Shown here piece after piece: positions 1 through 64,000 of a DNA stretch of 64,000 nucleotides. The notes under the pieces were generated by a model. That model saw only the letters and a program-made list of their open reading frames with translations, did not search any database and was not told the origin of the DNA. The stretch comes from Hypomesus transpacificus (lineage: Eukaryota; Chordata; Actinopteri; Osmeriformes; Osmeridae), in NCBI RefSeq assembly GCF_021917145.1, contig NW_025813746.1, positions 47,501 to 111,500 of the forward strand, read 5' to 3'. The translations under genes and the position numbers were made by a program. Position 1 is the stretch's first letter. Each line of letters begins with the position of its first letter.

Positions 1-2
1 CG

Positions 3-65
3 GGGAACAACAACGGCACCTCCGTGGAGGACGGACAGATCCCGGAGGTCATCTTCTACACCTAG
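3..65 (+). CDS. C-terminal end of an unrecognised gene
   Basis: An open frame runs in from the left edge and ends VEDGQIPEVIFYT followed by a TAG stop at 63-65. Only 20 residues are visible and I do not recognise the protein. The reading is favoured by sensible codon content and by a downstream region that looks like a 3' UTR with clustered AATAAA signals on the same strand. The gene body lies outside the window. It would be convergent with eef2, which ends near 2.1 kb on the other strand. I can infer nothing about function from this fragment. Confidence 0.5.
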   Translation, partial: GNNNGTSVEDGQIPEVIFYT

Positions 66-885
66 GCCGCGACCTCCGACCTCTCGCCCCCCACCTCAGA
101 CAGCCAATCGCTGAGGAGGGGGGGGGCTCTTCTGGAAACGTTCTCTCTCTCTTTCTCTCTCTCCGCCCCGCCTTGAGGGGATCTCTGATGAGTCATGGTG
201 GGATAGGTGGCCCCTTCACACCCGTCCTGTCGCATTAGATCAGAGATTACCCAGAAGGCCGTGCGGCGAGGCAGCATGTTTAGGGGGTTTGGAGAAAAGG
301 TCTTAGCTGAGTCAGGCCGTGTAAGAAAATGACATCAGACATCTGTATCACGTTCATCCTCCAGGAAGCCATGACACCTAACTACATTAGCATTCTGCTG
401 TCTGAGCCTGACTCCCCTCTGCTCCCCTGGAGGGAGCTTTGTTCTAGCTGCGTGGCGTGCTCTGGTTCCTGGTCGCCTGGTTCTGTTTTCTGGTTCTAGG
501 AGGCCTGGGTTGTTGGGTCTCTTGGTTCTTTGTGGCCTGGTGTTTGGACCTCTTCTTTCTGGGTGGCCTGGTTCTAGGATCTGCTGGTTCTAGGGCCTCC
601 TGGTTCTAGGGGGTGCTGGTTCCTGCAGGTCCTAGGGACTTGTTCTTCCCCAGACTGGTGGAGAAGGCCGATCCATTCATATGTAAATAAATGAGTTGCA
701 AAAGCAATGCAAGCTGAGCTGTAGGAGATGGTCTCTCACCCTCATAGAGACCACGTATTTGATTTGCACTGATGCACTTTGGCGGGTCGAGGGCAATCGC
801 TCAAAATGAGTAAAAAAAAAAAAAAAAAAAAAGGTTTCTGATATTAAATTTGCTATTTCTGTGTTTAATAAATAATAAAAGGAAC
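66..885 (+). other. probable 3' UTR of the left-edge gene
   Basis: The stretch is non-coding. It includes a degenerate CTGGTTCT-rich repeat (about 463-620), a 20-A run near 811-832, and AATAAA signals at 686-691, 867-872 and 874-879. This fits a + strand 3' UTR ending near 700 or 890. The A-run could instead be a retroposon tail. From about 890 to 1,630 I see only short CA/TG tracts and no gene. Confidence 0.4.
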
Positions 886-1648
886 TTCTTCTCATCTAAA
901 TTAAATTCTACGAATTGAATGTATCAATATGGTGACGATGTCGGTGCTGATGGATTAGCAAGAGAAGTAAGAGAGCCTTACTGCAGGAACTCACTTTATA
1001 AAGACTTTCCTTATCGAGGGACACGGGTCAGTATGATCAGAAAGCCATGTTTGAACTTTGACCTCACTCAGATCGACCGCATGGTCCTCCATGTTTGAGC
1101 CTTGACCACGACCACATGGTCCAGCCCGTTTAAACTTTGACCTCACACAGACCGACATGGTGAGTGGCTCGCATGGGTTCATCCAACGGCACCACTACAA
1201 CCTGACCACAGCGGTCAAGTGTGGTCGACCAGGGTGGGGACTCGTTCACTTATTTGCATGTTTGCCAAACAACCTGTCCTTTGGGGGTCAAGTTAAATGG
1301 TTCTGTTTGTCTAAGCTGGTGTGGTTTGTTTCAAAAGGTACAACACGACTGTTTAACTGACGTATCATGCTAGGATTCTGTCTATAGTGACCCCCACTCT
1401 GGCTTATCTGTCCATTGTAAATAAATGGTTCAATGATGTTTGTGTGTGTGTGGTTTCTGCACCCTTCCATTTGGTAAGTGACAAGCATGCAAAGATGACT
1501 GTACACACAGATCTGTTCATCATCATTACTCTATATACACACACACAGTGCAGATGGGGGCATACATAGCAAATGATATCAACGTGGTTTGTGCACAAGA
1601 CAACTTTACCAGGTCGAATGTGAAGAGAGCTTAGCCCCCATTTTATGG

Positions 1649-1654
1649 TTTATT
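1649..1654 (-). promoter_or_regulatory. eef2: candidate eef2 polyadenylation signal
   Basis: The + strand TTTATT reads AATAAA on the minus strand, about 460 nt beyond the eef2 stop codon. That is a plausible 3' UTR length for eef2. No better minus-strand AATAAA was found nearer to the stop. Confidence 0.35.
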
Positions 1655-2111
1655 ATCATTCAACACCCCTAGACATGACAACCCCAAACCATCTTCTTTC
1701 AACACAAGATGTTTAACACACGTCGTGTGATTGTTCCCCATTTTAAAATGTTAGGTACTTAAAACCAATTTAAGTTTATCAATCATACTTTTGGTTTGTC
1801 TCACATGTAATATTCACTTAAATAACACTTTAGTAACGGTGTCCTATTGGTCTACATTTCAAACACTTGTCCCCCCAATTTAAAAAATTCATTACATTAC
1901 ATGTAATTGTTTCTTAAATTGCTTAATTCCAATGTTTTTTTTCTTCCAAGGCCTCATCATTGTAAGGCCTTGTCAAATGTTTTTTGGTCCCCACTGTCCT
2001 ATCCTGGGCCATATCTTGGAGCGTCGTGATTGGTGGTGGGTGAGGGGGGGTGGGAAGCCGGAGCCAGGTGATTGGAGGAGGAAGGAGAGGGGGGCGGGAC
2101 AGGTGGTTCTT

Positions 2112-8899
<6,788 letters not shown>

Positions 8900-8983
8900 T
8901 TTGACGGATGGTTGTAGATTTTCTTTAAGGAGAGGGAAACTGGATATTAACACCGCCCAATACCACCATCTCACGGGGCACTG

Positions 8984-9030
8984 GGAGAGAAGAGAAAGTC
9001 GACGTCACGTGGCACGTTTTTAAAGCGGAG
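8984..9030 (-). promoter_or_regulatory. eef2: eef2 core promoter with TOP start site
   Basis: On the minus strand CTTTCTCTTCTCTCCC begins at 8998, a C followed by a pyrimidine run. This is the 5' terminal oligopyrimidine (TOP) signature expected for eef2, whose translation is under mTOR control. It lies about 100 nt upstream of the ATG. TTTAAAAA (9024-9017) is 20-26 nt upstream of that start and could act as a TATA-like box. GACGTCACGTG (9001-9011) overlaps CRE-like and E-box motifs. Confidence 0.7.
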
Positions 9031-9110
9031 GCGTGCTCATGCGCGTAACAACACTTCTTTTGGAGGAAGGCAAAAGCCAGATGAGTTCATTGCTGTGGTA
9101 AAAGTTTAAC

Positions 9111-9248
9111 ATGAGCGGGAAGAAAGTCCATGATATAGATACTATGTTAACACAGAAACACGGATGGGATGGAGGTGAACAAGGTGAGGCAGGTGCAAAC
9201 TTAAGTCGTGTTAGGCCTTATCAGAAAGACAATCATTTCAGGCACTAG
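9111..9248 (+). CDS. 45-codon ORF divergent from eef2; possible first exon
   Basis: An ATG at 9111 opens a 45-residue frame beginning MSGKKVHDIDTMLTQKHGWD and ending at TAG 9246-9248. An in-frame GTGAGG donor-like site follows codon 24 (GGTGAA CAA G|GTGAGG), so it may be the first coding exon of a longer gene. It starts 113 bp from the inferred eef2 start site on the opposite strand, a bidirectional-promoter arrangement. I do not recognise the peptide and found no matching downstream exon. It could be a chance ORF in promoter-divergent RNA. Confidence 0.35.
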   Translation: MSGKKVHDIDTMLTQKHGWDGGEQGEAGANLSRVRPYQKDNHFRH

Positions 9249-9526
9249 CTCTACATGTTTTTATTTATTTGAAATAACTCCACAATGCTGATCCATAACT
9301 GTCCTGTAATTATTTTCTATTATGATATTTATGAAATTAGTAACCAATGTTAAGGGGAAAAAATCGATATTTATAGACATAGGTTCCTGGAAAACTATTG
9401 TCCTGGTGGTATTTTCGTTCGAACTTTAATTTCAGCGCAGCTGATGCCAATAATTAGCTGTAGTAGTTAGTCATCTTGGTTTTAACGGGTTTAGCACGCT
9501 GACAATCTCAACTGTGGAGGTATTGG

Positions 9527-9674
9527 CAGGGGCGTGTTCAGGGAGTGGCCTAGGGTGGCACGGGCCACCCCTGAAATCTGATTGGCCACCCCAATATATG
9601 ATTGGCTATATGCCCAGTCAGAGGTGGGCCACCCCTGGTGCCACCCCTATCAAAAATGTCTGGACACACCGCTG
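9527..9674. mobile_element. 148-bp non-autonomous hAT-like element
   Basis: It is flanked by the perfect 8-bp direct repeat GGTATTGG (9519-9526 and 9675-9682). The ends are inverted: CAGGGGCGTGTTCAG at the left and the complement of CAGCGGTGTGTCCAG at the right. The interior is rich in GGCCACCCC in both orientations. There is no ORF. A recent insertion is implied by the intact target duplication. Confidence 0.88.
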
Positions 9675-10871
9675 GGTATTGGTACAGCTGTCTCCTTGCA
9701 AGACATTGACGTATATTCTTATTTTAAAGCTTGGTCCTTTGTGTTTTTATGTAATATTACGTGTGCTATTGGTCTGTATCTGTGGACCTTGAGTCTGTAA
9801 ATAAAGTTTGATTTGAATTGAAAATTGCCTTTTCATTCAAATTAACGTAGCCTACATTTTTACTGTTCAAAAACGTCCAGATTCACCTCAAACACGTCTA
9901 AACGTGGAGCAGCATTTGTTTGGAGCTACACAGTTGTGATGAGAGCCTCTACTGGTACATGGGAGAATGGGTTGCCATGGTTGCAACGAGGTATATCATG
10001 TTGCTGGTATTGCCTCTCTGATGCATGGTGTTTTATAGTTCATCTTGCACTACTAAGAGACTTTGATGGCCTCTAGGTGGCAGTCTTGATCTTCATGAAT
10101 AGCAAGTAGTTGGAGAGACCAATACTTGGTGTTGTCAGTGCTAAAGAGACCATAAAAGATTGCAAGAACTCGCATTTCTGTGATGAACAATAGCCGTACA
10201 CCAATGTTTAATTATCTCGTTCGGTTATTTCCTTGTAAAACCGGTTTAATTCTGCTGAGTGACATTTATGCTGTCAGTGAACCGACTTTGGTTGAATCCG
10301 TACTATATATACTTATTTGATACCCGACAGATAGCTTATCTTTAGGCTGTCTGGATGCATTCAGAGTTTCCATGGCTGAAACGAAGTATTTTCCCATAAA
10401 TCCATGATGTTAGTCTGCTCCAATGAAAACAGGTGGAATTCCATGTTCCTCCCAATCACGCGCCGTTCCCGAGTAGTCTAGTAGTGAATGCGGGAGAAAC
10501 TGCGCTGTTAAAGTTAAAAACGAACAATTCAAAGAAAACAAATAACTGCGTATCTTTTAAATAACGTGGGCGTGCTGATGAGGATATTGAACAGAGCCTA
10601 ACTTTAGCCCTGGAGTAATACAGCAGGAGTGCAAAGGCTGTTCAGAGGAGACGGAAGCAGTGTAATTAAGTGTGTAATCGCGTAGCTACAAAGTTGCCCC
10701 ACCATACCTACCCGCCGGATACGTTTCTTTGGGGCAACTTACAGCGATGGATCACTGGAATTTAGGGTTTTGAGACTCGCCGATTTTGCTTATTGTAGAT
10801 TACTTGACCGTTTGGAATCGTCGGAAACCTCCTCTGTGTATATTTTTTACAGACGGATAAGAACGACGGTC

Positions 10872-11290
10872 ATGCCAGCGAAAACAAAGTACAACCTAGT
10901 TGATGATGGCCATGATTTGAGAATTCCATTGCATAACGAGGAAGCATTCCAGCATGGGATCAACTTCGAAGCAAAGGTAGCCTACATTTCTTTCATGTTA
11001 CTATATTCGTCAATATGCTACTACAGCCCATACTACACCATGTATATCCTACAACTCGAAAATTAGTCGTGATCTTATTTGCTGTTAACTTTGCAAATCA
11101 GAGGGTTTGAATCCGGCGTGCTCATAACTATTGTAGGAATAATCGCATCACAATCGCTTTTTGTGTTTTTATTTCCACAAATGATTGAGAGACGTTGTCC
11201 CTTTTGTGTTGTGAATAGTATATTGGCAGTCTGGACGTGGCACGGCCGAACAGCAGAGTGGAAATCGTGGCTGCGATGAGGAGAATACGG
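10872..11290 (+). CDS. nos1ap: NOS1AP (CAPON), first two coding exons only
   Basis: Exon 1 (10872-10976, 35 codons) encodes [20 protein letters not shown] and continues to FEAK; exon 2 (11219-11290, 24 codons) encodes [20 protein letters not shown] and ends RRIR. Both match the highly conserved N-terminus and start of the PTB domain of NOS1AP, an adaptor that links neuronal NO synthase to partners such as Dexras1 and Scribble. Both exons are phase 0 with donors GTAGCC and GTGAGT. The next expected exon (YEFKAKNIKKKK in the family) was not found in the 6 kb before the assembly gap. NOS1AP genes have very long introns, so the rest may lie beyond the gap or on another scaffold. Confidence 0.93.
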
Positions 11291-13903
11291 GTGAGTATTC
11301 TCCTTCAAAACAACAACAATAACGTGATCGAGGCTACTTTTTAAGATTGTAAACGATCGCAAATCTTAGCAGTGCATGTTCAGCAGGCGGTTTACGTCTT
11401 CCATCCTAGCGCTTGTCTGTGATACACATGAAGGAGCCAGTACAATTATCCACAAAAGCGCTTGTCTTCAGAACAGTTCAGTGCCCTAACAGCCACCTTG
11501 GTAGCAGGCAGCCCAGACCAGGGTGACATATATACAGGGAGACAACAGTCCCTAGTTGTCTATATACATATATATGTCTATATATACATATAGACAACTA
11601 ATCCTAGCTGGTTATGAGTTCGTAGTGGACCATGAGAGCGCGATGTATCTTGTAGTTTAATGTGTTCACCGAGTGTTTACTGAGCTGGTGCCCCGTCCCT
11701 TGAGGATCGCCCATGGTCCGACAGGGATCAAGGAAATGTGGACAACGGTGCTTTGAAGCGGTGCAGTGAAGTGTACACGCTTTCACCCCACCCCACCTCC
11801 TTCTCTCTCTCCCTATCGGTCTCTATGTCTCTCTGTCTCTCTCCCTGCGGGTGTTTTGCGTTGTTACCCAATTCATGTTCTTTTCATGTGCTCATATGAC
11901 GCCTGTTCGACTCTGGCTCTAGTTCTAAACTAGTCCAAATTACCATGAAGTGTTTATCAAAGGCATGTCTTTTCTGTTCAATGCTTAAACAGTCATGTTA
12001 ATATTTGCTCACGGTCCTCCTTGTGCAGTTTATGTTTGACTTTCATGCTGTTTATATCCATTTGTTTGTGATTGCCCTCACGTGAAAGGCAGTTTAGTGT
12101 AAACATGATCACATTACTCTCACCTCGTTTCTCTATGGGAAAGATTTGGTATTGTATGCCAGAGATCCTATTCAGTGTTCGTTACCATAATGCATCATTT
12201 CCCTAGTATCTTCAGCTTCCTCCTCCCTGAGGTATCGCAACGAAACACTTGGTGCTTCTTGTCGTTGAACCCCAGACACGCTAGCCCTAAACCCAGACAA
12301 CCAGGCCCTAACCCCAGACACGCTAGCCCTAAACCCAGACAACCAGGCCCTAACCCCAGACACGCTAGCCCTAACCACATACACCTAATGCCAGACACGC
12401 TAGCCCTAACCACATACACGCTAATGCCAGACACGCTAGCCCTAACCCCAGACATGGCAACGCCAGACACGCTAGCCCTAACCCCAGACACGCTAGCCGT
12501 AACTCCAGACACGCTAGCCGTAACCCCAGACATGCTAGCCCTAACCCCAGACACGCTAGCCGTAACCCCAGACACGCTAGCCGTAACCCCAGACACGCTA
12601 ACCCTAACCACAGACACTGCAATAGTCTATGCTGACGTACTGAAATCCTGCAGGAGCCGAAGCTAAGTGAGAATGACTCTGACCATTATCGGACAGACTT
12701 TGTGAACAGCTCATGGAAGATGAAAGTTGTTTTCATTGTGAACCTTGAAAGTGCCCATTGTGACTTCATATCTGCTCGTAGATTCCAGGGGAAACTGGTC
12801 AGCGCTGATGACTAAGCGTACATTGTGCAGACACTCTCCTTTAGTTCATACAAAAATATGTATGTTCTTGTCAGAAAAGAAACCAGACCTCAATCAGTCT
12901 CTGAAAAAAAAAAAAAAAAGAAGAATTTTTTTTTTGAGAGCATCTTGTCAGCTTCTGCCTAGCCTATATGTTTTGACTCTACAGATGAAAAGTACTTTGT
13001 AAATTGATTTTTTTTATTACTGTCTAAAAGAGTGCTGCATAAACTGTTCTGTTCAGGGGAGACATCTCCTGACTCAAAGGGATTAATGTCTCATAAATCT
13101 GCCTTGTTGGTGTTAATGACTGTTAATGAGTGCTCCTGTAGAGTGTGTGATTAGAGCTCCTGTGTTTAGCAGAAAGGCCCCAGTGATCTGTTGGATCACT
13201 TTGACATGTAGTCAACCCCCCCCCCCCCCCCATCTCTCACTACCACACACTTTGTCTACCACACACCCTCACTACCACCCACCCCATCCCACACTACCAC
13301 ACACTTTCACTACCACACATCCTAACCCTCAATACCACACATTGTCACTAAGGGCATAAGTCAATTTTGCATGTGTAAAAATACGGCCTTTCCATTTTTG
13401 CAATTTACACTCAAATGTTATTGCACATACAGTACTGTAGGTGTTGCATTAAAACGCACTTTTGTCAGTGAGAAGGTAGCTCAACCCTCATTACAACAGA
13501 ACATGTAGCTCCCCTGTGGCCTACGAATCTCTTCAACTTTATCTCAGTGATCCTCTTGTCAGGAGTTAATTACAGCAGGCTATTTAAATCGACATCAGAG
13601 CTTTGTTGGGGGACACGCATGTAGCAGAAGAGATTTGAAGGTAAGTTGGGGAGGTGTTTAGAGCTGATGTGTTGGAGCGATACGGTTTTTATCTCCAGTA
13701 ATCACGTCACTGTGATTAAGGAGGTGACACAGACACCAGGCCCTGAATGCAGCTGAACTATAGTTGGTTAGGGTTCCTCCCCACACCAACCACACCCCCC
13801 ATACCAACCACACACTCCCCCCCACACACACACTCCAACCACATACCCCCCCACACACACACCAACCACATGGCCCCTCACACACACACACACCAACCAC
13901 ATA

Positions 13904-13935
<32 letters not shown>

Positions 13936-14958
13936 CCTTACAAAGACCCGACACAAATTGACGTCTGTCCTCCTTTACACACTTATGAAAATGTGTTCTG
14001 TGTCCCGGTGTTGGAATCCTTTCGAGGGAAATACTACCACACCTTAAGCCACACCTTAAGCTTAAGCTAGCCTATAGGCTTTTAAAGGTTTAAGGTAGCT
14101 TCTAGCTAACTGTGGACACCACTGATTACCATGAGACTTTGCATATTTTGCAGAAGTAAATCGCCCATAGGTGACTAGCTACCACTGGTACCATGAAATA
14201 GGAACATCCGCGTTGTGCTGGCTGTTGTCTCCATTGGTAGCTGTGGTTAATAGTTAACCTGCTTCCACACTGGTGGTGACAGCTGAGAGGCTTGCATACA
14301 TACACAGCGTGCGCATGTGTGTATTTGCTTTGTAGGAAACTTGTGTGTGTGTGTAGTCCCTCATCAGTATTATACTGTCTGAAGTTTGACGAGAGTAGAC
14401 ATTGATTCCTTCCTTATTCCCCGAAAACAAAATCATCTCTGCCTTTTATCTGTCTGGTCCCCAGCGTCTACTTTCCTTGGTTTTCTCTTTCCTTCTCACA
14501 ATTCTCTCTCTCACTTTCACACACACTGTGCCCCGGCGATTTTATTTTTACCTGAATCCCAGGAACAGTTATAATAACACATGCAGACACACACACACGT
14601 CTGCTGTCTGCCACATTAGAGGTATCTCTTAGTGTCGGTAGTGTCAGGTTTGGCAGGGTTTTGAGGTGGTAGATGAATGAAGAAGTCCATGCAGAGGAGG
14701 GTTCCTCCTGACGCAGACAATGATGAACACATCCTGGTGCCGTGAAGTGAGTTGTCAGCAGCGTGGAGCTGCTTTCTTCTTCTGTGGGTGTCTGGTCTGA
14801 TGGATCTCCCTGCAGCCGTCAGAACACACTCCTTCTTCTTTGGTGTTACAGCGGTGAGGGCCGCCCCAAGCATCAGATGGTCACACATACTGATTATACA
14901 CACACCACACACACACACACTCACATTTAAGTTCCCCCTGCCCACACGCACACATTAT

Positions 14959-14989
<31 letters not shown>

Positions 14990-16017
14990 ACACACCCACA
15001 TATTGAATGGCCACTCCCACACCACACATGTCTGTGTTTACTGATGTCAAAGGGAGGGTGTTTAATATCTCCTTGAGGGCTGGGCATCCAGTATGAGTCA
15101 GCTGATCCTCCTCCACACATGTGGGTGCAGAATCTTCACGGTCTACAACCACTCTCATAGTCTCTCACCACTGCATATAATGAATTAGTGTGGTTGGTAT
15201 ACCACGACAGACTGAGTTAGCATACCATACCACAGACGGGTCCATTCTGCTATCCAGCATAAACACCTTTTAGACTGACTGTGATATTTTATTTCATGAA
15301 AACATGTTTTGTTTATTAGGGGAGCAAGTGTCCTACAGCTAAGGGGCATCTACACTGTTGGAATAACCATTAAAGAGAAAAAGACCATACATGTATTTGA
15401 TATGCTGTTTTCACTTTCTAGTGGGCAGACGGTATGTTAAAGGGTTACCTGTCCTGGAGCTCTGGTGCAGACGCATTCATTTGAATAACAAACATGTTTG
15501 TGGTTGTACAGTTTCAAGTTATTACAGTGTAGACGGCCTCCTACTCGGAGAAACCTTCAGCGGATCATTAAGCCGCATCCTGCAGCGAGACGCTTCACAG
15601 AATGGGGGGATCTGACTGTCAGATAAAACACTAGTAACAATGGTTGACTTGTGTGGGTTGCCATCTCTCTCTGATCTCCAAGGTCGTTTTAGATGTTTGA
15701 TTGGCTGGTTGTGTTTGTGGGAGGAGGCAGGGAGCAGATCCAGCTAATGGTGTACAGCTATAGGGTTAGGGTTTACCCCTGCATTAGGGTTAAGGTTAAC
15801 TCCATGCACTAATAGTCAACCAACAGCAACCTCATCACATCTGTCCATTCTAGCGCTGGACTGCTCTGTCCCAGAGAGAGGTGTATATCGTCATAACAGT
15901 TCATGTGCTGCGTCAGTATTTACATTAAATATGTTGAAGGAACAACTCTGATGTAACGTGAATGCCAGCATACTCTCAACGTTGCTATAACACCAAGGGG
16001 ATGTGTTGGCCTATGTA

Positions 16018-16053
<36 letters not shown>

Positions 16054-17301
16054 GGGGGGCCTGAGCATGAAGACCTTGGAGACTCAGGATATACAATGTC
16101 AACAGGCTTTTCCCAGCCCCACTTCCTCCTATGAGCTGGGCTTGTGGCCGTGTTCGCCCTGCCTGTGTGCCGCTCAGAGTGAGGAGAGTGAGCTGGCCAC
16201 AGGAAGGGCTTACACACGGGGGGAAATGGGAAAACAATGGCTCTGTAGGGGCAAGGCTTGCTATTCCCTGGCTTCTGGTGGTCGGAACGACAAACAAAGG
16301 ACGGAACATGGAGTAAACGATCCCTTCCTAAACATAGTCTTCTAACCCTGCCGCTAAGCATAGCCAGAAATTCAAACTGAACAGCCTTTGAACTGTACTC
16401 TGAACATGTACACATGAGCACCAGCTGACCTGATACTGTGCATGCAGTCATGGTTCCTCTGCAACCCCTCCATGTCTTCTTCGAAAGTCCTTCTTAGTTC
16501 AGTAACTTAACTTCCATGTGCTGTAGAATGTTCTCCATGTTCGATAACTTCTTTCGACTGGAAACGGCCCTGCCAGTGGGGGACCACCTTCCGGCCACTA
16601 GGCAATTACATCTCAGCCTGGAAGCCTGTCCTTTCTGCAGGAGAGAAGGTTAAGCCCTACAGTAGAGCAAGTTAGGCTCACAGTAGAGAGGGTTAAGCTC
16701 ACAGTAGAGAGGCTTTGGCTCTGCAGTCGGGGAAAGTAAGAGCGTGCAGAGGAGTCTCGTCTGGGACCAGCAGAGATCTCGTCAGCTAGTCTCTTTGGTC
16801 TGGCTTATGATCCTGCCATTTCTTTTGAAGCTTGTCATTCAGGGGATTAAGGCAGATAATTATTTCAGAGTCAGTGGCGTGAAAGCCATCCGCGCACACT
16901 GCTGAGATCTTGTCTCTTGGGGTTTATCTTTCCAACATGGGTGATTCAGCCTGATAAAGAGGATCTGAGCAGCGAGAACCAAGAGTCATTAAAGATGGAA
17001 ATGTGAATGTTTCACGCAGAAAAGGGCTTTGGAATGCTGTCGTGGTATCTGCTGTTTCTAACCATTGTTGCGCAATCAGTGTTGATGATGTCGTTCTGTC
17101 CCGTTGTTTTCTTCGGTCCCAGACCTTCTCCAAGTCGGTTCACCATCATTTTATGACTTTGTTTTGCGTGATGGGCTGTACAATCATAGCGCTGACAATG
17201 AGGAACAGTTTGGTGCCTTGAACGATTCAGCGTAGGGCACAATCCCACTTGATGAAGTCTCCTGATTTTACAGTTCTAATCAAACAGTGATGACAGTGGC
17301 T
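11291..17301. other. no recognisable exons; putative nos1ap intron
   Basis: It contains simple repeats: a minisatellite (12270-12612), an A/T run near 12,903-12,935, CA-rich blocks near 13,210-13,360, 13,780-13,935 and 14,880-14,998, a C28 run (14959-14986) and a TG run at 16,019-16,049. A telomere-like GGGTTAGGGTT lies near 15,765. I saw no nos1ap or nek7 exon on either strand. Confidence 0.5.
12270..12612. repeat. 21-22 bp minisatellite with telomere-like CCCTAA steps
   Basis: Around ten copies of CCAGACACGCTAGCCCTAAC and variants (GCCGTAA, ATGCTAG, ACCACATACAC) are arranged head to tail. Long ORFs on both strands here are by-products of the repeat. Several units contain CCCTAACCC, similar to the vertebrate telomere C strand, but mixed with non-telomeric sequence. 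Confidence 0.85.
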
Positions 17302-17801
17302 NNNNNNNNNNNNNNNNNNNNNNNNNNNNNNNNNNNNNNNNNNNNNNNNNNNNNNNNNNNNNNNNNNNNNNNNNNNNNNNNNNNNNNNNNNNNNNNNNNN
17401 NNNNNNNNNNNNNNNNNNNNNNNNNNNNNNNNNNNNNNNNNNNNNNNNNNNNNNNNNNNNNNNNNNNNNNNNNNNNNNNNNNNNNNNNNNNNNNNNNNNN
17501 NNNNNNNNNNNNNNNNNNNNNNNNNNNNNNNNNNNNNNNNNNNNNNNNNNNNNNNNNNNNNNNNNNNNNNNNNNNNNNNNNNNNNNNNNNNNNNNNNNNN
17601 NNNNNNNNNNNNNNNNNNNNNNNNNNNNNNNNNNNNNNNNNNNNNNNNNNNNNNNNNNNNNNNNNNNNNNNNNNNNNNNNNNNNNNNNNNNNNNNNNNNN
17701 NNNNNNNNNNNNNNNNNNNNNNNNNNNNNNNNNNNNNNNNNNNNNNNNNNNNNNNNNNNNNNNNNNNNNNNNNNNNNNNNNNNNNNNNNNNNNNNNNNNN
17801 N
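17302..17801. other. assembly gap of exactly 500 N
   Basis: A round-number run of N is the usual placeholder for a scaffold join of unknown size. To the left lies the 5' end of nos1ap and to the right the 3' end of nek7, with neither gene's missing exons in the window. Distance and orientation across it should not be trusted. Confidence 0.95.
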
Positions 17802-18361
17802 AGAGAGAGAGAGAGAGAGAGAACAGCTGGTGGTAAGCTGGTAGCCCCAGTCACCATGACTGTCTGTGGTATCTGTTCCACACCAGGAAGAGAACCCCCC
17901 CCATCTCTACCTCCCCTTACTCCACACTGCAGACCCCCCCCCCCCAAACACACACACACACACAGTCTCAGGCTGCCTGCATTTCTTTCCCCGAGAAAAT
18001 CTCATTGCTCACTGCTCCAGCCAACTGAGACATTCCCCTTCCCTACTCCTCCCTCTCTTTCTCTCTCCACCTCTCTTTCTCTCTCTCTCCTTTTCCGTCT
18101 CTCCCCCTCTCCCCTTCCTCACTAAGTTATAATAGAGGCAGCAGCAATGGTCAACTGGAGGAAAACAAACAAGCATAGCTTAAAGAAGAAACTTTCACAG
18201 CTTCTCTGTTTTGGTTGAGTGGGATTGCAAACCACCACTTATCCTCCACACACACACACACAAAGTAACATGTATCTCTTCTCTCCTCTCCTACCCTCTC
18301 CTACCCTCTCTCCCCTCTCCTCCCCTTTCTCCTCCCTACTCTCCTACCCTCTCTCCTCTCT

Positions 18362-18401
<40 letters not shown>

Positions 18402-18402
18402 G

Positions 18403-20384
18403 ATGGCAGCCCTACAGAGTCCGTTCTACGGGGACAAGATGAACCTGTACTCCTTGTGTAAAAAGATCGAACAGTGTGACTATCCCCCTCTACCCTCTGA
18501 TCACTACTCTGAGGAGGTAGGTCTGCCCCGCCCACACTCACCCTCCTTCTACACCGACACTCCCCCTCCCAACACTCCCCCTGCCCCCCCCACACTCCCC
18601 CCCCCCCCCCCCCCCGCGCCCAAAAGTGTAACTACAGGAAGACTACAGGAAGAGAAACGACAGGAGGGGACGCATGTTTAAAGAGAAACGACAGGAGGTG
18701 ACACACGTTTAAAAAGTAGCGACAGGAAGTGACACGCGTTTTCAAACGTGACCACAAGTGACACGTGTGTCACTGGGCCCTTGCTGGACCACAGCCACAC
18801 ACCTGCTTTCTCCAGCAGTAACCCCGGCCGCTTTTCAAGGCCAAGTGCCGCAAGCCCCTGGCACCCTGTGTGTGCGTGTGTGCATGCGTGCCTGCTTGTG
18901 TGTGCGCGCTTGTATGTGTTGCTGGCCTGTGCTTGTGTGTGTGTGCTTGCGTGTGTATGTGTGTGTTCTGTATCGCCCCCAGTATCACCCCCATCCAGGT
19001 GAGAGAAAGAAAGAGAGAGGGAGCGATGGAGGGATGGAGTTGGGGTGCGCCGCCAGCGTCTGTCTGGATGTAAACAATCCTCCTGAAGGATCTGCAGCAC
19101 ACTGTCATCTGCTCATCTTTGTTGTGTCATTTACCTTCTCCTCCCGTCTCTCCCCTCCACCTCCCCCACTCTACCCCCCTCCTCCTCCCATCTCCCCCTC
19201 CTCCCGTCTCTCCCCTCCACCTCCCCCACTCTACCCCCCTCCTCCTCCCATCTCCCCCTCCTCCCGTCTCTCCCCTCCACCTCCCCCACTCTACCCCCCT
19301 CCTCCTCCCATCTCCTCCTCCTCCCATCTCCCCCCTCCACCTCCCCCACTCTACCCTCTCCCCTTCTCCCGTCTCCACCCTCTGTGCCCCCCTCCACCTG
19401 ACTCCACCCCCCCCAAAGCGAAGAAGCACATGAATATTTTACATATCTGCATCTCTACCCCCTGCCTCCTCCCCTCTTTCTCTCTCTCTCACTCCATTCT
19501 GCAGGACTAATTCTCAGACTGGTTGCATTTGCATCTCCCTTTATTTCTCGCTTTCACACACACACACACACACACGTTTGCCGAGCCCAGCGCCACGCAA
19601 CAGCAGCCAGGAAGTCGGCAGGTGGTTACCATAGCGACCCCCGCTCTGAAAATCTTTCCTTCTTTCTTTCGTTCTTCTTCTTTCTTTTTTTTTTTTAATG
19701 ATGGCGGTCGCTGTTCCGCCTCCGAACCTGTCTGTCTGTCTGCTCCAAGCAAGGCGCTCTGCTCGGCTTCAAGTAGAAAACACTGCCTCCGAGAGAAATC
19801 TCTCCGTTTGTGTGTGTGCGTGTGTGTGTAATTTTAAAAGTGTGTGCTGGTGTTCGTCTGTGTGCATGTCTATGTGCGTGTGACTGTGTGTGTGTGAAAA
19901 GTCTATTCACAAGGCCATAAGACAGTAGGCATAGCCTACTATTTCCCAGCGCGACTGCTTTGTTCACGTATGCTACATGTTGCCTGTTACTGAGGTTGTG
20001 GAAGTGTGTTGGTCCAGGTTCTCTTTACCACAACAAAGCCCCCAGACCCAGCCTGTCTGTCTGTCTGGGCTAAGTGACAAGCACAGGACTGGCCACGCTC
20101 TTCATGTCTTGGATGGCAGGATTGAGGAAGGCTCGCCCCCTACCAAACACACTAACCCCCCAACCGCTCACTCTACCCCCCCAACACACTCCCTCTGCCC
20201 CCCCCCCCCACACACACACACCCACACCAGCAGTAACCATTCTCACGTGTCCCATGGTCTCTGTGTTCTCCAGCTGAGGAAGTTGGTGGACATGTGCATC
20301 AACCCAGACCCCGAGAAGAGGCCCGACATCACCTACGTGTACGACATCGCCAAGCACATGTACAACCAGACCCTGGGGACCTAA
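18403..20384 (+). CDS. nek7: NEK7 kinase, last two coding exons
   Basis: Exon 18403-18516 (38 codons) encodes [20 protein letters not shown] and ends HYSEE; the last exon 20274-20384 encodes [20 protein letters not shown] and ends NQTLGT before TAA. Together they form the C-lobe end of a NIMA-related kinase. The residues [13 protein letters not shown] and TYVYD favour NEK7 over NEK6 (NEK6 has CICPDPNQRPD). NEK7 acts in mitotic spindle assembly and NLRP3 inflammasome activation. The ATG of the first exon shown is internal, since NEK proteins have the preceding WSLGCLLYE in an upstream exon that is absent here. In human, NEK7 is two genes away from PTPRC, which agrees with ptprc downstream. Confidence 0.93.
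19140..19365. repeat. 60-bp pyrimidine-rich minisatellite in nek7 intron
   Basis: Nearly four copies of a 60-bp CT-rich unit (CTCCCGTCTCTCCCCTCCAC at its start) lie between the two nek7 exons. The first three are almost identical. They generate the proline/serine-rich ORFs in this stretch, which are not genes. Confidence 0.88.
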
Positions 20385-21184
20385 ACCTCCCTCCTCCTCT
20401 TCCTCCTCTTCCTCCTCTTCCTCCTCCTCCTCCTCATCCCTCACTTCCCCAACACCTCCACACGTCTCCTGCAGAGTCTGTCGTTCTGTCAGACAGAGCT
20501 GATGGAGCTCCCAGATGTGGCCGTGCCCTCGTGCAATTCCCACCCCCCACCCCCCTCCCAATGCATGCTGGGTAAATGAAGAGCAATCAGATGATTGGAT
20601 GTATTTCTCCTAGGAACCTCCCCCTTTTTTTTCTCTTTTTTTTCAAGACCTTCTAGTTGTGCGATGTTTGTCGTGTTGTTCATCTCAACCTAACTGCAGG
20701 CTGGCACAGTGACCTTAGATACACTATAAACATTCACACTTACCCTTCAGTGCCTCTCGTAGCTGTGTGCTCTGAAATCACAGGCGCATTTGCAGACGTT
20801 AGCAAAGGAAACTGTTCCCACAGTATTTAAACACAGATGCGTCAGAATGTTAGTGTAGAGATATGTCATGCTGAGTTTACTAACGCGATCGTCCAAAATG
20901 ATGTTTTAGCGGTTAAAACGTTTGTTGCGCTGCACTTTAACCCCGGTACTGAAAATCTGGAGGTTGTTGTCAAGTGAATGTATCCCCCCCCCCAAAAAAA
21001 AAAAAAAAAAAAACTAAACAGAAAAAGAAGGATCATGTTGAATGCCAGGTGTGAAGGTATAGTCTGTGAGACTAGTCTGGGGCGTGGTCAAGGGAAGGTA
21101 GGTTACAGGGTGTGCGATGGGTTCAGCGTATGAGTGTTCAGATTGTTGTGACAGTGCCGTCCCTGAATTGAGCGAAAGAATAAA
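20385..21184 (+). other. nek7: nek7 3' UTR with AATAAA signal
   Basis: Non-coding sequence follows the nek7 stop and reaches AATAAA at 21179-21184. A second AATAAA at 22757-22762 could end a longer isoform. The UTR starts with a CCTCCT run and includes an A-rich run near 20,994-21,013. Confidence 0.5.
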
Positions 21185-22366
21185 AACACATAGGAATTAT
21201 ATATATATGTTTTTTTCTTCTCAAGCCTTGTCCGTTTGACAACCTACCAAAGACGCAGACAGCCCAGAGCTATGGGTATGGTTTATATGTGTATCTGTTT
21301 GTGTCCTACTTCCATACAGTATATCTAAGACTCCTTTCCAGCCGTCGGTGGACACGAGCCCCTGCTAGCTGGACGTCCAACCTAGTTGGATGTAGGTTCG
21401 CTGTGTCCTGGAGTTGGTCTGTGTCTCGTGTTTTCAGTTTGACAGTGGGTTGGTTTACAGATCAAGGTGGGGATAGCCTAAGTTTGAAGTGAGTGTTTTA
21501 GGTCGAGGTAGTTTAGCCCAGCAGAAGGTACGTTAGTCCAAGGTGACGGTGCGTTATTGCTTGTCATGTTTAATGACTGCCTACTGGCTTTGGCGTGGAG
21601 TCAGTTTACTAATTTGTGCATTTAGTGTCATCTAGTTTATCATAACGGTTGTTCTGAGAATTGTTTTTTACTTGCACATCTGTGTTGTTTTTTTGTGGTC
21701 TCAGATATTCTGGTATGGCCCATTTCACTTTTTTATTGACATTAATGTCTGTCCCAGCTAATTCTGTGGATTCTTACAACTCTTATGCCTTGTTAGTGCT
21801 GGCTTTTACAGCAGCTGTAAAAGAACTTTGCTCATGACATGAATTTACAATAACACTTAATCAGAGTGACAAAGCACCATCGTCACCTCATAGCAAATGT
21901 TGTGAAAATCCTACCCAGATGCTAAATGGTGTTTATTTTTTATCATACGAGATAGATTAGATATTTCCATCTGAATAACATTGCAAATAGATTTGTTTTA
22001 TGTTGTGTGTTATACCCCCCCCCCCCCCCCCCCATGCATAATCCCGTCCCCCTGAACGCTTTCTCCGTCCTGCCTTTCTTTCGATCTATCAGCCTTAAAG
22101 AAGATGATGTTCGGCTTTGTTTTGTTTGTTGTCGCTGCAAACTAATATCGTTTACTCGTTCAGTCGCCCTTCCATGTGTCACAGGGAGAAGAGGAGACTC
22201 GTCAGATATTTGTTTCTCGTTAGGGGAATGTGACGATCGTGACATCAATGCAACCCACTCAGATACACGCTCACAAACACTAACACATGGATACAAACGC
22301 TATCACATAAACCCATACACACACACGTACATACACACACACACTGCTAGTTTACTGATCCATTCT

Positions 22367-22490
22367 GATGTGTCTGGGTTGTGATAGGTGGGGTCTGATG
22401 TGTCTGGGTTGTGATTGGTGGGGTCTGATGTGTCTGGGTTGTGATTGGTGGGGTCTGATGTGTCTGGGTTGTGATTGGTGGGGTCTGATG
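22367..22490. repeat. 30-bp tandem repeat, four copies
   Basis: Four copies of a 30-bp unit (TGATGTGTCTGGGTTGTGAT at its start) are almost identical. The block lies between the two candidate nek7 polyadenylation signals. Unique sequence follows at 22,495. Confidence 0.85.
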
Positions 22491-25400
22491 TGTTTCTCGC
22501 GAGCCGTCCGTCTGTTGGGACAGCCCTGCGACCTCCCAGAGGTCAGCTTTGACCCTCACCATGGCGACTGGAGCAGCCCTCTGAAGGTGGTATCGACCTC
22601 TTAGACTCTACTCTCCCAACCTCTAAGGTTTAGTGGTTGGGAGGGTAAAAACAAAAAGAGGCAGCTTTTATTTATGGTTCTGTTTTGTTTTTTTTTTGTT
22701 TTATGGAACATTTCATGTAAGGCTGTTTACTCCATGGCTTTGTATGCTACCTACCTAATAAACACCTACAAAAAACTGTCTTTGGCTTCTTCTACTGCTC
22801 CACCTTAGCTGGTCTAGCGTCATCTTAAACCTCTCTGGTTTTCCATTCATGATATGGATTTAGACGAGTATCTAGTCACGCTTTAACCCTCAGTGCTGTG
22901 TGCTTACAATGCATACAGCCGCCTCACTTAGGTTTAGAAAGACATACTCACAGTATGTAGTTGAATGTAAACACATTTGGAGTCAAACATGAGCGTGTCT
23001 GAGGCAGTGATGTGTTTGTGTGGGGTCATTAGACTGTTTCTGTTTCATAACCTGGCCCCATGAGTCTCTGCTCAGTACCAGCCCCTCCCCATGGACCTCC
23101 CCACCCCTCACACACACACTCACACTCTCACACACACACACATATACAGCACACACACTCTCTCACACATAAGCACTCACCCCCCCACACACACACACAC
23201 TCTCACACACATACACACACACATATACACACACACTCTCACACACACACAAGCACTCACCCCCCCCACACACATAGTCCCTTGTGGCCAGAGAGGAGCA
23301 GGGAGACACTGTCTGGCTCCATGTAATGATCTCCTCAGGGAACACAGTTCAATTTCATCACTGTTCAAATTGCTCCCTTGGAGCCTTAACACAGTGAAAA
23401 CAAACAAAAGTAAATATCTGGAATTGATACTTGAATCGGTGGCAATTTGCGAACCCAAACACGATGGATATTTATCTTTGCCCGGACACAATGGACCTTT
23501 CTGTGAAGATTGATTCTTCATGCATAATAAGAAATGGAAAGTTAGCCTGCATGAAAATCTTTAAGACTGTATGTTGACTGCTTACATTTGTGGTCCTTCT
23601 TCACTCGTCCCTCTAGTGGTGATATGTATCCATTGCGTCTTCCACTATTAATAACGTTGTTCTTGACATAAGGAAACAAAACAATGCACCATAGATGACG
23701 TCTGGTCCACGATCAAAAACCATCTAGAACACCAAACATTTACATATCAAGAAAAATCCTCCTTCATGTAAAAAAGCAGTTCAATTGATCTCGTCACCCT
23801 AGCAACTCTACAGCTTTTAAAAACGCATTGGGGTCAGCTCTTTTCTGCGTGGCAAACTAACAGACTGGGAAGTTTATAAAGTTTCCCACTGTGGAATCCC
23901 ACCAAGCTGCCGGAAGCTTCTCGCATCGATCTCCTGCTTCTCTGCTCTGCCAGATACTGACAAGAGAGCCAGAGGTCTAATCATTCCTGGAAGTGTTATA
24001 ATTACTGTTCTTAGTTTGATTATCTGCATGATTACTGTATCATCTACATTACAATTGCAAGTCATTACACACAGTAGCCCTTAGAGAGAGAGCGAGAGAG
24101 AGAGGGGGGGGAACAGCATTCCTCCTCTTCATCCCTGGTGGGTGAGGTGGGGTAGGCAGTGGGCTGCTCTGAGGGACTCGGAATTGGGATTTTTTTGTTT
24201 GTTTTGTTTTAGAAGTCTAAAATATCAATAGTGTTTTTTTGTACCATTGAAATAGCTTGTGGCGCATGCTTGGCAATGGCAACCAAAACTTCAAACATAT
24301 TAGTTTGCTAGGAGATTTGAATCATCAGGGACACTGGAATATAGAAATATAGTTGTTTACCCTTTGAAAGCTGTTATTGTAAAACTGTGTATCTTGATGT
24401 GTCGATTGAACCTTTGTTGTGATGAGCTGGCGTAACTCTAGCTGGTGTAAATTCTCAGTCTTCTTCCCGGACAATCCCCTGGAACTCTTGTCCTTGACGA
24501 TTTAGAGATCCAGACACATGCTTGCCAATCCTTAAGTTGATTGTTCCCCACGGGCAGCATCTGTTGTTGCTATACACATACACACCTACACACTCACGCA
24601 TAGACACACTCACTAACACACAAACTTTTACGCACCTTCATACATTCACACACACACACACACACTCACACACTAATCTAATACCATCAGGCCAGCACTG
24701 AGGGGGCACAGTAAAATACAAGCAGCCCGCAGCGAGCTGAACCACAATAAAACTCCAAGTGTCCGTTTAAAACGGCGAGGGGTTTGGGGCGGCTCGCAGG
24801 AGCCCAGTCAGGCTTTATGGAACACTGGCCAGCAAGCAGAACTCGGAAGCATCATCCCCGCCTTCCGGAACTGGCGTTTTCACAAACTGTAACTATTGGA
24901 AACAAATGCTGTGTTAAAACTGTTCAAAAGAAACTTGATCCAGAGGGTGGGTTTACAGGTGGGAGGGGGTCAGATCCTCCCCTCCACATCCACCCCCCTC
25001 TTCTCTCCTCTTCCCCCCCCACCCCCAACACAGCTGGTTTTACTTCCTGGGTATATTTCCCTCACTTCCTGTTGATCGCTCCAAATACGTTGTAAATCCC
25101 CAGATTCAAACCGTAGAAAGAAAAACACAACAGCGTGCGTCTCTGATCAAGCACTGCGATGCACGTGGTGTTTTTATGGACGCTGTGCGGCGGGGGGTGC
25201 GGTGGTGTGCATGGCCCTGCTCGTGCACCTCCTGCCGTAGTCTCTTCATCCTCGTCATCATCGTTATATGACCTTGGTCAGTAAGCTGGGGTTTAATGCG
25301 TTCCTAAAGCCTTCTGTGTTTAAAACGCATGCCAGACTTCCCAAAGGATTTCCTTCACTGTCACTAGCACATGTGCCCGGGTCCAATAAAATAAGCACTC

Positions 25401-26844
25401 TGGTAGTAAACTTGCCAATGAGCTGTCCCCAAATAACCACATCTGTCGGCTTGACTTAAACAAGCCCTAAAAACCCCTTTTAGAGATGAAGGGGTCTTAT
25501 CGGAGACACGCCGGCTCAATCGCCAGGGAAAGGAACGCGCCGTCGCCGTGGAAAACTTACCGCTTCACCGACTCGACAATAGAACGTAGGAAAGGTTAGG
25601 GTTTTGAACTCTTAAAGAGAGAGAGAGAGAGCGATGGAGAGAATGGAAGAGAGAGGTTAAGAGATACCAAGAGAGAGGGGAAGGGGGGGGTTAGCTTTCA
25701 GAGGATCAGCAGTGTTTGTTTTGATGGTGAAGTGGGATGTCCATGGCTCCCCTGGTACCTCTCCTCTGACTGACAAGCTCTCTGAAAGGAGGCCTAGCAG
25801 TGATGTCTCAGTTCAGGACAACATGTCATCTGTGAGAAGGACATAGTGTTCATTCAATCCCGCTTGCAGACAGTGCTACCTGTAAATATGTCGTTTTTTG
25901 CAGACAGATGCTAGACAGACAGATGTTGGACTTACTAAGTTCCTCTCTTGTCAACCCACTAGTCCTTGTCCGTTGGAGCAGACATCAAAGCAGTCACTCT
26001 GCTCAAAAACCAATAACTCTTTGATCTTTCTGTTGCCCAAACAGAGGCCCCTGTACACACACACACACACACACACACTAAAACCCCAAAGTGAGTTGTG
26101 TGTGTGTGAGAGAGGTTGAGAAGGGAGTCTGTGCTGACAGGTACTAATGTTTGTGTATCTGTGTGAATCTGTATCTATGTCTATCCGTGTGTGTGTGTGT
26201 GTCCGTGTGTGTGTGTGTGTCGACAGGAGGAAAGACAACAAAGCAGCAGGCCCCTCTGACTCCCAGGAAGCCCCTTGTTCACCTCCGTAAACCACCGAGC
26301 CGCTGGGGCCCTCTGGATCAGACGGGGGTGGGGAGTCCCATCAAGTCTGATCAGGCGCACGGCAGAAACACACACACACACAGTACAAGCACGATAACAC
26401 GCACACCGTCAGTTTGAAACCAAAGCTCCTGACGTATGGTGGGGGCGCCTCGACACGACACGGGGGTGTTAACAAGGACGACGCAGAGAGAGAGGGAGAG
26501 AGAGAGGGAGAAGGAGAGAGAGAGGGGGAGGGAGGGAGGGGGGGATGTGGAGGGGGGGGAGGGAGGGATGCCCACACGCTCCCTCTGCACCAGACGCTGA
26601 ACGCCTCCACGCAGGAACAGCAGCATGCGTTTGAGGGGAGAGGGGCTGGGGGGAGAGGGGCCGGGGGGCGGGGGCCTGGCAGGGAGAGTGTGGGGGGGTG
26701 TAATGTGTGTTTGTTGTGTGTGTGTGTGTGTGTATTGTGTGTGCATACCTGGGAGTGTTTATTGTCTGACGTGAAAGACATGCCTTCAGCCCATATCCCA
26801 ATTAACACCCTTGTCCCAGCTTCAGCCCTTTCCCAAATGTGTAA

Positions 26845-26880
<36 letters not shown>

Positions 26881-28009
26881 CGTGTGTGTGTGCGTGTGTG
26901 TGTGTGTGTGTGTCAGCCTTGCATGTAATCATTATCTCTCCCCTGATGTTCACCTGCAGCAGGCTGGTTCTGCCTCGAATACCCCCTGCCTAGGTGTCTG
27001 CAGGAAGTGTGTGCTATAACTGTACACTGTGATACCTTTTCTCTTCACAGTGTGGGGCTTGTTTCGAGGAAGGACTCCATTTGTGCTTATGTAACACATT
27101 CTCTCACTTTCTTTTTCTAGAAAGGGGAAAGAAAGTTGGTCCTTCTGTAGTAATAGTTTGGGCATCTGCGTTTGTATATTCGTTTATAAAGTCAGCACAA
27201 GCTGTTGATCGTATCGACTTGAACCAGAAGGCATTCTATGGATTCAATGTTGTGAAGTTGTTGAGATGGACGGTTGGACTTTATCGAACTTCAACGAGAT
27301 AGCCATGCATCTCACGAACAGAAATATATTACAACAGTAAAAGTAAGTAGGCCCAGGCTACTTCAACGAGACATGATAAGCATTGACAGTACTGGTGGCA
27401 GTTTTGACCTGAGTGAAAAGACGTTGTGAACATTCTCCGTTTTCCATTTTCCATTTCCGAGGCCGTGATGTCTAGTGCTTGATGGGTATAATATGCATTT
27501 ATGCAAATAAACGAGCAAGGCAAAGTGTTCCCTGGATTAGTTTGAATGTCAATATTAGCATACAGACTACTAATGAACGACTTTTGCGTCGGTCCACAAA
27601 GTTCGTGAGACAGACGCGCTACCTAGCAGTCCATCACAGCGCAAACGGCTGAATGCTAACCCAAATACTTTCCGACATGTTTTCAAATAGTTTATCAACT
27701 CTCTACGTTTTTGAACTGTGGAGGTATGCTGTGGTTTGAACGGGGCATAAACCGGATAATAGCGAGCGCCGATATACTCTCATGACGCCTAACCTTTCAG
27801 TCTGACGTCTCTCGCGACGGAAAACAAAGTCTTGATTAGTTTACAGATTAGAAAGGAAAATCTGCATTTTGCGCGTGATGAGGAGATCTAACAGCCTCTA
27901 CTTGTTTACCCAGCATGCGCTCAGCATTGGCACCGACTCCATCTCTGTATGTGTGACCCCGAGGCACCAAGTCACTTGATGCTTCTCTCTGTCTCTCTCT
28001 CTCTCTCTC

Positions 28010-28040
<31 letters not shown>

Positions 28041-28851
28041 CACACGAAAAGACCTACCCGCAGAAATCCCAACTAGTCGCGCGCCAGGTCCCAGTAGAGG
28101 CCAAGAATCCTCGCGCCCCTCTAGGCTAGTCCTGGGGTGAAGTTGCTACTTGCAGGCACGCACACACACACACACACACACACAACCCTGCATCTTAATG
28201 AGGGTGAGAGATGCCGTTATGAAGGCGACAGCAGAGTGAACCTACTCACCAAGGACTGACCCGCGGTACAGGGGCGGCAGAGAGCGCAGCGGGGGAGCTT
28301 TTTCGCGCGCTGATCAGAGGGTTGTTTCACGGAAGCTGCTCGCCCTAGAGGCGCGGGGAAACCAACTGATTAGACGCCACCGTCGCCACAGTTGAGCTGG
28401 AATCACGAAAGAAAGCATTCGCTTTTTCTTTTCTATTTCTTTCTCCCAGACTTTTCTTTGACTGTTGCCTTTGTTTCCTTTACCAAGAGACGTCAGAGGG
28501 TTTTGGACGTAATTAGCTGAAACATTGTTCCAGTCAACACAAAAGTTTCATTTGAAACTTCTTGAAGTCTATACTGTTTATTATTTTCCTCCATCAGACT
28601 CTGTGTTCCCAAACTAGAGTTGTTCACCCAATACTACAAACTTAACACAAACTACAAACTAACACACTAATGTAAACTTTATTTTAAAGGTAATAAAACA
28701 TTTGGTAAGGGGAATGAGACTACCTCTATGACAGCAGAACGTGCTTGAGTGATTGTGCAGATCCAGACAGCCACCCACATGCTTAAAAGCTGCATTCATC
28801 ACCTGTACATGAAGAGTTCCATATTAAATCCAAATTATATATTATAAGTAA

Positions 28852-28927
28852 TAAGGAGGATACATAGCTCAGTGGGAGAGCATTTCCCTCCTGCAAGTTG
28901 CTTTTGATAAAAGTGTCTGCTAAATTA
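28852..28927 (+). mobile_element. truncated tRNA-SINE with L2-type tail
   Basis: ATAGCTCAGTGGGAGAGCAT is a good box-A-like tRNA head, but it runs within about 25 nt into TGATAAAAGTGTCTGCTAAA, the L2-type tail. Box B and the SINE body are missing, so it is an internally deleted copy and not a tRNA gene. Confidence 0.7.
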
Positions 28928-30256
28928 ACGCACCGTTAGCAAAGTAGACCTTTGTCCGAGACATTTTCCAAATAAAGGAGAACTACAGTTTAAACGTACT
29001 GGCTCACAGGCAACCTGGCAGGCTGGGTTGAGGCGGTTGCTGCCCTGTACTCTGGTCCCCACTGGTTCAGCCAGCACCAGGGCAGAGAGAGGCGCCAACC
29101 AGGACCAGTGCCTGGCTGCGGCAGAACCATCCACCTGGCACAGGGGCTGCAGCGTAGAAGCTGGAGAGGGTGGTGCCGGTTTAAACTTTGTTATATACGG
29201 CGACTGTATTTAACCTGGTTGTTGACATTTGTGGGATTCTCTCTTTAGGAAAAAGTCGTTTTGTCTGTTTTTTTTCTTGTTGCAATACTGTTTCTTATGG
29301 TTTTGTTTGTTTAGGTGAGGGTGGATAAGGGGGGAATCGTCTGCCAGATGGGTACCAACCAGTGCCCATGACCCCCTCCCCCCCAACTTCCCTCATGCCC
29401 TTGACGGCCACGACCTGGAAACACACCCCTCTGGCTAGAATGGACAGAACCATGGAGGGGTTGGAAGAAGGACAGAACACAGGGAGAGCTAGTGACAGAG
29501 CTACGTCCTTGGATGACAGAGAGAGGATCGGCCAACTTGTAACTGCAACTCCGGCCGGGGTTTCATTTGTCACTTCTTTCTTCTTCCTCGACTTTTTGAT
29601 GAATTTGGAATTCAATCTCCAACTCCGCTCGAATACTCTCCAGCTGACCTTTGACCTATCTGCCTGCCTGCCTGGCCGAGGACAGGCAGTGTGGAGAAGA
29701 GGGATGGAGGGATCTGAGATGGGAGAGAGAAAGAGAAGGATTGAGGAGGAACAGGAAGCTGTGGAGGGAGTCTCAGAGAGAGGGTGAGGGGTGGACGTGG
29801 AAGAGCAGGCTGGTTGGCTGCCGGACTGGCTGGCTGACTGGCTGGTTGCCCGACTAACTGACCATCTGACTGGTTGGTTGGCTGCCTGACTGACTAACTG
29901 GTTGGTTGGCTGGCTGGTTGGCTTGCTTGCTGGTTGGCTTGCTGGCTGGCTGGTTGGCAGCACAAAGCACGCTCCTCCCTGTGTTTTTCAGCCCCATTAA
30001 TATCCCAGCGCCGCACAGATCCTCATTCATTATTCATGAGGAAGGCCCAGGCGGGCGTTCAGGCAGGCAGGCAGGCTTGCAGGGTCAGAGACAGACCTGA
30101 TACATTCTGCTTTAACTGACATTGAGTGACAGAGCCTGGGGTTTTTATGGCTCTGTACTCCCAGGGAGATCGGTGCAGCGGCCAAAGGTCCAAGCTGACC
30201 CTCTGCTAATGACCAGCATGATGCATGTGAGGCAGGGGGACCAACGACACGGGCTG

Positions 30257-30598
30257 AGTGGGGCCTCAGTCTGGGCAGAGCTTCACTCTGGGCGGGGCTT
30301 CAGTCTGGGCGGGGCTTCACTCTGGGCGGAGCCTTCCTCTGGGCGGGGCCTTCCTCTGGGCGGGGCTTCAGTCTGGGCGGGGCTTCAGTCTGGGCGGGGC
30401 TTCACTCTGGGCGGGGCCTTCCTCTGGGCGGGGCTTCAGTCTGGGCGGGGCTTCACTCTAGGCGGGGCTTCAGTCTGGGCAGGGCTTCAGTCTGGGCGGG
30501 GCTTCACTCTAGGCGGGGCTTCACTCTAGGTGGGGCTTCAGTCTGGGCGGGGCTTCAGTCTGGGCGGGGCTTCAGTCTGGGCGGGGCTTCACTCTGGG
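30257..30598. repeat. 17-bp minisatellite of GC boxes
   Basis: About twenty head-to-tail copies of a 17-bp unit (GGGCGGGGCTTCAGTCT, with TTCACTCT and CTTCCTCT variants) are present. Nearly every unit contains GGGCGGGGC, the Sp/KLF GC-box consensus. No gene start was recognised beside it. Confidence 0.88.
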
Positions 30599-33500
30599 CT
30601 GCTCACCGCCGCAGAAGCATAATAAATCATTAACCACGTCAGCTAGTACAGCTAAACGCGCTGTCTGTGATTTTGATGCGCTTTGCTTCTCAACTGAAAT
30701 GTATTATGCTAATTGGTTTGTCTAGTGTTTGAACACGGGAACATCTCATCTAAAAGTGTGCCGTGTTTTCTAACGTTGTGGGGCATTGTTGGGGCAGGAA
30801 GAGGGGGGGGGGGGGTTAGGATCGCAGCAGTCTTAGAAATGGTAATCCGGCTAAGTCTACTGCTTTCACTGTGCGCCGGGCAACTTAACGATACAGTGGG
30901 TATTGACTTTGTGAACATTTGTCTCTGAGGATTCAGACTGTTCAATTCTATTTCAAGAGGAAGGCCCATCCAGACAGCGGGGGGAGTCCCTAGGCAGTGT
31001 GTTGCATGCCTTACTCTCCAGTGAAATCAACTGCTTCTGATTTCAACCCCACACTGCAGGAGCAGAATGGAGCCAAACGCTCTCAACATAACAAAGGCAG
31101 CACAATGTGTATGTGCGCATTTGTGTGTGTGTGTGTGTGTGTGTGGCTGGCTACCTTTGAGATAATGGTCTCAGAGGTATAGCAATTTGAACAAGACCCT
31201 ACACTGGGAAATTCTGTGGGGCCAAGCGCTCCATTCTTGTTAATAATCATAACAGATCCCCTGTCTCCCAGTTTTCCTGTTTCTTTACTTCATGAAAGCT
31301 TACAGATCAATCTGTCTGTTGGTAATCTGTTTGAAGTGAAGGTTATTTGAATGTTAGGATTTTTCTTTTGACTTGAATAATTTATTTAGATTTACTGGAA
31401 CTCCTCGGCATAATTGTTTCTACTACAACAATTATATACATATACACACACACACACATATATACATAAAAATACAGACAGGTCTCAGACTGTTAATACT
31501 CGAGAAACAGCTTCTGCATGGTTTTCGGAATAATCCTTCCCTCCGAATGGTCCGTCACACTGTGACTAAGGACCACCCATCACGCAGTGGCCTGCGAACA
31601 CAATGATCCAGAGTGTCACCACCCCTCGCTCTCTGCCTGGCCAGGGGGCATGCTTTCGGGGCGGCCATAGATTCTCATTAAACGGGTGTATATCCAAGCC
31701 CTGCCACTTTGGTGATACAGACTGTGGGTCCGTTCGCCGATCCGTCCAAGACGGATTCCTAATGGTATTCTCCCAGACGTGTCGAGGATGAGGCTCGGTA
31801 GTCAATTCATATTAGCTCACTGTCAGCTCCGGTTGTTTATCTTTGTCTTCATGATATGGATGTGGAGTTGCGGAAACAGTGCAGGGAGCAGCGTTTCACT
31901 AGAATGCATCACAGTTCATATGCATGTGTGTTAGGTAACATATATGTACTGGACATAAAGAATAATTTGAAGGATGGTCTCCCTAGGCAACTCGTATCTT
32001 TGAGTCTTGTATATACACACACACACACACACATAAACATTCCCACAAACGCACATTTCCATGACGCGCACACAAACATTCTCGCGCACACACACGCTTA
32101 CAAACGGCACAGTACACTTAACAGTCAAACAGAAAAGTTGAAGGAGTTTATTCGACATGCTTAGCGTTTTTTCCCAAACCCGTGGGGGGGGGGGATTGGG
32201 GGCTGCTTCCTGTTAGCGAGCAGTACGCGGTGCTGTGAACCGTGCTCTTATCAGCCAGCGCGGTGGTCAAACACGGTCAGGAGATACGCTGTGTGGTCAC
32301 TAGATACAGGGCGCTGCTCCTCCCAGACCGCCGGACGCGCCCTCGCCTCATTAGTGATAGGTCAGCGAACTGCCGTTCAGAGTTTTCTAAATGGCCCCTC
32401 AGAGCGCCAGAGCGGTGGATGTGACAGGCTCTCTGAACCTCCTCACTCAGACTGACTGAGGGCCTTGGCTCCACCCTCGCCCCTCCTCTTCCTCGGCGTC
32501 AGGGAGAAACTACGGCAACCACATTATGCAGGCGGAATGTTCTTTTTTACAGTTGGAAATCAAGTTATGGAAGAACAGCAAGATTTCAAGTTTGCGTGAT
32601 TGACAAGCCTGTCTGGGGTAATCGATTTGAAAAATGGGAAAAAGTTAAGTTACTAAATTCAAACACGTTTGAGAGAACTTGGAAGCTATTTCTCCAACTC
32701 GACAATCTCTTGTTTACCGCAAACAGTGAGTGGAGTCAGAGTGGTTGTGTTCTGTGCAGCTGTTGGATAACACACAGTGGTAACACCCAGTACCAGGTAA
32801 ATGGGACTCATTCAGTATTTAAGAGGTCTGAATAAAAGAGACTGCCTCAGCTCTGGCCTTCTGATCCACCCCAGAGACACCAGCACACCTGCACTAGCCC
32901 ATCCTACACTGACTGGCAGCTTCAGTTCCTGCAGGGAGTGCGTGAGGAACGAGTGTGTGTGTATAGTATAACATTAAGGTATTCATGTGTATAGTATGTA
33001 TTTATGTGTGTGTTTTATATATGTGTGTATACAGTATAAATGTGTGTGTGTAAAGTGTGTGTTCCAGCGAGCCAGAGGAGGATAGGGTTCTCTCCAGAGA
33101 GGTCTGTCAGACCAGCTGTAGGGTCAGGAGGAGAGCTGGAACAGAGGACCAGGCTAGTGCTGGCACTGTAGGCCTGTGTTTGGGCACGTCCACAGGATGT
33201 ATACATTAAAAAAATTGGATAGGGAGCTCACACTGAATCATGATTATGTCCGGAATCCCTTATGGGAATTTTTTATCTAGAATACAAACACACACACACA
33301 CACAGCCAAACGCACAGATAAACACACACACACACACGTTTTCTGACACACACACAGCGTATGTGTACGAGGGCGCCCACACTATGGTGAGTGACTTGTG
33401 CATTCATTCGATACACGTTATATATTTCTGACGCCCCACATCAACATTTCATGGCGGCGGCGGCGGGGGAAACGGCGCCATCTTTTTAATCTAGACGGCA

Positions 33501-33731
33501 ACGCACCAGATCTGTCGACACGGAGGACAGAGCGTGTCACGGAGTTACGTCTCTCTCTTCCATGTATCCATCCACCAGGAATTTTAATTGGTTTGTCTCT
33601 GCTCCTTCCTCCCTGGGCGCCGAGGGGACGCGCTGCTCCGGGTTTCTCCTCCAGCTCCTCGGCTACGCAGCCTCGGCTCCTCAGCCCCGCGCCGTAACCC
33701 CGCGCCAAATATGCGCGTGGCTCCAGGTTTC

Positions 33732-33865
33732 GTGTGCTATTGTTAAACGGGGGTGTGGGGTGAGGTTGGGGGGGGGGGGGGGCGGGCGGGCGGGTATGTG
33801 TGGGACTCACATACACGCCCCCCCCCCCCCACATACACACACATAAGCGTTTAACAATAGCACAC
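33732..33865. mobile_element. palindromic element with 17-bp inverted ends
   Basis: GTGTGCTATTGTTAAAC (33732-33748) is repeated inverted at 33849-33865. The interior is also partly palindromic: G-rich left, C-rich right, with TATGTGTGGGACTCACATA near the centre. It could be a tiny DNA transposon or a hairpin-forming repeat. Only the right half is present at the second copy (about 42,935-43,010), so the ptprc duplication appears to begin near its centre. Confidence 0.7.
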
Positions 33866-35622
33866 AAAATGTGTGTAGGGGTGCATTTGTGTGTCTGGGA
33901 GTGTGTGTGTGTGTGTTTCTATCAAGCTGCAGGGTGAGCGCTCCAGGCTGCTCTCGTTAGGTACCTGTCAGTCAGATGAATACTCCTGCAGAGAGGGCCA
34001 AACAGGGTCCATACCTCAGTAGCCCCACACCACACACACACAATGAATAATGATACAATACACAATGATGATACGAGCAATGTCTGTAATACACTTGGCC
34101 ACTCCCCATGCCAACAGGAGAGGCCTGCCTCGTGTTTAACATGGGGACACACTGCCCCCTAGTGGTTTTAAAGCACACTGTTCCTGTGTGAACAGACTCA
34201 TCCAGAAGTCATGTGTGCCTGATGGGTTGTAGTTTGCAGAGTGGCACAGTGAGGAGTGACAGCTTTGTTTGAATTGAGGAAATACATATTTTCTAATAAC
34301 TGACTCCAAACAGAAAACATTGTATCATACAATGAAGTGTGTTGGTTGCACGGTTCGCCTCACTTCTCTGGTCAGAAAATGCCCTTCAGTCTTTGACCAG
34401 TGATGGGTTTCTGGGAACACAATCCCCCCCACACTCACCCCCTCCCACCCCCTGAGGTAGACACAGTACTGCAGATCAAGGCCGTAGCCATGGAGTCAAC
34501 ACTGGGGGAGAAAAAAAATCTGAAGTTCCCCCCCTGAAAACTTTTTATGATTAGTTATGATAATTTCGGACAGCGTGCGTGGTTGAGGATGTCCCCCCCC
34601 CAAAAAATATATTATGATTACGGCCCTGCTGCAGATACACAGCATGATTACTGCACGCAGAGCAGCCAAGGAAGGCCCAAAAAGTTTGAATTACAACTGT
34701 CTTCGTGTGTTGGAAAAAGTTGTATTTCCATGGCTTTTGGTATGCTCAGAAGGACATTACTGTATGTCTGTATCCCTAAGTATCATCAGTCTTGCTGTTT
34801 GCATTGATATGTATTTTTGTGAGCTCGATGTGAGTTAATTTGGTGAAACCTTGGACCTTGCGTGAGCAGGCCCCATGCTGACGTGTGGAGGATGCAAGCA
34901 GGGGGAAAGGAAGCTAGCATATCTACCACTGTTTCTTGTGTTTTGATCTTACCTCCCTGTGGTCTCAGCTGCCCTGGCAGAAAGGAACAGCCTTGTTTTA
35001 AGTGGTGTTTCGTGTTTCAACGTTCCTTATCTCCTTGTCTCCTTGTCTCCTTGCCCTGTCTCCTTTCCTAGTTTCCTTACTGGAACACTGGGAGCCTGGT
35101 TTCACACTCAATGACTTTTGGAGCCAGCTAAGCACACCGACCTGGTTAGAGATCGAGTAAGCAGATCATGTCGCAGTTTAATAACATCCATCAGATATCT
35201 TCTGGTGTTTGACTCCATGAGTCTATGGAGTCCATGAGCAGGGGTCTGCAGGCACACTGAATAGTATGTTTTATTTGATTACATGCATCTGAATCTGATC
35301 AAACTTTCAAAAGTTTGCCTGTGGGTTGGGCTACATTGAGTTATAGGGTCCAGTTAAACAGGGACTTCCTGTTCAGTGGCATAGATAATATACACTTCCT
35401 GTAATGTAAAGCAAGGTGCTAAACGTGACATCACTGGCTGAGTCAGTAGACTAGATGCTAGGTCTGAGGTTTGAGAAACACATCCAGGAAGCTGGGCTGA
35501 CAGATAAGAGCAGGGTGAAAACGCACCGTAACAAGAAATAAACCAGACACTATTTCTACTTATTTCTAAGTTTGAAACAGAGGCTCTCTGTTTCTTTCCG
35601 TGTTTCATCTCCATCAGGACGT

Positions 35623-35652
35623 ATGGTGTCTGGACACATCAGGTCTTCATGA
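35623..35652 (+). promoter_or_regulatory. upstream ORF ending 1 nt before the ptprc copy 1 start
   Basis: ATG at 35623 opens a nine-codon frame (MVSGHIRSS) whose TGA (35650-35652) ends one base before the signal-peptide ATG at 35654. It is conserved at 48104-48133 in copy 2. Both lie just after an acceptor-like CCATCAG, so the uORF should be in the mature leader. Termination-reinitiation could set CD45 translation; this is inference. Confidence 0.45.
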
Positions 35653-35653
35653 T

Positions 35654-38600
35654 ATGGCAGGTCTCGGTGGGCCGAAGGTCTTGCTGCTTTGGGCTGGGCT
35701 GCTTGGCTTGGCCAGATGTAAGTACTCATTTTTAAGTGATCATAATGTTGTTAGCTTTTGGAATAGCTGGAATATTGTGGAAATGCTGAACTTTGTTAGT
35801 GCAGCATGTTTTAGATGTGTGTGTGTGTGCACGTGTGTGTGTGTGTGTGTGTGTGCACGCACATGTATGTATGTGCATGCGCATGTGAGTCAACTCAAGT
35901 TCCCATTCCTCCAGCATGGATCTCAGGCCACTAGGATGTCATTTCTACAGTATTATTGGTTGCATACTCAGAAAGATTTGACCCAACATATAGTAACATA
36001 CAGCTCTCTGCCACAGAGAGGGATGTGGTTGACGCTGAATGCAGCTAGTTCTTTGTCTCTCTGTTCTGGTATGATCTTTTACACGTTACATTCTGTGGGT
36101 GGTTTCACACAGAACTAAAGAAGAATGCCACTAGGCCTCCACGAAAAAGGCAATTCACAGTCATACTCTCTGAAGCTTCCTCTGTTGTGATTGCATTTTC
36201 TCATTTTCGTTACAACTTTCTCTGTTGAAGTCTACAACCTGAAGGGTTATGTTTACAATTAGTTTTAAACGGGCAAGGTTTGGTGACAGGCTCCACTCTG
36301 CCCAGCACTCCTCCAACCTTACCCACAAACACCTCCACCTCTCAGGCTTCGAGCTAAACTGCACCACCAAACGGTAACCTATCTCTCCCTCACTTCCGTC
36401 TGTTTGGCACCCAGAACACTCACACACACACAAGCCCAGTGAAACGTGTTGACCCTCCTCTCTATCTTAATGCTGTCTTCCATTTTGCAGTCAGTGAGCA
36501 GACTGACCTCTTGACAACGACACCCTCTGACCTTCCAAGCACTTCCAACCGACAAACAAACCATTCTGCCCCAAACACTGTCGCCCCCAGCCAGGCATTA
36601 CCCGCAAGCAACTCCACCACTCAAAATCAGTCCTTACCTACCCCACCTACCCTCACTCCAACCTCTCTTGCAAGCACCCCTCCCAGCACCAAGCCAGTCA
36701 TCCTCACCACAGGTTGGAGCCTTCTCACTGAGATGGCGATTTACGATATCTAACTGACATCACTTTTAACCTCATGCTCTGCTTGTTATTCTGTTTTCAG
36801 GTCAGTCGTCAGGGCCGATAGGTGGTGAGTTATGTTTTTTTCGCCCAATTATTCTGTGTTTATGAGTGCCTCTCATTGATAAAAGTCTAGGGACTACATC
36901 ATTTGATTTATTTGTTTGAGTGATCAGTTGATATCAAATGGCAATCACAGACAGGAAGAAGCAGTGAGATGATCGGAAAAGAAGTAATAGGCCATCTTTT
37001 AAACAAACGACGAGCAGTAGTAAAAAAAAAAAAGAACATTTTAGTTCTTAATCCCCTTGAGTAGAGATGAGTCTATCATATTTAAAGACACCTTTGTTTA
37101 CTTATATGGTTTGGTGACAGGCTCCACTCCTCCAAGCAATCCTCCAACCTTACCCACAAACACCATCTTTCAGGCTTCGAGCCAAACTGCACCACCAGAC
37201 AGTAATGCATCTCTCCCTCACTTCCGTCTGTGTGGCTAGCTTGTTTTGTACTTCTTTTGAGTGGGTTCCTAATCTGTGTGCTCTATTTTTTTCAGGCACC
37301 CAGACTGCACCAAACTGTGAGTTATTGTTTCCTTAAATTTGCATTGTTAGTCACTTTGTCGTTAAATGTGTAGGACCTGCTGTAGCAAAGGTATCCAAAC
37401 TGGATAGTTCTGGCATATTTTAGCGAATAGTTAACCTCTTGAAATGTATCACCAGTATTCAGGCCGTTAAGAAGCTACAGTACGCATAAACTACCATACA
37501 TAGAAAATATACAGGAGTACAGTGTAATTTAGTCACTATGAATCAGAATTGAAAAGTGTTCCAGATCCATCAGAAACATTTGTCTTTAACGTTTCGGTTT
37601 CCAGGCACATATTCAGTGGAAAACATCAAACATGACTTACGGATCAACATTCCCAGATCGAATACATCTGACCCTGACGACTATGTCATCAGTCTTACTG
37701 ATATGTCAGGCAACAAAAGCACATATACGGTGGAAAACACCACACCAGGCTCGGAGATCAACATTACCAGATCAACTACATCTGACCCTGACTATGTCAT
37801 CCGTCTCACCAAGATGCCAGGCAACAGATGGAAATTCAAAGATCCCCTGAAATGCACAAGCATTCAATCAAGCAATCCACCAGTCAACTCCACTCTCTAT
37901 ACACTCTCCTGTCCAATATATATGTTAAAGCCTTGTACCAACTACAGTGTGATGGTGGAGTTAGGCAATGAGATCTGCAAACTAAGTGATAAAAAGCCTT
38001 TCCACACTGGTCAAATGGGTATGTAGAAATCTGTTTCTTGGCACATATTTGGTCTCAGATCAGGTCTCTCATGTTCCTTGTTCAGACGTATTTTAATGTG
38101 CGTTTATCAATGTGATTTAGAATACACAGAGTAAAAGAATTCTCTGCTTAGAATATACTACACAGAAAAAGGTACTAGATCTTAAATGAAAAATGAAATA
38201 TGACTAAAATCAACATTTCTGCCTTTCAGTTGAAAACGACATCTATCCCAATACTGAGTGCGTCCCAGGGTATCTTTGCTATGAGAGTAAATGGGATATT
38301 AGTGACACAATACAGCCCAAGAAGGCCTCCATTCAGACATGCAATAATACTAATCACCAGTGTATCAAGTTAACCTCCGATGACTTTTGCTCAGAACTCA
38401 AAACAAACTTTAGCTGTTTTACTCCCAACGTTATCAAAACACCCATCACCCTAGGTAAGCCATGGTTCTTCTGATAGTAAACATAAGTTATATGTCTGAA
38501 ATGCTCTAAGTAAATTAATCCATTTTATAATAATTCAAGTATTGATTCTGTTTTGTTTTTATCTCTATTAGATCTATTTGAGAGAAGTTCAGTTGAAATT

Positions 38601-40280
38601 GAAATAAAAACTTCCAATAAACTTCCTCTTCAACCAAATTGGACTAACAAACCAAAGAACTGTAGCAAGAGTATAGAACTGGATTATTCCTGTCAGGGTG
38701 AGCAGAGAAATGTGCTTTACTTCACAACAATGTATCATAGTGTTTGTCTGTGACACTGTAAAAAGTGACATGAATCAGTAGAAAACAAATACAAAATAAC
38801 ATGATTTGTCTACTGTGTGGGTTACAAACACAGGACCAGGTGCATCTAATGTGACCATCTCTATGTTGGAGCCCTACACCCGGTATAACTGTACTGGGCG
38901 TGTCAAACTCAACAATCAGACAACAAATAATACCAAGTCCTTTCTCGTCAACGTAGAATGCAGTGAGTTGAAAATTACTAAAGAAAAATGACAGGATGGA
39001 TTCCCTGAATCTCAACTTCCTATCTGGGTGATCAACAAGGATGCAATGTGACCATTGTTTAATGTTTCATTCTACAGGGTTAAACATAACATTGTCAAGC
39101 CCAACCCAGAGCAATACATCCATTAGCCTGAGTTGGGAGACAACCTCTGAAAACTGCCCACACGAACATCTTTTGAAGCTCTCATACAACGGCTGCTGCA
39201 CACAAGTGAATGGCAAAACAGGTAGAGGCCTGTACGATTTTACTATTTGAAAAGTTACTGTGTGATAGTGGGACCTCTTCATAACGTTTTGTTCTCCCCT
39301 TAGAATGCTATTCAGGGCTAGTTACAAACAGCCGTGTTGAGATCACAGGATTGGAACCATATAAAGATCATACATGTTATGTAATTCCACATTACAATCG
39401 CCAGCCAGTACCGGAGAAGACATCGTATCCAGTAGACCTAAAGACCAAACCTGGAAGTAAGTATCTGCTACTAATTAATAATGACAAATTATTATTTAAT
39501 GAATATTTAGGCCTAGTCAATGTTGCTCTGCAAACAGTAGACCTATCTGATGTTCATCATATTTACATTGTAATCTGGGGGGGGGTTCCAAGCTAAAATG
39601 TACTCTTTCTGTATTTCCCAGTTCCTGGAAAAGTCGAGATCTCTTCTCTGATTTTGAAAGAAAACAATCATTACGAAATTAAATGTAGTCCACTACAGAA
39701 AGAAAAATATAACGGAAAGAGCATTACATACATAGCCTTTCTCGATGACGGACAGAAAAGGAATAACAGCAACTGCCAATTTGATTTCAAAGATCTTAGC
39801 TATTCCACAACGTACACACTAACTGTAAATATTTATTATCTTGTGAGATTCCAAAAATTACAATATTAGAACTTGGAGGGAGAACAGTTGGAGTAACCAG
39901 ACATTTGATGTTTTCTAGGTGTTTGCTTTCAACGGGGAATTCAACAGTACACCGTCAGTAAAACATATTGTCACTCGCTGTAAGTAGGCTGGTTTTGGTA
40001 TTGTTTTTTTCTTGCCCAATATCACGTAGGACTAAACACCACTATTTTCCCAGCTTTTTTTTTTTTTTTTACTGTATCTGCTGGCCCTGTCGTTTCTTAC
40101 CGGAGTGGGCATGACTTCTGTCCCTGTGATGTTGTCTTCCCCTTCTCAGACAATGACAATGCTGCCCTCTGGATCTTGGGTTTCCTCATCATCCTCAACT
40201 CCCTCACCCTCATCTTCTACACAATTTATCTTCTGTATCGCAAGAAGTTGGGTTACGTCCACGATCGCTGTGTCACATAA
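35654..40280 (+). CDS. CD45-like ectodomain and membrane span without phosphatase domains (ptprc copy 1)
   Basis: Exons: signal peptide 35654-35717 ([20 protein letters not shown]), variable A 36290-36373, B 36491-36712, C 36801-36824, D 37121-37201, E 37296-37316, then ectodomain 37605-38018, 38230-38454, 38572-38697, 38834-38962, 39078-39221, 39304-39456, 39622-39824, 39919-39979, and the membrane exon 40150-40280. Variable and early ectodomain exons are phase 1. Exon A carries a TAA where copy 2 has CAA, so it must be skipped; the others join to 665 codons plus TAA. The first large ectodomain exon has an internal duplication (TYSVEN... and TYTVEN...). After the hydrophobic AALWILGFLIIL...IYLLYRKK segment the frame runs into what is intron in copy 2 and stops after GYVHDRCVT. 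The donor used in copy 2 (GTACGT) reads GTTACG here, and no PTP exon follows. Either a functional truncated receptor or a young pseudogene. Confidence 0.8.
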
Positions 40281-40397
40281 TGCGGCGGCTTTTGGTATGT
40301 CCGCCTGAACGATATTTCATGTTTAAATGTCATGAACCTATATCAAGTGATCAACTTGATCTTCTTCCATTTTTGCGTCGAAGGTTTTTCCTGAATC

Positions 40398-40762
40398 GGC
40401 CACGAGGGGGACGGTGTCCTCTGCCTGCTGCGCTGCCTGCCCCCTGCTGGTCGGAGGCTACCGCGCTGCCTGCCCCCTGCTGGTCGGAGGCTACCGCGCT
40501 GCCTGCCCCCTGCTGGTCGGAGGCTACCGCGCTGCCTGCCCCCTGCTGGTCGGAGGCTACCGCGCTGCCTGCCCCCTGCTGGTCGGAGGCTACCGCGCTG
40601 CTTGCCCCACGGCCTGCTTCACTTCCCCGTTCTACACTGGGAACGCTCCATCCAGAGCGTCATAGAGGAACTGGTACTGCTCCTGAGATACACATGCACA
40701 CGCACACGCCCACACACGCACGCATGCACGCACACACACAGATACATTTATATATATATATC
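40398..40762 (-). pseudogene. inverted, broken fragment of the last ptprc exon
   Basis: On the minus strand this reads as the end of an intron (TG-rich, then CTCAG) followed by GAGCAGTACCAGTTCCTCTA, the start of the ptprc last exon (61351 on). It continues through DALDGAFPV, then has TAG where the real gene has CAG. About 70 bp corresponding to 61,410-61,480 are missing, and the next part is expanded into a 33-bp array. The outer end matches the CGAGGGGGACGG area near 61,550. It is a remnant of the 3' end of copy 1, inverted by rearrangement. Confidence 0.88.
40430..40605. repeat. 33-bp tandem array, five units, each with a CTCF-type motif
   Basis: Five head-to-tail 33-bp units derive from the ptprc last exon segment at about 61,490-61,525. 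Each holds CTGCCCCCTGCTGG (starts 40436, 40469, 40502, 40535, 40568). Its complement CCAGCAGGGGGCAG fits the CTCF core consensus CCASYAGRKGGCRS at every position. All five are on the minus strand. Because 33 is divisible by three, the array gives spurious ORFs. Confidence 0.9.
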
Positions 40763-41163
40763 AGGCATGCAAACTCCTCACCTTTATGAAACCTAAATGA
40801 GTCACCTAGGTGATTTGTGCAGATCTGATGAGAAAATATTGTGGGGGGGGGGGGGGGTCGTGGCCAACACAGTGTGGCCAACAAAGCATTTTACACGTGT
40901 TTCGCAACTTTACAACTGGCTCTGGAACCAATCGTCACTCCTAATGCCTAAACCTCACAGCCAATCAGGGGCAGAGTGGGGAGAAGTTTTCTACATTGAT
41001 CTAGCCTCTAAAATTTGCTGTCAAAGTGCACTAGATTGATACATTTACCTTTAAAATGTAAGAAATGTTCTTCTGGGGGAGCATGCCCCCGGACCCCCCT
41101 AGAGGGTCAGGGGTTCACCCTATCGTTCTCACCTTTTTTACCCCTGACCTCTTTGCATGCCTG
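40762..41163. mobile_element. 402-bp non-autonomous hAT-like element
   Basis: Ends CAGGCATGCAAA (left) and TTTGCATGCCTG (right) form a perfect 12-bp inverted repeat. Flanks ATATATAT and ATATATAC resemble an 8-bp target duplication, though the AT-rich context weakens this. There is no ORF of note. It sits at the outer edge of the inverted exon fragment. Confidence 0.8.
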
Positions 41164-42930
41164 ATATATACACACAGGCATATATACACAGGCACACACA
41201 CAGTGTGTGTAACAGGTCCTGTGTAACAAGTTATATAAAAGATCCGTAGCTCCTAGATTATAATTTACAGTACATTCAGTCATTCAGTAACATTTGTATT
41301 TGTTTATCCTCAGAGCCATACAATACAAACAGTGTATACAGTCAGTATCATAACGGTTGTTCTGTGAATAAATTTAGAAATGGATCAAAAATTGACTTGA
41401 CGGACTTTAGGGAAATTTACTTGCACATCTTGTCCTTGGTGTCATTCATTTCCGTGTTGTTAGTTGATGATTCATTAGAACATTTGTTGTCTAGCCTTTC
41501 AATCTCTCAGCAAAATGTAGGCTAATTATTTGGCTAAAGGATGCCACACACGTTGTATCAGACAGAAGTTGTTCTATAAATGTGTAGCACGACATTAAAA
41601 ACATTTTATAGTCGGTTGACTGATTGCGTTGTTGTCCCCAGTCAAAGGAATAAACACACAAGGACATCATAAACATTCAATGGTACTGTCTATTGAAGAG
41701 GTCTGTCCTTAACCACTGATCAGTTGACAATTAAAGATTATGATTATTTTATTACTTTTATACTGTTTGTAATACTCTGAATATAATAAACAATGTTTGA
41801 TCAATACTCTGCTATATTACGGTCATGAGAACATAACCCTTGGTCATGTCCAGGAGAGAAATATGCCTCTCTATGAATTATGTTGCTTGTATCATTGATA
41901 AACTGACATTTTGCTGTTTGCTTATGCCTGCATAGCCATAAGTTAGTTTGTCAGTGGTCACAATATTACCAAATTGTATAATGCCATGCAACTTTGAACA
42001 AGGCCATTTCTAGGAGCCCTATCTAAAGACTTAAACAAAAGCTATCTAGCATGCAGCGTCCTCTTTCTGTGCTTGCAAAGGCTGTGTTGATTATCACCCC
42101 CTGATGTTTCTTGTGAGAATTTAAAAAAAACTTGTCATACTATAACTGCCCTGATTCCTGTATTCTTTGTCCAGTCTTCTGAGATCCTCAACTTGAGTGT
42201 ATCAGACACCTGCACTTTATAGATCTATAATAAATACGTTGATTTTGTCTTGAACTTGTACTTGGTGATTCACTTACTTGACTTAGTACCCAATTGATGT
42301 GAAAGTACCATCTAATACGTCTTCAGTATTAACCCTGTAAGTTTGTCTGCAGTTGTGAATTTAATGGTGTAGAATCATGTGTTAAAGCTTAATATTACGA
42401 GTAATATCAATATGCTTGTGACAAATACACTTTCGTATCACGTTCTACCAATCTGCTGGTTTCTGGTACTGGATACATGGATGACGATCCTGGGCACAAA
42501 GAAAAACAGGTTTTATAGAAGGCAAGTAAATCAAGCAATGCTTGAGGGTCAAAAGCACATACTACCACAGTAGCTGTGACAACGATCTGACGAGGGGTGG
42601 TTGGAAAGCCGGGTTGAAGTATTGCAGGATGATGAGGTAATGGGCGGCAGGTGTGTAGGATCCAGGCAGTATGATACAGGCAGGATGGTACAGGAGAACC
42701 AGCAGGGGGCGTAAAAGGGACAGGGACCAGGCCGTGGCTGTGGTCGTAACACACCATTGCTAAAAAGAGAAGTGTATTTAAAAGGCAATATAAACAAATA
42801 TTTGTAATAGGCTACATTCATTAGTAAGTCAATAGCACCACCAAGTTAGCAAACACATCAAATAAACTCAATACAATTAAACTACACTGTTGCCACATGT
42901 TGGGAAATAACCAAATACAAGCAATATAAC
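41164..42930. other. spacer between the two ptprc units
   Basis: This AT-rich sequence has no recognised exon. AATAAA-type signals near 41,370, 41,650, 41,787 and 42,228 could serve a copy 1 transcript. Part of 41,343-41,440 resembles 21,635-21,700 (TATCATAACGGTTGTTCTG and TTTACTTGCACATCT), probably a shared old repeat. A near-consensus CTCF-type site (CCAGCAGGGGGCGT) is at 42699-42712. Confidence 0.45.
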
Positions 42931-43057
42931 CAATGTGTGTGGAACTCACATACACGCCCCCCACGTACACACATACACACACATACACGTTTAACAATAG
43001 CACACAAAATGTGTGTATGGGTGCATTTGTGTGTGTGCGTGTGGATGTGTGTGTGTG

Positions 43058-44206
43058 TTTCAGCTAGAATCGAGGCCTGCCTCACAGACATCTCCGCCTG
43101 GATGACCAAGCACCACCTCCAGCTGAACCTCGCCAAAACAGAACTTCTCATCATCCCGGCCAAACCCTCATCCCCTATGATCTCTAAATCACCCTGGGAT
43201 CTGTGACAGTGACCCCTTCATCGTCTGCCAGGAACCTCAGGGTTACCATGGATGACGAGCTCTCCCTCACAGCCCACATTGCTGCAGTCTCCCGGTCGTG
43301 TAGATTCACCCTCTGCAACATCAGGAAGATCAGGAGATACCTGTCTTAGCATTCCACCAAGCTGTTAGTCCAAGCACTTGTCCTCTCAAAGTTGGACTAC
43401 TGCAACTCGCTTGCCGGTCTCCCAGCATGCGCAACCTGCCCTCTCCAGAGGATTCAGAACGCAGCAACCCGCCTGATCTTCAACCTACCCAGACGCTCCC
43501 AGGTCACCCCGTTCTTCATCTCCCTCCACTTGCTACCCATCACGGCCCGCATCAGATTCAAGACCCGGTACTGACCTTCCGAGCGGTGAACGGGACTGCA
43601 CCCGACTACATCCAGTCTCTCGTCCAGCCTTACACCCCCACCCACCACCTACGGACTTCTTCTGACAACCATCTGGTGGTCCCACCTCTCAAAAACGCCT
43701 GCTCCCAACCCAAGCTCTTCTACTGTCTGTCCCCAATGGTGGAATCATCCCCCCACCCCCATCAGAGACACTGACTGTCTCCCCACCTTCAAGAAAAAGG
43801 CTAAAGACGCACGTTTTCTAACGGTACTTAAGAAAGATTGTTCGTTTATTTCCTCCAGGAACTCAATGACACCTTTTGAGGAACTAGTTGCACTTGTTGG
43901 TTAGCTGTAACTGATTTAGCTACTTGTACTTGCTGTGAATTATATTATTGTTGCTTGCTTTCCTCCAGGTACACTCTGGACACTTTTCGAGGATCATGTT
44001 GTTTAATTGTAACTTGTTTAACTACATGCTCTTCTGGTTCTACCCATTGGCTCTTATTTGCTTTTGACAATGTATGCTTCATGTTTTGGCTACCCACATT
44101 GTTTTTGGGGCTATCTTGTTGTTTATGATCATTGACCTATGCACCTTTTGCTCTTTCTTGTAAGTCGCTTTGGATCAAAGTGTCTGCTAAATGACTAAAT
44201 GTAGTA
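43058..44206 (+). mobile_element. 5'-truncated L2/CR1-type LINE, reverse transcriptase C-terminal part
   Basis: Broken frames encode the end of a non-LTR reverse transcriptase: ARIEACLTDISAWMTKHHLQ, then KLDYCNSLAGLPAC, RIQNAATRLIFNLPR, PITARIRFKTRY and NGTAPDYIQSL. It ends in GTAAGTCGCTTTGGATCAAA and TAAATGACTAAATG, an L2-type 3' tail. Stops and shifts make it inactive. It splits a sequence that is continuous in unit 1 (near 33,920), so it inserted after the duplication. Confidence 0.88.
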
Positions 44207-45381
44207 AGCTGCAGGGTGAGCGCTCCAGGCTGCTCTCGTTAGGTACCTGTCAGTCAGATGAATACTCCTGCAGAGAGGGCCAAACAGGGTCCATACCTCA
44301 GTAGCCCCACACCACACACACACAATGAATAATGATACAATACACAATGATGATACGAGCAATGTCTGTAATACACTTGGCCACTCCCCATGCCAACAGG
44401 AGAGGCCTGCCTCGTGTTTAACATGGGGACACACTGCCCCCTAGTGGTTTTAAAGCACACTGTTCGTGTGAACAGACTCATCCAGAAGTCATGTGTTTTC
44501 TGATGGGTTGTAGCTTGCAGAGTAGCACAGTGAGGAGTAAACAGCTTTGTTTGAATTGAGGAAATACATATTTTCTCATGAAGATTTGTCAGTGACTCCA
44601 AACAATAAACATTGAATCATACAGATGGTTCAAACATCTACGCTGTAGACTTTAGGTTTCCAAACGAGTTCAGTAACAGAGTTTTCTTTGGTTGTTGCTC
44701 TTTATAATTTGCTAATGAGTTAGAAGTAAGCGTTGAGAAGGAAGAAGAATGAGGAAGTGTGTTGGTTGCAGGGTTCGCCTCACTTCTCTGGTCAGAAAAT
44801 GCAAGCCCTTCAGCTTTGACCAGTGATGGGTTTCTGGGAACACAATCCCCCCCCCCCACACACACCCTCCCACCCCCTGAGGTAGACACAGTACTGCAGA
44901 ACATGATTACTGCATGCAGAACAGCCATGGCAAACATTTGAATTACAACTGTCAGAAACATTTGAATTACAACTGTCTTCCTGTGTTGGAAAAAGTTATA
45001 TTTCCGTTTTCGGTATGCTCAGTAGGACATTACTGTATGTCTATATCACCAAGTATCATCTGTCTTGCTGTTTGCATTCATATGTATTTTTGTGTGCTCG
45101 ATGTGAGTTAATTTGGTGAAACCTTGGACTTTGTGTGAGCAGGCCCCATGCTGACATGTGGAGGATGCAAGCAGAGGGAAAGGAAGCTAGCATATCTACC
45201 ACTGTTTCTTTTTTTTCTTTTTCTTTTTTATCTCGCCTCCCTGTGGTCACAGCTGCCCTGGCAGAAAGGAACAGCCTTGTTTTAAGTGGTGTTCTGTGTT
45301 TCAACGTCCCTTGCCTCCTTGTCTCCTTGCCCTGTCTCCTTTCCTAGTTTCCTTACTGGAAAACTGGGAGCCTGGTTTCAG

Positions 45382-47171
45382 CAGGGCAGTGTGTCAGAAT
45401 ACTCCCACCTGTGAGAGGGAGGGGAAGAGCCCCCAGAGAAGAGGAGAGAGTCGAGGCCGTACTTTAGATAGGTGTAGCCACGGTGTGAAACAAACGAAAG
45501 AAGCGAAGACAAGAGAGTCAAAAACCAAAAGAGAAAAAAAACAGATGAGGAAGTGATGAAATTCAGGACAAAATGACACATTTCTCAGACTTTTTTTCTG
45601 GCCACTTCCACAGCCACTGTACAGACAAACACAGTGGTTAAACACAAGAGACAAACAGTTTACCATCTTCTTGAAACAAACGCAATGCCCTGGAATGGAA
45701 TCTGCATGTACCTCCTCTGTCAACATAGAATAGTCAAATGACCAGAGCATTAAAAACATTTAAAAAAATATATATCTAAAAACTTATTCTGATCTACAAG
45801 CAATCTCTATCTCTATTTTCCATCTCACCATCTCACTTCTACTTTCTCTCTCTCTACCTCTTCTTGCTCACTCTCTTACTCTCGACTCTTCTATAACACT
45901 CTCCACTACACTATATATCTCCTCTATAACACTCTCTACTACACTATTTATATCCTCTCTAACACTCCACTACACTATATATCTCCTCTCTAACACTCTC
46001 TACTACACTATATATCTATGTAAGGCATGGAGAAACACTAAGGAACAGGAAATGATGTAAGAACCGTGCAGAGATCTGTCAGCCCCTCATCTGTAGCACG
46101 AGTCACGTCCCTCAGAAGGATTGACCCTCGTCCATCCACACGTCGGGGGTTGGACAACAGCTCACAGTTTATGGATCATTCTAGATGGAACTGTAGTTCT
46201 AGCAGCCATGGCGCCTTCTTCACCGACAGTAGATCAAAACTGAAGTTTTCTGGCAGTTACTTCCGGTATTAGTCAGATATGTTCCAGTGTCACTACTGTG
46301 CTCTGTGGAAACCCCCACACAATACAAATCCCAGTGACATTTAACTTATCTATTTTAAGTCCATCTGACACCTATTGTACTACACACAAGACACCTTAAT
46401 CTGATTTGCACTATGCTGCCCATTCATATTCTTATTTGTATTTTATATTTTACATTTTCATTTTTAGGTTGTTTAGTTCTTAGAATGAGTAAGACTATTT
46501 TACTTTTTTACTTTTAATTTTAAGATCCGTATATGTTTATTGTTTGCACCTTCCTGCCACAGAAAATTCTGTGTTTGTGTAAACCTACATGGCGAATAAA
46601 CCAAATTCTGATTCTGTGGTCGGATCTAGATTCCTAGTTGAATCTGTCCTGTGGGTGCAGCCTAAGCAAGTGCATGTGTCTTGGAAGGCTAATGTGTAGC
46701 CCTGGGCAGCTGGGCCTGAGTTTTCGAAAACAGTTTTCATTCATGCTGAGTATGACTGCAATTCACTTAAACGCTTGAGTGGTCCAACATATTAACTGTT
46801 TTGTAGACCTCAATGTCTGTGTTTGTATTTCTTTTCATTTCACCACTGGTGCTGGGTCGAGGCCTCGGACACACAACCCTCAAAAGGACTCTCCTCTCCC
46901 GGTTGCCATGGTTTCTCCTGCTTGTAAACATCAGTAAAGGATGCTCACCCATCAAACGCCAAACCCTAGGTAGGGAGATCTCGGAGATTTGACAAATCGA
47001 TAACTTGATAACAGAATGTTTAGTGAACAGTTCCTTTCTGCAGAATAAAGTTGTGTGTTTCTTTTTCCCCCCCGTGCTTGCTGTGACTCCTTATCTTTCA
47101 ACCCCCCAGATTCCCCATGTTTGCTTTTGTCTCCATCTTCAGCATCAACCACATCTCTCTGTGGCTCTTTC

Positions 47172-47207
<36 letters not shown>

Positions 47208-47555
47208 TTCGTATTCGCTGGTTCAGTTCACCAACCCCCAGATGCCGTCTGGGTAAACAGGATCATGTCTTTCATCCGACATCACACCTTGTCTCAAGCA
47301 GCCAGACCTTTTAGCATTCCTCTCCCCTTACATTTGCACTCTTGTGTTTAACAGAAACTGTGATTCAAACTGATGTATGAAAGTGTATGAGCTTTGTATT
47401 ACATCTGTATTACAGTGGTGGTATTTCAGGGAACATCTTCCTTCTGTCCATGGGCACATCCGTTATCACTTTCCCCACCTCCTCTGGTTGGAGGGAAGCG
47501 CTCAACTGTTTCAGAATGTCTCATCAGACAAGTGATAGCGAGTGTGTTTCACTTC
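45382..47555. other. 2.2-kb segment present only in duplication unit 2
   Basis: Unit 1 is continuous across the equivalent point (near 35,100), so this is an insertion here or a deletion there. It contains a 32-bp tandem repeat (45890-46018), an ATTCTG-rich 3' end preceded by AATAAA (about 46,595-46,615) typical of retroposons, and a CT tract (47,175-47,205). No coding region was recognised. Confidence 0.6.
45890..46018. repeat. tandem repeat of about 32 bp, four copies
   Basis: Units of the form CTCTCTACTACACTATATAT repeat with small indels. They lie inside the unit 2-only segment. Confidence 0.75.
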
Positions 47556-48103
47556 TGAATGACATTTGGAGCCAGCTAAGCAAATCAACCTGGTTAGAGA
47601 TCTAGTAAGCAGATCATGTTGCAGTTTAAAACATCCATTAGATATATTTTTGTGCTTGACTCCATGAGTCTATGGAGTACATGATGTAGAGGACTGCAGG
47701 CACTCTGAAAAGTATGTCGTATTTGAATAAATGCATCTGAATCTGATTGAATGTTCAAAAGTGTCTGACACAATCGAAATGCCTGTGGATTGGGCTTTGA
47801 CTGAAAGAAAAGAGTTATAGGGTCCGGTTAAACAGGGACTTCCTGTTCAGAGTGGCGTGGATAATATACACTTCCTGTAAAGTAAAGCAAGGTAGTATAT
47901 GTACTGTGACATCACTGGCTGAGTCAGTAGACTAGATGCTAGGTCTGAGGTTTGAGGAACACATCCAGGAAGCTGGGCTGACAGATAAGAGCAGGGTGAA
48001 AACGCACCGTAACAAGAAATAAACCAGACAGTATTTCTACTTATTTTTAAGTTTGAAACAGAGGCTCTCTGTTTCTTTCCGTGTTTGATCTCCATCAGGA
48101 CGT

Positions 48104-48133
48104 ATGGTGTCTGGACACATCAGGTCTTCATGA
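48104..48133 (+). promoter_or_regulatory. ptprc: upstream ORF ending 1 nt before the ptprc start
   Basis: A nine-codon uORF has the same peptide and spacing as in copy 1. Its TGA ends at 48133 and the main ATG is 48135-48137. Confidence 0.45.
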
Positions 48134-48134
48134 T

Positions 48135-49754
48135 ATGGCAGGTCTCGGTGGGCCGAAGGTCTTGCTGCTTTGGGCTGGGTTGCTTGGCTTGGCCAGATGT
48201 AAGTACTCATTTTCAAGTGATCATAATGTTGTTCGCTTTTGGAATAGCTGGAATATTGTGGATGTGATGCTGTACTTTGTTAGCGCTCAGATCGGGGGAT
48301 ATGGAAGTACTCAAAAAGGCAAGAATCAGGGTTTCACACACATTTTATGTTGTGTGTCAATCCTGAAACCATTAAGTTTAGGCAAGCAATGTTTTAACTT
48401 GTTGCATTTGGTATGGCGGTTTCGTACTGGATATTTTTTTGATAGGATAAAGTGCTATATTTTATACAGTATTCGACCATCCCCTTATTTTCTTGTAAAG
48501 CTTCGATAAAAAGCGGCAGAATTTGACTACATTTCTGAAAGACCTCAATCTTAATTCTTCCTAAAGATGCAACAGCAGCTTAAGAGGACATCCAAAATAC
48601 GTAGCAGCGATTACCAAAGCGTGATGGTCTTCGAATTGTCTTGAAACCAAAAATTTGAAAACAGTTTATGTAAATGTATTACACTGGTTTCACTGCTGAC
48701 AGATGATGTTTTAAGTCCTAAATTGTACAGTTGAAAAAGGCCTATGTGAGTATTGTGTTACTGGCTGTGTGTACGAGTGTGCAAATATATATTTGACATA
48801 AATGATAAGCTATCGGGGATGAAGAGATGGTCTGGGTGTGTCCCATTAAGAGGCTATGAAGTGTGTACGCGCATGTTTGCATGTGTGTGTGTGTGCACGC
48901 GCATGTGTGTATGTGTGCAGGTGCATGTGAGTCAACTCAAGTTCCTATTCCTCTAGCATGGATCCCAGGTCACTAGCATGTCATTTCTACAGTGTTGTTG
49001 GTTTTCTGCACACAGAAAGATTTGACAAAACATATAGTAACATACAACAATATGGACAACATACAGATGCTTTTCTCCAAAGCAAGGCACCCCCCTTAAG
49101 GATTCGAACCTGCAACCTCATGATCTGCTGTCAAATACCCTACTTCTGAGCTGTACCTAACCATTTACATTTAGTCATTTAGCAGACGCTCTTATCCAGA
49201 GCGACTTACAGTAAGTACAGGGACATTCCCCCCGAGGCAAGCAGGGTGAAGTGCCTTGCCCAAGGACACAAGTCATTTTGCACGGCCGGGAATCGATCTG
49301 GCAATCTTCAGATTACTAGCCCGATTCCCTCACCGTTCACCGTACACCGTCAGCCAGTAGCATGCCTGAATCGAGACGTCCTGTAGCGTGACTGAGATAA
49401 ACTGGCATCATTCTGATCACAGCGCCCCCCTTCTTGGTGATGGCGATCCGTGTGCAAGACACAAGGCTTGGGCACGGTTTTAGGAGAGCTCACGCAGTGT
49501 AGTCGCACAGCCCTCTAGTTGACCACTTCCGTGTTCCATTTTAAGCTCGCTGCCTGCACCTCCTGTCACAGGCTGAGACTGAGCACTTCCTGTTGAAAGC
49601 AAAGATGGAGTTTTAAGAAATTGTTTAGAAAAGAGGAAGCCTTGAAGCTCCGGAACGAAGAAGTTTGCTTTGAAATGATCAGAATTACAACCATCTGTCT
49701 GTCTGGGTACAGGTGAAGGATTCTCATCATTAAGACACCTAGTAGTAAGGGAGA

Positions 49755-49848
<94 letters not shown>

Positions 49849-49851
49849 GAC

Positions 49852-49932
<81 letters not shown>

Positions 49933-52900
49933 GAAAGAGAAAGAGGGAGTGAGAAAGAGCCACAGAGAGATGTGGTTGATGCTGAATGCAGCTCGCCTCT
50001 GTCTCTCTGTTCTGGTATGATCTTTTACACGTTACATTCTGTGGGTGGTTTCACACCTCCTCAGCCCTCATGCCATTGAGAAGAAAGACTATGACTAAAG
50101 AAGAAAGCCACAAGGCCTCCAAGAAAAAACGAAAGCAAAACGAGTCCGCCATTTCACAGTCAGACTCTCTGAAGCTTCCCCTGTTTTGATAGCATTTTTT
50201 CTTTTTCGTTACAACTTTCTCTGCGGAAGTCTATAACCTGAAGGGTTATGTTTACAATTTGTAACTTTGATCATTTACGGTATGAGAAAAATACAATGTA
50301 CTGTATCCCTTGATCCCTGAACTGAAAAGTGGCAGGTAGATGAGGTGTGTAAATATATATGATGGTGAATTGTGTGTTTTGGATGTGTGTTTTTCTCCTC
50401 CTGGACCTGGTTTATCAAACGCCATTTTCTAAAGAAGAAGAAGAGAAAAAGAGGCACATAGGCTTGATAGATGTGATACAAGCTACAATATTTTACATGT
50501 GTAAACAGCTATAACACGTACCTGCAGTTATAACAGTCAAAACATGCACTGTATACATGTTATACTAGCATGACAAACTAAGAACCAAAAACACACAAGG
50601 CCTCCTTTGTCAGCCAGGAGTGGGTGGAGGAGAGAGGAGTGGGTGGAGGAGAAAGCTGTAACAGCACTGAGCATGCATCTCCAGCATCGCAAACAGAGCT
50701 TGACTCAACCACATCCTGGGGCCTAACAACCTGTCTTTCAGCTTCCAGATCCTTCCGCCTCTCCTGCTCTAGTGCCTATGCGTGACTGTGTCTGGACAGC
50801 AAGTCCATTTCAGCAGAGACAACAACTGTAGTTTATGTATCTTTGTCGTTAATATGTTAATATGAGTGTACGGTTTATAAGTCTAGTCGACATCTTGCCA
50901 GGTAGGCCTAAAGTAAATAACATTATTTGACACAAGAAGGTACATAAGTAGGAATTCTATGTTGAGATCTTCAAGTTATTAAAGTAAAAAGAAAAGAAAG
51001 ATGCCAAGAAAAAAAATTAAACTAGTCACAACTGACGATGTCAGATGTGCAGATGTCACAGGCATGCAAGAAACGCAGCTCGAGTCTCCGGTAGCGCTAG
51101 CACGGAGAACGAAGCAGGAAACTGCGGCGGGCCCTGATGAAAGTAGCGCCTGCTCGCGCTGGAGCCTCGTTGCCGTAGCAACCTTTAGCGTGCCTCTCTT
51201 GCTTCTTGGCGGGGTGACGACTGTAGCAACACCCTTTTCCTCTGCCGGTTTTGCAGCATTAGAGCCCCGCGCGGGACTGGGAGGAAGTAACAGTCAGAGA
51301 GATGCAGTGTTAATGGCGAGGTGGCGCTTGTGTTGGCGTGATGATGACCTCATGCTCTGCTTGTTATTCTGTTTTCAGGTCAGTCGTCAGGGCCGATAGG
51401 TGGTGAGTTATGTTTTTTTCGCCCAACTATTCTGTGTTTATGAGTGCCTCATTGATGAAAGCCTAGGGATTACTCGCTTGATGCATTTGTTTTAAGTGAT
51501 CAGTTGATATCAAATGACAATCACAGACAGGAAGAAGCAGTAAGGTGATTGAATAAGAAGTAATAGGCCATCTTTTAAACAAATGACGAGCAGTAGTAAA
51601 AAAATAAATAAACAAAAAATAAAGTTGTTATACTTAGAGTAGAGATGAGTGTATCATATTTAAAGAAACCTTTGTTTAAACTGATATGGTTTGGTGACAG
51701 GCTCCACTCCTCCAAGCACTCCTCCAACCCTACCCACAAGCACCTCCACCTCTCAGGCTTCGAGCCAAACTGCACCACCAAACGGTAACCTATCTCTCCC
51801 TCACTTCTGTCTGTCTGGCACCCAGAACACTCTCACACACAAGCCCAGTGAAACGTGTTAACCCTCCTCACCATCTTAATACTGTCTTCCATTTTGCAGT
51901 CAGTGAGCAGACTGACCTCTTGACAACGACACCCTCTGACCTTCCAAGCACTTCCAACCAACAAACAAACCATTCTGCCCCAAACACTGTCGCCCCCAGC
52001 CAGGCATTACCCGCAAGCAACTCCACCACTCAAAATCAGTCCTTACCTACCCCACCTACCCTCACTCCAACCTCTCTTGCAAGCACCCCTCCCAGCACCA
52101 AGCCAGTCATCCTCACCACAGGTTGGAGCCTTCTCACTGAGATGGCGATTTACGATATCTAACTGACATCACATGTCCTTGCCGCTAGCTGTCTGGCTAG
52201 CTTGTTTTGTACTTCTTTTGAGTGGGTTCCTAATCTGTGTGGTCTATTTTTTTCAGGCACCCAGACTCCACCAAACTGTGAGTTATTGTTTCCTTAAATT
52301 TGCATTGTTAGTCACTTTGTCGTAAAATGTGTAGGAACTGCTGTAGCAACGGTATCCAAACTGGCATATTTTAGCGACTAGTTAACCTCTTGAAATGTAT
52401 CACCAATATTCAGGCCATTAAGAAGCTACAGTACACATAAACTACCATACATAGAAAGTATACAGTAGTACAGTGTAATTTAGTCACTATGAATCAGAAT
52501 TGAAAAGTGTTCCAGATCCATCAGAAACATTTGTCTTTAACGTTTCGGTTTCCAGGCACATATTCAGTGGAAAACATCAAACATGACTTACGGATCAACA
52601 TTCCCAGATCGAATACATCTGACCCTGACGACTATGTCATTAGTCTTACTGATATGTCAGGCAACAAAAGCACATATACGGTGGAAAACACCACACCAGG
52701 CTCGGAGATCAACATTACCAGATCAACTACATCTGACCCTGACTATGTCATCCGTCTCACCAAGATGCCAGGCAACAGATGGAAATTCAAAGATCCCCTG
52801 AAATGCACAAGCATTCAATCAAGCAATCCACCAGTCAACTCCACTCTCTATACACTCTCCTGTCCAATATATATGTTAAAGCCTTGTACCAACTACAGTG

Positions 52901-55900
52901 TGATGGTGGAGTTAGGCAATGAGATCTGCAAACTAAGTGATAAAAAGCCTTTCCACACTGGTCAAATGGGTATGTAGAAATCTGTTTCTTGGCACATATT
53001 TGGTCTCAGATCAGGTCTCTCATGTTCCTTGTTCAGACGTATTTTAATGTGCGTTTATCAATGTGATTTAGAATACACAGAGTAAAAGAATTCTCTGCTT
53101 AGAATATACTACACAGAAAAAGGTACTAGATCTTAAATGAAAAATGAAATATGACTAAAATCAACATTTCTGCCTTTCAGTTGAAAACAACATCTATCCC
53201 AATACTGAGTGCGTCCCAGGGTATCTTTGCTATGAGAGTAAATGGGATATTAGTGACACAATACAGCCCAAGAAGGCCTCCATTCAGACATGCAATAATA
53301 CTAATCACCAGTGTATCAAGTTAACCTCCGATGACTTTTGCTCAGAACTCAAAACAAACTTTAGCTGTTTTACTCCCAACGTTATCAAAACACCCATCAC
53401 CCTAGGTAAGCCATGGTTCTTCTGATAGTAAACATAAGTTATATGTCTGAAATGCTCTAAGTAAATTAATCCATTTTATAATAATTCAAGTATTGATTCT
53501 GTTTTGTTTTTATCTCTATTAGATCTATTTGAGAGAAGTTCAGTTGAAATTGAAATAAAAACTTCCAATAAACTTCCTCTTCAACCAAATTGGACTAACA
53601 AACCAAAGAACTGTAGCAAGAGTATAGAACTGGATTATTCCTGTCAGGGTGAGCAGAGAAATGTGCTTTACTTCACAACAATGTATCATAGTGTTTGTCT
53701 GTGACACTGTAAAAAGTGACATGAATCAGTAGAAAACAAATACAAAATAACATGATTTGTCTACTGTGTGGGTTACAAACACAGGACCAGGTGCATCTAA
53801 TGTGACCATCTCTATGTTGGAGCCCTACACCCGGTATAACTGTACTGGGCGTGTCAAACTCAACAATCAGACAACAAATAATACCAAGTCCTTTCTCGTC
53901 AACGTAGAATGCAGTGAGTTGAAAATTACTAAAGAAAAATGACAGGATGGATTCCCTGAATCTCAACTTCCTATCTGGGTGATCAACAAGGATGCAATGT
54001 GACCATTGTTTAATGTTTCATTCTACAGGGTTAAACATAACATTGTCAAGCCCAACCCAGAGCAATACATCCATTAGCCTGAGTTGGGAGACAACCTCTG
54101 AAAACTGCCCACACGAACATCTTTTGAAGCTCTCATACAACGGCTGCTGCACACAAGTGAATGGCAAAACAGGTAGAGGCCTGTACGATTTTACTATTTG
54201 AAAAGTTACTGTGTGATAGTGGGACCTCTTCATAACGTTTTGTTCTCCCCTTAGAATGCTATTCAGGGCTAGTTACAAACAGCCGTGTTGAGATCACAGG
54301 ATTGGAACCATATAAAGATCATACATGTTATGTAATTCCACATTACAATCGCCAGCCAGTACCGGAGAAGACATCGTATCCAGTAGACCTAAAGACCAAA
54401 CCTGGAAGTAAGTATCTGCTACTAATTAATAATGACAAATTATTATTTAATGAATATTTAGGCCTAGTCAATGTTGCTCTGCAAACAGTAGACCTATCTG
54501 ATGTTCATCATATTTACATTGTAATCTGGGGGGGGGTTCCAAGCTAAAATGTACTCTTTCTGTATTTCCCAGTTCCTGGAAAAGTCGAGATCTCTTCTCT
54601 GATTTTGAAAGAAAACAATCATTACGAAATTAAATGTAGTCCACTACAGAAAGAAAAATATAACGGAAAGAGCATTACATACATAGCCTTTCTCGATGAC
54701 GGACAGAAAAGGAATAACAGCAACTGCCAATTTGATTTCAAAGATCTTAGCTATTCCACAACGTACACACTAACTGTAAATATTTATTATCTTGTGAGAT
54801 TCCAAAAATTACAATATTAGAACTTGGAGGGAGAACAGTTGGAGTAACCAGACATTTGATGTTCTCTAGGTGTTTGCTTTCAACGGGGAATTCAACAGTA
54901 CACCGTCAGTAAAACATATTGTCACTCGCTGTAAGTAGGCTGGTTTTGGTATTGTTTTTTTCTTGCCCAATATCACGTAGGACTAAACACCACTATTTTC
55001 CCAGCTTTTTTTTTTTTTTTTACTGTATCTGCTGGCCCTGTCGTTTCTTACCGGAGTGGGCATGACTTCTGTCCCTGTGATGTTGTCTTCCCCTTCTCAG
55101 ACAATGACAAAGCTGCCATTGGGATCTTGGGTTTCTTCATCATCCTTACCTCCCTCGCCCTCATCTTCGTCGTCTACAAAATCTACCTTCTGCATCGCAA
55201 GAAGTTTGGGTACGTCCACGATGGCTGTGTCACGTAATGCGGCGGCTTTGGCATGTCAGCCTGATCGAGATTTCATGTATAAAGGCCATGAGCCTATTTC
55301 AAGTGCATCGCTCCATGGCCTTCTTCCATTTTTGCGGCGAGGGTCAACACTCTAATTTCGAACGTACTCTTTTTCTTCCCCAGCAACAACAATGAAACTC
55401 TTGAGCTGATTGAGCAAAGTAAGTGAATCTTTCATGAGTCCCTTTTTTGTGTCTGTTCAGTGTCAATCTTTATTGGGAACAATGTAAAGGGAGAGCACAA
55501 TGCGTGAGCCACTTCATGCGGCCACTGGCACTATCTGTATAAAAAGGCAAGAGATGTCCCCAGTACGTAATAAGTGAATGTTCACCATAAGTCGTTTGAA
55601 TCTAGAACCTTCTTTATACAAAACTGTATAAAGTTTTGTATAAAACGTTTGTTTACGTATTTTGCTGATAATCGGCCGATGCTTGCCTAGGCAACGAGGA
55701 CAGCCTGTTGAACGTGGAGCCCATTGTAGCAGACCTCCTCCTTGACACGTACAAGAGGAAGATAGCAGATGAGGGTCGACTGTTCTTAGCCGAGTTTCAG
55801 GTGAAACTGGGAACCCTTCTCTTTCCTCGCTTACGTCCTCATTCGTTACTTCACTTAAGTACACACCTTTTCAGTTTACAAATACGTATTTTTGGGGTTT

Positions 55901-57539
55901 GATTTCATTTGATATGCTCTCAAACTTTCAGATGACTGTCAGACTGTTGACAGACTCAGACTGTAGTAGCTTTGATTTCATTTGTTAATAGTTAGTGGTA
56001 GTCTACTAATGTTAACTTTATGATGATATTACGTATCTAAACCATCCTAGTCAATTCATTTACGCTACAGTTTATTTACATTTGTATGTATCTCCCCCCA
56101 GATATCTGATTGTTTACAATAAAACAAAAGTATTTGTTGAGATATATGGCCCCCTCATTTTAAGATTGAATAACATTCTAGCTATGCTACTGTCATCAAC
56201 CATTTCCCCGTTTCGGCCAACTCCTCCTCTCACGTAGTCGCTGTCTCCTTCTAGAGCATTCCAAGGATCTTCAGCACCTACTCAGCAAAAGAAGCCAGGA
56301 AACAATGCAATCACGCCAAGAATCGCTACATCGACATCCTGCCTTGTGAGTGAACAACAGTGTCAACCCTTCTGCCCAGAGCATTTACATTTAGTCATTT
56401 AGCAGACGCTCTTATCCAGAGCGACTTACAGTAAGTACAGGGACATTCCCTCCGAGGCCAGTAGGGTGAAGTGCCTTTCCCAAGGACACAAGTCATTTGG
56501 CACGGCCGGGAATTGAACCGACACAGTTGACCCAAACAGATCCGAGCGAGGTCCACCTGAAAGCGTTCCGTCATGGTGCGTCTCTCTTCGTTGTTTTGTC
56601 AGATGATCACAACCGCGTCCAGCTGACTTCTGGGAGAGGAGAGACAGGATGGGACTACATCAACGCCAGCTTCATAGACGTGAGGAGGATCAGTCAGACT
56701 TGACTGAGAAAGTTGTTTATCTTTTTCACATTTTCATGTCGGCCTAGATCACGTGTTACATTTACATTTAGTCATTTAGCAGACGCTCTTATCCAGAGCG
56801 ACTTACAGTAAGTACAGGGACATTCCCCCTGAGGCAAGTAGGGTGAAATGCCTTGCCCAAGGACACAATGTAATTTGGCACGGCGGGGAATTGATCCGGC
56901 AACCTTCTGATTACTAGCCCGATTCCCTCACCGCTCAGCCATCTGACTCCCGTGTTGTTTTGGTGTCACTAAGAGAGACTGATCTTATGTTCCAAACACA
57001 GAAGCTGATGTTGTGTGTCTCTTTCATGACAGGGTTACAAGGAATCAAAGAAGTACATAGCAGCCCAGGGTGAGATCATGTGTGTCTAAATATATATATA
57101 TGAGTCATTATAAATACTCATTTATTCAACTCACTGAAGTCTGTAGACTGAAGACAGATCGTGTGTTTGTTTTTGTGTGCGTGCACTGTAATGTGTGTGT
57201 GCGCATATAAAAATGAGTGTGTGTGTGTGTTTGTTTGCAACAGGTCCAAAGGAGGAGACTGTAGCTGATTTCTGGAGAATGATCTGGGAGCAACAGTCAT
57301 CCATCATTGTCATGGTGACCCGTTGTGAGGAGAGTAACAGGGTAAGAGGATAGCTCTCATCATTATCGTCATGGTGATTACACAGACTGTAGCTGTCACT
57401 GTTGAAAGTTCTGTTCCTTTTCGTTGCCCACAAGTATAGCCTGCCCAAACAAGAAATACCTTTTACATTTTTATGTATTTATGGAAAAAATGAGGATGTT
57501 GACAGTGGAGGTGATGATAAAGGTTATGATGATGATGAA

Positions 57540-57570
<31 letters not shown>

Positions 57571-58786
57571 CGGATGATGATGATGTTGGCAGTGATGATG
57601 AAGATGACGATAAAGACACGGATGATGATGATGATGATGTTGGCAGTGATGATGAAGATGACGATAAAGACACGGATGATGACAATGATGTGCTTGCAGA
57701 ATAAATGTGCCCAGTACTGGCCGTCCGCTGAGGACGAGGCAGAGATCTTCGATGAGTTTGTGGTGAAGCTGAATGGAGAGGACCTCTGCCCCGATTACAT
57801 CATCCGCCGTCTCACCCTGACTAACGTGAGTCTCCAGCTCTCCGTGGAAACATCACTCAGTAGACTGACAGTGTGGCTTCCCTTTCTCCCTCTCTTACCT
57901 CCCTGTGGGTGTGTATTCATGTGTGTGTGTGTGGGTGTAAACACATGTTGTGTGTGTGTGCTGTGTGTGTCCTTCCAGAAGAGGGAAAAGTCCTCAGAGA
58001 GGGAGGTGACCCACATCCAGTTCACCAGCTGGCCGGACCACGGCGTCCCAGGGGAACCCCACCTTCTCCTCAAGCTGCGACGCCGCGTCAACGCCTTCAA
58101 GAACTTCTTCAGCGGACCCATCGTCATTCACTGCAGGTGGGGCACGGCCACTAAGAGCTCCATGTCATGCGTTTAAGTAGTGAAGGCATTATGTAATACA
58201 TGGTCCTATCGTATGTGTGTGTATATGCTTGGGTGTTTGTGTGTGTATCTTTCGTGTGTGTGTGTGTCTGTGTGGGTGTGTGGTGTGTTTGTGTGTATTA
58301 TGTGTGTGTCTGTGTGTGTATAATGTGTGTGTCTGTGTGTGTATTATGTGTGTGTTTGTGTGGCTGTGTCTGTGTGTGTATTATGTGTGTGTGTGTGTGT
58401 GTTTGTGTGGGTGTGTCTGTGTCTGTCTGTGTATTATGTGTATGTTTGTGTTTGTGCGGGTGTGTGGCGTGTCTGTGTGTGTGTGTGTACTATGTGGGGT
58501 GCGTGCAGTGCGGGAGTGGGGCGTACTGGCACCTACATCAGCATAGATGCTATGATGGAGGGTCTGGACTCAGAGGGACGAGTGGACATCTATGGTTTCG
58601 TGGTCGGGCTCCGTAGACAGAGGTCCCTCATGGTCCAAGTGGAGGTAAACATCTGCTGGAAACACACACACACACATTTACACTCAAACACACATAGATG
58701 CGTACACACACATGAACATTTAGGGCAGTATGTGACAAATCATGCATTTGTACAGGATATAGGTGTGATCAATATATTGTTTAATC

Positions 58787-58818
<32 letters not shown>

Positions 58819-61683
58819 CAGGCCCAGTACATTCTCATCCACCAGGCTCTGATAGAGCACAACCAGTTTGGAGAGACAGAGGTCCCCCTGTCTGAGTTGC
58901 ACTCCACACTGGGCAGGCTCCAGAATAGAGACCCTGGCAGTGATCCCTCCTTGCTGGAGTGCGAATTCCAGGTCGGAACTCTTGTGTACCTAGACCTATC
59001 CTGATTGGTTCCTTTTTTTAACTTGATTGCTTAACTTAGCGATCGGGTAGCACATTGATCGGGTGCCTGATTGATCCTTTGAATGATTGGATGTCCGTTT
59101 GTGATTCAGAGACTTCCCAAGTACAAGAACTGGAGGACCTTCAACATGGGGACCACCGAGGAGAACAAGAAGAAGAACCGGTACTCGTCAGTGATCCCAT
59201 GTGAGTGTTCCCCCCCCCCCCCACTGGCCCACAGCTGGCCCACAGCTGGCCCACAGCTGGCCCACAGCTGGCCCACAGCTGGCCCACAGCTGGCAGGGAG
59301 CAACAGGGATTCTGCGGGGAGAACTGCAGACGAGCCACTACACATGCAGTCTGGGACTCCACCTCGAAAACAAGTGACATGTTGAGTTCAGTTCCCTGTT
59401 GTAATGGGTTTCCACCCTCTCCCCCTTCCCCCCCCCCCCTCCCCCCCTTCCCCTCCCCCCTCCCAGATGACTACAACCGAGTGCTGGTCAAGATGGAGGA
59501 CGAGAGCAGCCATGACAGTGACCAGGAGTCGGATGAGGACGATTCGTCGGACGAGGAGGAGGAAACGCCCTCCGCGTACATCAACGCCTCCCATATAGAC
59601 GTGGGTTACCGTGACAACATGGTTCTGATGATGTCAAGGTTCCGTGGTTCTATAACGGGTCCTGGAGGGGGGGGGTTCCTAAAATGTACCTGAGGTTTTT
59701 AATAAAGCGACCAGTGGGTTTTAGTATTTGACCTCCGCGTCCTATAATGGGACCTGGGGGTTCAAAAGAATGTACCTGCGTTTCTATAACGCGACCTTGT
59801 GGTTTTGGTAAGGCGCCCTGTGTTTCTCGGATGCAGGGCTACTGGTGTCCACGCAGTCTCATAGCAGCCCAGGGACCGCTCCCCCACACCAGCGCAGACT
59901 TCTGGCAGATGGTGTGGGGTAAGAAGAGCCCGGCCCTCGTCATGCTGTCTGACTGCACGGAGGGGAACCAGGTGAGCCGACACACGCACGCTCCACGCAG
60001 CCCACAGACACTTACAGAGGAGTGCAGCACTGAAATCACGTGTGTGTGTGTGTGTGTGTGGTGTGTGCGTGTAGGAGTTTTGCTCTGCATACTGGGGCGA
60101 TAGCAAGATGACATTTGGAGAAGTGGAGGTGGAGGTGACCGCCACAGACGTGACTGCTGGATACACAGTGCGCACCATGCAACTCAGACACGCCAAGGTA
60201 CCGGCGTGACTAAACAGAGATCAGACGCAGTCCCCTCGCCGTGTGAACTTTTCGTTTCCAACATTTGAACTGCGAATGTCCTTTGATATGCGTCCCACTG
60301 TGCTTGCAGAGGAAAGAGAGGCGGCAGGTGAAACAGTACCACTTCCTGAAGTGGGCGGGGAGAGAACTCCCGGAGAACAGCCAGGAGCTGATAGACATGA
60401 TTAGGAACATCAAGAAGGCCTGTAGTCAGAGCCAATCAGAGAGCAGCGGGCCTGTTGTGGTCCACTGCAAGTGAGTGACGACCTCGGAGAAGAATCCGGT
60501 GTTCTGAGTGCTTCCATACTGACATCTCGGCAGGAAATTGAATTCATAATCTTCCCCCATCCATCCCTTCGTCCCTCTTTCTCTTCCTCCATCCCTTCAT
60601 CCCTCCCTCTTTTCAACCCACCCACTCTTCCACCATCTCTTTATCCTTCCCTCTCTCTCTCTCCATCCCTCCCTTGCCCTTTCTATCTCTCCCTCCCTCT
60701 CTCCCTCCATCTCTCCCTCCTTCCATCTCTCCCTCCCTCTCTCCCTCCATCTCTCCCTCCCTCCATCTCTCCCTCTCTCCCTCCCTCTCTCCCTCCCTCC
60801 ATCTCTCCCTCTCTATCTCCCTCCCTCCCTCCTTCCCTCCATCTCTCCCTCCCTCCCTCCATCTCTCCCTCTCTCCCTCCCTCTCTCCCTCTCTCTCCAT
60901 CCCTCCCTCCATCTCTCCCTCTTCTCTCAGTGATGGCTCTTCACGCTCAGGGGTGTTCTGCGCCCTGTGGAACCTTCTGGCCTGTGCTCAGACCGAGAAG
61001 CTGGTGGACGTGTTCCAGGTGGCCAAAGCACTGCGTAAGGAGAGACAGGGCATGATCACCAAACTGGTTAGTCCAAGCCTCCAGCCTCAATTCCCCCCCC
61101 CCCCCCCCCTGCTGGTTTACAGCAAGTGTGGTGGTCTGCTGTGCTCTGTACTGACTATGCACTGTTTGTATTGTATGTCACTTAGGATAAACGAATACAA
61201 ATGTCAATGGAAGTTATAATCTGGGAGCTACAGACCTTTTTACACAACATGTTACACAGGACCTGTTACACACACTGTGTGTGTACCTCTGTTGTTTCTG
61301 TGTGTACATATATATATTTATATGTGTGTGTGTGTGTGTGTGTGTCTCAGGAGCAGTACCAGTTCCTCTATGACGCTCTGGATGGAGCGTTCCCAGTGCA
61401 GAACGGGGAAGTGAAGCAGGCCGCCGTCCCCTCGGCCGTGTCCGTCCAGATCGTCAACGAGACCCAGACAGAGTTGACAGGCAGCGCCGCCGCAGCCTCC
61501 GACCAGCAGGGGGCAGCAGCGCCGCAGCAGCAGGCAGAGGAGACCGTCCCCCTCGTGTCCAGTTCAGGGAAAGCCACGGGCGCAGCTGAAAGCGAGGGGG
61601 GTTCCGAAGAGCCCAGGCCGCCCTCTGAGACGACCCCCCTGGGGGACACCAGCAACGGCCCTCTGGTCACCGTAGACCTGTGA
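48135..61683 (+). CDS. ptprc: CD45, receptor-type tyrosine phosphatase C, complete (copy 2)
   Basis: CD45 sets antigen-receptor signalling thresholds by dephosphorylating Src-family kinases. Exons: 48135-48198, 51379-51402, 51701-51784, 51900-52121, 52257-52277, 52556-52969, 53181-53405, 53523-53648, 53785-53913, 54029-54172, 54255-54407, 54573-54775, 54870-54930, 55101-55209, 55384-55418, 55691-55800, 56255-56345, 56603-56679, 57033-57069, 57244-57341, 57700-57825, 57979-58136, 58509-58644, 58822-58971, 59110-59200, 59467-59600, 59837-59971, 60075-60197, 60310-60470, 60931-61066, 61351-61683. They sum to 4,110 nt: 1,369 codons plus TGA. Signal peptide first, then Ser/Thr/Pro-rich variable exons, Cys-rich/FnIII-like ectodomain, membrane span (about 624-655), and a wedge region with [21 protein letters not shown]1 has WPDHGVP (Asp871) and the loop [10 protein letters not shown] (Cys903). 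D2 has an acidic insert, KWAG in place of WPD, and HCNDGSSRSG (Cys1213). Numbering assumes all variable exons are included. Confidence 0.95.
49093..49162 (-). mobile_element. tRNA-derived SINE head
   Basis: The minus strand has a box-A-like CAGCTCAGAAGTAGGG and a perfect box B, GGTTCGAATCC. The acceptor stem does not pair well and it abuts another SINE, so it is read as a SINE fragment and not a tRNA gene. Confidence 0.6.
49163..49340 (-). mobile_element. tRNA-derived SINE with L2-type tail
   Basis: Same family as 4645-4840, with the tail at the left (TTTAGTCATTTAGCAGACGC) and the head truncated at about 49,340. It is present only in duplication unit 2. Confidence 0.82.
49745..49935. repeat. 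GA microsatellite of about 190 bp
   Basis: Nearly pure (GA)n with a few GACA interruptions, present only in unit 2, inside the ptprc first intron. It produces serine/leucine ORFs on the other strand that are not genes. Confidence 0.95.
51169..51182. promoter_or_regulatory. palindromic X-box (RFX-type) motif
   Basis: GTTGCCGTAGCAAC fits the RFX consensus GTNRCC(N0-3)RGYAAC in full. It lies in a GC-richer patch (51,050-51,320) that is unique to unit 2, about 200 bp upstream of the first variable exon of ptprc. It may mark an alternative promoter. Confidence 0.4.
56382..56520 (-). mobile_element. truncated tRNA-derived SINE in ptprc intron
   Basis: Tail at the left (TTTAGTCATTTAGCAGACGC); the tRNA head is lost after GGCCGGGAATTGAACCG. 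It lies between the exons at 56255 and 56603. Confidence 0.82.
56757..56950 (-). mobile_element. full-length tRNA-derived SINE in ptprc intron
   Basis: Tail to head are complete, ending CCGCTCAGCCATCTGACTCC on the + strand. It lies in the intron after the exon at 56603-56679. Confidence 0.86.
57490..57695. repeat. GAT-rich repeat abutting a ptprc splice acceptor
   Basis: A (GAT)n tract contains a roughly 54-bp unit duplicated almost exactly (core GTTGGCAGTGATGATGAAGA). It ends a few bases before the acceptor of exon 57700-57825. The Asp/Glu-rich ORF across it is out of context: retaining this intron hits TAG four codons after the preceding exon. Confidence 0.85.
59224..59292. repeat. 11-bp tandem repeat in ptprc intron
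   Basis: About six exact copies of CTGGCCCACAG lie between the D1/D2 exons at 59110 and 59467. Confidence 0.9.
60640..60928. repeat. long CTCCCTCCATCT polypyrimidine tract
   Basis: Nearly 290 nt of C/T-rich tandem repeat run straight into the TCTCAG acceptor of the ptprc exon at 60931. It acts in effect as a very long polypyrimidine tract. ORFs on both strands here are artefacts. Confidence 0.9.
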
Positions 61684-62400
61684 GAGGCAAAGAGGAAACT
61701 GTCCCAGAGATAAAGCGTTCCAAATAAGAGGGGATCTGTCGTGTATATGTGAGTGCTTTTGACCATGTGTAACCTATCTAGACCTATCTACTTAAAGTAT
61801 GAAAGTTTGTGTTACTACTGAAATCTTACTATAGGATATGAGTTTGCTTGGCTTCATGGCTTGATGAATGTATGTAAACGTACTTATGTTTGTAGATTTA
61901 TATACATTGTTTATGTAAAATGTGCATGTTTTTATGTTTTATATGTAATTCTATACTATGGTGTAATTTTGTAACTTGGCAGATTTTAAATTGAAAACTA
62001 AATTATAAGTTGGGTTACCCTAATTGTTCTTAAACTTCCAAAATGGTTGGTTGTATTTTTTCAAGCAAAGTGAAAAAAACGAACTTTGTACTACTTGCTG
62101 TTTTCAAACTATGAGATGTTTCATCAAACATGGATGTTACAAAATTACAAAAATGTGTTTATGTAGTTAAGCTTAAATAGTTGGTTGATAAGACAATATG
62201 CTTTTCTGTACTGCAGTACATTTCTATAGAAATAAAAATTATACAAAATTATATTTTTGAGTTTCTTGATGACCTCTCTGCTCTGCAGTTTGATTCACAT
62301 TCAGACGTTCTCCTCCACACCTTTTCTTATTATTTGTTTAGCTCTTCGCTTTTATTCAGAGACACTTGGGTAACACTGTTAAAGCGTTGAATAAAAGCGG
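61684..62400 (+). other. ptprc: ptprc 3' UTR with polyadenylation signals
   Basis: AT-rich sequence follows the stop, with AATAAA at 62231-62236 and again at 62390-62395. A 3' UTR of about 0.55-0.7 kb is inferred. Confidence 0.65.
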
Positions 62401-62418
62401 TATGTGAATAATTTTGGG

Positions 62419-62614
62419 GCGCTTCATTACCGCCATCTAGTGGTTTAATGTGAGAACTGCACGCGGCACAATGGAGCTGTCATTTAAAACTGTAAATCGA
62501 AAAAGTAAATCCGTTTCCATAGTACAGCGCTTTAGCATCGCCATCTAGTGATTTGCTGTGAGAACTGCATGTGTAATGCTCACATTAAACCACTAGATGG
62601 CGGTATTGAAGCGC
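62419..62614. repeat. inverted repeat with divergent CTCF-type motifs
   Basis: Arms of about 36 bp (62419-62454 and 62579-62614) are nearly perfect reverse complements. Each holds CCACTAGATGGCGG, which fits the CTCF core consensus CCASYAGRKGGCRS throughout: minus strand at 62430-62443, plus strand at 62590-62603. A weaker copy lies between them (about 62,540). It sits just past the ptprc polyadenylation signals. Confidence 0.75.
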
Positions 62615-62649
62615 GGCACAATGGAGCTGTAACGTAAAACTTGAAATCG

Positions 62650-63721
62650 AGAAAGTAGCAGTAGCCTAACAGTAAATGAAGCGTTGTGAGACACAATATC
62701 AGCTAATACATACAGCCGTGTGAATGAGATAATTTAGTTGTGGTCACTTAACCTTATTAAGTGCACTTATAAAAAAATAAACTTTTGTTATATCAGTTTG
62801 GTCTAACTGGCTTGGAACCACACGGTCTTAACATACGATATGTCTCTACAATAGGTTATTCCGTACAAATATACAATACAGGAGACGGTATCTGACTGCA
62901 AACTCAACAGTTGCACATGAACCAAACTACACGCTATACAAGATTTTTTAAGTATACTTTATTTGGGGAACTGAAAGAACTGTCAATTTCTTCAATCAAA
63001 TATCAAAAGCAAACAGTAACATAGCTAAGACACTCAAGTGTACAGACGGGATACTGATAATTTACACAGGGCACAATCATGTTGAATTAGATCAGTTTTA
63101 TTTGAATAGCATAGTCACTTTAATCATTCGAAGGTTAGGTGCATTTGTATAAAAAATATATTCAGACTACAAAAATTCAGAGAATTCAAATCGCCAGGTG
63201 TCTAAAGTGCCCGAGTGCATTTTCATCAGTCCAAACCATGTCTCCTCCTTATCGCGTTTTTGTCGCTCCAATCAGCAGAGCTTGTCATACTATAGGAAAA
63301 CTGCTTCTTATCACAGGGAGCGGCACTGATTTTAAAATATATCTAGTTGTATATCAATGTAGTCATCTCTGAACGCCACCACAATACACCTTGATACAGA
63401 GATCAGACAGTCCTCAGAGCATTCTTGATGTTGATAAAGGTGCGTTAGAGACTTCTTAACGACTTCATCTGTGTTGGTTGGCTTTCAAATACTCCTTACA
63501 TGTTCGCTGGATGAACTTTGATATGTCAAATTGAATACCTAGCACATGATTGATAGATTGGGTACATTCACCCTGATTCGTTTTATCAATCCAATTTCAA
63601 TTGATACAATCTATAGTGTCTTAGCTGACTGATTGATTGATTGGAAAAGCATTGGTCTGAGTGGTCAGGGAAGTCACGTGATCTACTTCCCCTGCTGTGA
63701 CTTCCTTCTTCTCTGTGCCTC

Positions 63722-63757
<36 letters not shown>

Positions 63758-64000
63758 ATCCGGATAGGGCAGCACGTACATCCTCAGCAACGTCACAAGC
63801 AACCCACACTGTGACCAGGATCATTCTCAGCTGCAGCAGAGTGATAGCACCTCTCTGTGCTCCCATTCCTTGGTCCTACACCAACCCACAAAGGCCCGTC
63901 CCTGGAGAAGGGCACCTGGTGAGGGCAGCCACTGGTACCACTCCCTGGTCCTGCCCTTCTGCTTGGGTCCTGAGACCTGGACCCGACCCAGGCCCCGTCA
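62650..64000. other. no gene recognised; C35 run
   Basis: AT-rich non-coding sequence is followed by an uninterrupted C run at 63723-63757 and then a GC-richer end (63,760-64,000) with no convincing exon. ORFs across the C run are low-complexity. Confidence 0.4.

Follow-up and report, generated by a model that had tools for sequence, protein, structure and literature searches.

A 64,000-nucleotide stretch of the Hypomesus transpacificus genome, which was analysed whole and is called the window here, contains two adjoining CD45 (ptprc) loci on the forward strand, copy 1 (35654-40280) and copy 2 (48135-61683), and the DNA of copy 1 encodes a CD45 ectodomain that is anchored in the membrane but has no phosphatase. 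CD45 determines the threshold at which lymphocytes are activated. Our preferred reading of copy 1, to which we give about even chances, is that it is a tandem ptprc duplicate whose ectodomain is matched to that of its neighbour by gene conversion and which serves as a paired or decoy receptor in the manner of CEACAM3. Both the transcription of copy 1 and the display of its product at the cell surface are predictions made from the DNA.

Structure of the two ptprc loci

Copy 1 was modelled exon by exon and comprises 15 exons (Table 1). All 13 internal exons (A-M) have an AG acceptor and a GT donor, a GT donor follows the signal peptide (SP) exon and an AG acceptor precedes the membrane exon. The exons that cannot be skipped are free of disabling changes, the one stop being confined to exon A, and skipping of this exon preserves the frame because it has 84 bases between phase-1 borders; the remaining exons join into 665 codons with the C-terminal end RKKLGYVHDRCVT. 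The model thus confirms what an earlier note on this DNA had claimed for the signal peptide, the mucin, ectodomain and membrane exons, their splice sites and the 665 codons obtained without exon A. Exons F-M (37605..39979) match the Pfam fn3 domain (2e-10), the ectodomain matches the CD45 chains 5fn8, 5fmv and 8vse by sequence, and the closest protein match is Osmerus mordax PTPRC, which is 68% identical in the ectodomain. Copy 1 shares with PTPRC/CD45 a signal peptide, mucin exons, an fn3 ectodomain and a membrane span, but it has none of the phosphatase domains and ends, with the tail GYVHDRCVT, 10 residues after two membrane-proximal lysines. The mucin exons are arranged A-B-C-D-E in copy 1 versus C-A-B-E in copy 2.

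Copy 2 joins from its signal peptide to its membrane exon without a stop, and downstream of this the phosphatase residues of O. mordax PTPRC are matched in order, exon by exon; the splice model of copy 2 spans the signal peptide to the juxtamembrane exon, and what lies beyond consists of protein matches. Three phosphatase matches from the genome search cross stops at copy 2, probably by extension beyond exon ends.

The donor that follows the membrane exon reads TGG/GTACGT in copy 2 and TGG/GTTACG in copy 1, with scores of 3.3 and 0.6, respectively, in a small position matrix made from 20 donors of the locus, so that the copy 2 donor is itself weak. Because GTACGT has become GTTACG, the membrane exon of copy 1 reads through to a stop, which occupies the same place as a stop in copy 2, where read-through of the donor would give the matching tail YVHDGCVT. 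The copy 1 tail has no ITAM, ITIM or Y-x-N motif in the forms that we take these to have, and the three forward frames of 40281-44200 contain no [IV]Y.N that might mark a Y-x-N tail exon. Both intracellular PTP domains are absent from copy 1, and of the phosphatase exons only the last was traced, in inverted and broken form. When the 3' flanks were compared by blastn with standard scoring, homology between the copies continued for 105 bases beyond the copy 1 stop and was followed by the inverted piece; the 105 bases behind the membrane exon differ by 18 substitutions (our own count). Together with an inverted piece of the preceding intron, the remnant (40386-40707 and 41164-41347) corresponds to 61149-61572 of copy 2. 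The proposal that copy 1 ends in a short tail through an altered donor, with no PTP exon after it, accordingly stands. We infer that an inversion with deletion would be the simplest cause of the phosphatase loss.

Searches of the 437-Mb assembly with an ectodomain probe gave two matches, copy 1 and copy 2, and those with a membrane-exon probe likewise gave two, both at this locus; no third CD45 copy was found elsewhere in the assembly by these searches, which score best candidates only. Phosphatase matches of CD45-level identity were confined to copy 2 and the inverted remnant, and those on other contigs, 35-58% identical, resemble other receptor phosphatases.

Table 1. Positions in the window of the features of the two ptprc copies and of the sequence behind copy 1
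Feature	Position	Strand	Remarks
Copy 1 exon SP	35654..35717	+	ATG and signal peptide; 1/64 bases differ from copy 2
Copy 1 mucin exon A	36290..36373	+	In-frame TAA (CAA in copy 2), must be skipped; 6/84 bases differ
Copy 1 mucin exon B	36491..36712	+	1/222 bases differ from copy 2
Copy 1 exon C	36801..36824	+	0/24 bases differ from copy 2
Copy 1 exon D	37121..37201	+	Counterpart of copy 2 exon A; 7 substitutions, one 3-base indel
Copy 1 exon E	37296..37316	+	1/21 bases differ from copy 2
Copy 1 ectodomain exons F-I	37605-38018, 38230-38454, 38572-38697, 38834-38962	+	
Copy 1 ectodomain exons J-M	39078-39221, 39304-39456, 39622-39824, 39919-39979	+	
Copy 1 membrane-span exon	40150..40280	+	Read-through past altered donor to stop
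Near-identical tract	copy 1 37516..40159, copy 2 52467-55110		3 of 2,644 positions differ, counting the introns
Inverted remnant, last PTPRC exon	40386..40707	-	Contains stops; 33-bp tandem repeats at 40430-40608
Inverted remnant, intron before last PTPRC exon	41164..41347	-	From alignment to copy 2
First AATAAA after copy 1 stop	41367..41372	+	Candidate polyadenylation signal
Copy 2 ptprc with phosphatase exons	48135..61683	+	Last open frame ends at 61683
Copy 2 SP exon	48135-48198	+	
Copy 2 membrane exon	55101-55209	+	
Copy 2 juxtamembrane exon	55384-55419	+	
Copy 2 phosphatase exons	from about 55690	+	Placed by alignment with O. mordax PTPRC

Divergence between the copies and the coding status of copy 1

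The near-identical tract covers exons F-M with their introns and stops 10 bases inside the membrane exon; against a background of 4%, three or fewer differences over this length have a Poisson probability of 2e-41. Its flanks are far more diverged: the copies differ by 2.7-9.1% in the blocks upstream, by about 13% in the membrane exon, where the 121 bases past the tract carry 16 substitutions and, in addition, a 6-base in-frame indel, and by about 17% in the intron of that exon. With 99.9% identity inside the tract and such flanks outside it, the duplication must be older than the ectodomain looks. The membrane exon and intron of copy 1 align with those of copy 2, which argues for a local origin of copy 1 from copy 2, and as copy 2 is 100% identical to O. 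mordax over the 36 residues of the membrane region, versus 69% for copy 1, the change in this region is placed on the copy 1 side. The tract looks like a recent gene conversion, a putative event whose direction is likewise putative. Neighbouring genes that share a near-identical ectodomain tract recall the CEACAM arrangement, with conversion as the putative cause and an assembly error as an improbable alternative. In the SP, B, C and E exons 3 of 331 bases differ between the copies, whereas each block has 11 to 50 differences in non-coding sequence; constraint as the reason for this conservation was set aside, since low divergence continues into the flanking non-coding sequence, and around SP, B and C conversion and constraint are for the same reason indistinguishable.

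Copy 1 may itself be a pseudogene, that is, a truncated tandem duplicate whose ectodomain has stayed intact only through refreshing conversion from copy 2, an alternative that we regard as possible though on the doubtful side. The stop in exon A, the decayed donor, the disappearance of the phosphatase exons to leave an inverted, broken remnant and the departure of the membrane region from its O. mordax counterpart would all fit such a history, and the open frame of the ectodomain does not speak against it, because exons F-M belong to the recent near-identical tract shared with copy 2, in which the introns are equally alike; as proof of selection this frame was rejected. The open membrane exon was rejected as evidence of selection as well, being unsurprising in a neutral simulation: among runs with 16 substitutions, 70-79% retained an open span and 31-71% a span that was hydrophobic as well as open, according to the indel and the cut-off. 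The check by dN/dS that had been proposed for the diverged membrane exon yields a ratio of 0.45 (dS 0.24, dN 0.108; few changes), which tells against a pseudogene, while the open frame of this exon is no evidence under neutrality. Two further points oppose decay. Outside the tract both coding indels, one in exon D and one in the membrane exon, have lengths divisible by three, compared with 4 of 30 indels in non-coding sequence (Fisher P about 0.03, by hand), and comparable short paralogues with similar tails occur in many percomorph genera.

Phosphatase-less CD45-like proteins of other fish

Protein searches started from copy 1 and from an alignment of short relatives retrieved 126 distinct CD45-like fish proteins, of which 104 lack the phosphatase and 22 have it; this ratio is meaningless because short proteins are favoured for their length in these searches, and the 104, mostly predicted gene models, include fragments, chimeric models and isoforms. 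The premise of the earlier note that a vertebrate normally has one CD45 gene fails in many fish, for which about a hundred such phosphatase-less proteins are annotated. By their names and what we take to be their taxonomy, the short matches are percomorph apart from P0124, a fragment from Hucho. A search for the truncated paralogue in related fish had also been suggested, and it succeeded in many fish protein sets but not in O. mordax, for which the protein searches gave no truncated paralogue among their matches. Four short proteins of Thunnus thynnus lie on contigs of equal size, presumably one contig, as do, within each species, seven of Channa argus and four of Sparus aurata, and in Pampus a short and a full protein have consecutive locus numbers.

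A membrane span is kept in 80 of the 104 phosphatase-less proteins and is missing from the model in the other 24. Behind the span, 55 have a Y-x-N-like tail (Y-x-N proper in 52), 19 have a stub tail of 20 residues or fewer and 6 belong to neither group. One of the 52, P0026, is probably a chance match in a chimeric model. None of the 20 full-length proteins with a detectable span (out of 22) has Y-x-N behind it. Short proteins such as Pagrus P0005, T. thynnus P0012, P0018, P0019 and P0020 and those of Channa argus and Sparus aurata thus resemble copy 1 in having a CD45 ectodomain and a span without PTP, and in having an ectodomain close to the CD45 of their own lineage; the 19 stub tails are comparable to that of copy 1, whereas the 52 Y-x-N tails have no equivalent in it. 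A Lates short relative (P0010), folded in place of copy 1, gave a model of mean pLDDT 76.7 (28 sequences), whose best solved match was human CD45 d1-d4 (5fmv, E 1.1e-14) with low TM-scores (query 0.25, target 0.41), and whose next match was 8vse, CD45 with adenoviral E3/49K.

In an ectodomain tree of nine short/full pairs and O. mordax, all nine pairs were sisters with 100% bootstrap; the pairs were chosen by us from 22 short proteins, six within a species and three within a genus or tribe, and the program warned of the long O. mordax branch. For these nine pairs a single origin of the short forms with independent ectodomain evolution was rejected (AU P 2e-46). A larger quick tree of 73 of the 126 proteins and copy 1, which left out the full-length P0106, P0107 and P0113 because trimming made them too short, was in agreement; it had 16 label changes, 13 of them forced by starred branches, and placed copy 1 as sister to O. 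mordax; its label clustering was no better than shuffled, 283 of 500 shuffles being as low as 16. Among full-length proteins of ten genera (45 pairs) the median identity is 39% in the ectodomain and 86% in the membrane region. In local alignments of short proteins with a full one of the same genus or tribe, identity is 42-94% in the ectodomain (22 proteins) and 36-78% in the membrane region (the 20 with a span). Conservation thus runs in opposite directions in the two comparisons, as is also described for CEACAM paired receptors. Two short Oreochromis niloticus proteins that are outside the nine-pair tree, P0059 and P0073, are 71% and 75% identical to Pundamilia CD45 versus 44% and 42% to the O. 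aureus model. As the tails are common across families, concerted evolution of the ectodomains is more probable than new duplications lineage by lineage, with the caveat that exons of tandem arrays may be wrongly joined in predicted gene models. Copy 1 is probably an independent, smelt-lineage example of this pattern, which is widespread in percomorph fish.

A table of PMC2933243 has one zebrafish ptprc, and passages of the same source describe ptpn23b, a zebrafish duplicate that resembles copy 1 in having lost its PTP domain but differs in being a duplicate of a catalytically inactive PTP and not the receptor CD45. For Atlantic salmon, passages of PMC6362898 give seven CD45 transcript variants and a location on chromosome 10, and a 'phosphatase c-like' transcript is tabulated in a study of sea bass (PMC5684396). 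Passages of PMC11143355 that deal with the reactivity of CD45 antibodies in wolffish, sea bass and lumpfish mention no phosphatase-less CD45 paralogue. Among the matches listed from PMC, no title or opening of an abstract refers to phosphatase-less CD45 paralogues of fish.

Copy 1 as a possible partner of CD45

Under the paired- or decoy-receptor reading, a tandem ptprc duplication would have given rise to copy 1, and an inversion with deletion would have removed every forward phosphatase exon. Because the donor has decayed, the membrane exon would be the last exon, and the predicted transcript would encode a type I membrane glycoprotein of 665 residues whose tail is short. Gene conversion would keep the ectodomain exons the same as those of the phosphatase-bearing CD45 while the membrane span and tail drift, so that copy 1 on leukocytes might offer ligands or pathogen proteins the same surface with no phosphatase output, acting in the manner of CEACAM3 alongside CEACAM1. 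PMC5112662 and passages of PMC2832619 describe how gene conversion keeps the ligand-binding regions of CEACAM1/CEACAM3-type receptors alike, and such pairs have, like copies 1 and 2, a homogenised ectodomain with a differing membrane region and tail; the CEACAMs are, however, another protein family with a signalling motif, which the copy 1 tail lacks, and a pathogen ligand of copy 1 is only hypothetical. The decoy or regulator role suggested in the earlier note remains a fair deduction from a membrane-anchored ectodomain without phosphatase, but its premise of rarity is given up, and the open ectodomain frame is no sign of selection. In favour of the paired or decoy reading we count the gene model, the near-identical tract with two matches per probe in the assembly, the confinement of CD45-level phosphatase matches to this locus, the frame-preserving indels, the short proteins of other fish with their tree and identities, the CEACAM parallel and the selection on mammalian CD45. 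Against it we count the exon A stop, the neutral-compatible membrane exon, the low divergence around SP, B and C that extends into non-coding sequence, the lack of Y-x-N in copy 1, the failure of the protein searches to show a truncated O. mordax paralogue, the two O. niloticus proteins and the fact that most of the other fish data are predicted gene models.

Compatible with that reading, though in our view unlikely, is an action of copy 1 in cis, in which its ectodomain and span would pair with or dilute the full-length CD45 of the same cell and so tune phosphatase access to antigen receptors; the near-identity of the two ectodomains would suit it, as would the control of CD45 through dimerisation or its distribution in the membrane that passages of PMC4379584 discuss, but the membrane span is precisely the part that has diverged, in copy 1 and in other fish. 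That a haplotype or collapsed-repeat error of assembly made the second copy or its identical tract is very improbable: the contig (298,619 bp) is far below the multi-megabase contigs of the assembly, 5,000 N lie within the 10 kb preceding the window and the 99.9% tract could be a consensus error, but the copies diverge upstream of the tract and around the membrane exon, differ in exon order and in the presence of forward phosphatase exons, and have no further match elsewhere in the assembly.

More broadly, and with confidence that falls somewhat short of even, we propose that ray-finned fish have repeatedly made, and keep, phosphatase-less CD45 partners whose ectodomain is continually matched to CD45 by conversion, a CEACAM3-like system with a shared Y-x-N tail in percomorphs and an independent smelt version that lacks this tail and whose conversion tract can still be seen in the DNA. 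In mammals the CD45 ectodomain is under positive selection and is bound by viral proteins, and its fast evolution is ascribed to pathogens, according to passages of PMC4379584. A family of partners that keeps its ectodomain in step with CD45 while lacking the phosphatase would suggest that selection acts on the outer surface itself and, if the proposal is true, the hypothesis that pathogens drive the CD45 ectodomain becomes testable in fish, in which CD45 antibodies, probes and markers may read several genes.

Putative neighbouring genes, repeats and gaps

Both SNORD37 matches in the window (Table) sit amid minus-strand frames, which we take to resemble an elongation factor 2 gene. The ending of a further open frame presumably resembles NEK6/NEK7, and in the human genome NEK7 is a neighbour of PTPRC. 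The first of four UnaL2 LINE 3' elements stops just short of the upstream repeat of copy 2, the ptprc copy with phosphatase exons, which starts at 44206. Of the 10 kb preceding the window, 5,000 positions are N in the assembly, and a gap of 500 N lies inside the window.

Table. Positions of features in the window
Feature	Position	Strand	Remark
SNORD37 match	5274-5341	-	
SNORD37 match	6201-6266	-	
Gap	17302-17801		500 N
Open frame	20200-20384		
Mucin exons, copy 1	36264-37316		A-B-C-D-E
Exon F internal duplication	37605-37826		unit ~110 bases, ~79% alike in cross-copy comparison
UnaL2 LINE 3' element	44147-44200		
UnaL2 LINE 3' element	49169-49222		
Mucin exons, copy 2	51347-52277		C-A-B-E
Exon F internal duplication	52556-52777		as for 37605-37826
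UnaL2 LINE 3' element	56389-56442		
UnaL2 LINE 3' element	56766-56819		

A short salmonid relative

The 260 aa Hucho hucho protein P0124, one of the CD45-like fish proteins retrieved, is a salmonid ectodomain fragment without phosphatase and, judged by name and taxonomy, presumably the sole short match outside percomorphs.

Ectodomain exons of the two copies

Exon F, the first of the ectodomain exons, contains an internal duplication. The mucin exons are shuffled between copy 1, the phosphatase-less duplicate, and copy 2, which suggests repeated unequal exchange in this region.
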